Shown: one piece after another, positions 1-64,000 of the stretch
Layout of the letters: every line of letters begins with the position of its first letter
Numbering within the stretch: the stretch's first letter is position 1
Origin: Filosporella fistucella
Lineage: Eukaryota > Ascomycota > Leotiomycetes > Helotiales
Direction: 5' to 3'
Length of the DNA: 64,000 nt
NCBI GenBank assembly: GCA_030077755.1
Contig: JAQJZZ010000018.1
Coordinates: forward strand, 2,570,008-2,634,007
The notes under the pieces: generated by a model
Told to the model about the DNA's origin: nothing
What the model saw: the letters and a program-made list of their open reading frames with translations, nothing else
Database searches by the model: none
Translations under genes and position numbers: made by a program

Positions 1-243
1 ATTCCTGCCCAATCGATATATAGAATATATTGTTTCATCTGACCACATGATAGTTAATCAACAAACAAGTTCTTCTGTGTCGGCAGTTAATACTGTTGAA
101 TCGAATGGCGCCTGAAGACAGTGTATAAGGACCATGCTACACACTTGTCTTCTTTGGATTTTCTACGCCTGTTCTCTTCATCATATAAGTGACCCAAGTT
201 GTCAACATCAAAGCCAAGGTTATCATCAACATTGTTAATCAGG

Positions 244-1500
244 ATGCAGTGGTCTACTCTCGCCGCCGTTGCGCTGCTCTCGCAAAATGCTGCTGGTCAA
301 GCTATGCTTCGATTCGCATGTTCTCAGTTGGTTGTTGATCGTGTCGATCCTATAGTCAATCCCGGATTGGCATATACTCCTCATCTTCATCAGATTGTGG
401 GAGGAAACTCTTTCAACCTTACCATGGATCCAGCCGCACACGACCTTCCAGGCATGTCAACCTGCACATCATGTAGTTTCAGGGAGGACTTTTCCAACTA
501 CTGGACTGCTGTCATGTTTTTCAAGGCAAAGAATGGCACCTACAAGCGTGTCCCACAAGTAGGCAACGGCGGACCTCAAGGACATCTTGATAACAAGGGT
601 GGGTTGGACGTATACTACATCCCAAGTGGCAAGACCACTGCCTTCAAACCTGTACGTATAAGAAAGGAATACATGGGAACAATAGTTGACCATTTTAGGG
701 TTTCCGTATGATCGCTGGAAATGCCGCGAATACAGACAAATCTAAAGTCACCCTTGGAAATATCTGCCACAGATGTTGGACTTCCACCAGCGATGCGAAC
801 TTTGTCGGTGGTGCACCATGCTCAGGCACCGATACCGTTGATATTCCATTTGATACTAAGTGCAAGATGATTAGACAAACTATCATTTTCCCAACGTAAG
901 CTCTGGAGACCGTTTTTGAAGGCTCTACTAATTCTTTGAATAGATGTTGGGACGGAAAGAATCTCGATTCTCCAGACCACAAATCCCATGTTGCCTATTC
1001 CGGAACTGGAGCAAGTGGTGGTGGATCTTGTCCAACAGCATTCCCAATCAAGCTTCCACAAATTATGTACGAGTTGATGTGGAACGTGACCGATTTTATG
1101 GACAAGAGTATCATGCCAACTGATGGATCCAACCCATTTGTATACAGCATGAACATTGGGTAAGCGAGCCTTTCATTCCATCCACCAGTGGCTCCGTGGC
1201 ACAATGTCTAATTCTTTTCTATAGTGGACCAGCAGCACACGGTGATTATGTTTTCGGTTGGAAGGGAGATACTCTCCAAAAGGCAATGGACAACAAGTGC
1301 GATCTCGACAAAGATTGCCCCAAGGCCGGCATCACTAAACAACCAGCTGCCTCATACCACTCATGTAATATCAAGCAACAAGCACCAGAGACAGTTGATG
1401 GCTGTAAGTGAAATAGGACATATCAGTATGGGCATCCAGGACTAACATTATCACAGGGCTCAAAGCTCTTCCAGTTGGTGACAAGGCTGTCAAGGCATAG
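244..1500 (+). CDS. Secreted DUF1996 domain protein
   Basis: Five exons join in frame: 244-651, 699-895, 944-1159, 1225-1403 and 1457-1500 (347 aa). All four introns are short with GT and AG ends. The start is the ATG at 244; it is followed by a signal-peptide-like hydrophobic segment (MQWSTLAAVALLSQNAAGQA). The mature part shows the DUF1996 hallmark: RFACSQLVVDR, then PHLHQIVGGNSF near residues 45-60, then the Cys pair CTSCSF, and conserved Cys/Trp blocks such as CWDGKNLDSPDHKSHVAY in exon 3. DUF1996 proteins are secreted or wall-associated fungal proteins, sometimes fused to WSC domains; this one has no WSC domain. The biochemical role is unknown. The short last exon (WLKALPVG) matches no GPI signal that I can see. 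Confidence 0.88.
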
Positions 1501-1850
1501 GTCATACCGATCAAATCACTCTCAAGTCCCTCGTCATCACGCTACTCTCGTTAAGCCCGCCATAGAAGTGATCGGACGAAGGGTTCTGAAAGTAAAGGGA
1601 AAACCGCCAATTAAACACAGAGAAATCAAAGAGCGGCCGCTGCAATGAGAAGCTGACAAAAGGATGGAATTGGTGGTTTTCTTGACGTTCACTTTGAATT
1701 AGCATCTTAGCACCTTGAAATCTTGTATCTTCAACAAATTCTTCATTTCACATGTATTTTTGGTGATTAGCTAGTCAATGAAGATATGTCTCATGTATCT
1801 GCAAGCTTGTACCCTCATGAATTCTTGACTTGACGAATACCCATGCGTGA
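1501..1850. other. Intergenic region between convergent genes
   Basis: This is 3' flanking sequence shared by the DUF1996 gene and the converging FAD monooxygenase relic. I see no gene in it. Confidence 0.5.
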
Positions 1851-3353
1851 TTATAACTTCGATTGAATGCTCAGCTGCTTCCACTCGAAATCATCGGGAA
1901 GGAACCATTTCATATGTGAATTAGCAGTTGTTTTCAGGATATTCTTCGCTTCATCCTTCTGTTCTTTCCCTTTGATATATGCAAAAAGCATAGCATCGGC
2001 ATGCGTTTCAGCATCATATGCATATACACTCAATACAGTAGAAGGGTCGCCATACAAGTTGGGACTTCTGAGAAATGGTCCTCCTCTCAATTCAGGCTCC
2101 ATCGCCTCATCCCTTGATTGCTGTGCGGGTCCATCTGGTAGGTATCATATTGCTCCATTCAAGAACGATACCTGCTGTTTGAAACGTGCTTTGGGCATCC
2201 GTGCTTTCTCGTATATTTTGACTGCTTCATCGACGGCAATATGACCCGATACCACTTGGGCAATACATCGACCAAAAAAATGCTCCGTCCTCAATACTGG
2301 TGGCAGCACCTTGTGCCATATGATGGTCATCGAATGTGCTGCGTCTCCCATCAGAACCACATTTCTTCGTGGTGAGCTCCATGATTTGAGCTCAGTGACT
2401 AGAAGTGGCCAGCGTTGAGCCTCGGGTATAATGTCAACGATGCGTTTGATTCTCGGATCCAAGTCTTTGTACTGATTCCTCAGTTCATCTATATCTATTT
2501 CCTCGACCTTGTTAACGGGATGATCAACATGAGAGAGCACGAGATTAAAGTCTTTGCCTGCTGAGATTGGATAGGTGATTATGTAGGCGTTCTCTGACAT
2601 CCAGACTTCCATGGTCAACTTTTCGATGAGCTCTTTGGAAATCGGATCGTTCCTGATTTGGGAGTAAGGAACAATCGCTCTGTAAGCGCAGTTCGTCGTC
2701 GGCGGGGAAGGTTTGACATCCGGATATAGTGTCCTCCGAATAATAGAGTTGACGCCATCCGAGCCTATCAAAAGGTTGAACGTGTGAGACTTGCCGGTGG
2801 TGGTGGTCACTGTGACCTTTTCGCTGGCTTCATATTCGATTTTGTCCACGCGAGAATTGATAATGAGTTTTGCGCCACTTTTCTCCGCGATTTGGACAAC
2901 CCACCAACTACCGATTTGTCAGAGGAATAAAAAGGGGAGTATTTACATACAGATACTTCAAATTTCTCCGAACATTGGGAACCATTCTTGTGTACCAACC
3001 ATCGTACCATCTCTTCTCCTCATATTGAGCTCTTCAGATTCCACCAGATTGTCCCCAATAACATCTGCAACACCCCATTTCACGAGTAATCGAGAGAAAT
3101 TAGGCGTCATCTAGCATACTGTTAGAGCGCCGAAGTTAAGGATAGGAATGGCCATCATTCTACTTGGATTCCAGCACCGATTTCTCCAAGTTCAGCGGCA
3201 GCCTCGAGTACTGTCACTTGTGCTCCAGCTCGACGAAGAGGTATCGATGCGGCAAGCCCACCAATTCCCGCACCACAAAGACCAACATGGATAGTTTCGG
3301 AGGACTGTACTTACTAGGGTCAATGTTTAACGTAGAGCATTGAGTCTCACCAT
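1851..3353 (-). pseudogene. FAD-dependent monooxygenase (salicylate hydroxylase-like), damaged
   Basis: Read leftwards from ATG 3353, a one-codon first exon joins 3304-3164, giving the Rossmann motif GAGIGGLAAS and the segment EAAAELGEIGAGIQ. The next exon, from 3110, gives the family motif MTPNFSRLL. The body (2849-2145) contains GSDGVNSIIRR and the FAD-binding GDAAHSM motif. The family is class A flavoprotein hydroxylases. Three lesions are visible. One base is missing just after GDAAHSMT. About 50 bases later a run of seven A's (2274-2280, + strand) restores the frame. A TGA at about 2143-2145 replaces the expected Trp before YLPDGP, and the C-terminal part (PNLYGDPSTVLSVYAYD) continues in frame down to 1851. 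The MAQGAATSIEDGAF block is therefore out of frame. The splice structure around 2900-2960 is unclear to me. Sequencing error is an alternative for the homopolymer shift, but less so for the TGA. Confidence 0.75.
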
Positions 3354-3964
3354 TCCAGCGTGTATTCCTGATCTTGAATCGTTTCGAAGGAGTTAAAAAT
3401 TCAACTGTGGTACAGCTAGGTGGGCTTCTATCCTTCTTTTATCCTTGCCTCCATGCCGTCCTGGTTTGAGACCACTGCTATCTCTCAACTAGAGTCTAAT
3501 TATTCCCAGTTTACACCCTTGAATCGAAGGTTCTCACGATCGATGCCGTATGATGCAGGAAGAGTAAGAGCCCAAACTTAAACGTAGATATTATTTCCGG
3601 TTTATGCCCTTCTAGCGCAGATATTGGTGCTGGGTCATGGAGAAATACGGAGCCCCATGTTCTAGTGAAGCTGTCATGACAAGCCGATCAGAAATAATGG
3701 GGAATATTGCCATACGGAAACCGGTCTTTTTCATTTTTCATGGAAACGTCAAATATCGAGAAGACGAAGCGTGCCATATTCAATACCGAAATCGGCGTCA
3801 ACGTAGCTACTCTGTCTCCAGCACAAGACCTTGTCCCACTCCAGCCAAGTAAAATGGGCTATATGGCTCTGAGATATGCTATAGAATGGCTTACATAGCA
3901 TATCTAAACATCTTGTTTTCGCCATCCGTCATATCTTCAAATCCATTTCGATATCCTTCCTGAG
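3354..3964. other. Intergenic, no gene seen
   Basis: About 600 bases upstream of the monooxygenase relic. Short open frames exist but look like chance; nothing is recognised. Confidence 0.45.
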
Positions 3965-4381
3965 TTAACTCAATTTGAGCTTCAGATTTTCCCTCAAGCT
4001 CCTTGCCGCCCTTCTTGTTCTCCAAGCTGTATACCAATCGTAGGAAACAGCATGTGCAATGAAAGCACATAGCATAGCAGTGATCCCGGTGGGATAGTTT
4101 GGGGCTTCAGAGTCGATGAATAGCTGAGTCCCAATGATAGGTCCAAGACCGTAAAAAACAAAGACAATGGTGTTCGCAGCCGCTCTTTTGGAAGAACCTG
4201 CAATGTTGACCACAACAATGCCTAGCATGACGAAGAATCCATTTTGCCACGAAGCAAGAAGCCAAACCCCAGCAAGTCGGGACCAAGCATGGGCCAAGTC
4301 GTGGGGTAAGAGTTCTATCAGGAGGGTACCGATGATCGCGGGAATCATACTAATAGCAGAACTGAAGAGTTTTTCGTACAC
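3965..4381 (-). pseudogene. C-terminal fragment of an allantoate-type MFS permease
   Basis: A 138-aa frame resembles the last part (about TM7-TM12) of anion:cation symporter family MFS transporters such as fungal allantoate permeases. Recognisable pieces are ARLAGVWLL-like (here SRLAGVWLLASWQNGF), NIAGSSKRAAANT (the family's N-V-A-G-x-(T/S)-K block), GPIIGTQLF and SEAPNYPTGI. Full-length members are about 450-550 aa, so roughly two thirds are missing. No matching N-terminal half is readable in 4,382-4,820, where the frames are broken. I call it a truncated relic. It lies tail to head with the monooxygenase relic, suggesting a decayed accessory cluster. Confidence 0.72.
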
Positions 4382-4820
4382 GAATCCTCTTTACCATATA
4401 ACAGATGCTGACAAGAATTGAAATTCAAGTGCATGCAGGAGTGTATGGTCATGCTCAGGAACCGAGCCCAGTAGCAGAGAATATTCCAGAAGTGGTATTT
4501 GACAAAGGCAGGCACTTGGAATTGCATCCAATACAGGACGATTATCAAGTGCGTACGTGTAGAATTTGTTCATCGATTCGTGTCAGTGTAAGGCGAGGAA
4601 TCCTATGGCCTGGATTTGCAAGCTATTGAAGCTGATTATGCTTGAACCCCCCGATGCCAGTGATGCCAACCTCTGAATCCCTGAGGACTTCTGCTAGATG
4701 GAAACTGGGTTTGACAGTCTTAAGATGTGGCATCCTGTCACATCGCCCTGGCTTTCACGGCCGAGTAATCGGGTCCTTGACTTGCTTCAGCAAAGTACTA
4801 AATTTGGCTCTTCCTCAATC
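4382..4820. other. Degraded sequence upstream of the permease fragment
   Basis: No open frame continues the transporter. The sequence may hold decayed permease DNA but I cannot align it convincingly. Confidence 0.35.
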
Positions 4821-6330
4821 TTAGCGGTCGAAAGTGGAGCGGTGTTTAATAGTCTGTTCTTCTTTTTGTTTCTTAGGCCAATTCCTCGCGATATCAATCG
4901 CGTCCCGAGGTGCTAAAAATTCTAGAAGTAGAAAGATCAGATAGTCAATGACGACGCAGAGACAGAAAAGCTTCCCGGCCCATATGCCACAACCATAATA
5001 TCTTTTCAGTCGATCAATGAGTGCGAAGCTTTGAACTCCTGCTCGGCCTCGTGTTGCACTCCAGCTTGTGGCATCCGCAGCGTCGTAGCCGTAGAAGTCT
5101 ACTTCACTTAACACCCCAGATATTCCATCGTAAACTCGCTCTGTCCGGGCTGCAACATCGGTCCAGGAATACATCTTCTTGACGTCGTCGTGAAATTCTT
5201 CAGTCCGAACCTTATTGGCTCGAAGAGCAGCGATCGCACGCCCCGTCGCAGCAACCAGATCATCTTCTTCAGGCTTTGCAAAAACAGTCATATGCGCAGG
5301 GAGGACCTCTGGAATTCCTCCGACTTGTGTACATACGACATATAGACCACAGCTCGCAGCTTCGACAATGACGGTTCCAAAGGCTTCTGTTAAGCTGGGG
5401 TGCAGATATATGTGACCTCGGACCATGACATCGCGAACCTCTTCGTGCCTGACTGGTCCTAGCATTTCCACCCGGTCCTGGAGCACGTTTCTCTCAATCA
5501 TTTGTTCTAAATCAATTGATTTCGGTCCAGAGCCAGCAATGATAAAACGAACGTATGGATGACTTGCGAGAATCCGAGGGATCGCTGCGACAAGGAGATC
5601 TGTCCCTTTATTGTAGAATAGACGGGATATCACGACAATGGTGATAGTATCGCGAGGTCCAATGAGGCGTGGTCCGGTCTCAATTTGGCCACCGAGTTCC
5701 GAGGGATATGACGGGTGGGAGAGAGGTCGAAAGTTCTCTGCAACCACTGCGTTCGGGATGACGGACACCATGAGGGGATCGAGAGAAGCACGAAGGACTG
5801 TATTTTCCTTACTACAAAGCATCAGTACGCATCAAATGCGGAATATTGCAAACATACCAGGTATGGCTGACACAGATGACATGATCCACGTCGCTCAATA
5901 TGAATTTAAGAAGCTTGTTGGTGAGAATGCTTGCAGCATCTGCGAAACCAAAGAGCGAATGGTCTGTAAAGACAGTTCTCAACCCCATTGTTCTCGCATG
6001 AAGTATCCCTTCGTGGCAGAGACTACTTAAACTTGCATGGCCATGCACTATCTCGATCTGTTCCCTTATAACGATATTTCGAAAGACGGGAAAAAAGGAG
6101 AAGACTGTGGGAAATGTCGAGGCGCGATAGATGACAAGAAAAGGAACGTGGTAGACTTTCAGGCCATTGGTGAGGTAACGTACTCCAGTGCGGCCTTTGT
6201 ATGCATGGGTGATGACAATGACCTTGTGTCCGCGGTCAATCAGTTTGGTAGATAGTTGGTATATGTGACTTTCAACTCCTCCAGGTTGAGGGAAGAAGTA
6301 GTCGCATACCATTGCGATGTTGTAGGGCAT
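4821..6330 (-). CDS. gpi3: GPI-GlcNAc transferase catalytic subunit (PIG-A/Gpi3)
   Basis: Two exons (6330-5858 and 5811-4821) joined by a 46-base GT-AG intron give 487 aa, the usual length for PIG-A. The protein begins [20 protein letters not shown], the PIG-A family start. It continues with [18 protein letters not shown] and [15 protein letters not shown], then after splicing [14 protein letters not shown] and [12 protein letters not shown]. The GT-B glycosyltransferase region has [26 protein letters not shown] and the EX7E-type block [20 protein letters not shown] hydrophobic C-terminal segment ([19 protein letters not shown]) is the expected membrane anchor. It acts at the ER membrane as the catalytic subunit of GPI-GnT, transferring GlcNAc from UDP-GlcNAc to phosphatidylinositol in the first step of GPI-anchor synthesis. 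It is divergently arranged with DBP6. Confidence 0.95.
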
Positions 6331-6654
6331 TGTAACGGTGTACAGTCGGTGTGCAGTTCAGCCGCAGATGTACTATGCCAGTATATCGTGTTGGGTACTC
6401 GTGTTCATCGTCAATCCCGAGCGTTGTTGTCAGGCAACGGCTTCCTATGAAATAGGAGATCCTGATGTTGATGTCTCTGGTGAGGCTGTCGAATTGAAAT
6501 TTGGTGGTCGTAAGGCTCGGCCTCGGGCAGCCCCAAGTGCGGTTTGTGATTTTTGGGGCACCGTAAATTTTCTTCATCTAATCCCCAATGTGCCAAACCT
6601 GAACAACATCACAACCCTACGCTGATCTATCATTACCATTTGGCACGGCACGTA
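6331..6654. promoter_or_regulatory. Shared promoter between gpi3 and dbp6
   Basis: This 324-base region separates two divergent housekeeping genes, so it must hold both promoters. I do not see a distinctive TATA box or operator. Confidence 0.6.
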
Positions 6655-9135
6655 ATGTCTTCACAGATCTACTCGAGATATATACCGCTCCCGAAGAACA
6701 AATTGCCACCATCTTCAGATCCCGTCGTTACAGAATCCCTCCCCACAGCAACAGCCCAATTTCCTCCTACCCCGCCAGCCACTCGACACGATGCATCTTC
6801 CACTTATGCTCGATATATTCCACCAAAGACGACAGGTGGCATTTCAATGCTTGCGGATCCCGCATTATCTAGACAAACTTCAGTAACATCGCCCAAACGG
6901 AAAAGGGAGAACTTAGATGTCGAGAATGACGAGAGCAAAAGCGCCAGAAAACCCAAAAAGCCGAAAGGAGAATCTGGGATCGCGCCGCTACCAGCTTCGA
7001 TTGAGGAAATCCACAAGCAATCGAAAGCAGTCAGCTCCGAAGTAAAAGAAAAAAACGACCCCTCTTCCATCTCAACGACTTCAACAAGCAGCAGCATCAA
7101 GCATGGGGCATCGGACACGAAGGAAAAGTCTGGCGAAAGCACGCAACCTGAGGATCTACTGAACCTTAAGAATCGGAGGCCAAAAAGGAAGAAGGATGGA
7201 CCTGTGATCGAACAGTCAATCCAAGACACGGACCATTCGAATGATGAGGATGTAAAGCATAAGAAGTTAATGAGCAAACGGGAAAAGTCTCTCAGGAAGG
7301 CTGAAAAGCTATCACAAAATGCTGTTCCAGGGCTAGATGAAGAAGAGGGGGCCTTAATTGCCTTGGACCATTCACCTGAAATACACGATTTGGTACCTCT
7401 TCCGCAACCTGAGCCTGTGCCAGAGCTAGAGAACCTATCACTATCCGATTCATTGCCACAATGGCTTGCCTCTCCGATTCATGTTTCTCCGACTGCAACC
7501 GCACCATTTGAGGAGCTAGGCGTTTCCGACAATGTAGCCAAAGTCCTTCATCAGCATGGTTTTCCACAAGCATTTGCGATTCAGACTGCCGTACTGCCCC
7601 TGCTTTTGCCAGGTTCAGCTCAAGAACCTGGAGATGTTCTTGTTTCTGCAACGACGGGTTCCGGGAAGACTCTCTCATACATCATCCCAATGGTTGAAGA
7701 TATATGCCAAAACCGGGGCATTGGGATTCAGGGGCTGATCATTATACCGACCAGAGAACTTGTCGCACAAGTCAAAAAGGTGTGCGAGACTTGCACGTCG
7801 GCGTACTCTAAATATGAAGACACAAACGGGCGACTTAATGTTGGCACAATTGTTGGAAACGAAACCATGAAAGCAGAACAGGCAGCACTGATTGACGAGG
7901 ATTGGGTGTATGACCCAGAAAAGTATCAGCGACAGGTGGATGACACAAACAGAACGTGGATGACCGGGGACAGCGAATTCCTGACACAAGATGAGGACAG
8001 TACTGATCTTCCTGGCCATGTTCTCGTGCCGGTAACAAAAGTTGAAATCCTCGTGTGCACACCTGGGAGGTTGGTTGAGCATTTAAAATCTACCCGTGGA
8101 TTTTCCCTGGAGCACCTGAGATGGCTCGTAGTAGACGAAGCAGACAAACTACTTGATCAAAGCTTCCAGCAATGGCTAGCAATCGTGATGGGACAAATCC
8201 AGCGAAAACCTCAAGGAAGAAGACAAAGACCGCAACGAGTACGGAAAATCATTCTCAGCGCAACCATGACTAGAGACGTGGGCCAACTCAATCAGTTGAA
8301 ACTTTTTCGTCCGCGACTTGTTGTCCTGGATAATTCGATTGGGCAAGAATCGGAGGAATCAAAAACACTTGTCATACCTTCATTGCTCAGAGAGTCTGCA
8401 ATCAAAATCGACGACGAGGCTATTAAGCCGTTGTATTTGATAGAGCTTCTTCAGAGAGAAAGAATACTCTTGAATATTCAGTCAAGAGAGTTGTCTTCTG
8501 ATTCCGAATCTCTTTCTGATACCGATGACGATGACTCTGGTGTGAGCAGTTCCGACGAGGCAAATCACCCACCCACAAAGACATCTGCTGCTAAAGACTT
8601 TTCCCATGGTGCACTCATCTTTACCAAATCAAATGAAAGTGCTCTCCGTCTCAGTAGGCTCATCGCCCTACTTGCCCCTGAAGCAACCGCCATTATTGGA
8701 ACACTGACTTCGACTACACCAAGACAGTCACGTCAACGAACTATCGCTTCATTTGAATCATGCAAGCTCTCAATACTCGTGGCTTCTGATCTTGTATCTC
8801 GTGGTCTCGACTTGCCGAACCTCGCGCATGTCATAAATTACGATATCCCATCAAGTCTCACGAGCTATGTTCACCGTATTGGAAGAACAGCTCGGGCCGG
8901 CAAGGAAGGAAAAGCATGGACGTTGTTTTCACCCACAGAAGGTGGTTGGTTTTGGAATAAAATCGCAAGGAGTGTTGAGGTGCATCGTGCACCTGGATCT
9001 AAGGTTGAAAGACTCAATATCAAGGCGGAAACTCTGGAAGATAGGCGCGAGCAATATGAAAGTGCTCTCGAAGTCTTGAGCAAGGAGGCAAGCTCGAAAC
9101 GACTATCGCTACGAAATATACCACAAAGTGTTTGA
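6655..9135 (+). CDS. dbp6: DEAD-box RNA helicase Dbp6, ribosome biogenesis
   Basis: A single-exon frame of 826 aa from ATG 6655 (MSSQIYSRYIPLPKNK); upstream in-frame codons lack an ATG. The first 270 residues are a low-complexity Lys/Glu/Ser-rich nuclear extension. The helicase core shows all main motifs: Q region FPQAFAIQTAVLP, motif I ATTGSGKT, Ia PTRELVAQV, Ib TPGRLVEHL, II DEADKLLD, III SATMTRD, V ASDLVSRGLDLPNL and VI YVHRIGRTARAGKEG. The long acidic insert between the RecA domains (SDSESLSDTDDDDSG) and the DEAD variant pattern fit the Dbp6/DDX51 subfamily. It is nucleolar and acts in early 60S ribosomal subunit assembly. The helicase class is certain; the Dbp6 assignment is strong. Confidence 0.92.
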   Translation: MSSQIYSRYIPLPKNKLPPSSDPVVTESLPTATAQFPPTPPATRHDASSTYARYIPPKTTGGISMLADPALSRQTSVTSPKRKRENLDVENDESKSARKPKKPKGESGIAPLPASIEEIHKQSKAVSSEVKEKNDPSSISTTSTSSSIKHGASDTKEKSGESTQPEDLLNLKNRRPKRKKDGPVIEQSIQDTDHSNDEDVKHKKLMSKREKSLRKAEKLSQNAVPGLDEEEGALIALDHSPEIHDLVPLPQPEPVPELENLSLSDSLPQWLASPIHVSPTATAPFEELGVSDNVAKVLHQHGFPQAFAIQTAVLPLLLPGSAQEPGDVLVSATTGSGKTLSYIIPMVEDICQNRGIGIQGLIIIPTRELVAQVKKVCETCTSAYSKYEDTNGRLNVGTIVGNETMKAEQAALIDEDWVYDPEKYQRQVDDTNRTWMTGDSEFLTQDEDSTDLPGHVLVPVTKVEILVCTPGRLVEHLKSTRGFSLEHLRWLVVDEADKLLDQSFQQWLAIVMGQIQRKPQGRRQRPQRVRKIILSATMTRDVGQLNQLKLFRPRLVVLDNSIGQESEESKTLVIPSLLRESAIKIDDEAIKPLYLIELLQRERILLNIQSRELSSDSESLSDTDDDDSGVSSSDEANHPPTKTSAAKDFSHGALIFTKSNESALRLSRLIALLAPEATAIIGTLTSTTPRQSRQRTIASFESCKLSILVASDLVSRGLDLPNLAHVINYDIPSSLTSYVHRIGRTARAGKEGKAWTLFSPTEGGWFWNKIARSVEVHRAPGSKVERLNIKAETLEDRREQYESALEVLSKEASSKRLSLRNIPQSV

Positions 9136-10107
9136 AATGATGGAGTAGTAGCTACTAGAACGTTGCTTTCTACTTGGGACATCTGTTAACGATAATGGAT
9201 AATGATACCCTTGGTTGATCTACGAAATGTGTATAATTCTAGACATTTCGTGTGTATAACTTCTCGTTTTTCCCGGCTGCCTGTACCCTTCGTCTCGTCA
9301 CCTTTGGCACTTGCCTTCCTCCAACCTAAATATTACCAGTGTTCCCAGTGTTGCTGACGTTCGACGGCGGGTTCAGGTGCAGCATCACCAAACCCGCCCG
9401 CTTCCTCTCCTCGACCGATCCCGTAGCGGGCATTCGATGACATCTTTGCAGCATCCCTCGCGACGGCATTGGGTGCTTCTGGGGGCATTGTAAATTACCT
9501 TTTGTACAATTCTGGCAGCTCGAAGTGAAAGGCAAGTCTACTTGGCACCTGGCCGGTCGATCCATCCAGACTCAACTAGCCGGCTGCGTCCATGGCGGCG
9601 TCAGAGGTACATCGTTTTTTTCACAATGCCTTAGCATTTTCCACCTCGTGGTGGAGTGTCCTATCTCCGATGTGTTGAACTGAACAGAGCTTTCCTCAAT
9701 AGACGACATTTATATCTGTGCTTGGAAATGTTCAAATCGGCGTCACGAACTGCTTCTGACGTGTACTCTTCTCAAGAACCTACATGGAGAATGCAGGCGA
9801 GGCCTACGTCGAGTGTGGCGATGCCGTCCTGATAATATCAGGCCTAATGAGAAGATTATACTTGATCCGAAAGCTCTGTCCCTTTGGTGCCAGCTCGCGG
9901 ATAGCCTGGCCGACATCTGGACGCAGAGAGGGCGAACATCATCGGTCTAGCATGAAAAATACACAAGCCTGACCTGATAAAGTCATACAAAATCAAAATG
10001 TGTAAAATTACTGACAGAGCAAGTAGTTACAAGAAGTCATAATCAGGTCATCACCGCCCCACATTAAGTTCAGTCTCCCCTATGTACAGTTAAATCACTC
10101 TCTTTCT
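9136..10107. other. Intergenic region, no supported gene
   Basis: Nearly 1 kb between the convergent dbp6 and peroxygenase genes. Short frames (for example 9311-9493 and 9784-9972) show no domain, signal peptide or splice support. Confidence 0.45.
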
Positions 10108-11498
10108 TCAGTACGCACCCTTTGCGCCTGGGAATTGGGAGAATTGGGCTTTATCGATAGCCTCGAGTTGTGGACAACCAAGTTCGGCAAATACTTTCGC
10201 CATGGCGTCATTCAGCTGAGCCAATGGTTTCGTGATACTGGAGAAGAGGCCGTTCAAAATATCAGGAGCAGCCTGTTGTGCGAACTGATAGGCGAAGCAC
10301 TGGGCATTATTTCCCTCAGCCAAAGTTTCCGAATTGTAAACTCCGCCGGTGAGATCAGTAACGTCGACGCCAGTGAATGTGTTGACCTTGCCAGTGTTGC
10401 CTCCAACGTTGAGGAACTCCGGGTACTGGAGGGCAGCCGCCACCAAATCGGTTTGGAAGTAAGGGATAGAATATTCATCGCCAATTGCTCGTTTGTACCA
10501 GTTTTCTGGGATACGTTCATGCCCTTCCGTCCAGCTAAAGCTACCAGGTTCGCCAGTGATAGAAAAGAAAGATTTGAGGGTACTGGCATCGAGGTAGCCC
10601 TCAGGGTATTCTGCAGATTTGTTGGCCATAAATCGATAGATAAAAGTGTACGCTGCAGGTTGCACTGCAACACCAGTGAATGGTCCGTTAAAGAAATAAG
10701 GATTGTTGTCGATAGATTGCTGGAATCGACTGGCTCTGAAAGGCGTCAACGCAGTCAGATCGTATCCGTTGGGGCCGAGTGGTTGGCTATATAGCTCCTC
10801 CCACTGACTCATGATAACTTTGTATGTGTTTCCGCTGTGTTGCGTTAGTGAATTGAAAGTATAACAATAAGGGTAGACAAGAACTTACTATTCATAGAGA
10901 TCTGGTCTGGTCGGTGAGACATCGGACTCGTACTTGTTATGCGAGCCGGAAATTCCCTGAGGGGCTCCTAGGAGTCCAATGCTGTTGAGGAGGCCAGCTG
11001 GTGGTGGACCGCCAATCGACCATTTGGTCAAATCCCCATCAAATACAGCACCGTATACAGCGAGGAAGGCTCCAAGATCAGTAGCCATGCCAAAAACTGT
11101 GACCTTATCAGTATCTGTATATCGAGATATCAGAGATACGCACCATCGTAAGTACCGGTGATGAATTGTGAAATTGTGGCTACACCGTTGTGGGGGATAT
11201 AACCATGATTCGCCATTGCATTCAAACCTGGGCAAGGACCTCTAAGATCGTTGGGCCCGGGAGGAACAAAAGCATGAGCTCCAGTTGTAGACACGTACTG
11301 CTGGGAAGCAGAGAACCCAGGTGCAATAGGAAGACCACCACGTTTGTATTTGTCTGCTCCAGCTTCAATAGACGCAGCAATCTCGTTGATGGCTCTTTTC
11401 TCTTCCTCGCTCATCGAAAGATCGAACATTCTCGAGGGAAACGCGAGAACCTCTGTGGCATAACAGGCCAACAGGGCTAGTGAGAATGAGTACTTCAT
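10108..11498 (-). CDS. Secreted heme-thiolate peroxidase/peroxygenase (Peroxidase_2 family)
   Basis: Three exons (11498-11144, 11096-10889, 10834-10108) splice in frame to 429 aa. The protein starts with a signal peptide (MKYSFSLALLACYATEVLAF). The proximal heme-ligand motif PCP is present in GPCPGLNAMANHGYIPHNG, followed by the distal acid-containing region across exon 2 (GISGSHNKYESDVSPTRPDLYE). Exon 3 holds the substrate-channel side and ends FSQFPGAKGAY. The family comprises chloroperoxidase and unspecific peroxygenases, which use H2O2 to oxidise or halogenate organic compounds outside the cell. The length fits long peroxygenases rather than the short fungal type. The exact substrate cannot be told from sequence. 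The third exon starts before the MSQWEELY segment (YGNTYKVIMSQWEELY). Confidence 0.92.
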
Positions 11499-12725
11499 CT
11501 TGAAATTTGAATAGGGCGTGGAAGTGAAAAATCGACAACTTCAACTAATGGAGATCTGGAGGCGACGATATTATATATACTCCTGCGTTTCGGCACTATG
11601 CCACAACAGTCTTTGTCATGCTCTAAGTGATAGAAATCAACTTTTTGTACACTATTTTCAATTTTTTCTTTCCCAGTTACTGCTAAAGCCAAGAAAGTAC
11701 AAATGGAAGTGCCATTTTCGAGTCATTTGCTTCCTAGCCGCCGCCAGGAATGCTATCTAAGTGACGACAATCCTTGGTGATGACAGTCTTGCTGACATGT
11801 CGATAATTTTGATTGATCGGATCTCAAAATGTAGTTGTCGATCTCCTTCTATAGTATGCCGATCATTGTGGGGTGTGTGCCATTTGCGGGTGCTTGAAAG
11901 TCCGCTCCCTGGGCTGATTGTATATGACAATTCCGGGGTTTTCTCACTAGAGTTTGTTCGCTCCGCTATTCCGTAGAATGTAACGCAATTCAGGACAGAC
12001 AAGTTACTTGATCCCCTCAATAAGGACAGATGGAGAAAAGAGAGGAGTGGCACCGAATCGGAAAATAGATGAGCCTGTATATGATGGTTGAGGTTGTGTT
12101 GGATAATTGGACAAACGCCAACACCCAAAAAGGAAATTAAACCAAGAGAATGGCCATATCAGGGCATCCAATATTTGTCTGTGGCCGTCAGCCACACAAG
12201 GAATCAAGGTTTTTTGACCCTGCGAAGATCTTCTACCGACTTAAGCTTAATGTAAGAACAGGAACTACCGAGTGCGGGGAAATCGCGCTCAAACTTCAAG
12301 AATTGGAAAGTTGCCTCGGTGTTTTCTGGCGGGATTTTATTTCCGTTGATTGAAATATAAATACCATTTGAGTTTCAGCCCGAAAACGCCATTGACGTGC
12401 GACCAGAAATGTTTCCCGGTCTTGTCTCCGCATGCACATCTGCCATAGATATGGGCCACAGAAAATCACGAGACACAGGAACTTGAAGGTGAAAATTGAA
12501 AAGAGCTTGAATAGGCGGCAACTTGGGAAGCCTCGGGTCAAAAATTAGCAAAACTTGACAGCTAGATCTACCTTCTCAGCAGATAGCCATGCAGAATATC
12601 AAGAGACTATCATAGTCTTGTGAATCTCTCCCTGGTCGAAATCAGATATTCTAGTATCACTCTTAATACTGACAGTTCCCTTCAAGCCGAAAAGCACTTC
12701 ATTCAATACCTTAAACACTCTCGAG
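11499..12725. other. Intergenic region, no supported gene
   Basis: About 1.2 kb upstream of the peroxygenase and downstream of the GNAT gene. It holds the peroxygenase promoter (a TATATATA-like stretch lies near 11,573). Open frames here look random. Confidence 0.45.
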
Positions 12726-13520
12726 TCAAAAAATCTTCTGTCCACTGCCATGGGATCCTATCCCTCCCTCCGGATACCAAATCATGATGCCGCCACCATC
12801 ATCACCACCCAGCCTGAAGGTGAAATCCCCTAGCAGCTGAAAACCAAGTCGGTGATACAGCTTCTCTCCTGCAGGGCTGGCACTCAGTCCTGCTATGACA
12901 CCCTCTTTCTCGGCTCTTGACAACACTTCAGAGAGAAGCATCCGCCCAACCCCGCGGCCTTGCCATTGAGGGCTCACAACAATGCTTTGAGCGTGCCATC
13001 TGCAGCTCCGTTCAGGATGAGAGGTCCAGTAGGTTTGATTGTCAGCAACTACCGATGCGTGAAATATTTTCATAGCATTCTTATCACTAGCTCGATCCGG
13101 CCATGCGAGGAAGGTGACTTTGTCATAAATCCAGAAAATCCAGGATAATATCAGCATCAAGAACGATTTTCTGGCCCTGGCGTACGACAAAGCGGCTCCA
13201 TCATTTCCCAGACGAGAGAACTGACCATAACCAACCACCATCGACTCATCTGAGGAAAGGCATGCTACAAGAGAGAGGCTCCTTGGCTCAAAATATCGGC
13301 GTTGGATCGATCTTCGAAAATTGCGAACAAAATCGTCCCAATAGAGTTCGGCTTTCGGAGCGATATACCGATTGATTGGACTGCCTTGATAGGCTTGCGC
13401 GCTCAGCAAAGCAAGAGGTTGGGCATCCGATAGTCGAAGCGGACGGAGCTTGAATTGGCCATAACTTGAGTTGGTATTACTTGCCGCCCCAATTCCATTC
13501 CCTATAGATGTAGAAGCCAT
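12726..13520 (-). CDS. GNAT-family N-acetyltransferase
   Basis: One exon of 264 aa. An N-terminal beta-strand/helix region (FKLRPLRLSDAQPLALLSAQ) is typical of GNAT starts. The acetyl-CoA-binding motif A is IVVSPQWQGRGVGRMLLSEV (Q-x-x-G-x-G/A pattern), followed by motif B-like GLSASPAGEKLYHRLGFQLL. A hydrophobic stretch (FLMLILSWIFWIYDKVTFLAW) interrupts the middle, as in many fungal GNATs of unknown substrate. It likely acetylates a small molecule or peptide amine. Ser/Gly-rich ends suggest disordered tails. No clustered partner gene indicates the pathway. Confidence 0.88.
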   Translation of the reverse strand: MASTSIGNGIGAASNTNSSYGQFKLRPLRLSDAQPLALLSAQAYQGSPINRYIAPKAELYWDDFVRNFRRSIQRRYFEPRSLSLVACLSSDESMVVGYGQFSRLGNDGAALSYARARKSFLMLILSWIFWIYDKVTFLAWPDRASDKNAMKIFHASVVADNQTYWTSHPERSCRWHAQSIVVSPQWQGRGVGRMLLSEVLSRAEKEGVIAGLSASPAGEKLYHRLGFQLLGDFTFRLGGDDGGGIMIWYPEGGIGSHGSGQKIF

Positions 13521-13741
13521 TGTAGGACAGGTAGAAAAGGTACCAATCGAACACGAAAGTATAATAGGGAATATCCGCTCCGAGTAGATGTTTACCTCTC
13601 ATTAAGTAACGATAATATTGTTGGGATAGATTTGGTGGATGACTCACGCCGAAGGGCCTTGCTCAACCTGGAAGGTGACAAATTTGGAGATCCCGTCGTA
13701 AGCCGCAGCTGATGCAAGGCTATCGGTGAGCAACGCAAGCC

Positions 13742-14583
13742 TTTAGATGAACAACCGCAAATTATGAAATGTTTGTATAAGTAAATCAGAGGAAACAACC
13801 ACTCCTCTCGCCGCTATGATCCTTAGGCAAGGTGTTACCAATATTGTCATTTTCGGAGGTAAAAGAATTTGAATCGATCGCGAGAGAATGGGTGTGATCT
13901 CCTCTGTAGAAGACGATGCATCAAAACGCAATCGAGTAGGAAAGAAGCAGTACTATAAATAAAGAGTGGCTACCAAAACACAAACCTAAATGCTGGAAAG
14001 ACATCTGTGGGACACATGTTCTCCTCATATATTTGCAGTTCGAGGTCTCGCAGCATTACACGCCAGCTTTGGAACGATGTAATCGAGGAGTTCTTCAAAC
14101 AATAGCTTTCAAGCAACCTGATCATCGGCTGAGTCCTGGCTAGCTGAAGGAAACCGAACATTTGAATGCCAAATCAGGGCGTAATGATATCCTCGTCGCA
14201 TATGTAGATGCTCATCTGAATGTTGTCCGAAGATCGCAGATGCAGATGAAGATTCATAGATCATTCACTGATTATTGTCTCCATCTCAATAATGTGGGCG
14301 CAGCTCTCACCCAGTCTTCACATATGTCCCTACAAGCATCGTATATTTTATGGTTTTGGTGAAGCTGGATGAGAGATTCGATTCGATGCAAAAACGCTGA
14401 CTCATGGGACGAAAAATGCAAAGTTACGATCGAAATGCTGCAGCGTAGGGCATTGAGGATAACTGGTAAACAGCTGCTGAGGAACTTCAAGTCAATTATC
14501 TGTGACATTAGCATATTCCTGGCAGCTAAAGGGAAGGCAGCGGATTTGGAACGTCTTAATGTCAACAACGGTGTCACATCCAA
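13742..14583 (-). CDS. Possible hypothetical gene, fragmented
   Basis: Three minus-strand open segments follow one another: 14583-14272 (103 aa), 14161-13970 (63 aa) and the frame ending at 13743. They have protein-like composition (for example LLESYCLKNSSITSFQSWRV and ESLIQLHQNHKIYDACRDI), and intron-like GT and AG signals lie between some of them (near 13,980 and 13,895). I recognise no domain. It may be a degraded or multi-exon lineage-specific gene, or chance open frames. Confidence 0.25.
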
Positions 14584-15524
14584 CCATCACAGTAGGGCAG
14601 ATGCATTGCAATGCCAATCAGAGAATTGATTTCCATAATCGAGTGCGCAGGAAGATATGGTATGGGCGGATCGAAAAGGAATCGCAAGACGAGAAGGTTT
14701 CTTCATAAGCAATCGTTCTAGATGAGCGCGAGACGCGGGAAAACGCGAAGAGTTCGGTGAAACTGCTCGTTTGACGCACCGGGGTCAGTGCATCTCAGGG
14801 TCCTCTGGATTATTATAGGCCAGAGGATCAGACTCTCAACCCAAGGCTTTCGATCGCTGTGCAACCGCTGGATTCTTAATTTTGTTCTTGTACTTTGCAC
14901 ACATCACACCTTGCCTACTTTCATGTTATGGAGAAACTCCAACCCAGCTCATCGTCCTCATTCTCGTTGTTGTTTTGCGCCAAGATTCAATATCCGTATG
15001 ACTGCATAATGTACATGGCCTGGATATTTTGGTTGCATTCGTTCATCGATCCATTGTCTGCCTGCCTGCAACCCAGTGACCCACAGTTTACGGAGTATAG
15101 CCCCCAGGTACAAGTGACCGGCCTGGGCTAGGATTTCTCTTTTCAGCTCCTTGTTGTCAGCCGCACCCAAAGTTTTTGCAGCTTCTTGCGTCAAATTTCT
15201 TCATTGAGGGCGAAGTCAAACTGACAAGGCATTCTATTTCGCCGGCTCAACACTCGGTGTCTGTGTTTTTCAATGCGTGACAATGTGGTTGTCAGCCACC
15301 AGTGCTTGACACTCCCTGATGATTGGCAAGCAATTAATTACCCCGTATTCTCATTCAAGTAATTTCTGGGGGTGAGAAGAAATCATTGTTTGAGGGTGGT
15401 GTTTCCGAATGCCCTCAGCCGCGTTGTGGCTTGCACAGGGGTGATCTGGATGTAGTGATAAAGAGGCCGGTTCTTCCGTCTCAAATTATGCTGGATATTT
15501 CTTGTCCACCTGTCTCTCGAAAGC
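14584..15524. other. Intergenic region, no supported gene
   Basis: Upstream region of the Cys-rich surface protein gene. No repeat, RNA gene or convincing frame is seen. Confidence 0.45.
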
Positions 15525-16765
15525 ATGTCTCTGCTGCCCTCTTTGCAATATTTTTTCCCGCTCGGCTTGGTCCTTGCCTGGACAGCCGATGCGGATACCA
15601 GGAATTGGAATCCAACTGGCGAAGGCTGCGTTGACCCATCCAATTACCTTTCCTGCTATCAGACTCAAACCAGCAATGCTGGTTCTTGTATTCAATTCTG
15701 TGAATCTACCAACCAGAAGGGAACTCAAGGGTATCAGACCTGTGTTCTCGGATGCGGTGGTGCATGGCAAGCCGGCAATATCGGATGCTGGATCCAAAGC
15801 TGTTGGAATCAGGTATTTCAGTTAGTCTTTACCTGATCGTATTGACGCTGATCAAATAAGGTTTATTCGTGCGAGTATCAGCTTACAGCTTTGAATTATT
15901 TCTCGGGGAATGGTCTTGTGCAGAACGGAAATGTTCCCTTCTACCCTCCGCCAGACTCTGCCTCAGCAGGTGCATGCAGTATGTTCTGCTTTCTGTAAAG
16001 TGTATATTGTACTGACTCCTATAAGCATGTAACCTGGGCTATGTGTATGGCAATCTCACTTACACCAATTTCAATAATGCATGTTTGAACGTGGCGACCA
16101 GTGGGGATCGGGATGCCTTGAGCACTTGTTCATGCTGTCAATTCTCTTTCCCTCTGTCCAAGTGAGTAAACGACATTTCCGTGTACATTTCTGACCATTG
16201 CAGCATTCTAAACGCGTGCCCTAAATCCGATCTTTCAATTTTTGGGATAGCAGACAAAATCGCCAGCACACAAAGCCTTGTGGGGAATTCAGCAGATAAC
16301 TGTTCCATACTTGACAATGGTCCTGAAGCTTGCATAACCCAATTCAACTACCCTTTCTATGGAACTAAAGCCTACAATCCACTTAACCTGGGTCCGGATG
16401 AGCCAGGTTCAGAGCCTCTATCGAATCGTCCAGGAAATGCATTTACCGAGTTCGGGGTTCCTGCTTATACGCTGAAGTTGTTTCCTGGGTTCTCCAGCGT
16501 CATCACACCTGCTGCGTTTAACACCAAGGCTGGAGCAGCAAGCCAGACAGTGAACGCGGCTTCAGGAGGTATTTCAATAACCGCAACACCAAGTGGTAGT
16601 GGAGGTGCAACATCAACTGGAAAAGCTGGCAGCTCGACGACTGGAAATAGTCCAGGTACCGCAGCTTCATCTTCGCCTACAAAAGCTAGTCAAGGTTCCA
16701 TGACTTCTTTGAATCTGTACTGGTTCCTAGTCACTTTTGCAAGCGTCAGTTTTAGCTTGCTGTGA
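15525..16765 (+). CDS. Secreted Cys-rich protein with GPI-anchor-type C terminus
   Basis: Four exons (15525-15812, 15861-15978, 16026-16161, 16204-16765) with short GT-AG introns join in frame to give 367 aa. It starts with a signal peptide (MSLLPSLQYFFPLGLVLAWT). The first 190 residues are Cys-rich: CVDPSNYLSCYQTQTSNAGS, then CIQFCESTNQKGTQGYQTCV, then a pattern ending SCWNQ, and later TCSCCQFSFP. The tail is Ser/Thr/Gly-rich (about residues 290-340) and ends in a hydrophobic segment (LYWFLVTFASVSFSLL), the layout of a GPI-anchored wall or membrane protein. Its GPI anchor would depend on the gpi3 product nearby, though that is only a pathway link. I know of similar uncharacterised fungal secreted proteins; the function is unknown. 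Confidence 0.85.
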
Positions 16766-17336
16766 TCGAGCTCACTCTGATTCGAGAATGGTCAGGTGTT
16801 AAGTATGGATCGGCTTAATACTCAATTAATCTGCCTTCGAACATCAGCTTTCATACACAAATTATTACAAGACTTATTTACATTCCCTCGCTTTTGTACT
16901 TATAATCTGAATTTCCAATGTGCGCCGATAGTTAGTCAATGTTTGTAGAAACATCGGCAATGGTGCTCATCTACTCTTATCAATTTAATTGGCATTCTGT
17001 CGCTCTATGCTTGACAGTACAGTAGCCTCTAAGCAAGTACCTAAGGATATTGAATGTGCTTGGTGCGATGTATTTTGTTCAATGGTCTTGGCATCGGGGT
17101 AGCGGGGTAAATCGTCTGGACTCCGAGTCCGAGAACTTTGTTTTCTACTCCGACCAAGTAACGTCCAGCTCAACAACATTATTCTTGTGAGTGGGCTTTC
17201 ATGCACTCTGCTTTCATATCAACTTCTGGCATTCATTCCTTTGATTAAAAGAAACATCCTATCGCATCTGTTCGCGGAGAGGAGGTGAAATTGTTGTTAT
17301 CGGTCTCATCCCGAACCCCGATATCATCAACGACCA
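16766..17336. other. Intergenic region, no supported gene
   Basis: Spacer between two genes on the same strand. It contains the promoter of the transcription factor gene; no distinctive site is seen. Confidence 0.45.
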
Positions 17337-19689
17337 ATGTCTCACTCTTTATCGAATGTACCACGCGTTCACTTGTCAAGGAAGACAGATGGAGATCCTG
17401 GACGGCGCCGGAATGGTCTTCTTCCTGCGTGCGAGGTAAGTTCAAATTTCAAGAAAAAGCCCCATCCGTGGAATCATGCCCGCTACATTTATGGCGTCGT
17501 CGCAGTGGAGAACACAGAAACGCTAACTCGGAAACTGGATATAAGCCATGCAGGAAGGCAAAAGTCAAGTGCGACTTCTCGACCGCCGAGAATAACTGCT
17601 CAAGATGCAGGAAACGTCAGAAAATCGATTCGTGTATCATCATCGATGCGCCAATGACGCAGGCAAAAGATTCAACCCCGAAACCGAGGAAATCAAAACG
17701 CTCTACTACTTCCCCATGGCGACGTGAAACCCCATCTGCAAGCCCAGCATTCACCGAAACTCCAAAACCATTGTATATCTCGAAACAAAGCCCCCATGGA
17801 AAGTCTTTTGATTCACCTGGTTATCTCGGCCAAACAAGCTTCTCATCAACAATTCAACGTAATTCCACAAGTGATCCTGATGGATCAATTCATACCAGTG
17901 GTATAGAAGTAAGCGACATAGATCCTCGGTCTTTAGATCTGGCTATTCGGACGCTGAGAAAGTTTCCTGATGAGACGACATCATACTTCCTGTTCGATGG
18001 TTTCTGTTCTGCAACGGTGTCGATGCTCAACTTCTCTCAGGAGTCGATGCGTTATATACTTCAGACTTTCTGGTCAACATTTGGCAATGCTATGAGATCT
18101 AGAGACACGAAGATGCTAGAAAATATGGCCAAACATTTAATTCGAAATGGAGAAACCGACGCTGCGGAGGGGGACGATCCAAAAGAATGGACAGATTCAA
18201 TGTCAGGGGAGAACATGAGGTGGGAGACTATAGGATTGTTCTTTGTCACTTTCTGTTTCGCACAAGTCCTTGTCGCCGAGTCCAACCTCCCCACGATCGA
18301 CAGATATGTATCCGAGAAATCCAAAACACACAAAATGGGAGAGTTCAAGCAAGCTGTGGAAGCGTGTATGAAGCTTTGTGAACACAGTCTCAACCCTGTG
18401 GTCTGTAATTTATTGTACAAGAATGGACTGCTGGAAACTATCATACATGGCGATTCATGTTAGCTCCCAAACCCCCCTCTTTAAAGCTCGCTAACATATC
18501 GATTTTAGCTCTCTCTGTTTGGAGGTTACATCACGAACTTGTTGCTGTTGTTACAGCACTCGGATTGCATTGCTACCAAGGAACATCGACTGTCAACTTA
18601 AGATCTGAGATGATCAAACGACTCAGCGGGTCTGCATTTTACCACGACAAGGAAATTGCAATGTTTACTGGAAGACCTCCGGCACTCAGCCACAGATATT
18701 ACTCATGCCCTCTACCTCTAGATGTGAGCGACGAGGCTTTGATGGCAGGCGGAGAGTTACTGGAGCAAGAACTGAAGGAATTGGATGAGAATGGTGGGAA
18801 TACCAAAGGGCTTATCCAAAATGCGACCATCTGCAGGATAGCTGTATATTCTGCTGAGATATCCGATAAAATCATGGAGCTCTTTCTAGGTAATGAAAAC
18901 CAGTTCTCTGTTGACCGGCTGAAGTAAGTCTACCTATGATGTTTCTCATCACTCACTTATTATCATCTAGTAAATTGAAGGCCACTACAAAGGAAAGGTT
19001 TGGTCAGTTTCCAGTCTTGATAAACTCTACCAAAGAAACAATAATAGCTTCCCAAACTGCAACCCTTATGTGGAGACTTTTCTGGAGCAAATTAGACTAT
19101 TTGCGAATCAATTTCCTGCTGGAACGATTGAGTTTCGAGAGAGGACACGAAACAAAGAGGAAACTACTTGATGTGTCACGAGAGATGATAGACCTCACTA
19201 TTTCCGCTTGGATGCAAAGAGATAGATCGCCTGATCGCGCTATGGGGTGGGCATTCTCGGTGAGTGGTGATGTTTCCTTTACTAGACTTTTGGAGCTGAC
19301 ACTGGCTGAAGGCTATGTGCTATGGAATGCCTGCCGCTGGAATTCTCTGCGCTCACCTTCTCAATCAAATCCGCAATCCAAATGACGCTGAGTGCAAGTT
19401 GCCGGTATCAGAAACAGTTCAGTCACTCAGCTTGATGATCAGCTTCCTGGAATGGATCAAACCTACGGTTGGCGATTACAAAATGTGCCGAAAAATGGCG
19501 CTTTTGATACGACGGGTCTTGGACCAACTTTTTGAGGCACCGCCAATTGCTCCGCAACTCTACAATCAGCACGATTACCCAACAATGGGTTCCTCTCACA
19601 TGTTACCGATGAATCTCAATGATGATTTGGATTGGTTGAATAACATCGATTGGGGTCGAGGGCCTTATCTCGACTTTGAATTAGAGTAA
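17337..19689 (+). CDS. Zn2Cys6 fungal transcription factor
   Basis: Five exons give 697 aa: 17337-17435, 17546-18458, 18509-18923, 18971-19259 and 19312-19689. Splicing exon 1 to exon 2 is decisive: it completes the zinc cluster as ACEPCRKAKVKCDF followed by NNCSRCRKRQKIDSC, a CX2CX6C...CX2CX8C binuclear cluster at residues 32-60. A Ser/Pro/Lys-rich linker follows (STPKPRKSKRSTTSPWRR). The middle homology region shows fungal-TF-like helices, with the conserved YGMPAAGILCAHLLNQ segment in exon 5. It ends in an acidic Asp/Trp-rich tail (NDDLDWLNNIDW), a plausible activation region. It is nuclear. The targets are unknown; no biosynthetic cluster is obvious beside it. Confidence 0.92.
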
Positions 19690-21863
19690 TATGAGGACAA
19701 AACGAAGGGCGCTGTTGTTTCTAAATGAAGAATGATCAGAAGTGTTTCCCGACCCCGCGTTTGATATCAAGTTGCGTCCTTTCCTTGGGCTGAATCTCCT
19801 CAAACCCGGCTGGTTTTTCGTCACAACGTCGTTTTGTCACAATTTTCGCAGACATTGTGCCCGCATTTCTTGCATTGCTTCTTTACTCTTGCCGTCATTG
19901 TCTCACACTTTGATATTTAGCATAGTCCCGAGATTTGAATTACCCTGACTCACCTGTTCACTATTTACTATGTTGCAGCAATGCCACTGAGTCCATGGAA
20001 ATTTTCCCTCTTTTATATGATTGAACCAAAACTTCGTGTAATGCACTGCTTTTCGTCTGACTTTTTCCCCAGCGAATTATGGTTTTTCAATAGAGTCTCT
20101 AGTTTTGGTTCGAGTCATAGGCTTTGGTACCAAGTATTCTCCTGCTCTTGACGGCATCGGGTTTGGCATCGTGGGTTGACTTGTATCACCTGCAGATGTG
20201 AGGATTTCGGGATTTGGGATGGTCTCAGGGACTTGGGCGCTTAAAGATTTGGCTGCCATCGTTGCTTGATGTTGCTTGTCTTTATGAAAGCTGCTGTATG
20301 TCTGAGTGTTTCATCCTACAAAGATCGAGGCGGCGAGTCGGGTTGTGAACTCGTCTTATATATTCAACATTGTGAATCACAGAACCTGATTTCGCACTTG
20401 ATGTGGAGTGATTCATGACAACCTAGTTGGGTTCAAATTGCCTGTTGCTGAATTTACAAGTCACGAGAGTGAGGCTCAATTGCTAAAGAAATCCCATGAG
20501 TAACGATATGCAATCGAAACAGGAATGCAAGCTGCAGTTGAATTATACCATCGCCAATCTAATGAGTATCTCCATTGAACAACGCCCCCGAAGAGGAAGG
20601 TGAACGATTGGCGAGCGAGGGACATTTATATTGTAACCAAACTGTACCCGATCATAAGCATTGTTCCCTGCGTTGATCTCCTGAACTCGGGCCGTCCAAA
20701 ATGCCCTGATAACACTGAAAACCCCCAAATTTTGTCTGCTACAGACCTCCATAGTGGATGAGAATTGGTGGTTGATTCTCAGAGCAGTCCCTTACTCAAA
20801 ATTTCTCATCCTGACCGTCGACGTGCTTTCCGCAGCACAAGCACTCTCTGTGCCAGATAGAATGAACTTTGCCACACTATGTCAACGTTAGCTTGGATAC
20901 ATGTGAGAGGGAATTGAATGAAATTTCTGAAGCAAGGTTAACATAAGTATATCACCAACCTTGGATCCAAAAAGAATGTTGTTGCAACGCCAGTGAGTCC
21001 AAGTCATGTTGCTGGTTTGCTGATAGATATCGACCTGGTGAAAGTAGGAGAATTTTTGACTCTTGACCCTCTTGGTTTTCTGAGGTGAATTGTTGATGCT
21101 GATGGTGACAAGATTTCTTCAAGGAAACGGGGTTAATATAGATTCCGTTTTGAAAAAGTCGAAGGCTGCGGTCTTTCAGCTGGCACAGACCCGCCTGCAG
21201 CTGACGAGAAGTGAAAATACCTCAATTGATTTTGCCATCCAGTTCAAAGCAGAAATGGGTTTCTTAGAAAAAATCAGAGATCACATGGACCAGTGCCACG
21301 TATAACTTTCTATCCCACGGCTGGTCCGTGACCCTATAGCGTTGTGGATTTGTGCCTTCACTGTTGAAGTCTCGCACATGAACGACGAAATCTGCAAGCC
21401 TCCGAATTCAGAATTGGATGTACCGGCAGCAGAAGCTACAGTGGCAGTGGAAAGACATCCCAATGGGCTAGAAGTATCCGTGTGATCAGCCACAAACGTC
21501 TCGATATGATACATGTGGGGGCAGCGCGGGGTAGAACGAAGCCGCCCCAGAAACGTGTAGACTTAAGCATAGACAGTTGGTACATGAGGTTGAAACGTCT
21601 CCTACTGCATCTATTGGGAAAGGAAAAGAGCGTGGGGTGAACGTTAAGGGAATTGGAAATGGTCATCTTAACGTGTTGAAACAGATTCACATAAGAAAAC
21701 TGCTTCTGGAAGGACGACTGATTTTGTGATTGTGGCAAAGATGGAAACAAGGCAGGACCTTAGCAGGCCAGATGGGCGTGACATGAGTCAAAGCAATACG
21801 CGATTCTGAATCTTTACAGGTGATAGTGGAAAGTCGGGCACACGACCTCTTTCCCTATTCACA
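19690..21863. other. Gene-poor region with one possible small ORF
   Basis: About 2.2 kb. The only frame worth noting is 20259-20077 on the minus strand: 60 aa, MAAKSLSAQVPETIPNPEI..., Pro/Thr/Lys-rich and ending DSIEKP. It has a protein-like composition but no recognised domain. Everything else looks non-coding or shadow. Confidence 0.4.
20077..20259 (-). CDS. Possible small hydrophilic protein
   Basis: A 60-codon frame starting with ATG. The product is Pro-, Thr- and Lys-rich with no Cys and no membrane segment. There are no introns and no recognised family. It could be a real small gene or a chance frame. Confidence 0.3.
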   Translation of the reverse strand: MAAKSLSAQVPETIPNPEILTSAGDTSQPTMPNPMPSRAGEYLVPKPMTRTKTRDSIEKP

Positions 21864-22301
21864 CTACCTCATGCCATCCCACACCAGAGCCGCGACAGTG
21901 AGAATCCCGCAGGTCCCCTCGAAAATCGCCACATTGATCCAAGGACCCCCGTGCTGCACAAAGAAAGTAATTGCCAGACCTCGACCTATAGCGCAAAGCC
22001 ACATCAGGTTTCGATCATTGCGATAGGCCGCGTTTAGGTAGAATGCCCTGGTTCAGTGTGAGATTTTCCGACTAAAGCAAGAACTTCGATTGGAATTGAA
22101 ACAGCAGAACACAAAAGCTAGTAGGCTTACTCACCCAATGGAAACAGAACCAAGAGCAATAGCATGGATGGCAGGTAGTGATGTGATGTTCAATGTTTCG
22201 AGATTTTTATCTGCTGCTCGTCTGAAGAACAATGTTGCAGAGCCATTCAAAATCCCAAAGATTCCTTGAAGCCCAATCACAATCGATGCGGAAGAAGGCA
22301 T
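21864..22301 (-). CDS. Small membrane protein, four-helix type
   Basis: Exons 22301-22135 and 22047-21864, joined across an 87-base GT-AG intron, give 116 aa. The start is the ATG of MPSSASIVIGLQGIFGILNG; an upstream in-frame ATG exists but adds a non-hydrophobic leader. Hydrophobic segments cover about residues 5-27, 40-62, 72-90 and 94-112. Gly-rich helices and the segment AYRNDRNLMWLCAIGRGLAI are suggestive of small membrane proteins of the DUF4345 kind. That family link is from general resemblance only. The function is unknown. Confidence 0.72.
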
Positions 22302-22631
22302 GAGGTATGTAGAGTGATGTGGGTTGGTGTACTTTGAAGTAAGGAGGGAGTTATAGAAACAAGATCGTGAAGAAAAGCTGGAAGGATGAGCCCTTTCCAT
22401 CACTAATCTTGAACACGGGCCGAGCTTTCCGCACTTCGTCATCCAACCAATATGACATTTGCTGCAAATAAAATGATATCAATGAACGCAATCAAGAGAA
22501 CGTGCAGGCAAACTCAGTATGGGAATGTCATATTCATTGGCAAAGAGTGCATATACCTGGATGCCTCTCAGGAATTTTAGACCTGGGTATCATGACGCCG
22601 AACACCATAAGAAATGTCCCCTCGGCGATTC

Positions 22632-23850
22632 TCATCTCAATTCAGGATCTCCCATCCAGTCTGGTTGTAATACCCATTCGATCGCATCCAGATTTGGTTT
22701 CACCACAGCTGCTTTCCCCTTCCTTTCAATGACCAGGTCTGTAATCCCACCCAAACTTGGAAGTGCGCCTCTTGCCCTATCATCTCGTGCATACACTTTC
22801 AGACCTCTGACGTGGGTATCTTTTCCGTTTTGGTGATTTTCCACGACTCGAACCTGGATCAGAAATGCTCGCAGGGTTTTACCATCCTCGCCACCCCCAA
22901 CATGATCTAGTGGAACATCAATCCATCCTTTGGGTTGTTCAAAACTGAGGGCAGAGAATGGTATCAGATCATGGTATCCAGTGCCTGCGAGGAGTGTGAT
23001 TCTTGTAGGAGTGTAGGATTCATCGGCTTCGAAGTCGAGGAAGATTCGAATTGAGAGGATAGAGACAAGTCTCGAGAAGTGTATATTCAGGTGGTGAGGT
23101 TGTGGGCCGTCCGATCTTGCTGCGAATTAGCTTCCATCAAAGAGAGTGGTATCCATCTTACTGCCAGAACAATCCTGTATCCTCGTCCCTTAATGCCTCC
23201 ACTCCGCAACCTGGTTTGCAACTGCTCACCGTCCAGCTAGCCAGATTGCCTATTTCTTTCAATCCCAAAGCTGTTGGATCGAAGGGTGCATCAATTTCCA
23301 TGGGAACTGGATCAGGGCTTTGGTCAGTACGTTGCCAACGGAGTGCTGTACGATCAGGAAGTGAGATGCGTTGACTTCTTCGGCCATCCCAAGGCTGCGA
23401 ACGGGATCGTTCTCGAGACATGTTGTTTGGAGGTTGATGGCTAGGGGTGTCTCAGGAGCGGGAGACAAACATACCTTCTTCGATGCCACCTTCCTCCTCC
23501 TCATCCGCCTCCACGACTTCTCCAGTAACGCTGAGGAATGAGGTTCTGTGGTCATCGGATTCAGGCTCTCTTTCCTGTTCATCTTCCTCATCCTCTTCAC
23601 CCTCACCGTCATCTCCAGATTGATCTGACTGCAATTGATGCCGCGCCCTTTGCTCTTGAAATTGGCGATTGACTCCCGCATTCACTTCAGCCCATTCTTC
23701 ATCGACGTGTGGTGTGACTGGCGTCTGGGCCGTAGGTGTTACAGCATTATTTGTCCAAGGAAAGTGATTATTCCGTCGTAATCTAAAGCTGGAGAATCCG
23801 CTTGGCGGCGATGGTGAGTGCGCTGGATTTGTTGTGCGAGTAGGAGCCAT
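22632..23850 (-). CDS. apc10: Anaphase-promoting complex subunit Apc10/Doc1
   Basis: Exons 23850-23475, 23411-23162 and 23115-22632 splice in frame to 369 aa. The DOC domain begins EIGNLASWTVSSCKPGCGVE and continues with LRDEDTGLFWQSDGPQPHHL, LVSILSIRIFLDFEADESYT, then PTRITLLAGTG and GWIDVPLDH. These are hallmarks of APC10, which helps the APC/C ubiquitin ligase bind degron-bearing substrates. It is nuclear or cytosolic. The N-terminal 200 residues are an extended, Glu/Asp-rich disordered region (GDDGEGEEDEEDEQEREPES), as in other filamentous fungi and unlike the shorter human protein. An upstream in-frame ATG at 23961 could extend the start by 37 residues. The fungal C terminus ends past the domain (KPNLDAIEWVLQPDWMGD). 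Confidence 0.94.
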
Positions 23851-24322
23851 GATGATGTTTAATTGAAGTTCGTGTTTTGGGGAGACGCGACTGGTTTGGT
23901 GGGGCGGGGCGTTGCGGTCACGTTCTGGAAGACCAACTGTAGGGAACGATAATGATAGCATATCAGATTGCAGAATAGTGAATTAGCTACAACTCAACAT
24001 CATATGCCAGACTTGAACACCTCAATCTAACACAGACACGCGAACATCATCTGTAAAAAGATTTCAACAACTTTCAGAGTATTCTAGCCCGTCCCACATC
24101 TTCCCATAGTTGATCAATGAACATTCGGATCGAACATACTTGTACATAAAGTCCTCTGGTTATTCCTCATATTACATTGCCTCCCAACCAGACCTTCGAT
24201 AGAAACGAATACAAGTATAATTGCACATGTGCAGCGAAATTAAACTGGAATTCTTCTCGCAGCTCAACTACACCCTTGGGTCCACTTTTGATCTGATATG
24301 TCTGTGTTTCCCCTGTTATACA
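23851..24322. other. Intergenic, no gene seen
   Basis: Upstream of apc10 and downstream of the 7TM gene. Nothing is recognised. Confidence 0.45.
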
Positions 24323-25282
24323 CTACTCCTGTGTACCTCCTCCATTGACATTCCTAGCAGAGAGTTCTCTCGTTGTGAATCTCCGTCCTTTGTCGCCTGT
24401 CATGCTACTCTCCACAGAATTGCTATGATCTGCTGATCCAATAGAGCCTGTAATAAAGCCAAGTGGTGTCGAATTGGTGCCAAAACTCAGGCTATGACCA
24501 GTGAGCTTCTTGTGTTTGACGATATTGACCAAGCGATTGAGCACCGAGAATTCGACCTTCAGCTTGACAGCATAGATAACAGGTTTGTACGTCGTCTGGA
24601 TCTCCCAATGCCCCGAGTACTCGGTGCCGAGTAGTGTGGCGTCGAGAATCAAAACCAAAGCGTTGACCAAGATGAGATGAAAGAGTAGCTTTTGATGTGG
24701 ATCGGAATTGCGTCCTCTGAAGGGGCCAAACATTCGCACAGTTTCGTATATATAGAATCCTGAGATGATGGACTCTTGAACGAAGAAGGTGCCAACCTGT
24801 ACCTTGTCGAATATTGAAAAGGCGTTGACGACGGAGAGATTGGGATGAGGTTTGTTTGACAGGAACGCCAAGATCATATCAGGGATTCCGATACAGATCG
24901 CGTTGAATATAATCATATAGAGAACCCAGCGAATCCTATCCAGACTTCCAGATACAAGGTGGAGACGGGAGTACAGAACCAAGGACTGCCCAGTTACCAT
25001 GGACATCCACCCGATAGCAATGAGCAAAACAGGCGGCCACCATAGCGGCATGATTTGAAAGAATAGCAGAATGAATCCGACCACATGCGGTGCGATGCCC
25101 CAGGTTGCCGCTACAAAACTCCAGAAATATAGTCCTTCCCGTCGTTTGAAGATCGCGAAGATAATGACGGTGAGCTCTATAACATTATAAAGTGCAATAG
25201 CTGAGAAGGAAACCATGATCATCCATGTTGGGAGATGGGCCACGACAACACCAGTAATACCATTGCTCTGTTCATTAGCCAT
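24323..25282 (-). CDS. Seven-transmembrane fungal protein (DUF7703-like)
   Basis: One exon, 319 aa from ATG 25282. Seven hydrophobic segments can be counted, starting at WMIMVSFSAIALYNVIELTV and ending near ALVLILDATLLGTEY. Loops are short, and the C-terminal tail of about 80 residues is Ser/Thr/Gly-rich and cytosolic-like. Motifs such as GQSLVLYSRLHLVSG and ESIISGFYIYETVRMFG recur in an uncharacterised Pezizomycotina membrane family, which I believe is DUF7703. It resembles the rhodopsin-like fungal integral membrane proteins but lacks their usual Cys pattern. A receptor or sensor role is possible, not shown. Confidence 0.75.
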   Translation of the reverse strand: MANEQSNGITGVVVAHLPTWMIMVSFSAIALYNVIELTVIIFAIFKRREGLYFWSFVAATWGIAPHVVGFILLFFQIMPLWWPPVLLIAIGWMSMVTGQSLVLYSRLHLVSGSLDRIRWVLYMIIFNAICIGIPDMILAFLSNKPHPNLSVVNAFSIFDKVQVGTFFVQESIISGFYIYETVRMFGPFRGRNSDPHQKLLFHLILVNALVLILDATLLGTEYSGHWEIQTTYKPVIYAVKLKVEFSVLNRLVNIVKHKKLTGHSLSFGTNSTPLGFITGSIGSADHSNSVESSMTGDKGRRFTTRELSARNVNGGGTQE

Positions 25283-26176
25283 CGTGGAGATCAGGTAAAA
25301 TGATTGATGGTGAAGCTGATAGAGAGACCATGAAGGTATTATATTCTCATAGTATGGCGCTCACTGTCCTCGCGCACACTAGACATTCGGGCTATTCCGT
25401 CGATGAGTTGATGCCACAAGATTTAAATGGCCGTGGCTGAGCCAACTGGAGTGAAGTTGATGACCCCAGGAGTTGGAAGATGCTGAAATCCAATCCGATC
25501 CATATTTGCGAGCTCATACATCGCGTTGTGTGAGCCTCGTAGTGTGTGTCTCCTGAACTCAACCCAGTGGCTCTGTGGCGTTCGTAGCATGGTTGCAAAC
25601 ACAGTGCAGCTATTGATCCTAGTACCGGGGAATGGGGAAAGAGTGCAGCTAGTCAATCGAATCGAACGCATCAAGCCAAGGTACGCCATTAACTTCATAT
25701 TTGGTGAACCGTACGCAGGGCGGGTCGGCCGGTTGTCCCAGCCGTATGAAAGAGTGTTTTTTGGGACTAGGGAACATCAATCAGTGATTGATCAATTCCA
25801 TCGCCACGAGCCGAAGGAGCCGCGTAAATTTCGCTGCCGATATCAAAAGCTGGATGTTTCTGCACCGTCTGTTCCATGCACAATGTCGAATTATTTGCTT
25901 CTTTTTGGAGCTGAGAGCACACAGACCCTAGCCTTATGTCAGCTATGTCTCGCCCAGACTACTATTGACTCCAGCTCCTGAGCTTTCCATGGCAATTACC
26001 ACACTCGGTACAGCCACGGGTACCTTTCCCAAACTGGGTAATTCTGCACAAATTGAGCTGACTGCCCGGAACATACCACTAATAGTAGGGAAGGGATTAT
26101 CATCCAGTGGAAGGAATGATCGCCAGCTAGCGAGAACGAGTTTGAGAAGTGTTTACTAAGATAGAAGTGAGATGAT
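25283..26176. other. Last unique stretch before the repeats
   Basis: About 0.9 kb. A minus-strand frame (25698-25423) has a protein-like look (PFPGTRINSCTVFATML, HLPTPGVINFTPVG) but no start context, partner exon or family I recognise; it may be a gene remnant. Confidence 0.35.
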
Positions 26177-26503
26177 TGTAACGGTTACTTGTTACGGTCG
26201 CTAGGTCTCAGGAGGAGGTGGTGAGCAGGCGTGGTTCTGGGAACCGAGTAGTTCTTAGGATCTCGGCTCCTAGGAGCCAAAGTGTAACGATACGTCGTCA
26301 CTGGGGCTTGGTCACCTGACAAGTTGGATATTAGGAACAGATTCGGAAGGGTTTTAGAAGGGCATATGTATTTAAGGAACTTCTCTCCCTCTCTCCCTCC
26401 CCTAGCTTTCTTGTTTCCTTGGTATCAAACCTAATGATATACGGTTCGCCTCCGTTTATACTCCCATATATAGTTCCGCTTATTATATACTCATGATATT
26501 ACA
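26177..26503. mobile_element. Probable solo LTR
   Basis: The stretch begins TGTAACGG and ends ATTACA, giving the short TG...CA inverted ends of an LTR. Inside are a TATA-like TATTTAAGG near 26,371 followed by a pyrimidine-rich leader (CTCTCCCTCTCTCCCTCCCC), as in fungal LTR promoters. I see no internal coding region and no clear target-site duplication, so the exact ends are uncertain. Confidence 0.4.
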
Positions 26504-26633
26504 ATATATATTATAGATGTTTCCACAGTTTCCCAGAAAGTAACGCGCCGAACCTGTCGTGTGCCCGATGTTCGCGGACATGTTAGCAACGTCGACTAAT
26601 GAGTTGGAGCTACACAATATATTGCACCACAGG

Positions 26634-29600
26634 CACCAGCAATTTTATTTTCCTTCTAGCTTTTGCTAGAGAATTTCAATATACTATTGGAAGGTTCCTA
26701 CAAATTCTTGGGCTGTATCGCGTCAAGTGCGCGTGATATTTGGTGCATGCGAAGTCGAAGCACATTTCGATGGCTTGTGATATACTGCGAGATATCACAA
26801 TACAAGCTGTGGTATTCTTTTTTTCGTTTGAAACTTTGCCAGACAATATCACACTCTAAGAATGGCTCACCTACAAAGGATGAATTGGTTTGCGGTCGAT
26901 TGTAACTTGTGTCTGATGCTTTCCTATCGTCAATAGAACGCCTACGCATCTGCCTTGAAAATGGCAGCATACGCTCCAGCATTTTTGTTTTGTACTAAAA
27001 TGTGTCCCGCGTCTCTAAATATCGTAGAGATTGTGCTAGAGGAGTATCATATCGAAACAGATTGATCTGCACATCTGCTGCTCGATTTTCATCTGTTAGC
27101 CATTACTTGAAGCCCTCGTTACGCTGCCGCATAAGTTCCAGTACACCCTCCATCATTTTTAGTTCCATCCCAGAATTTGTCAGATCATTTCAAAGATCAA
27201 AAAGAGAGATACAGCAAATGATGGGCTTGAAAGAGATCGGTTTGAATTTGTGCTGCTCGGTGATCGGCTGGTTGCCACTGATGAAGTAGCCGGCAGCTTT
27301 CCCGAAAAATTACAGCACACCCTCTGGCCTTTTTTTCTTCGTCCAAAAATTTGTACGATTTTTTGAAAGATTAGGGAGAGAGATCCTGCAAATGCTGGTC
27401 TTGAAACAGATCAATCTACACTTATGCTGCTTGGCGATGGCTCGCGTGCTGTGGATATCGTCGTCGGCGGCTCAACCTAATATTGTACCACACCCTCCAG
27501 CATTTTTATTTTCCTTTACGCTTTTGCAGTCTGTGTATTAATCATTGATAGATTATTCTTGCAAATGCTGGGGCAGGAACGAGTTAATTTGTTCTTGTGC
27601 TACTTCATGTTAGCCCGCCAGCCACGGATACATTCATCGATCACCCACACTAGATGTTGCAGCACAGCCCCCAGTATTTTTATTTCCGTTCAAAATTTTG
27701 CTTACTCAGTCGCAATAATTGATAGATCACTCCTGCAGATGCTGGGTTCGAAACGGGTGAATTTGCGCTTTCATTCCTTGATGTTAGTCCGTCTGTTGGT
27801 GAGACAATCTTTTGTCACTTCAATTGAATCTCGCAGCACACCCTCTAGCTTTTTTTTTTCCGTTCCAAACTTTGTGCCGCAGCTTCTGATATCACAAAAA
27901 ACATTTCTGCAAATGCTGGGATTGGGACGTGTTGATTTGAAGCCGTGCCGCTTCATATTGGCCCGCGTACGCTTATATAGTACTTGGCTACTTCTATAAG
28001 ATCTTGAAGCACACCCTTCAGCTTTTTTATTTCTGAACCAAACTTTATATCATGGCTGCATATAATATAAACAACGTTTATGCAAATACTGGTATGAGAA
28101 CAAGCTAATTTGCACTTGTGCTGCTTCATGTTGGCCTAGAATTCAATAACATTGCCAGTCGCATGTCAATTCTTTCAGCACGCCCTCCAGCATTTTTATT
28201 TTCATACAAGCATTTGCAAGAATGTTTTAGATACTATAGAAAGTATTTCTGCAAAGTTTCATTCAGAAACAGAGTGATTTGGGTTTGTGATACTCGATGG
28301 CATTTTGTTCCTATTAGTAGTAAATATCGTATACATTCAGATATTACGGCACATACTCCAGCATTTTTATTTTCTTATCAAAATTTGCAAGAATGTTTCA
28401 AATACCACTTGAATTATCTGTGCAAAGTTCTATTCTCAAACGAAATGATTTGAGCCTGTCCTGCTTGATGGTAGCCTGTATTCATCAACAGTACTATACA
28501 ATCCTCTCAATTATTAGGGCACACACTCCAACATTCTTCTTTGTGCATGAGTTTTGCAGGATTGCTCTTCGTACCCAGCAGAGTAGTGTGACAAAGTTTG
28601 GTCCTGAAACGACTTGCTTTGAGTCTGTCCTGCTCGATAGTAGCCCGTAATCATTGGTAGCGGATCTTCCATCAACTCAGATATCGTGGCGCGTGCTCCA
28701 GCATCTTTACTTTTGTGCGTGCATTTGTAGAATTGCATTTTATATCCTAGAAAATAATCTCACAAAAATTTATTCTGAAACAACCAGTTTTGAGTCTGTG
28801 CTGCTCGATGGTAGCTTATAATCATTGGTAGTGGCTCTTGCGTGGTCTCAAATCTCTTTACATAGTCCAGCATTTTTATTTTTGCACATAACTTTGCAGG
28901 ATTACTTCTACTCTTTTATGAAGTATATCTACAAAGTTTCGTTCCGAAACAAGGTGGTTTGAGTCTGTGCTGCTCGACATCAGCCTACAGTGACGAGAAG
29001 GGGCGGTCATAGGCCCTTCAAAACCAAAGCATACCTTCTAGCATTTTTCTTTCCGAACGCACATTTGCACAACTCCTTCTAGTAGTCAATAGATTACTTT
29101 TGAATAGTCTTGGCTTAGGACGACTCGATCTCATCCTGTGCTATACAATTTTTAGCCTTGAAGTCAACAGAGAATTTTTACCCCCAGATATGGCAGTACA
29201 CACTACAGCATTTCTATTTTCATATGAGCATTTGTAGGACTCCTTCAAGTAAGTAGAAGACTGGACTCCCAAAATACTGTCCTGGGACGACTCGATTTCA
29301 TCCTGTGCTGACAGATATTCGTGTGGTGGGGTGGAAGCGGGGTCGCCTGCTTGCACATATTGCTATTCACCTCCCATCCTTTTTTACTTTCGTCCAAGCA
29401 TTTGCACACTGGATTGAAATGGTAAGAGGAGGGCTTTTGCAAAGTCTCGGGTTAGGAAGCTTCGATTTCATCCTGTGCTGCTCGATATTCGTTCGCGGTT
29501 AATAGACGCCTTCCAAGTATGCTTCTCGATAGTACACCGTCCAGCATTTTTTCTTTCGAATGAGAATTTCCATGTTGCATCTTAATAGTATGGAGATTAT

Positions 29601-31950
29601 TTCTACAAAGTTTCAGCCTAGAACTGATCGATTTGATCCTGTGCGCCCTGATCCAACGTCCGCGCTTAATATACGTCTGTGAACCATATTTCTCGACAGT
29701 ATACCGTCCAGCATTTTTTCTTTTCGAATGAGATTTTGCACGCTCAATCTTAATAGTATGGAGATTCTTTCCGTAAAGTCTTGGACTAAAAATGATAGAT
29801 TCCATCCTGTGCTCCTCAATTCACGTCCGCGGTTGACATGCCCTTGAACTACACTTTTCGGCAGCACACCCTCCAAATTTTTTTTTTTCGAATGAGATTT
29901 TGCACGCTCAATCTTAATAGTATAGAGATTCTTTCCGCAAAGTCTTAGACTAGAAATGATTGATTCCGTCCTGTGCTCCTCAATTCACGTCCTCAATTCA
30001 CGTCTGCGGTTGTCACATGCCCTTAAACCACACTTCTCGGCAGCACACCTTCCATCATTTTTCTTTCCCTACCAGCATTTGCCTTTCCAATTTCAAGAAT
30101 ATAGAGAGCATCTCTGCAAAGTTTCAAGGTAGGAGGAGTTGGTTTCGTCCTGTGCTCGATGTCGAGAAGTGGGATAGTCGCTTGCCTGACAATGAAGAAT
30201 TCATCGCACAATATCCAGCATTTTTCTTTTCGTCCGAGGAATTGCCATTCTACTCTAGATGGTATAACAAGTAAATTTGCAAGTGCGTAGACTAGGAGGA
30301 CTTCATTTCGCTATGTTCTCGAAACTCGCGACATGTGAATACTGCGTCTCGATAATTTCAGCGCACACCTTCCAACAATTTTAGTTTCGTGCGAAGAGCT
30401 GAATTCTGGCCTTGAATTGTATAAGCAGTATACTCGCAAAGTCATAGGTTAGGAGGATTCTATTCCGTTTTATGGTCGAAGTCCACTATAGGTTTATGAC
30501 GCGTTGGGCTCCTGGGAGAATGATTCAGAGCACAGCCTCCAGCATTTTTCTTTTTGCTTCAGTATTTGCAAGATCATTCTTAACCATAATTATAACATAT
30601 GTGCAAAGTACGAGGTTAGGAGAACCAAACATAATTCTGTACTCGACGTTAGTAAGTCGAAGAGCGTTTCACCCTACCCAAAAGCACTTGAACACAACAT
30701 ATCAAGTTCCAGCCTTTTTCTTTTTGTCTCAGAACCTGCAGGATAGTTTTTCATTATTATTGAAGCGTATATGCCTAGTAGACGCCTAGGAGAACTCATT
30801 TCCATCCTGTGCTCGATGTCTCTGAGCCTAGGTATCTTACCACACTAGCACTTGGATATCATACCTCAACGTCCAGCATTTTTGCTTCGACTCAGCATTT
30901 GCACAACTGTCTTTAATTGAGATTGAAACGTCTCTGTGCGGTTTGAGTCTAGGAGGATCTGAATTCGACTTGTACTTGATGTCTCCTTGTGTCTGATACA
31001 AAAGACTTTTCGCAAGTACTCGGATACCCTGGCATTGCTTGTCGCATATCAATGCTTTCAGCACGCCCTACAGCAATTTTCTTTTGGTGCCCCCATTTGC
31101 AGAATTGTTTGCATTTATATCTATGATTGGTTTCCAACGTTTTAGCCTAGAAGGATGCAAGTTGAGTCTGTGCTGGACGATTCTATTAAACACTTACCCT
31201 GCTTCCGATGGCTCCACGCCACAGCACAGGACCCAGCATTTTTCTTCTTGCACCAAAAATTGTAGGTATACTCCGAATCATATAAATAATGATTTCACAA
31301 AGTCTTAGCTTAGGAGGATTTACTATGCGTTTGTGCCGAGTGACTGTCTTGAAATATTATCAACTTCCCAGGTCCATATCTCTGCCGCGACAGCCAGCAT
31401 TTTTCTTTTCGCTCCGGCATTTGCAGGAATGCTTGGATACATGTCTAAAATTGATCTCTGGCGTTTCAGGACGGGAGGGTCGGAATTGAGTCTGTGCTCG
31501 ATAACTGTAGTCGAATGCTACCTGGCTTCCAATGTCTGCATCGTTCAACATACCCTGCAGCATTTTTAGTTCTGCTCCAGCATTTGTAGGAATACTTACT
31601 TACATGTTTGGAATGGACGTACAGTTTTTGGGAACAGGATGACCTGATTTGCGTCTGTGCCTATCGACTGTAATATAGTGCTACCACGCTCCGGAGCACC
31701 GCAATCTACTATATAGCCTCTAGCATTTTTCATTTAATATCATGCTTTGCAATGTTATATGACAATATGAGAAAAACATATCTGCAAATGCTAGGGCTGT
31801 TACTAGCCCCTTTAAATATATATCTGGCTGGTGCCTGAAATATATGAAATCAAACCTTATATTAAAGCAATATAGGTTATATCTCCGCGTCCAGCATTTT
31901 CTTTTATATTCAAGAATTTCCGAGACTATTTTTTATAAAAAAAAGAATAT
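26634..31950. repeat. Degenerate ~170-bp satellite, about 32 units
   Basis: A tandem array in which each unit carries box A (CCAGCATTTTTCTTTTCG-like), then a GCATTTGCA box about 20 bases later. A second conserved block (CTGCAAAGT, then about 20 variable bases, then GTCCTGTGCTCGATG-like) follows about 50-70 bases further on. Box A starts near 26634, 26808 (weak), 26976, 27147, 27320, 27497, 27670, 27844, 28017, 28187, 28358, 28528, 28698, 28867, 29038, 29205, 29367, 29541, 29708, 29873, 30052, 30215, 30372, 30539, 30709, 30873, 31070, 31233, 31394, 31557, 31720 and 31891. The spacing is mostly 161-179, mean about 170. The second block changes gradually along the array. The last two units fade into AT-rich DNA. 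Open frames inside are not genes as far as I can tell. Confidence 0.9.
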
Positions 31951-32526
31951 ATTCAAGAATTCCTAGGATAGTATTAGCCCTTTTTAATATAAGCTTAATT
32001 ATAATTCTAATTTAATATTATTTAATTAAGAAATAATCTTTAATAAAATAATATAAATTCTTAATAAAATAACAATTTCTCAAATTATTAAATAACTTTA
32101 ATAAGAGCTTAATAATTATATTAAATTATAAGCACTTAATATTATAATTATTTAATAAATTATTATAAGACATATAAATAAAAGGTAATTTAATAAGTAA
32201 AATAAGTTATATTTTAATATAAGACTAAACTCTAGCCTTTTGAAATAATAAAATTAAATTATTTAAAGGATGCTTAAGGGGTTCTTATAAATTGCCAAAT
32301 ATAATTAAATAATTAAAGTTATATAAAATTATAATTTTAATTATATACCTAACATTAGTTATCGTCATTCACACCGTGAATGGGTTTTTTTATAGTAGTG
32401 AAATTAAAGTGTAATCTATGCCCAGTTATAGCGTGAATAGGTTAACCCCAAGTAACCCCAAACCCATTATTACCGCTTATACATTGCCTAAAATCATTTT
32501 AAAATATCATAAATAGCCAAGGAGCC
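31951..32526. other. AT-rich spacer, leader of the first TLH relic
   Basis: Very AT-rich with no readable gene. A short palindrome (CATTCAC-ACC-GTGAATG) lies near 32,367-32,383. From about 32,380 the sequence aligns with the leader of the telomere-proximal TLH copy. Confidence 0.6.
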
Positions 32527-35500
32527 ATGGCTTAACCTATCCCCGAAGCATTGGATTATATTATTGCATTAAATGTTAAGTTTGGCATATTAATTTATTT
32601 ATAGTGCAAATATATAGTTTCGCCTACCGCCATTTCCTAACATTTAGGTAATAAGCACAAAACCCTAATCAAATTATAAAAAGAGTTAAATAAGTATATT
32701 TAAACATTTCCATTTTAATATAATTATACTAGTATACGATTGCCTAATAATGGATTAGCGCCCTAGCCCATTATTCCCATTTTAAATGGCTATTTATATT
32801 AGGATTGCCCATATATGAGCCAGAACCGAGACGTTATACGGTAGCATGGGAATAAGATCCATAATAAGAAAAGGGTTTCCGATAAAGAATTATTTAAGAT
32901 AGTTAAGTTATAATTATGGTTTAATAATCAATAAGCCCGATATTGGATTATTAACTAAAGCAAGTAATACGAGCAAGAGCGATAGAGGCGCCGAGCTATA
33001 ACACGTAATATTAGAGAAGAAACCAACAATTTAGACCATAATAATAATAATAATGTTAATAATAATAAAAGCGACCAGGATAATATTAATAACCAGATTA
33101 TCCAGGATATTAAAAAATGGAAGGGTAAGGCCTAGGAGCGGTGATTGCGGATATTAAAAGAAGTGCCTATCATTAAAATGGATTCGTGATTATGGTATAT
33201 AAAGTGGAATGAGGTATTAAGCTAATCCAAGCACAATTTGGTCAAGATATTCCATTATACCCATATACCCGACCTAGATGAACCGCAATTAAAGCGATTA
33301 TTACGTGCATGGAATCGAATTTTAAAGCGTTATTTAGACACATTGGAAGCAACCGACCATAAAAACGCATTAAAGTGGTAGGCATTACCCAAAAATAAAG
33401 CCGCGGACTAGCGCCCATTTAAGTTACTACAAAATGCCAAAAGCATTAATAAGTATAATGGAATTTTTACATGTTTTATTTATTATATAATGCGTATAGC
33501 GCCATTAGAAAATCATATAAATGAAATAGGTATATTAGATTATTTTTAATAATTTAAATATAATTTCCAAAATATAATAGAAAATTTGACTATAATTATA
33601 AAAACCGGAGTAAAATATACCAACGCATAATAAAAGTGCATCCAAAGAATCCGGAGTAAATTAGATAAAAAAGTAATAAATAATAATATAAAAGATTAAC
33701 TATTAACCAGTGCATTAATGTATTTATATATATTAACCATAATGCAGAATACTAGCCGAATTAGATTATATTATTCACCCATAATGCATTATTTAGCCAT
33801 CCGAGGTATTAATAAGCAAAGCCAGTTATTGCGATCCGCATTTTTTTATATGCCCATTTTAGTAGGCATATTATGGATCAATCGATTAATTATATTAAAA
33901 GTAGCCGTCCCATATAAGCCATGGCCGGAATTAAAATTAGATAATAAAGCCGATATCAATTCCGTGCCCGATCAAATCTATAAGTTATAATAATTGCATT
34001 TATGTAAGGGTTCATTTTTACCCATATCTAATATTTTAACATAATTGGCCATAGGAAAGAAATTCAATAAAACGCACTAGTTACCATCTAATATCCATTG
34101 GTCGGATAATGAATAGACAATTAATTATTTAAGCCAGCCAGTTATATTAGCTAAGGTCTAGAGCATATGTCACGCATTAATTAAAGAATTGCAGGAATTA
34201 ATAAAAGTGTTAACATTTGGATCCCTAGTGCCCCCTATCGATTTGAGTCGAATTATTAATAATATGGCATGGAGCCAAGCATTTCGGCAATAAAATTTCA
34301 GTTTTATTAATTATGCCCAAAATTAGGACCAGGTAGGCGGGGATTATAAGTTTTTATTAAAGCGAGCACGGAAAAGAGAAGGCTAGTAGAGGTTATTAAG
34401 GACAAACCACGCCACCAAGAAAGTTGAATAAGTGGATTCGCAAGTTATATTATATTTAACCAAGAAACGTCAATTTTTATAGAAGTTAATAATATATATA
34501 CATATTACCGGTATATCCGCCCATTCCATTTATTATACGGTTATTTATTAGATTAGGAGGCTAGCCCGCACGTGGACCCGAATTAGGATTTATTAAAGTA
34601 AGTAATAATATATATTCGGCACGTAATATATATATTATAAATGGTCGGATATGTTTTTTAACCATGTATAATAAGGCGCGGAAGAGAAGAGGGAATATAG
34701 AATATATTATACGGTGTTTATTAAATGATGTTAGCCAAATTATAGCCTAGTATTTAATACGAGTTCAACCATTTGCCCGGGCATTAGATTATCGTGAGTC
34801 AGAATATTTATTTAAGGATTTATAAGGACCATGGGCCGGGGAGGAATTAAGCCAGGCGTTAGGGAGCGTTACCAGAAAGCATTTAAGAGTATATTTAAAG
34901 GCATCCGGATAGAGGCATACCGCAATTGGAATTGCTACCCGGAAGTTAATGCGGGCTAGCAAGACGTGGGAAAAGGAGCATAAGGAGCCCGAAGATAGAG
35001 TTAAAGAGTTTGCCGAAGGAGATAATAATAAGGAATTAGAGTTGGATACATTTTAATATATCATGGTCCGGTAAGTTTAATTTCCTTAGCCGGGCGGGGG
35101 AAATAATATATATTGTGAAGGGATAGGAAGTGTGCCGTCTGAGTGCACGATAAACAACACAATAACCAAAATAATAGGGGTGGTATTTGAAAGAAGAAGA
35201 AGGATTACATTATTAAGTTATGCTCGGGCTACACTATATGTGAAGTGAGCACCGGAGCGGAAAAACTATCTACCGGTAAAACACATGACCTAAAATCACG
35301 GGGCTTCAACCCCACCACAATATAAAATATTTAATTAATATAGAGTATAAGCAATCCGGATATGGACGTAGGGTAGCGCAAGCGCATTATGCCATTAATA
35401 GGGCATTTTTATATCAATTAGGGCCCGAGTTAATCACGGCATATAAGCAAGCATTAATAGCATAGCATGGATTATGGAAATTAGGCCGTAATAGCATTGG

Positions 35501-37505
35501 TAATAGTTATAGTATAGGAGGAACCGGTCATTAACGTAAAGCCAGCTAGCAGTTAATTAATTGGCCTATTAAGAGAGAGCGGATTAAAGGATCCGATCTA
35601 GCATTAGTTAAATTATAACGGATATACCATGATTCCTAAGCCAAATCACGATTAAAAGGATAGGCGTTAGCATTATAATTAATCCATTATCCATCTAAAA
35701 CACAACCATTAATCATTATATTACCCACTAGCAATGGCAAGTTAGCATTATTTTTTTTAGTGGCAGTAATAACCTAATAATAGACGGTCATCATTATAGT
35801 GCCATTTGCCGCATTAGTGGATAACATTATTACGCGTGGGCAAGCAGCCGGTTTAAATTGCGAGGAATAGATTAATGAGAAATCCGGACACGAATTATAA
35901 TAATTAATTATAATTAGCGTAGACCGGGCAGTCTAAGGGGAGTTTTTGCATTACGCCAAGGGGTTAGAATTAAAAGGGCAATTAGCCCATATATTTTTTA
36001 ATAAAGTCCATGTTATATTTATAAATACATCATACCGCGAGCGGTTATGAGATTTATAGACATTATAATATTTGAATTGCCCGTTTACCGGATTAATAGC
36101 AACGTTAATAATTAATTTGGAAGATATATTACGCGAGCGGTTATGTATTAATAATGCCCAGATATTCCGGCGGAGTATAGCGCGGAAAACCATTCGATAT
36201 TAAGTGAGAGATAATAAGAACGAGGTGCCATCGGACATAGCTATCAAATTTATCTAATAAGCACATTTGGGCGTAGGGAAGAGAGGTGTTATATACGTAT
36301 GGAGTTATGAGATAGGAGGAGTGGTTAGTTAAGCATTGGATTGCCCGTTTTACCGAGCACGAATAGAATCCAAAGGGGAGGTATTATAATAATGGGTTTA
36401 GGGTGCCGGCGGATGGATCGTTGCCACCGGGGCATTAGGAACAGGAATTAATATTAAAGGGATCATATATGTGGTTCATATTAGGCGACCATATAGGTTA
36501 ACTAGTTTTATCTAGCAATCCGGACGTGGGGGGCGGAATAGAGAGGTTAGTGAGTCGATTATTATTACGCGGGTTAAGAATAATAGCGGACGAAGACGAA
36601 GCGAAATCATGAGCGAGTATTCCATTAAGCAAATTGATAAGGATGCCATAATAGAATTTATCCAAGGGTAAGGATATTAACGTTAGGTTTTAAGTCGATA
36701 TATAAACGGAGATCAAGACGGGAGCAGTTATAGCCAAACGGATAATGTATTTTATGACCGGTGCAGGATAAGTAGCAAGGCAAGGGGCCCGAAAGGAGAA
36801 GAGTTAATAGAGAAGCCCGGGATGCATATCATAGAAGATAGCATAGTAATCAAGGGAATAGATATCATCTAGGGTAGGTTAAGGGAAGTGCAAGCATTAT
36901 AAGACCAGATGATTAAGGTTATGGATCGATTATAAGGCGATTGCATATATTATGGATTAATGCATTATAAGCAGGCGAGAGGCAAGGCACACGCATATAA
37001 GGATTATCCATAGGCAATTGCGTCCGGGTGCGGGATTATAGCATATGAAGCATAAAGAGCGAATATTAATTTAGGAGAGTTTTAGTATTATTGGAAGTGT
37101 GGATTATCGTAATAAATATGCCGGCATTTAAAAAATAATAAGTGGTGTGAGTACCCCGAGGTAATATTGCCCGGGATATATATATTATACTAGTAGTAGC
37201 ATTTGCAAGTAATTATCGAGGTAGCGGGATTCCAAGGGGATTATGCGGTTAACGTTTAGGAGTGGTTAAAGGAGGTCGGAGAGGGGTTTAGTCAGGATTG
37301 GGAGAGTAATTAGATAAAGACATGGCGGATGGCATGTGAGATATATAATAGAATAAAGGAGGAGGATAAATAGGTATAAAGAGGATATATTAAGACCGAT
37401 AAAGATTAGAGGCCAAGGGGAATGGCAGAGCACCCATAGTTAGTAGGGGAGGGAGAGGCCAGGTTATTGGACATTAAGAGGGTTAGGGTTATTATAGATT
37501 TTTAA
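32527..37505 (+). pseudogene. RIP-mutated telomere-linked RecQ helicase (TLH relic 1)
   Basis: Reading stop codons as lost Gln, the frame from ATG 32527 gives the TLH/DUF3505-type N terminus, then LLRAWNRILKRYLDTLEA and QNTSRIRLYYSPIMHYLA. After a recognisable 46-base intron (34,511-34,556) comes a PARGPELGFIKVSN block and a C-terminal RHTAIGIATRKLM segment. From about 35,340 follow helicase motifs: I PTSNGKL, Ia VPFAALVD, II NKVH, III LIATL, V VATGALGTGIN, VI QSGRGGRN. A Cys-rich tail (KCGLS..ICRHL) closes the gene at 37505. Motif I has lost its Ser (GKS to GKL), and NKVH stands for DEAH; each change is a single C-to-T or G-to-A step. A break at 35,060-35,330 is an unresolved intron or insertion. 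It is clearly non-functional. Confidence 0.88.
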
Positions 37506-37634
37506 AGACCCAACCCCAAACCCAACCCATCGGCGCGAAGCGCCAATTGTGACCCCGTAGGGTTGAAATGGGCATGCGGGTCAAGGGGGGCATTTATATG
37601 TAGGTGGGGGAGGGTTAGGGTTATAAAGGAGACT

Positions 37635-37745
37635 AACGGTTATTCCCGACAAAGTTTTGCTTGGGAGGTGGGGAGGTCCCAAGTTTATAGGGGGGAGGTC
37701 CCATATATGAATCCGATCGTATAAGCTCGTATATGGGACCTCCCC
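37635..37745. repeat. TLH 3' flank with strong hairpin
   Basis: An inverted repeat has 19-base arms (37692-37710 and 37727-37745, one mismatch, GGGGAGGTCCCATATATGA) around a 16-base loop. The block 37635-37720 recurs, RIP-altered, at 61865-61950. It lies just past the relic's stop codon; it may be an element end or a transcript-end structure. Confidence 0.75.
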
Positions 37746-38251
37746 GAAGTATCCTTTATATTAGGGCTAGAAGCCTATTTTTTTCTTTATTTAATAGCCC
37801 TAAATCTAAGCTATAAAATAAGTCTTTAAGTAAGATTTTATATTAAGAATTGATTTAAATATTAAATAAAATACTTAAAGTATTTTTACTTTCAATTTGG
37901 CCCGGCTAGACCACGGCTACGCTAGGCGAAACCTCGGCTTAACCGAGGAACACCAAAATTTAAAAGTAAGTAAAATGCCTTTTTTATAATACATAAATAA
38001 TAACGTTTATTAAATGAAAATATAATATATAATATTGAATATTAAAAGCATTTAAAAATAATTTAATAAAAATATAATTTATTAAATTAAAGATTAATTA
38101 ATTAAAAATTAAATAAAAAGATATTAAATAAAAGATATAATATTAAAGGCATAATATTATTTATATTATTACTTATAATATTATTTATATTATTACTTAT
38201 ATTAATATTTAAATTATTATTAAAATTATTATTTAAAGTATTAATTAAAGT
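37746..38251. other. AT-rich spacer with an imperfect long inverted repeat
   Basis: Near 37,880-37,975 a GC-richer core containing the palindrome CCTCGGCTTAACCGAGG is flanked by complementary A/T-rich arms (TTTACTTTCAATTTGG against CCAAAATTTAAAAGTAA). No gene is seen. Confidence 0.45.
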
Positions 38252-38384
38252 ATTACTTATATTATTACTTATATTATTACTTATATTATTACTTATATTA
38301 TTACTTATATTATTACTTATATTATTACTTATATTATTACTTATATTATTACTTATATTATTACTTATATTATTACTTATATTA
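38252..38384. repeat. 12-bp microsatellite (TTACTTATATTA)n
   Basis: About eleven near-perfect copies of a 12-base unit. It directly abuts an A-run at 38,411-38,428 and the SINE-like element. Confidence 0.9.
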
Positions 38385-38428
38385 ATATTTACTTATATTT
38401 TAATTTTAAGAAAAAAAAAAAAAAAAAA

Positions 38429-38728
38429 GGGACGGTCACACGGTCTAATTGAATCTTTCATCGTTGCCAATTACTTAAAACACGTAACTAAGTCTTTTCG
38501 GTCTTATTATCACCTAATAAGTGCTAGTTTCCTAGCCTTTTCGCCAATAATCCTCACTAATAAGTACTTAGTTACTATTAGACCGTGGGCGTAACACTTG
38601 CCGAAACTTGTGCGATTTTCACCTAACCCGTAGGAAAGGAGCCCCTTTTCCCGAGTGAACCCGGGTTCTCAATATCCTAATTGCTTAGGAATCAGTCAAA
38701 TAGCGCGGATTATACCGCTAAGCTAAAT
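38429..38728 (-). mobile_element. Possible tRNA-derived SINE
   Basis: Read on the minus strand from 38,728, the sequence has a perfect Pol III A box (TAGCTTAGCGG). An anticodon-arm-like hairpin (TCCTAAGCAATTAGGA) follows, then a B-box-like GGTTCACTCGG about 55 bases after the A box. A body of about 200 bases ends at ...GACCGTCCC and runs into a T-tract of about 18 T's, then a microsatellite. This order (tRNA-like head, body, simple tail) is that of a SINE. The B box is imperfect. It is GC-richer than its surroundings, so it escaped or post-dates RIP. Confidence 0.45.
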
Positions 38729-38804
38729 AATTTAATTAATATATTACTCGTTATTAAGATATATACTTAAAGTAAAGTGGAAATTTTTAATTTAAAAATT
38801 CATT

Positions 38805-38835
<31 letters not shown>

Positions 38836-38901
38836 ATATGTCTTATAGCTTATTATTATTATATTATTATTTTTTATATTATTCTTATTATATAAGGAGC
38901 T

Positions 38902-39497
38902 AAAGTTTTTATAAAAAGCAAGCTATAATATATATAGGGCTCTTTTAAATTAAAGTTAAAAGTATAAAACACTCTCGATATTAAAGGGACTTAATTCTTA
39001 AAAATAATCTATATATTTTTTAGGATTCTTTATCCTTTAAATTACCTTAAACCATATTAAAAGGAATTTTATAAGCTAAGAAAGTCCTTATTTATTAATG
39101 TTTAAAAGATAAAATTTAAAAAGTTTAAGTAAAATATACTTTTACTCATTCTTACCCTTATTTAAGGTTAATATTAATATTATAAGTCTTATTAATATAA
39201 TTATATACTTAAAGCTTATTTTATAAAGATTCTTATTTTTATATTATATTAAATAAGTATAAAAATAAAGTTCTTCTTAAAAGCAAGTTATAATATATAT
39301 AAAGCTTTTTTAAATTAAAGTTAAAAGTATAAAATACTCTCGATATTAAAGGGACTTAATTCTTAAAAATAATCTATATATTTTTTAGGATTCTTTATCC
39401 TTTAAATTACCTTAAACCATATTAAAAGGAATTTTATAAGCTAAGAAAGTCCTTATTTCTTAATATTTAAAAGATGAAATTTAAAAAGCCTAAGTAA
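38902..39497. repeat. Direct repeat of ~230 bp, copies at 38902 and 39267
   Basis: 38902-39130 and 39267-39497 are nearly identical over their cores (both contain ACTCTCGATATTAAAGGGAC and CATATTAAAAGGAATTTTAT). The offset is 365 bases. No coding potential is seen. Confidence 0.85.
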
Positions 39498-40019
39498 AGT
39501 AAACTTATTTATAAAAAATATATTTTTAAAAATAATTTATTAATTTTATCAAGTATTTTATTATATTATATCTTTATTAAGATAAATATATTTTATATTT
39601 TTTATAAAATATTTTATTTATTTATATTATATTTTACTTATTTATATATAAAGAATAATAAGATTTAATATTAATATAATATAATAATAATTTAAAAATT
39701 ATAAAATATTATTTTATATTTTTCTTTTCTTAGATTTTTAATATTATAAATTTATTCTTATAAACTTTTATAATAAAATTATAATATTAATTTATTTTTT
39801 ATATATTTATTTTTTATTTATAAGTGCACTTTGAATATAGAATTTAAAATATTATAAAATTATATTATTAAAAATATAAAATATATATTAATAAAATAAC
39901 TTTAATATTATATTTCTTTTAATTTAATAATTATATAATAATATTAATATATTTATTTATTCTTTTATATTCTTTTTTGATTTAATTTAATAAATTTTAT
40001 ATTATTTTAAGATTTTTTG

Positions 40020-40440
40020 ATAATGCTCGGTTATTTCTCGCCTCGCTAATATCTTAGTTATATTTCTTAGTTAGCCGAGTGCGCTTAGTGGCCATTTGGC
40101 CGACTTGTTTTGACTGATTGCCACTGAACCTATTATAATTTATTATGATACGTAGAGGTATATTAAGAACCCGCTATTAGGATCTAAGAGTCTAGATAGG
40201 GGAACAGGGGCAGCTATCTTTAATCCGGTAGCTTTAAACGTGTAGAGCCTTCGGGTCACTATTACGCCTCCGAGTTGGAACCTAGCCGTGACCGGTATTA
40301 ATATTATATTTATATAAAATTAGTCACCGTTATCTATAGGGTCGAGAACTCGGAAGGGCCTTAGTAAGCAATTACTAAGGCCCTTACTGTCTTTAGCTTT
40401 TTTAAGGATAATTTTTTTCTTAATTTTCGGTTATCGGTTA
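40020..40440. other. GC-richer islet with a perfect 14-bp hairpin
   Basis: An islet of moderate GC in AT-rich DNA. At 40354-40385 the perfect inverted repeat AAGGGCCTTAGTAA, loop GCAA, TTACTAAGGCCCTT is followed by a T-rich run, a terminator-like arrangement. A partial A-box-like GCTTAGTGG lies near 40,090. It could be an RNA gene or a SINE remnant; I cannot assign it. Confidence 0.4.
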
Positions 40441-40587
40441 ATTATCGGATATAATTATCGTAACCATAGGTAACCAAATTTATTTAATAATATTTATCTT
40501 TTCATTTTTATTTTCTTTTTCTTTTCTTTGTTTAGAGTTTACTCTATAAAATAACCTATTTAAAGCTTACCCTTAAAAGTTATCTTT

Positions 40588-41100
40588 ACCTTACTCCTTA
40601 TATCCGCCCTTACTTTACTCCTTATATCCGCCCTTACCTTACTCTTTATACTCGCCCTTACCTTATTCCTTATACCCGCCCTTACTTTACTCTTTATATC
40701 CGCCCTTACCTTATTCTTTATATCCGCCCTTACCTTACTCTTTATATCCGCCCTTACTTTACTCCTTATATCCGCCCTTACCTTACTCTTTATACTCGCC
40801 CTTACCTTATTCCTTATACCCGCCCTTACTTTACTCCTTATATCCGCCCTTACCTTACTCTTTATATCCGCCCTTACCTTATTCTTTATATCCGCCCTTA
40901 CCTTACTCTTTATATCCGCCCTTACCTTACTCTTTATATCCGCCCTTACCTTACTCTTTATATCCGCCCTTACCTTACTCCTTATACTCGCCCTTACCTT
41001 ACTCTTTATACTCGCCCTTACCTTACTCCTTATACCCGCCCTTACTTTATTCCTTATACCTGCCCTTACCTTATTCCTTATACTTGGTCTTATATTTGCC
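40588..41100. repeat. 24-bp minisatellite, ~21 copies, upstream of TLH
   Basis: Unit CCTTACTCTTTATATCCGCC plus four bases (CTTA), with a few variant positions (TCC/CTC/CCC, TTA CTC/TTC). Because 24 is a multiple of three, the plus-strand frame shared with the TLH gene stays open through the entire array (LTLLFISA per unit). No ATG occurs in it. A TAA at 40561 closes the frame upstream. Confidence 0.95.
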
Positions 41101-41196
41101 TTTCTTTTATATTTGCCTTTATTTTATTTTAAATATTTAACTTTTACTTTACTTTTTATATTTGCTTTAATTTTATCTTTTATATTGTTATTTAAA

Positions 41197-44100
41197 ATGT
41201 CTAATTCTATTTTATATTATAGTGCAAGTGATAACTTTAAAGATATAAAAGAACTTAATTTTTTATCTTATTATCCAAGTTTTAAATTATTACTTTGTTC
41301 TACATGCAATTTGGGTTTAGTCCTTTCTTCTTTTAAAATGCATTTAATAAGACACTTAAAATTATATTCTAAAAAAGACCGCGATTTAATTATATCTAAG
41401 AGCTTAGATATATTAAAAGGTATAGAGATTAATAATCTTAAAGAGAGTTTAAGTTTACTTATTTTATATTCCAAAAATAATAATCCTTTAATATTTAAGG
41501 AGTTAAAATTACTTGATTTATTTGCTTGTACTTATTTAAATTGTAATATTATTTTAAGTAGCGAGTATTCAATTAAAAGGCATATAAGAGAAAATCATAA
41601 GGATTTAAATAATCTTATTACCTCTAATTCTTATCCTTATAAAGTTATTAAAGGGCAAGCTTTAGAAATTAATAAATTCTTTTTTCAAGTAAATATTATT
41701 AATAATAATATATCTACTATTATAAGTAATTCTAATAGTTTAGAAGATAATAATAAACTTATTATTCAGGATAATTTTAATAGCTTAAATGATAATCCTT
41801 TATTACAAGAAGCAAAAGATAACTTTTTAAGTAAATATAATCAAAAAAAGGATATATTTAATAAAGAATTAAGTAATTTTAAATTAGATCCTATAGAGAA
41901 ACTTAGTCCTTTTCAAATTAAAACTCGATATATTGAATATATTAATAAGTATAATATCCAAGATTTAATTGAATTAATTAGTCCATTAAAAGAAGAGGAA
42001 AAGATATTAGAAGTCTTAGTCTTAAATCTTAAAGAAACTTTATATTTAAGTTTAGATAAAAGTCTTTTCTTAAATAAAGTGCATTTAAATTTACTTAATA
42101 GTTTTGAGGATAATAAAGTACGAAATAAGCCCTTTAAACCTTTATTAAATAGTTCTAGTCGAGTTAAATATTTTAATCTTTTTAGTTTATTTATTATCTT
42201 TTTTTTTCGAGCCTTAAGTAAGAGTATAAAGGAAAAGATTTCTTATTTTAAAGTAGATAATAATATTCTTAATTTATATAATAAGATAAATACTTTAGTA
42301 GGTAATCAAATAAAAGAAGAAGAAGAAGAAAATTACTTAGAGTTAAGTAATAATTCTTATAAAAAAAATAAACAATTAATTAATTCTAAATTAAATCTTA
42401 TAAAATTACATAATAATATTAATTTCCAAAAATTAGAAGATGAAGATTCTAATAGTTCTAGTTCTTTTTCTTCTTCTAATTTATCTAATTTAAATACTAT
42501 AAGTATAGAAAGTTTAGATTCTAATTTAGAATTGGATTCTAATTCTAATTCTAATTCTAGCTCTAATTCTAATTTAGATTTTTTATTAAATAGTTCTAAT
42601 ATTAATATCTTAAATAAAATAAAAGAAATAGATAAGTTATCTAATTCTAAGAGCCTAGAAATAAGAAAACTCTTAGTAGAATTAATAATTAAGCTCTTAA
42701 AACAAAAGACTGATTTATATATATTTGATTCTTGTTTTAATTCATTTTTTAGTATAATTAGTATTAGAATTAAAGATAATTCTTTTAAAGATAGTCAAGA
42801 TATTAGTCAAGATTATTCAAAGTTTATATATAGTATTCAATTAATTATTATTGAGTATTCTTTAACGAGTTTACTTAATAATCCTAGCTTGGATTTAACT
42901 ATGATTTTAAAAGAATTTAAAGATAAGTATCTTAATAATAGTACAAATAGTGCTTTAAGTGAAGTATTAAATAATCGAGCCTATTGCTTTAAAGTTAATA
43001 AAGAAACTAGTACACAAACTTATATTAGTATTAGTCTTAAAGATAAAGAGACTATTTCTTATAAAAAGGTTACACTTAGTTCTAATAACCTTAGAGTCTT
43101 ATTTAAAGAATTAATAAGTAGTACTTATAATATATTAATAGAAAAATTACTTTTTAATATCTCTAAGACTTTATATAAAGATATTACATTAGAAAAGTAC
43201 TCTAAATTAGAGGATCGGTCTTTAACTATTCCTTTTCAATGCTTTCGAGACTTAAGCCCTGATTTAGAAGCTAATAATAATTTCTTAAAAGATTTAATAT
43301 TTAAAGATAGTTCTTTATTTAATAAATTCTTTATATTACAAGATACTACTTTAATTTTTAATCGAGATAATATAAATAAGTACCTAAAAGATCTCTTGGA
43401 ATTTAAAAAGTCTTGCTTATTATTGATATATCTTACTAGCGGATTACCTCTCCGAGGAACCGAATTAGTTACCCTTCGATATCTTAATAGTTTTAAAGAT
43501 AAAAGGGAAATATTTTTAGATATTAGTAGTAATTTATTTATAATTAATATTTCATATTATAAAGGCCAAGGGCTAAGCGAAAAGAAAGCATCTAATATCC
43601 GTTATTTACCACCTAGCGTATCTTATATATTTTTATTATATATTGTTCTTATTGATCCGTTTATTAATTTTTTAAATATTAGTTTATTATCCCCTAAAAA
43701 GTTAAAAAAGGCTAAGAGTTTAATGCCTTATTACTTCTTTATTAAAAATCGAATATTAGATTCTCGGGACCTTAGCTTAAAGTTAAGCTCTTTTTCTAAT
43801 TTAATATTAGGGAAAAAGATAGGTATTCAAGTATATCGACAAATTATAATTACTATTATTAAGGAGTTTATGCTAGAAAAGTTAGATTTAAATACTTTAT
43901 TATTAGATAAAGAGGAAAATACTTTAAATAAGCTAGTAGCTAATCAAAGTAATCACTCTAGTCAAGTCGAAGACCTTAATTATGGGCGGAGTAATATTAT
44001 ATTTAATAATATAAATTCAAATTTGCAATTTAAGTATTTAAATTTCTGCCTTCGGTATTTTGCTTATTTTAAATTAGATTTATTAAATATTCAAGTAGAG

Positions 44101-46020
44101 TCTTATATAAATCAATTAAATATTCAAAATAATAGAAAGAGAGAAGAAGATCTTAATATTACTAATAGTTTAGCTATAAGATATTCTCAATCTAAAGACT
44201 TTTCTCTTACTTCAAAAAAACATAATAGACAAGTCTCGTCTATTAGTTCTAATAATTTAGAAATTAATAAGAGATTAAAGACAAAAGATTTAATAGATCT
44301 TAGTAGTATAAGCTCTAATTCTATTCTCTTAAATAAATTACTTCAAGAATTTTTAAATAATAATCAAGCAAGTTTTCGAAGTTTAGAGCAAGAACTTTTA
44401 TTAAAGTCTATATTATTAAAAGTTCCTTATATTTTAGGAGTTTTACCTACTAGTATAGGTAAATCTCTTATTTATCTTCTTACTAGCTCTTTAAGTATTA
44501 GTAAAGTTACTATAGTTATATTACCTTTAATAGGATTAAAATATAATATCTTAGAGAGAGCTAAAGCTTATAATATTCCTTGTACTATTTATGAAGAATC
44601 GCAAAGCTTTACTAATCTTACTTTAATTAGTATAGAGACTATAATTAATGAATCCTTTATTAATCAAGTTAAGGATCTTATTAACTCTAATAAATTAGAT
44701 CGGATTATATTTGATGAGTGTCACTTACTTATAAGCGCTTCGAATTATCGTTCTATTATGTTTCGATTTAAAGAGTTATTAATATTAAAAACGCAATTTA
44801 TATTTTTAAGTGGTACTTTGCCTTATCAATTTGAGTTAGAATTAATTAAAAGTTTATTTTTAAGTAATATTTGTATTATAAGAGCGGATTGTACTAGATA
44901 TAATATTAGTTATCAAGCAAAGCCATATATATCTAATAAAGAAGAAGATAAACTCCGTCAAATTCAGGACTTTATTATATCTTTTAAGGCTAAAGAATTC
45001 TTAAGTTTAAAAGATAAGATTCTTATATTTTGTCCGAGTATTAAAGAAATCGAGCTAGTGGCAGATGCTCTTAATTGTGCTCGATATTACGCTTCTTTAA
45101 GCGAAGAAGTAAAAGTATCTACTTTAAAAGCGTTTTTTACTAATAAAGAAGATTATTATAATATTTTAGTTACTAGTAGTAGCTTAGAAGAAGGTCTTGA
45201 TTATTCCTCTATTCGATTAGTTATTTATAAAGATATGGCTTATTCTTTTCTCGGGTTTTTACAAGGCTCTAGTAGAGGAGGAAGAGATAATAAATCAAGT
45301 AGTTCAATCTTCTTTTATAACCCTAAATCTTTAAGTAAAGAAGAATCTAATAATAATAGCTTATTAAATAAAGATAAGAATTTAGTTTACCGTTATTTAT
45401 TAGAGACTACGTGTCGAAGAAGACAAATTACGTTATATTTAGATAATAAAATACAAGAAAGTTGTTCTTTAAAGGATAACCCTTGTGATCTCTGCTTTAA
45501 TAGATCTAATATTATTAATAAGCAAGTAAATCAAATCTTAGAAAACTCTAAGGAAGTTGAATTAGAGCGGACTAAGATTAAAGATCAAATTTATAATTTA
45601 GGGCCTTATTGTTTATTTTGTAAACTTATGCAATCTAGTCTTACTTATAATAATTTACACTCTTCAAGTAATTGTTTAATATATAAGCATATAGAAAAGC
45701 AAAGTAAAGAGATTAAATTATTTATATCTCAAAAGCAAATTATTTTAAAAGAAGATAGTTGTTGTTTTTATTGTTTATTACCTACGGTTATTTGTACGTT
45801 TTTAAAAGAAAATAATATTTGTTATAATTTTAAGTTATTTTATCGCGTACTTGCTATTTTATATAATCAAATTGATGCTTTAAATTTAAGGGTTAAATAT
45901 AATCTCAAGGCAAATATTACTTTATATGAGTTTGTAGTTAAGCTATTAAGTAAGGTTTTTATAAAGGAATTAAATACGGAAGGGATTCTTGGGTTTTATA
46001 TATTTGTTTATGATTCTTAA
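41197..46020 (+). CDS. Intact telomere-linked RecQ-family helicase (TLH)
   Basis: 1,607 aa from ATG 41197, the first in-frame ATG after the minisatellite. Residues 30-130 hold two C2H2-like fingers (CSTCNLGLVLSSFKMHLIRH; CTYLNC...H). A Ser/Asn-rich linker lies near 450-500. A middle domain includes GLPLRGTELVTLRYL (Arg753). Helicase motifs follow: I LPTSIGKSLIY (near 1084), Ia VILPLIGLKY, II FDECHLL (Asp1173), III FLSGTLP, IV ILIFCPSIKE, V LVTSSSLEEGLDY, VI QGSSRGGRD (near 1356). The RecQ zinc region is CRRRQITLYLD...CDLC (near 1430), with a further Cys-rich tail. Catalytic Lys, DECH and Arg are kept, though motif I reads TSIGKS rather than TGxGKS. The family sits beside telomeres in many fungi and is thought to help telomere maintenance by recombination. 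The codons are extremely AT-rich, yet no stop interrupts 4.8 kb. Confidence 0.93.
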   Translation: MSNSILYYSASDNFKDIKELNFLSYYPSFKLLLCSTCNLGLVLSSFKMHLIRHLKLYSKKDRDLIISKSLDILKGIEINNLKESLSLLILYSKNNNPLIFKELKLLDLFACTYLNCNIILSSEYSIKRHIRENHKDLNNLITSNSYPYKVIKGQALEINKFFFQVNIINNNISTIISNSNSLEDNNKLIIQDNFNSLNDNPLLQEAKDNFLSKYNQKKDIFNKELSNFKLDPIEKLSPFQIKTRYIEYINKYNIQDLIELISPLKEEEKILEVLVLNLKETLYLSLDKSLFLNKVHLNLLNSFEDNKVRNKPFKPLLNSSSRVKYFNLFSLFIIFFFRALSKSIKEKISYFKVDNNILNLYNKINTLVGNQIKEEEEENYLELSNNSYKKNKQLINSKLNLIKLHNNINFQKLEDEDSNSSSSFSSSNLSNLNTISIESLDSNLELDSNSNSNSSSNSNLDFLLNSSNINILNKIKEIDKLSNSKSLEIRKLLVELIIKLLKQKTDLYIFDSCFNSFFSIISIRIKDNSFKDSQDISQDYSKFIYSIQLIIIEYSLTSLLNNPSLDLTMILKEFKDKYLNNSTNSALSEVLNNRAYCFKVNKETSTQTYISISLKDKETISYKKVTLSSNNLRVLFKELISSTYNILIEKLLFNISKTLYKDITLEKYSKLEDRSLTIPFQCFRDLSPDLEANNNFLKDLIFKDSSLFNKFFILQDTTLIFNRDNINKYLKDLLEFKKSCLLLIYLTSGLPLRGTELVTLRYLNSFKDKREIFLDISSNLFIINISYYKGQGLSEKKASNIRYLPPSVSYIFLLYIVLIDPFINFLNISLLSPKKLKKAKSLMPYYFFIKNRILDSRDLSLKLSSFSNLILGKKIGIQVYRQIIITIIKEFMLEKLDLNTLLLDKEENTLNKLVANQSNHSSQVEDLNYGRSNIIFNNINSNLQFKYLNFCLRYFAYFKLDLLNIQVESYINQLNIQNNRKREEDLNITNSLAIRYSQSKDFSLTSKKHNRQVSSISSNNLEINKRLKTKDLIDLSSISSNSILLNKLLQEFLNNNQASFRSLEQELLLKSILLKVPYILGVLPTSIGKSLIYLLTSSLSISKVTIVILPLIGLKYNILERAKAYNIPCTIYEESQSFTNLTLISIETIINESFINQVKDLINSNKLDRIIFDECHLLISASNYRSIMFRFKELLILKTQFIFLSGTLPYQFELELIKSLFLSNICIIRADCTRYNISYQAKPYISNKEEDKLRQIQDFIISFKAKEFLSLKDKILIFCPSIKEIELVADALNCARYYASLSEEVKVSTLKAFFTNKEDYYNILVTSSSLEEGLDYSSIRLVIYKDMAYSFLGFLQGSSRGGRDNKSSSSIFFYNPKSLSKEESNNNSLLNKDKNLVYRYLLETTCRRRQITLYLDNKIQESCSLKDNPCDLCFNRSNIINKQVNQILENSKEVELERTKIKDQIYNLGPYCLFCKLMQSSLTYNNLHSSSNCLIYKHIEKQSKEIKLFISQKQIILKEDSCCFYCLLPTVICTFLKENNICYNFKLFYRVLAILYNQIDALNLRVKYNLKANITLYEFVVKLLSKVFIKELNTEGILGFYIFVYDS

Positions 46021-46146
46021 AAAAAGAGTTTTATTCTTATAGATTTTATATCTTATTATTATAGTAATTAATATTATAATATATAATTTATTAATCTTAG
46101 ATTTTTTTTTTATAAATACAATAAGAGGGGATTTTATAAAAGGATT

Positions 46147-47240
46147 ATAAAGGGATTAATAACGTTATTAAGAAGGTAGATTATTTATAAGGTTATTATA
46201 TAAGAGGAAGGTTAATTAAATATTAAGTTTTCCTTTAGCTATAATATATACTTTAATAGCGGGCCTATTTGCACAGGATTTTAGGGATTAATTATTATAG
46301 GTTTATTATATAATTTAGCCGAGTAATATACGGATTTTTATAAGCTTAGTGTCTTATTTATAATTGCCGGGTAGGGGTAGTGTGAAAGTATTAGATAAGG
46401 GCGGGGTGGGTAAAATAATCAATTCCTTTTAGCCGTAATAAATCCTTTTGTTACGGACCTATTTGCATAGAATTAAAGGGATAGATTATCAAGCCTATAT
46501 TATATAATTTAGCCGAGTCATATACGGATTTTTATAAGCTTAGTGTCTTATTTATAATTGCCGGGTAGGGGTAGTGTGGAAGTACTTGACGAGGGCGGGG
46601 TGGATAAAATAATCAAATCCTTTTACCCGTAATAAATCCTTTTCTTGAAGGCTTATTTATATGGGATTTTAGGGATTAATTAATATAGGTTTATTACGTA
46701 ACTTAGCCGAATAATACATGGATTTTTATAAGCTTAGTGTCTTATTTATAAGTGCCGGGTAGGGGTAGTGTGAAAGTATTAGATAAGGGCGGGGTGGGTA
46801 AAATAATCAAACTCTTTTAACCGTAATAAACCCTTTTATTACGGACCTATTTGCATGGGAATTTAGGGATAAATTATCAAGCCTATATTATATAACTTAG
46901 CTGAGTAATATACGGATTTTTATAAGCTTAATATTTTATCCCTAAGTGCTATATAAGCATAATATATAAAGTTTAAATAAGGGTAAAATAAGAATAACTC
47001 TAAATTATTTCAGGCTATAATAAATCCTTATATTATACGCTTATTTGCATAGGATTTTAAAAATAAATTAACATAATTATATTATATAATTAACTTAATT
47101 AATATATGAGTTTTTATAATTATTAAGAAAGGATAATATATAAATATTAAATAAGGGCAATTTAAATAATATAATACATTACTTTTATTTATATTTAATT
47201 TCTTAATAATAAACTTACTTATATCAGCGATTCTTAATTT
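46147..47240. repeat. 194-bp satellite, about 5-6 copies, downstream of TLH
   Basis: The anchor TAAGCTTAGTGTC starts at 46341, 46535 and 46729, and degraded forms occur at 46923 and about 47117, so the period is exactly 194. Units share GCCGGGTAGGGGTAGTG and a GGGCGGGGTGGGTAAAATAA block. The first and last units are strongly diverged; the inner ones are close to each other. Confidence 0.9.
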
Positions 47241-47410
47241 AAATTAAAATAAGCTTTTTATTTTATAATTAAAAAAAGAAGGGTGTATAATATATAAATA
47301 TTAAAAAAATATAAAATAAAAATTTATTTATTTTATTATTTATATTATTTCTTTTAAAGAATTCAAATTACTTAAATAATAAAATTTAAAGATATAATTT
47401 TATTATTTTA
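47241..47410. other. AT-rich spacer
   Basis: Nothing recognisable between the 194-bp satellite and the TIR element. Confidence 0.4.
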
Positions 47411-49663
47411 AAATTTATAATTAATCCTTAGTCCTTTTATTTCTTCCTTTATTCTTTTCTTTAAGAATTAATTCATTTATATTTTTTTTTCTAAATTATC
47501 CGATGCCTAAGGATTTATAATTACGCAATCCTATAACCTTTATTATTTTACTTTATTAAGGAATATTTAGCTATAACGGGTATTAAGTATTAAAACTTTA
47601 TTAAAAATAAAAGTAATTAATAAATAATTATTTAAGATATATATAAAGCTCTTTTTATTAATAAAGTTTACTTTAAGAGTTAGCTTATTATAAATACGAT
47701 TTAATTTACTCTTATTTAAGGCTAATTTAAGCTTATTATTATTAATAATATCTTATTAATTAATTCCTCTAATTCGGTCTTCTTTACGTTTATTTTTATT
47801 ATTCTTCCACTTAATAAAGGCTTATATAAACGTGTTAAAGCGTATTATATTAAGTATTTTAATATCTTAATCTTAAAGGTTATTATTATTATAAGAATAT
47901 TAAATTAATATTTGAGAAATTCATAGCGTAAAATTAAATATAATTAAGGTCCTTAAGCTAAAAAAGGGCGGACTCTGCTTTAATTAATAAAAAAGCAAGC
48001 TTTATATTTATATATTAAAAGGCAAGCTTAGGCAAAATTCGCACTTAATAAGAAGTTAATTTAAGCTTATATAAGCTACTTAATATAATAATATAAACCA
48101 TATTTTAATATGCCTTTTAAATCCTAAACCTTTTATTTCCTTTATTTTAAAGAAATCCTTTCTTAATTCCGCTGCTTAAAGAAAAAGCCTTTAAATAAAT
48201 CTTATAAAACCGTATAAGATACACTTTAACTTTAATAATAAACCTATAATTATTATTATCTTTTATAACATAATAATATTTGAATTAATAATAAAGGAAT
48301 AAATTTAATATGGAATTTTAATAAGGGCAGCATAAGAATTTAAATAATGCGAGGAAAGTATATATATATCTTAAAAGGATAAAAAGATTATTATATGTAT
48401 TTTCTTAAAAATTAAAGGCAAGTAATTATAATTAAGAATATTCATATATATGGTTTTCATATTCTTAAAACTTAGATAATTAAGTTAGCGCTCTTTATAA
48501 ATAATTATTTTAACTTAAATTAACCTAATAATAAACTTATTATAATATTAGAAACTAAATATATAAACCTCGGTTTAATATAGCTAATTCATTTTATTAA
48601 ATATATTAATCTTTAAAAAGGAAGTAAAAGGAAATCTATAATTTTACTTATAAATAGCTATTTCTTTCATTTCTTTAATGCTTTTAAAATAATAGCAAAA
48701 GAATATAATATAATACTTATAGAGTTTATTTCTTATTTTACCTATTTTCTTTAACCTTTAAATATAAAAGCTTTTAATTAAGTAAAGTTTTATTATTCTT
48801 AATTTATTAATAAATCTATTTATAAATATAAATTTAATTATAATATTATTAGCTTTATATATAATTTATTAAATATTTATAATTACGCTCTTTTTTAGGT
48901 AATAATAAAATTAGGGTCCTAAGTTATTAAATTATAGCGATTAAATAAGTATAAAATAATAGCGTAAATAAAGGTCTTTAAGCCTAAATTATTATTATAA
49001 TATATTAAAGTAAATTGGCTTAAAAATAGATTACTTAATTTAAAGACTTTAAAAGATATATTTATAAGAATTAAGGTTATAAAAGATTTAATTTAAGACC
49101 AAGGTGCTTTTTTATTAAGCTTACGATAACGTTAAATTAATTAAATCCTTTATAAATCCATTCCTATTATCTTATACTTATAAATCCTATAATTCTTAAT
49201 AAGATTAATATAAGAAGCTTAAGTTTTATGAATTAAGAAAGATATATTAAGCGATTTATAATTAATTTAATAAGAGAACCTATAAATAATTTAAATTTAG
49301 GGTTTAATTTTATTAATATTAATAATTGCGACTTTTAATTTAAATTATAAAAATAGAGGAAGCTTAATATAATTAATATGCATTCTTTATTTTATAAACA
49401 TATCTTTAAATTTAATAAAGATATGCATTTATTATATTAATAACTTTATATGCAATTAATATTATATAAATTAATATGCATGACTTATTACTTAAATTTA
49501 TTAAGAATTTATAATAAATCAGAAGGAATATATTCAATTTTTATATTAAACTTATATACTTAAGATATTAAATAATTTAAAAAAAAAAGAAAATATAAAT
49601 AAATTAATTCTTAAAGAGAGGGATAAAGGAAGAAATAAAGGAATTAATGATTATATAAATTTA
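47411..49663. mobile_element. RIP-degraded DNA transposon with ~90-bp TIRs
   Basis: The left end 47411-47500 and the right end 49571-49663 are inverted copies (shared cores ATTTCTTCCTTTAT and TTTAAGAATTAAT in opposite orientation), by eye about 80% identical. The interior of about 2.1 kb is AT-saturated and no transposase motif can be read. Length and TIRs fit a Tc1/mariner or pogo-type element, which is inference only. Confidence 0.55.
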
Positions 49664-50747
49664 ATATTACTTTTAAATATTAAGATAATATAAAATATAT
49701 TAATAAGTATATTCAATTTAAATGCCTAATATTTTTTATAAGAAAAATTACTTTATTATAAGGTTTCATATTAATTTCTTTATTAATAATAATATTATTT
49801 TCATATTTAATATTAATAAAAAATTAAATATTTTACTTAATTCATTTTTATTTTTAAATTTTTAAAGAATTTATAATATTAATACTTTATATTAAATAAA
49901 TTTTATTATAATGAGATTTAACCTATTAAAAACTATTAAATTATATTTTAAAGTTTTATTATTTCTTTATTATATAATAAAATTATATTATATTATTTAC
50001 TTAATAATAGATTTAAGATAAATTAAAACGGAAATTAAGGATATTTATATTTATATATTATTAATTAAATATAATTATTTAATAAATAAAATATTAAGAA
50101 TAAATTCTTAAGTATTTAAAAAAGGATTATATATTTAAGAAGATTTTATTTTCTTTTTTATTCTTATTTTTCTCTTATATTCTTTTATATTATCTTAAAA
50201 AATAAGATTTATATTATAAAGATTTAAAAAATAGATAATACTTTTTTATATAATATATTCTATTATATAAAAATATTTTTATTAAAAATAAAATTATAAG
50301 GTTAAAATTATTAATAAATATATTAATTACTTATTATATAATAAAATTAATATTATATTAAATTTTTAAAATGCTTTTATTTATAAAATCTTTTAATAAA
50401 GATTTTAAGGGAAATATAAAATAAAAATCTAAATAAATTAATATTTATAAATAAGTAAAAAAATAAAAGATTTTAATTATATAAATATTAAACAGATTTA
50501 TTTTATTAATTTAAGAATTATCTTATATCTTATAAAATTAAAATAATTAAATTACTTCTTATAGGATGGCCCTTTTAATGGTTAAAAGGAGTTCTCGGAC
50601 CTAGTTATGGTTTAGGCTAACCTTAATGAATCCCTGCTTCTTTTATAAAAGGTTCTTTTATAAAAGGGGTTTAGGGAAAATCTTAATAAGTCTATTCTTT
50701 AATCTATAAACTATCTTTCACTATACTTTATTTATTAATTGCCCTTT
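49664..50747. other. Very AT-rich region
   Basis: No readable gene. GC content rises from about 50,560, marking the leader of the next relic gene. Confidence 0.5.
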
Positions 50748-52043
50748 ATGGACTTAAAATATAACCTAAAATACCAAGTATTAATATATAAACCTTATTA
50801 GACCTATATTAAGCCTAGTCGTAAGAGTATTAAGAAATACCTATAAAGTTAACTATATTGCTTAATAGGCCAGACCTTAAAAAGCTATTTAGAGTATGCC
50901 AATGCTTTGATTTTATATTCGCTAAAAAGTCTCTAAAAGAAAAAGCCTTTAGGGAGGATGCTAGCTATTAAGCATCTTAAGCTTTAAATAGACTACTAGT
51001 ATTTATTATATAGGGCAAGGGAATTCCTTATTAGTTATTTCCCATATATGCAGGATTATATAATAGTCTATAATAAGAAGGCTAAGGAATATAATAAAAC
51101 GCCGCTTTAAGAGGAATATTTATTATAAAGCTACTTTATAACTCGGAGCCGGGTGGACTATTTTATAATAATTAAAGAAGAAGCAAAAGATGGGTTTAAA
51201 GGGATTCCTATAAATTCTATTTTATTATTATAGCCTAAAAAAGACTTATTTATTAAGCTAGAAAAGGATTATAGAAATATAAAGGTGGATATTAAGGAAT
51301 AAGCTAGCATTATTTATGATATTAGAGATTCCAGGTTAAAATAGGTGCTATAGCTATATAACCTAACCGGATTTCCATATCACATGTCCAATTTAAAGGA
51401 TAAGGAGATTTAGAGCGTATATAAGCTACTATTAAAGAAAAAGCTTAACTCGAGTAATAAAAATGCCTAGGATCCTAATCTCGTCCGAATTTTGCATATA
51501 GCTAAGGCTATGCTAAGAGATATATACCGGTTATATAATAACACCTCGCCCGACTAAAAAATAATATAATAGCGGGCCAATATTTTAAATGAAGTTTACG
51601 CTAGGGCATTTAATAAAGCCGATAGGTTTCGGTATTTTAAGAATCTATTAATATTAGTTATATACTTTATTCTAATAAAGTAATTATTAGTATATTATTA
51701 TCGAGTAATATATTATAATAATAGTCATTTTACTCGAGCCTAGCTAAAATAGACACTATTAGGGGACGTTATCTAGCCAATTGCTTAATAGATCTAGGCT
51801 ATAAGGAGGGTGAATGCCGCTTTCTAGACATGATTATGCCGCTTTATTATAGGGTATATTATTAGCTAGGGGGGCAAGAATAGCTATAAAAGCATTTCTA
51901 GCAAGCTTTTAAAATAAAACTAGCTTATATGCTCTAATTAAGAGAAATTGCTAGCCTTCGTGGGACCTCGTATATCCAGGCTAATTGTGTAGCTACTAGT
52001 GCCCTGGCCGAGTTTTAGAATAAAGAATAAAGCTAACTTATAA
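50748..52043 (+). pseudogene. Relic gene, 432 codons, unknown family
   Basis: From ATG 50748 (MDLKYNLKYQVLIYK) one frame runs to TAA 52041-52043 with no indel, interrupted by about 31 in-frame stops of which all but one are TAA or TAG. Between stops the translation is clearly protein-like, for example RAREFLISYFPYMQDY, DPNLVRILHIAKAMLRDIYR and ANILNEVYARAFNKADRFRY. There are no Cys clusters, no membrane segments and no motif I recognise; it is rich in Lys, Tyr, Leu and Ile, as expected for a helical intracellular protein. It points toward the telomere like all genes in this compartment. Decay by C-to-T change at Gln codons fits RIP. Confidence 0.7.
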
Positions 52044-52106
52044 ACCCTTTTATATATAATTAGAATTAACCCTATATTTTTACCCCCTTCACCTCTAAGG
52101 TCCAGG

Positions 52107-52172
52107 TTGCGGGCGGCGGCCGGCTAAGCGAGGCGGCCACGCCTCGCCCCCGCGATCCTCGACGGCGACCGT
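52107..52172. other. GC-rich islet with palindrome
   Basis: A sharp CpG-dense block (GCGGGCGGCGGCCGGC) in AT-rich DNA, including the perfect hairpin GCGAGGCG-GCCA-CGCCTCGC. It lies about 380 bases before the start of the large relic gene; it may be a promoter remnant. Confidence 0.6.
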
Positions 52173-52546
52173 GGTAGAGATAAATTAATCTAGGGCCAAA
52201 TCAGGTGCTAATCGGATGCAAATAGGCTAGGAATTAATCGCGCATCGCATGCCCTTTATTCCTTATCTTTATCTTAATTATAACTTCTCTAATTTCATTT
52301 CGATAAGGACCTAGGCTTATCACGTGGTGTTATGCAATACTACATTAAGCTTAGTCGCAAAGCGTTACCCGATCTAGTAATATATAATATCACATGATAT
52401 TTAATCCTACTTACCTTAAAATAATCTCACCACCACGACCACTGCTTATCCCGATATCAGTTACTTCTCCCCTAAACAAATACCACTTATGCCACATTTC
52501 TTCCCCAAGCCCCTCTCGAATTATTACCGTATTACCAGCGGTTAAC

Positions 52547-55500
52547 ATGCCACCAAAGCTATCGCCGCGAGAGAGAAAGCGCCGAGCCATTGAGCGAACC
52601 TACCGGTGGCGATAAAGAATCGCAAACCGCGGCTAGTAGCCTACTCCACCAAGCTCCTTTATTCCTGCTATATTCCCTGAGCCACCAAGCCAAAATATAG
52701 TAGCATCTTCCTCATTTACCATAGCTCTTCCAAGCGGCGCTAAATCCATACCTCTGGTACTTAATACTCAATACCAGGTGAATTGCGATACCCTATACCC
52801 TTAATATCTTTAGGCATTTAGCTTACTCAATATATAGAGTCGAGTCCCTCGAGTAGTAGGACGCTATAGTCCACCAAGGTTAGGGTCACCATTTAGGCCG
52901 CTATAAGTAGATAATAATCCGAGTCTTAATAACCACCAAATAGACCTTGAGCAGACCTTAATTCCCCCTCCTGCAATTCCTCATCCGGCTTTATTATTAG
53001 AGCCCGAAGAAATATACTTTCCTCCTAGGTCGCCTACCCCTCCCTTTATCCGCGAAAATAATGAGCCAAATAGAAGCTACTCTAGCCCCCGACTCCCAAG
53101 TGATAACTCATAATCACGCAGCCCTCTATCATCTCATTATTCCGAGCAAATACATGGGCTATCGAATAGCAACTCGGTCTCGAGTAGAGATACTATCCAT
53201 TCATATGCAGAGTCCGAACCGAATTCTGATAATTTATACGCCTACTCGCTACCCGATACCGATCCGGGCCCGAATTACCAGCAAAGCGCTAGGGATATTA
53301 GCTCTAATAATAAATCAGCTTATATATTACCCGGGAGCGAGCAAGAGGAGACCCGATCCATTAAAGATGAAGAATAAGCCCTTAAAGACCAGCTACTCGG
53401 GATGGATTTAAGGGGCGAAGAGAGTGATGGGCCTGAGCTAGAGGAGGTCGAGGGGGACGGCGAGGCAGAGGAGATCGAGGTGGATAGAGAGGCGGAGGAG
53501 ATCGAGGTGGATATCCCGCTTGAGCTTGCTCGCCACTTAATACGCTTCCAAGGGTGCTTTATAGAGAAGCACGAAGAGATCGCGGATAAGCATCAAATCG
53601 ACTTTGAATTACTTACTCTTAAGTAACACTTAACTCTCCAAGAATATAATACGTTAATTATAAGATGTGATTTGCCCGAACGGCTATCTAAGGCTAACCT
53701 GCTTATATATTCGGATTATGACGAGAATATTTCGCGAAGCTGGTTAGTAGCATTTAAAGGCCTAGTCCACTTTATTACTCCGCAAATTAGGGTCCCAGTA
53801 AGGAGCGATTAGGAGTCAAGTAGTATAGGGAGTAATGGTAAAGAGGAGCCGGATATATTAGAGCCCCTAACTCATTTGTGCCTGCGCTGCTCCCAACATT
53901 GGATAGACCAGACCGAGGCTCGCTTCGATATCGATAGCTTTCTTGGGTTTACTCAAAGCCCGGCCTTTGCCAAATAAGGACTCCTTATTACATTTTACCC
54001 AAAGTTTAATGCTAACCTTCATACGAATCTCAAGTTATTTATAAGCGTGCCAAGGACCATAACTCGGGGCGAAAGAGTTATAGAACGGACTTATAAGGTG
54101 CTATTACATAAAGTTCCATACTATTGCTAGGGGAGAGTGATTGGTCACGATGACATTAGTATATTCTGGTTTTTCCCGCGCATGTACGCATTAAATTTTA
54201 TAACCAGTTTCCCTGGAACCGATAAGAGTATAGGCCATAGTTTATTATAGCTATAGACTGACTCGATCCTGATCCCGGCTCTATTTCGTCACTATTCGGG
54301 TTCGAATAGATAGCATTACCCCTTATCTTGGAGACATGCTCGCCGGCAAGCGTTATCCCACTGGCGAACTAAACCTTTATTATCCAATGATAAAGGGGAG
54401 TCGGAATACCGCGCACTTGCCCTATACTATCCTCTTTACCCTTTAGCGCTCGTTGCAATTTGGCAGGATATCTAGGAGCAATTGCTCCTCTTGCCGAATC
54501 AAATTTTCCGTGGCGCTTAGCTTTTTTTCTCGAGCAAAAATACTAAGATCCAGTACTCTGCACTAATAATCGCCGAAGCTTGGCAAGCGTTTAATACCTC
54601 TCTTTCCAATGCTATAGACTTCACCTACTTGCAGCGAGATAAGTATTAGATTAATCTTGGTAAAGAGACCATCTGCTTAAATTATAAACTCAATACGCCC
54701 GCAAATGGAGGGATGTTTAAAGCCGACTCGATGCCGATCACCTATCTACTCCGTACCTATTGCTAAGAGAGTTTTGCACGTTAGGCAGAATTATCTAAAG
54801 GGAAAAGATTAGTGAAATCCAGACTTTATCCTATAGCTATGCTATGAGATATAAGTGATATAACCCTGGAAATGTTAAGATTGAGCAAGAAGCGGCTAAT
54901 TGGCTAGGTTTCATCGCAAAGCTATAATTCCATTAAGGAATTCTTTAACACAGCCAAAAATAAACCTTTCTCCCATAAATCTTTAAACCAAGTCGGTTGG
55001 GATAATGAGATTAGGAAGCTCCTATACCGGCTTGGGAAAGGTATATCCGAAAAGGCAATTAAGGGAATTCTCGAGGGATATTAACGAGATAAAGGATTCT
55101 TATATGATGCTATGACGGATAATGAAGGGCTATCGTTTGGCTGCCGCGAAGAGCATCGCATCTCACTATTATTCATGGATCAATTAAAAGACCGCTTACG
55201 GACGATGAACGAGTGGGATATTATTCGGGACCGAGTAGATATAGACATGGCACATATTTGGGAGATAGCTATACCCGATTACATGTGCTTTCTCTATCTT
55301 AATGTTAATAAGTATATTTCTCTTCTAAAATGGCTTCGTACCCTAGACATCACTGGCCGCATTAGTTACGAGCACTGCAAGTTAATGAGTATGCTTACTC
55401 AAGCCTTACCATTCACCTTTAACTCCGGACCAGTAAATATAGGCACCGAGATCTGGAAGATAGAATTTGAGCGACGGAGAGGCGGAGGGCAGGTCATTGG

Positions 55501-56698
55501 TATGGGATTAGGCGACACTATGGCAGCCTATGGGTATGCATGGTTTCCCTTGCGAATAGATTGGGATCGGTTTTAATTCCTGCTAGAGTTTACTTAAAAT
55601 TTAGCCTTTAATAATAGTATGCTTCGCGAGATATACCGAGCCAACTGGAAGGTTATCAAGGATGCTAAGGAAGACCTAGCCCGACTTAAAGCTATATTAT
55701 CTTGGCTATGGTTATACCAATCGGACGATACATGTCTTAAGTGGATTTTAAGGTACCTCTATTACATTTTAATGGTAGCTTACCGTAAGGAAGTCTTCCG
55801 TTATTGGAAGGATCTTATCCGGCCAGAATTCGAGGAGAAGGCTCTTTTAGGAGATATCCCCCTCTATTGGCAATCTATTCTTAGCCATTTTAGACCCGAA
55901 TCGGTTGAGAAACTCCATATTATCGAGCCTCAACGGATAAAGACAAAGACAATAGAAGCTATTGCTAGCTATCTATGGGATCCTAATATAGAGGGCGAAA
56001 GTAGTTTAATGCGGAAAGGATGGGAGTTAGCACCATTCCGGGTCTTAGCTCGAAAAGCAGAAGAGTTACTCGAGTATTACTTAGGAAAAGAGCAAATGGA
56101 AGATTTTCGAGAATCGATTAAGCGGTATTTTATTACAACCCATTAGATCTTCCCGCAGCCGACTACTATCAAGTTTGTTTAGCGCGGATATAAGAATACT
56201 ATTTAGTGTTTCGCAGTCTATTATCTACGTTTAGCATTCTCAAACCACTGGCCTAACGATAAAGCATTTCCCCCTAAATGGTTATTAAAGACTGCCTTAA
56301 GGATGCCGGATATATATAGACCACACGAAGATTATTACCTTATAGCAGAGGCTAAGGCTAATAAATGGATGCCGGACTAGCGACCTGTAAACGGCTATAA
56401 AGGCCCGATTATGCCATACCTCATAGGCCCTAAGGAAATTATGGGGATCCCATATACGAGTAGCTTAGTCGATATCCAAGATACCCTCGAGCGCTAGTGG
56501 ACCGAGATACGGGAAAAAATGGGTAATGAGGAGGAGGCGATTAAAACATTATAGAGGAGCGCGTAAGGGGATATCACAATTGTGCCTGTATACTTTCCTA
56601 GTTCTTTCTAGTATAGGATAGATTGTGAATAGATAGCCGATAGGCATTATCTCATTATAAATAAATTAGCTTATTGCAGCTTATTTATCTATTATTAA
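52547..56698 (+). pseudogene. Large relic gene, ~1,383 codons, unknown family
   Basis: One reading frame from ATG 52547 (MPPKLSPRERKRRAIERTYR) to TAA 56696-56698 stays in register over 4.15 kb. I count about 35 internal stops: 34 TAA/TAG at plausible Gln positions and one TGA near 54,845. The predicted protein has a basic start and a Pro/Ser-rich region (about residues 40-280). An acidic stretch follows (EESDGPELEEVEGDGEAEEI, 53,420-53,530). A long globular part follows, for example CREEHRISLLFMDQLKDRLR and RYLYYILMVAYRKEVFRYWK. I recognise no domain. Isolated open pieces (53402-53626, 55112-55576, 55619-56146) are parts of this one gene, not separate genes. It might be cargo of a mobile or subtelomeric element. 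Confidence 0.75.
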
Positions 56699-57156
56699 AC
56701 TTAATATAGAGTTCCATCCTAGGTCTAACCCTTACTTATTCCCTCTTAAATAAATAGAATCTTAATTATAATTATAGGGAAGTATGGGCACGCGTATATA
56801 TCAAGTATTAAAGGCAAAGTAGCCTATCTTCTTAAATCTTATACTTAAAAGCTATAAAAAAGGCAAGCTAAACGTAAGTAAAAAGGATATTATTTAATAA
56901 ACTTTGGGTAGCTTATCTCTTTTTACTTATATAAAATAATTAATCAAAGCCAAAGTCTTATTTAAAATATACTATTTACAAAAATTCATATTTAAAGATA
57001 AACTTTTAATTTGATTTTAAAAGTGAATTAATTAAATCATATCCTAAGAGGAAGGGACCTAGCTAGTCTATATAAACCCCCCCTTCTTCCTATTCTCTTA
57101 GATTTTCTTTTCCTTTAATACAACTTTTTTTTTGGTAAGTTGCCTCCCTATTTGAC
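56699..57156. other. AT-rich spacer and promoter of the next relic gene
   Basis: A TATATAAAC box near 57,080 precedes the leader. The same box with similar flanks occurs before the paralogous gene near 59,390. Confidence 0.55.
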
Positions 57157-57305
57157 TCCTATTCGCTCCACCCTTTCTCTAATAAGAAGTTAGATTTGGG
57201 GACTAGCGAATAGGGAGCGAATCGCCTCCTATTCGGTCCACCCTTTTTCCAATTGAGAGTTGGATCAGGGGACTAGCGAATAGGGAGCGAATCGCCTCCT
57301 ATTCA
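57157..57305. repeat. 70-bp leader repeat, 2.1 copies
   Basis: TCCTATTCG starts at 57157, 57227 and 57297, and the two full units share GACTAGCGAATAGGGAGCGA. The CCTATTCG core recurs around both paralogous relic genes (58,696; 59,463; 61,037). Confidence 0.85.
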
Positions 57306-57433
57306 CACTTTAATCGTCACTTATTTGCCACCTGTTTATTGGTTAACCGTACGTTAGTCACCCTCTAACCACATCCCACCTTGCATCTCTTTAGAACCAA
57401 ATCACCACCTATTCGCTACCTTACCGTACCATT

Positions 57434-58690
57434 ATGCCACCCAAGTCGACCCCCCCCAAGGGAAAAAAGAGTGTCATTGCGAAGGTCGCCAAGGGTGATT
57501 TTAACTCGGAGAAGCCCGTGAAAGGTTTGCAATTGGACAAGCTATCTAATAAATCCTCGATCTTCACTCACTAGCCATTTTCCATCCCCTCGGTACGTAT
57601 TTTTATACTAATCGACTCCTACCCCCTCACGATTCGCTTGCTAATTGATTCCAAAGACCCAGATTGTCGGCCCCGCTTATGCATCTAACCAAATCCATGC
57701 CAATGGCGTCTTGATGGCAAATGCTTGCTAGTAATATATCGGCGCTTTCGCTTACATGAGCCTCTCCAACGTCTTCGGCCGGGGTATGAAGAAACATATC
57801 GAGCCCTTTTAATAAGTGATCTTGATCTGAGTGACCGCCGATTTGCTTGCTAATAGCCCCCGAATAGCTGCATGATCTGCCCTAAGTACGGCGTGAATAG
57901 CACTTAGTGTGGTCGCTACGTCGGTCTCGGAAAGGGCACTAAATGCCAATCCGCTGCGGTATTAGATATGGACTTTCGGACGCTTGCCATTAAGATCGTC
58001 AAAACCGCTACCAAGTTTAATAGCATCCTAAAAGGTCACAAATCCACTACGCTTAACGAGTGGAGAGACGCAGATAAGGAAATTGCTCTAGAGTTAAAGG
58101 CTCTCTCTACGAGTTTTATGCGCATAAAAACCGGTGCCGTAGTGAGTTCCATTCTCTCTAGATCAGATTGCTATTCGATTGCTAATAGCCTAAAAAGAAG
58201 CGTGGAATCGCCCTCCCTAAAACCCCTGCCAAAAAGCGAAAATACTCCGAGTTTGCCGCTAAGCAGCATCTGACCCAGCTTAATAAGGACCTCAATCTTC
58301 GTTATAATAGCGTTAATGCGAAGCTTAATAATATCTTAATTAACCAAATTGAGATTTTGAAGGGCCTTTAGTTCGTCGTTAATAAGGTGAAACTTCTTGC
58401 TCGGTAAGTGCTCTATTTATTTATGATTAGATTCCTATTTACTCACTATTTATAGCCGATTTATTCGGGCCCGGGCTCGTATTAATTATCTGGTAGACTT
58501 GGTATAGAGCATTGGTTACGTCGTGAACGATATTAATGCAGCTATTAATAAGGGTCAAGTTAATGCTTAGGGCAATCCTATCAAACCCCGAAAAGCTCAT
58601 CGTTTGCTCTTCGATTTGGATGCGTTTTCTAACCCATCCGATAACGAGTCGGAGGAATAAGAGGATGAGCCTAAGGAGGAAGAGGGTTAA
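57434..58690 (+). pseudogene. Relic of a small nuclear Cys-cluster protein, copy A
   Basis: Five exons join with coherent phase: 57434-57592, 57657-57815, 57857-58141, 58189-58403 and 58456-58690 (about 350 codons). Introns are 41-64 bases, GT-AG, often ending GCTAATAG. About ten in-frame stops are all TAA/TAG. The product starts MPPKSTPPKGKKSV. Exon 2 has GPAYASNQIHANG and NVFGRGMKKHIEPF; exon 3 has the Cys cluster CMICPKYGV..CGRYVGLGKGTKC. Exon 4 has a nuclear-localisation-like PKKKRG and KKRKYSEF, then a helix; exon 5 ends in an acidic tail (PSDNESEE.EDEPKEEEG). It may be a DNA- or chromatin-binding protein (inference). Its family is unknown to me. Exon structure is preserved although the coding sequence is broken. 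Confidence 0.75.
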
Positions 58691-59742
58691 TTTAGCTCCT
58701 ATTCGCTGGCGAATCGGTTATGGGTGGCTGGTGGGTAAGCCAGCAGCTATATTCGGGGCGTTTGGGAATAGAACTTATATATAGATTTTCTTACTTGCTT
58801 TTAACCATCTAATAGGGGGCGTTTAAGGGGCGGATAGGCGTTTAATGATAGGCGTTGATACAATGATACCCTTATGGAATTAATACTTTTAATTCAAAAT
58901 TAACTTTTCTTTTACTTGTGGTTTAAAAATAAATAAGTCGCGAATAGCTATCTATCCAGTATCATTTATTAATAAGCTAAGTAGCTTACCTAACCTTATT
59001 TATTTACCTTTAAAGGTATATCGCATTCTTCTTAGCTACATTTTAAATATTTTCTTTTAAGCAAATAAAATCTCAAATGAGGCTATAGGCAAACACGGGC
59101 GCCCACAGCTACTACTTTAAAAGCAAAAAGTAACCCAATTAAATGCCATATTTCCTTATCACCTTAAAGCGGGGTAAGTATAATTTATTTGAGTGGATGT
59201 GAATCCATAAAATATTCGGATAACTAATATACTTCTATTTACATATAAAATTATATTACATAACAAGTCACTCACTTAATACTTAGATTCAAATCCTTTA
59301 CTATTAAAGTCAAACTTATTATATATTTTCACAAAGTAAATTAACGCTTAGGATAAACCCAAGTTATGATAAGGGTATAACTAATTATATAAACCTCCCT
59401 TATTCCCTTTCTCATAACTTATTTTATCCTTTTTTATAATTCTTTTTCTTAGTGAGTCCACCTCCTATTCGATACCTATTCGATATCTATCCGCTCTACC
59501 CTACCTTCCACCTAGTCGATAGCTATTCGCTCAAGCAATCAAGACTAGGCCTTGGGGTTATTGCCCTCTAACATTTTCTCTAATACTTGTCTTGAGCTAA
59601 TAGCTACCGAGTAGATGGTGAGTAGACTATTATGAGCATGTTATTCCCCATAATCTTTATAGCTAATAGCCACCTAGCATCCAACCCTCTACCATCCACT
59701 TAAGCCTCTATCGCACTCGCTTTACCCATTATTCCCTCTATT
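58691..59742. other. AT-rich spacer between the two paralogous relics
   Basis: The 3' flank (GGGTGGCTGG..AAGCCAGCAG, then a GGGGCGTTT block) is matched by the flank of copy B after 61,031. A TATATAAACC box lies near 59,390. Confidence 0.55.
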
Positions 59743-61031
59743 ATGAGTTTTGCATCGTCGTCTACTCCCGCTCCTTCCGCCTCCCAGTTGACCAATAAGA
59801 GGGGTATAGTTCCCCTTCCTGCCCCTCCCCAACTCGTCACTATTAAGCGCTTACAAGTTCCCCGACCGGCCAGAAATACCTAGCCCGTCCGTCACATTCC
59901 CTTCCCGCTCAGCTCAACTATACGTATCTTATCGCTGGTTATTCGCTCGCGAACCGCTAGCTAATCCCTAGCTATCCAGGTTACCACGGGTCCCAAGTAT
60001 ATTTCTAATAAAATTTATGCTAAAGGCGATTTGTCAAAGAATGCCTGCCATTAATGTGTGCTTACGATGTCGCAACTGAGTTCTTCCTAAACGCTTGGCC
60101 GAGGCATTAATAACTTTAACGAGGTCTTTTTATAAGTGTTTTTACCCTATATTTGTAGCAATTCAGCGCCTAATAGATATCGAATAATTGCATGAAGCAT
60201 GCTTCTTTTAGTGTTAGTGGCATATAATGCGGACGCTGCATTGGCCTAGGCAAGGGCCAGTTCTGCTATGAGGTGAGCTTAACCAACCTATAACTTTGTG
60301 GCTATTCGCTAACTATTCGATAAATCCCCGAAGCAAATCGTTCATAAGCCAAGAAGGTTATCGCCGTCGCTGCCTAATGGAATAAGATTATAATGGCCGA
60401 GTTTACGAAGGCGCCTAGTGAGATAACGGCAGACTAATATGCCATTTTCCAAGAGTTGGTCGTAGAGGCAAAAGATTATGCCTAGCTCTTATAAGGTCTC
60501 CGCGTGAGTATTATTATAAAGAATTTTTCTTGCTACTTGCATGCTAATAGCTACTTATTTAGAATTGAGGTGATTTCGTTTCGACCCTAACCAAGAAGCG
60601 AAAAGCTAAAGATGCGTTTGCTATTAAGAAGATTTCCGCCATTAAATACTCGATGAATCGTGGTTAGTTAAGCATGGAAGAGAAGGTGGAGAGTATCGGT
60701 CAAGCTATTAATAAGATATCTAATCACCTCCTCACTATCCAGAAATCCCTCCTGGCTATGCTTAGGTAAGTGATCTAGCTGCTCCTTATTCGACGGCGGA
60801 TAGCTAAGCAATTATAGCCGAGCCGAACTCTCTCGTGGCCGTGAGCGCCATCTTTGCAAAGCTGTATAAGCTCTTGGTGCTGGTTTAAATAGACTCATCA
60901 CGGAAGTCAATATTAGCAAGATCGAGGACGATTAACTAGACTTGGTTAAGCTACCATCGGCCGAGGTGGCGGACTTGGACTTGACTTCCGATTATGATAC
61001 GGATAAAGAGTCTAAAGATGGTAAGGACTGA
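59743..61031 (+). pseudogene. Relic of a small nuclear Cys-cluster protein, copy B
   Basis: A diverged paralogue of the gene at 57434. It starts MSFASSSTPAPSASQLTNKR. Exons I can place are 59743-59923, 59972-60135 and 60177-60272; later exons lie between about 60,340 and 61,031. Matching blocks are GPKYISNKIYAKGDLSKNAC, then TLGRGINNFNEVF, then the Cys cluster CMKHASFSVSGI..CGRCIGLGKGQFC, and a basic TKKRKAKDAF. It ends SDYDTDKESKDGKD and TGA. Interruptions I saw are TAA/TAG. The Cys cluster (C-x2-H...C-x2-C...C) looks more complete here than in copy A, which has Tyr for one Cys. Confidence 0.72.
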
Positions 61032-61864
61032 TTCCATTCCTATTCGCTAGTGAATCGACTACGGGTGGCTAAAGGATAAGCTAGCAATCGTATTTAGGGC
61101 AAATAGGATTAAGAATCAAGTAAATATTATTTTATAGTCTTTTTTATTACTTGTCAATTATTTTTCAGGGGCGTTTATAGCAGGAATGGATATCCTTAGG
61201 GTATCATTTAATAAGCACTTATAATTAATAAAATTTTTATTTTATAATTTATAAAGTATTTAAAATTAAAATTAATAATTATTTTTTATAAGATTTTCTA
61301 TATAAATTTAATTATAAGAGCTTATATATAAAACTTTTTTAAATTATTTTATATATTTAATATAATTATATTAAAATTAAAATACTTAAAATTATTAATA
61401 AATCTTAAAAACAAAAGTATAATAATTATTATATAAATTAATATTTATATAATAATTTTAAATAAGAAATAAATATATTATAAAAAGATTTTAATTTATA
61501 ATATTATTAAATATAAAAAATATTATTTAAAGTTAAATATAAAGCTTTTATATAATAATTAAAATATTAATCTTATATTATAAAATAATAAGAAGTATAT
61601 TATTTAAATATATAATAAATAATATAATAATTAAAATAATAGGGATAATATTTAAAAAAAAAAAAAAAAAAAAATTATATTTAAGCTATATTATATATAA
61701 AATAAATATTAAAGCAAAAAAATTATTTATTAATAAAATATATAATTTAAAATTATAAAGTCTTAACTTTAATATATATATTTTTCTTTAAGAATAATCT
61801 TTTCTTAATTATTTTAAATTTTTTTTTTTTATATTTTAATCCTTTATAAATTAAAAACCCTTTT
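61032..61864. other. AT-rich region
   Basis: The first 170 bases match the 3' flank of copy A. The rest is AT-saturated with an A-run near 61,653-61,674. No gene is seen. Confidence 0.5.
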
Positions 61865-61950
61865 AATAATTATTCTTAATAAAGTTTTGCTTAAGAAATA
61901 AGAAAGTCCTAGGTTTATAAGGAGGAAATCCTATATATAAATCTATTACG
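61865..61950. repeat. RIP-altered copy of the TLH 3' flank
   Basis: Aligns with 37635-37720 at a constant offset of 24,230. The differences I see are nearly all C-to-T or G-to-A (for example AAGTTTTGCTTGGGAGG against AAGTTTTGCTTAAGAAA). Confidence 0.75.
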
Positions 61951-62455
61951 GTTATAATTATAATTATGGCCTAAGGCTTAATAAACCGGTTAAGCTATAT
62001 AGGGAATTATGGTTAAAGAATTATAAGGCAAATATTATATAATTAAATTAAGAGAATTAAATAAATTAAGGGAATTAGTTCTTAATTTAATTAATTTATA
62101 TTAATTTAAATAATTTATTAAGGAATAAAGATTTTATATAAGATTAGCACTTTTGCTATTAAATAAGAGCTTTATGCTTAATTTTAAATAATATTCTTTA
62201 TATTTAATAATATTATAATTAAAATGTATTTATAATATACTTATTCCTTATTTAAAATTATTATATAAGCATTAGCCTAATTCTAGTTTTCAAAGATTAT
62301 AATATAATTAGGTTTTTTTTATATAATAAAATTAAGGTATAGTCCATATAAGCACCTAATTAAAGTATAATATAGTCTAATTAACCCTAATCCCATAAAT
62401 CCAGCCCACATAGCCATCTAATTTATTTATAAATTATATATAATAAAATAAAACC

Positions 62456-63906
62456 ATGGCCTAACCTATTCTTTAAGTATTAGCCTATTTAATCGCATTA
62501 AATATGGAATTTAATATATTAATTTATATTCCATGCAAATTCGCTATTACCCTAACCGCCATTATTTAATATTTATAGGATTAATATAAGACTAATATTA
62601 AATTATAAAAGCAAGTTAAAGAATATATATAAGAATTTCCATTTATATATAATTATATTATAATCTTATTATTAAAGGAGAATTTAATACCCTAGCCCAT
62701 TATTCCGGTTATAAATAGGTTATAGTATTAAGAATATCCATTTAAGAGCTAAAATAGGGAAATAATAAAAAAGCATAGGAATAAAGAATATAGTAAAAGA
62801 CGGGTTATAAATAAAGATTTATTCTAGATTATAAAGTTATAATTATGGTTTAATAAAAAGAAAGCCTAATATTAGGTTATTAATAAGGCTAAAGGCTAAG
62901 AGTAAGAGCGTTAAATACGTCGGGTTATAATATATAATATAGGAAAAGAAACTAATAATTTAAATAATAGCAATAATAATAATAAGAATAATAAAAGCAA
63001 CTAGGATAATATAAATAATTAAATTATTTAAGATATTAAAAAATAAAAGGGCGAGGCTTAAGAGCGGCGATTATGGATATTAAAAGAAGTACCTATTATT
63101 AAAATAAATTCATGGTTATAATATATTAAGTAAAATAAGGTATTAAGCTAATTTAAGTATAATTTAGTTTAAATATTCCATTATACCTATATGCTTAACC
63201 TAAAGGAGCTATAATTAAAGCGGTTATTACGTGTATAAAATCGAATTTTAGAGCGTTATTTAAATATATTAAAAGCAATTAATTATAAAAACGCATTAAA
63301 GTAATAAATATCCCTCAAAAATAAAGCCGCGGATTAGCGCTCATTTAAATTATTACAAAATGCCAAAAGCATTAATAAATATAATAGGATTTTTGCATAT
63401 TTCATTTATTATATAATATATATAACGCCATTTAAAAATTATATAAATAAAACAGGTATATTAGATTATTTTTAATAATTTAAATATAATTTCCTAAATA
63501 TAATATAAAATTTAATCATAATTATAAAAACCGGGGTAAAATATATTAATGCATAATAAAAGTATATTTAAAGAATCCGGAGTAAATTAAATAAGAATAA
63601 TCTAATAAATAATAATATTAAAGATTAACCATTAACTAATGCATTAATATATTTATATATATTAATGGTAATATAAAACACTAGCCAAATTAAATTATAC
63701 TATTCGCTTATAATATATTATTTAGCTATCCGAGGAATTAATAAATAAAGCTAGTTATTATAATCCGCATTTTTTTATACGCCTATTTTAATAGGCATAT
63801 TATGGATTAATCGGTTAATTATATTAAAAGTAGCTATCTTATGCAAGCCATAGCCGGAATTAAAATTAAATAGTAAAGCTAACGTTAATTCCATACCCGA
63901 TTAAAT
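62456..63906 (+). pseudogene. TLH relic 2, 5' part only, cut by the telomere
   Basis: From ATG 62456 the sequence aligns without obvious large gaps to the first 1.45 kb of TLH relic 1 (32527-33977), including the N-terminal block, the RLLRAWNRI-like region and the LYYSPIMHYLA-like region. It carries many more transitions than relic 1, including Trp codons turned to stops, so both strands were hit. Homology stops at 63906, exactly where TTAGGG repeats begin. The helicase domain is absent. Confidence 0.9.
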
Positions 63907-64000
63907 TAGGGTTAGGGTTAGGGTTAGGGTTAGGGTTAGGGTTAGGGTTAGGGTTAGGGTTAGGGTTAGGGTTAGGGTTAGGGTTAGGGTTAGGGTTAGG
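63907..64000 (+). repeat. Telomere, (TTAGGG)n
   Basis: About 15.7 uninterrupted TTAGGG units with the G-rich strand running 5'->3' toward the window end, so base 64,000 is the chromosome terminus of the assembly. The first T is shared with the TLH relic. Confidence 0.99.

What the first reader, a model, noticed from the sequence alone, without database searches (positions are those of the whole stretch)
26634..31950. ~170-bp nucleosome-scale satellite at the border between gene-rich and AT-rich DNA
About 32 diverged units of regular length separate normal chromosome from subtelomere. Units are too different from each other to trigger RIP, unlike everything distal. Conserved boxes keep their spacing while the rest varies, suggesting constraint or array-specific duplication. 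It could act as a heterochromatin boundary, a recombination site or a nucleosome-phasing array.
Basis: partly seen in the sequence, partly recalled or inferred. Interest (0 to 1): 0.8.

Follow-up and report, generated by a model that had tools for sequence, protein, structure and literature searches.

The report
Unique constrained satellite near chromosome end
Near one chromosome end of a fungus lies a single array of about 32 old, very different copies of a 170-base sequence whose inner 120 bases keep fixed landmarks and fixed spacing, which suggests that each copy is held by a DNA-binding protein, although what it does is not known.

Summary
The array is real: 32 head-to-tail units (26623-31999), mean pairwise identity 48%, neighbours 58%, so it grew by local tandem duplication. 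No second cluster was found in the 45.8-Mb genome, and 11 other chromosome ends carrying all or part of the same terminal block lack it. Each unit has two parts. A ~120-bp core is rigid in net length (24 of 29 units exact, 5 off by 1 bp) and holds conserved boxes at fixed offsets. The ~49-bp linker varies in length (37-78 bp) and sequence. Conservation is more uneven and clustered than under equal rates on the fitted tree (0 of 200, and 0 of 500 without box A). The core consensus is two-fold symmetric (35 of 61 pairs), but partners do not co-vary, no stable hairpin appears and no frame is open. I favour a DNA-level protein-binding platform at an old chromosome end; a neutral relic is the main rival. 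A general end boundary and nucleosome phasing are not supported. Transcription, binding and chromatin could not be tested.

The parts
26623..31999 (+). whole tandem array, 32 head-to-tail units, all in one orientation
   Evidence: profile R1 + strand hits from 26623 to 31999; unit table
26962..31836 (+). 29 central units used for the alignment and model (model positions 1-120 = rigid core; linkers of 37-78 bp between cores)
28174..28300 (+). best-scoring core, the type example: outer box CAGCAC, box A CCAGCATTTTTATTTTC, TTTGCA, TGCAAA, weak right outer box (TGTG)
   Evidence: 89.8 bits; offsets from CCAGC over 29 units: GCACAC -9, TTTGCA +26, TGCAAA +63, TGTGCT +99
29541..30051 (+). youngest local duplications (units 29541, 29708, 29873; 71-89% identical)
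31720..32055 (+). decayed, AT-rich distal edge units merging into AT-rich DNA
   Evidence: unit 31720 matches the consensus at 47 of 77 well-conserved columns against 54-67 in the other 28; GC 0.31 and 0.26 in the two matches
26283..26505 (+). proximal neighbour: dispersed repeat with TGTAAC...TTACA ends, looks like a solo LTR
   Evidence: 12 further places, many partial, at 73-85%; ends read
32297..37632 (+). terminal subtelomeric block; at six other ends all or part of it reaches within 400 bp of the contig end; here it is internal
   Evidence: 88-92% copies at C1R, C3L, C6L, C10L, C14R and C16L; telomere repeats listed beside it for C1R, C3L and C6L, the list being cut off before the others
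37612..37622 (+). GGGTTAGGGTT, possible vestige of a former telomere at the distal edge of the block
   Evidence: sequence; the same edge meets the telomere at C1R and C3L

Best explanation
A single-locus satellite that grew by local tandem duplication just inside a former chromosome end. Each unit carries a ~120-bp two-fold symmetric DNA module (outer CAGCACA/TGTGCTG, inner TTTGCA/TGCAAA, plus the one-sided T-tract box CCAGCATTTTTnTTTTC), joined by a free ~49-bp spacer. Shown: the array, its single-locus distribution at the sensitivity used, conserved boxes, rigid net core length, symmetry of the consensus without base-pair co-variation, and no open frame. Inferred: each core is contacted at several points by a sequence-specific, probably dimeric, DNA-binding protein, so that contacts must keep their distance and helical phase while the letters between are free. 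Thirty-two such sites would make a dense platform that could insulate or silence at the euchromatin/subtelomere edge, much as Drosophila TAS-R repeats do with Mod(mdg4)-N. The platform step and the boundary step are increasingly speculative.
For: Net core length within the profile match is exact in 24 of 29 units and off by 1 bp in 5, whereas 25 of 27 adjacent linkers differ in length (adjacent cores differ in 9 of 28). In 27 adjacent pairs box identity is 0.773, non-box core 0.619 and linker 0.623: letters between boxes are as free as the linker. Spread, clustering and best six-column mean of column conservation were not reached by any of 200 equal-rate simulations, nor by any of 500 when box A, which was used to cut the units, is left out. 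Boxes scored without the alignment sit at one offset in 16-20 of 29 units. The profile matches the reverse strand of its own units at 25 places, 23 in exactly one dyad register and all 25 within one base of it. Complementary cells at that register number 647, against 344-461 at 18 slid registers; 35 of 61 consensus pairs are complementary, and 9 of 11 pairs with both columns at 0.9 bits or more. Partners do not co-vary (647 against a permuted mean of 663.5, SD 12.5), so the symmetry is in the DNA letters and not in a stem.
Against: No binding protein, transcript or chromatin data. No second locus or relative species could be examined. Rate heterogeneity is moderate (gamma shape 2.7, or 3.6 without box A); the number of nearly random columns does not exceed the simulations (117 of 200 reach it), and with box A left out 5 of 500 reach the count of columns at 1.2 bits or more. 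Free pairwise alignment did not show fewer gap openings in the core than in the linker (66 and 65). Recombination among units breaks the single-tree model. The alignment began from fixed-length slices anchored on box A, which favours gap-free cores. The array is absent from 11 other ends, so it cannot be needed for subtelomere function in general.
Confidence: 0.42

Rival explanations
1. Neutral relic: an old palindromic sequence (for example a MITE-like element, or a 62-bp head-to-head duplication) was amplified by unequal exchange and is now drifting. Apparent boxes reflect short-tract gene conversion and context-dependent mutation.
For: Neighbour similarity decays with distance (0.576 at 1 unit to about 0.47 at 7 or more), as expected from unequal exchange. 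Both edges are decayed. Rate heterogeneity is only moderate, and free pairwise alignment shows no deficit of core gaps. The consensus palindrome could be inherited.
Against: Single strongly conserved columns stand among variable neighbours (70 and 97, also 54), finer than conversion tracts would give. Net length is nearly fixed in the core but free in the linker. 9 of 11 well-conserved dyad pairs are complementary. No dispersed relative was found.
Confidence: 0.33
2. Small-RNA or hairpin-RNA source: units are transcribed and each core folds or carries a conserved guide, like the tapiR satellite of mosquitoes (recalled).
For: Box A is a ~16-bp conserved stretch in an otherwise variable unit. 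Mean folding z of the core on the + strand is slightly low (-0.56 over 29 units against +0.13 over 32 control windows).
Against: No co-variation, no consensus structure, no Rfam family at gathering score and only two weak single hits below it. Box A with up to 3 mismatches has only one place outside the array.
Confidence: 0.12
3. Nucleosome-phasing or heterochromatin-boundary array, with a T-tract once per nucleosome.
For: Period of 157-197 bp and one T-tract per unit in box A. It sits at the composition border.
Against: The overall period drifts; the ~120-bp core, not the period, is fixed. Absent at 11 other ends with all or part of the same distal block.
Confidence: 0.1
4. Decayed coding repeat (a gene with tandem exons of ~120 bp and introns of ~50 bp).
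For: Rigid cores and free linkers of intron-like length look like exons and introns. The longest ATG-started frame listed inside the array is 144 aa (27565-27999).
Against: In every frame of both strands most of the 29 cores hold stops (at best 12 of 29 have none), and codon-phase means are nearly equal (0.85, 0.76, 0.80 bits). Splice-site-like GT/AG are not invariant at the core edges (column information).
Confidence: 0.03

Closest known systems
Drosophila TAS-R subtelomeric repeats bound by the insulator protein Mod(mdg4)-N (PMC9723646; abstract and passages seen)
   Same: Tandem subtelomeric repeats; there, tandem binding of the protein increases enhancer blocking, which is the working model proposed here
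   Different: No sequence relation was tested; TAS-R lies on several chromosome arms; here there is one locus and no binding data
Satellite DNAs with conserved boxes, e.g. CENP-B-box-like motifs in Meloidogyne satellites (PMC3694981; abstract and section list seen) and alpha satellite (recalled)
   Same: Tandem non-coding units with short conserved motifs in diverged sequence
   Different: Those are abundant satellite families; this is a single 5.4-kb locus beside a subtelomere. A CENP-B box was not searched for here
Subtelomeres of RIP-active fungi, e.g. Neurospora (PMC2596135; passages seen)
   Same: AT-rich, RIP-marked DNA near the telomere
   Different: Neurospora subtelomeres are described there as not consisting of tandem repeats; this end has a satellite with negative RIP indices
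MITE-derived tandem arrays (recalled)
   Same: Symmetric unit with inverted ends CAGCACA/TGTGCTG
   Different: No dispersed copies found at the sensitivity; target-site duplications not looked for; the linker is part of the repeat

Membership tests
Satellite DNA | head-to-tail tandem non-coding units | tested here: met
   32 units in one orientation; no open frame in the 29 cores
Satellite DNA | high copy number, usually at many loci | tested here: not met
   one locus; no other cluster found
Subtelomeric (TAS-like) satellite | shared by several chromosome ends | tested here: not met
   0 of 11 other ends examined; the remaining ends were covered only by the genome-wide patterns
Nucleosome-phasing array | constant period near the nucleosome repeat length | tested here: inconclusive
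   mean 169 bp, but 157-197 bp with a freely changing linker
Nucleosome-phasing array | regularly positioned nucleosomes | not testable with these tools
   no MNase data
Hairpin or structured RNA cluster | compensatory base-pair changes | tested here: not met
   647 paired cells against a permuted mean of 663.5; RNAalifold predicts 0 pairs
Coding tandem repeat | open frame with codon-phase conservation | tested here: not met
MITE-derived array | inverted terminal repeats | tested here: met
   CAGCACA...TGTGCTG in the consensus, imperfect
MITE-derived array | dispersed copies | tested here: not met
   none at the sensitivity, which could miss single diverged copies
MITE-derived array | target-site duplications | not tested
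   not looked for
Insulator or boundary element | bound by a protein and blocks spread of chromatin or enhancers | not testable with these tools
   needs ChIP or reporter assays

The most novel reading that the evidence does not exclude
A filamentous fungus with RIP keeps one purpose-built, 32-fold array of a two-fold symmetric ~120-bp protein-binding module at a chromosome end. Its copies are diverged beyond what RIP detects, and selection maintains box letters and core geometry in nearly every copy: a locus-specific chromatin or chromosome-maintenance platform of a kind I did not find described for filamentous fungi in the listings of nine searches of the paper library.
Probability: 0.27. 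Interest if true: 0.75.

Novelty: new variant of a known kind. Interest (0 to 1): 0.48.

Why it matters
Long tandem repeats should be destroyed by RIP, and neutral satellites should not keep a fixed internal geometry. At this one locus the units are too diverged for RIP, yet ~120 bp of each keeps box letters and net length while the linker between is free. If the constraint is confirmed between strains, it gives a simple deletable locus for asking whether a repeat array sets the edge of subtelomeric chromatin in a fungus. The work also shows that the array is not a general feature of this fungus's chromosome ends.

Tried and rejected
Hairpin RNA: reverse-strand profile hits first suggested stems; permutation, folding z-scores and RNAalifold did not support them. 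Coding repeat: rigid core and intron-sized linker suggested exons; stops in all frames and nearly equal codon phases rejected it; the ATG frames did not change this. Known RNA families: none at gathering score; two weak single hits (U3, and a viral stem-loop family), read as chance. Conservation periodicity: a 9.0-bp peak of power 6.6 is not significant by a rough count of about 65 independent frequencies, made by hand. Dispersed relatives: one outside hit to the box (C7:402791, 3 mismatches); the profile finds nothing at E 1 or better in 9 kb around it. The loose dyad pattern gave 48 rows (6 in the array; six other sites counted on both strands) against 25 for the reversed control; outside the array no two different sites lie near each other. 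The box pattern recovers 11 of 32 known units and the right-half pattern 4, so a second array of this size would probably be noticed, but single copies could be missed.

Results that do not favour my reading: symmetry of the conservation profile itself (correlation 0.33 at the dyad register) is exceeded by three other registers. The excess conservation of complementary over non-complementary pairs is weak (p 0.036). The dyad register ranks first among 70 in only 13 of 29 single units. Gap openings in free pairwise alignment (66 core, 65 linker) do not show the core deficit; I judged the penalties too lax and relied on net length and box offsets (another count with longer motifs gave 18-23 of 29 units at the modal offset). 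The TTTGCA search has a second offset (+61, 11 units) that overlaps the TGCAAA box. Net core length is measured within the local profile match, which is shorter than 120 positions in some units.

The species was placed only roughly: among the named rows, the best relatives of the DUF7703 protein are Acephala, Phialocephala, Stipitochalara and Mollisia. Papers: for PMC9723646 and PMC2596135 I saw passages, for PMC3694981 and PMC13081366 the abstract and section list, for all others the search listing only.
Full report
Where it lies. The window is the last 64 kb of contig C16 of a 45.77-Mb, 19-contig genome and ends in 95 bp of TTAGGG. A DUF7703 protein encoded 1.3 kb inside the array (24323-25282) has its best named relatives in Acephala, Phialocephala, Stipitochalara and Mollisia, so the organism is probably a helotialean fungus.

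Observation. A profile from 29 central units finds 32 units on the + strand from 26623 to 31999. Anchor-free autocorrelation has its best lags at 163-174 bp and multiples. Mean pairwise identity is 0.476; at distance one it is 0.576 and it decays to about 0.47 by seven units, so growth was by local tandem duplication. The youngest duplications are at 29541-30051 (up to 0.89 identity). Three edge units were left out of the model and of the later counts over 29.

How unique it is. The 636-bp and 5351-bp pieces find only this array in the genome. The 25-mer box pattern with up to 3 mismatches has 12 hits: 11 here and one on C7 without a profile match around it. The right-half pattern has 4 hits, all here. 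The box pattern sees 11 of 32 known units, so another array of this size would probably have shown, but single copies could be missed.

Position. Window 32297-37632 is a subtelomeric block; all or part of it reaches within 400 bp of the contig end at C1R, C3L, C6L, C10L, C14R and C16L at 88-92% identity. Telomere repeats are listed beside it for C1R, C3L and C6L; that list was cut off before the others. C10R has a strong copy about 5 kb inside its end, and C7R, C15L, C17R and C19R have partial copies at 72-77%. In this window the block ends in GGGTTAGGGTT at 37612-37622 and is followed by 26 kb of further subtelomeric DNA, whose tip (62454-63906) is a second, 77% copy of part of the block. I read this as an older chromosome end extended by another end; the array then lay about 5.6 kb from the old telomere. 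I fetched about 8 kb inside the block, or the block-like piece, at 11 other ends. None has a profile match better than E 0.06 (best: one 52-bp match at E 0.066), and the best periodicity score in 100-230 bp is 10.2, from an AT-rich minisatellite at C14R, against 24.3 here. The array is therefore not a general boundary of chromosome ends in this fungus.

Anatomy. The unit splits into a core (model positions 1-120) and a linker. Net core length within the profile match is exact in 24 of 29 units and off by one base in five; linkers run from 37 to 78 bp, and 25 of 27 neighbouring linkers differ in length, against 9 of 28 neighbouring cores. Boxes scored without the alignment (5 of 6 letters or better) sit at one offset from CCAGC: GCACAC at -9 in 20 of 29 units, TTTGCA at +26 in 17, TGCAAA at +63 in 16, TGTGCT at +99 in 20. 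In 27 neighbouring pairs identity is 0.773 in boxes, 0.619 in the rest of the core and 0.623 in linkers. The letters between boxes are as free as the linker, but their number is not. Free pairwise alignment did not show fewer gap openings in the core than in the linker (66 and 65); I treat those core gaps as alignment noise, which is a judgement.

Constraint. On the maximum-likelihood tree GTR with gamma rates beats equal rates (BIC 7190 against 7265; shape 2.7). Equal-rate simulations did not reach the observed spread, number of columns at 1.4 bits or more, clustering or best six-column mean (0 of 200 each), while the number of nearly random columns was ordinary (117 of 200). With box A removed, which had been used to cut the units, spread, clustering and six-column mean were still unreached in 500, and the count of columns at 1.2 bits or more was reached in 5. 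Caveats: recombination among units violates the single tree, heterogeneity is moderate, and the alignment began from fixed-length slices.

Symmetry. The profile also matches the reverse strand of its own units at 25 places with E up to 1; 23 lie exactly in the register i + j = 124 at one end or both, and all 25 within one base of it. Complementary cells number 647 there against 344-461 in 18 slid registers. In the consensus 35 of 61 pairs are complementary, and the register ranks first among 70 in 13 of 29 single units. Dealing partners anew among units gives 663.5 on average (SD 12.5), so partners do not co-vary. Mean folding z-scores are -0.56 and -0.13 on the two strands of 29 cores, against +0.13 and +0.18 in 32 control windows, and RNAalifold predicts no pair. 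The symmetry is thus a property of the DNA letters, either inherited or read by a symmetric protein, and not of an RNA stem.

Mechanism. A feature that tolerates substitutions between landmarks but hardly any net length change, on one symmetric module repeated 32 times with free spacers, is what a multi-contact, probably dimeric, DNA-binding protein would impose. Binding, and what binding does, are inferred. The nearest working parallel I found is Drosophila TAS-R, where tandem association of Mod(mdg4)-N with subtelomeric repeats increases enhancer blocking (PMC9723646, passages). The main rival is a neutral relic of an amplified palindrome. Against it stand the core/linker contrast in net length, single strongly conserved columns, and 9 of 11 well-conserved dyad pairs being complementary.

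RIP. Only one unit pair exceeds 0.80 identity and it spans about 165 bp; from recall, RIP needs longer duplicates.

Verdict. A real, unusual, single-locus satellite with evidence of constraint; its role is open. It resembles known satellites with conserved boxes and differs in being one locus, very diverged, split into rigid core and free linker, and set beside a RIP-marked subtelomere.

Noticed in passing
41113-46020 (+): A 1635-aa open frame in DNA of about 19-25% GC with RIP-like dinucleotide indices matches OrsD, DEAD and Helicase_C domains, so it looks like a telomere-linked RecQ-type helicase gene (name recalled) that has stayed open although its composition is RIP-like. A genome-wide count of copies did not complete.
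   Followed up: partly
32297-37632 and 62454-63906: Compound chromosome end: a block that at other ends reaches the contig end is internal here, ends in an 11-bp telomere-like sequence (37612-37622), and a second partial block copy (77%) sits at the present tip.
   Followed up: partly
26283-26505: Solo-LTR-like dispersed repeat (TGTAAC...TTACA) just proximal to the array, with 12 further places in the genome.
   Followed up: partly
35110-35325: A ~210-bp segment missing from the block at other ends occurs at 22 other listed places at 88-100% identity (query 3108-3326), so it is probably a short mobile element inserted into the block here.
   Followed up: no
46242-47059, 40586-41082, 38151-38399: Other tandem arrays in the distal part: 194-bp units, 24-bp units (20.7 copies) and 12-bp units (19.5 copies).
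   Followed up: no
L049:4100-4980: At chromosome end C14R an AT-rich minisatellite with nested 25/44/69/166-bp periods lies a few kb inside the same terminal block; it does not match the array profile.
   Followed up: no
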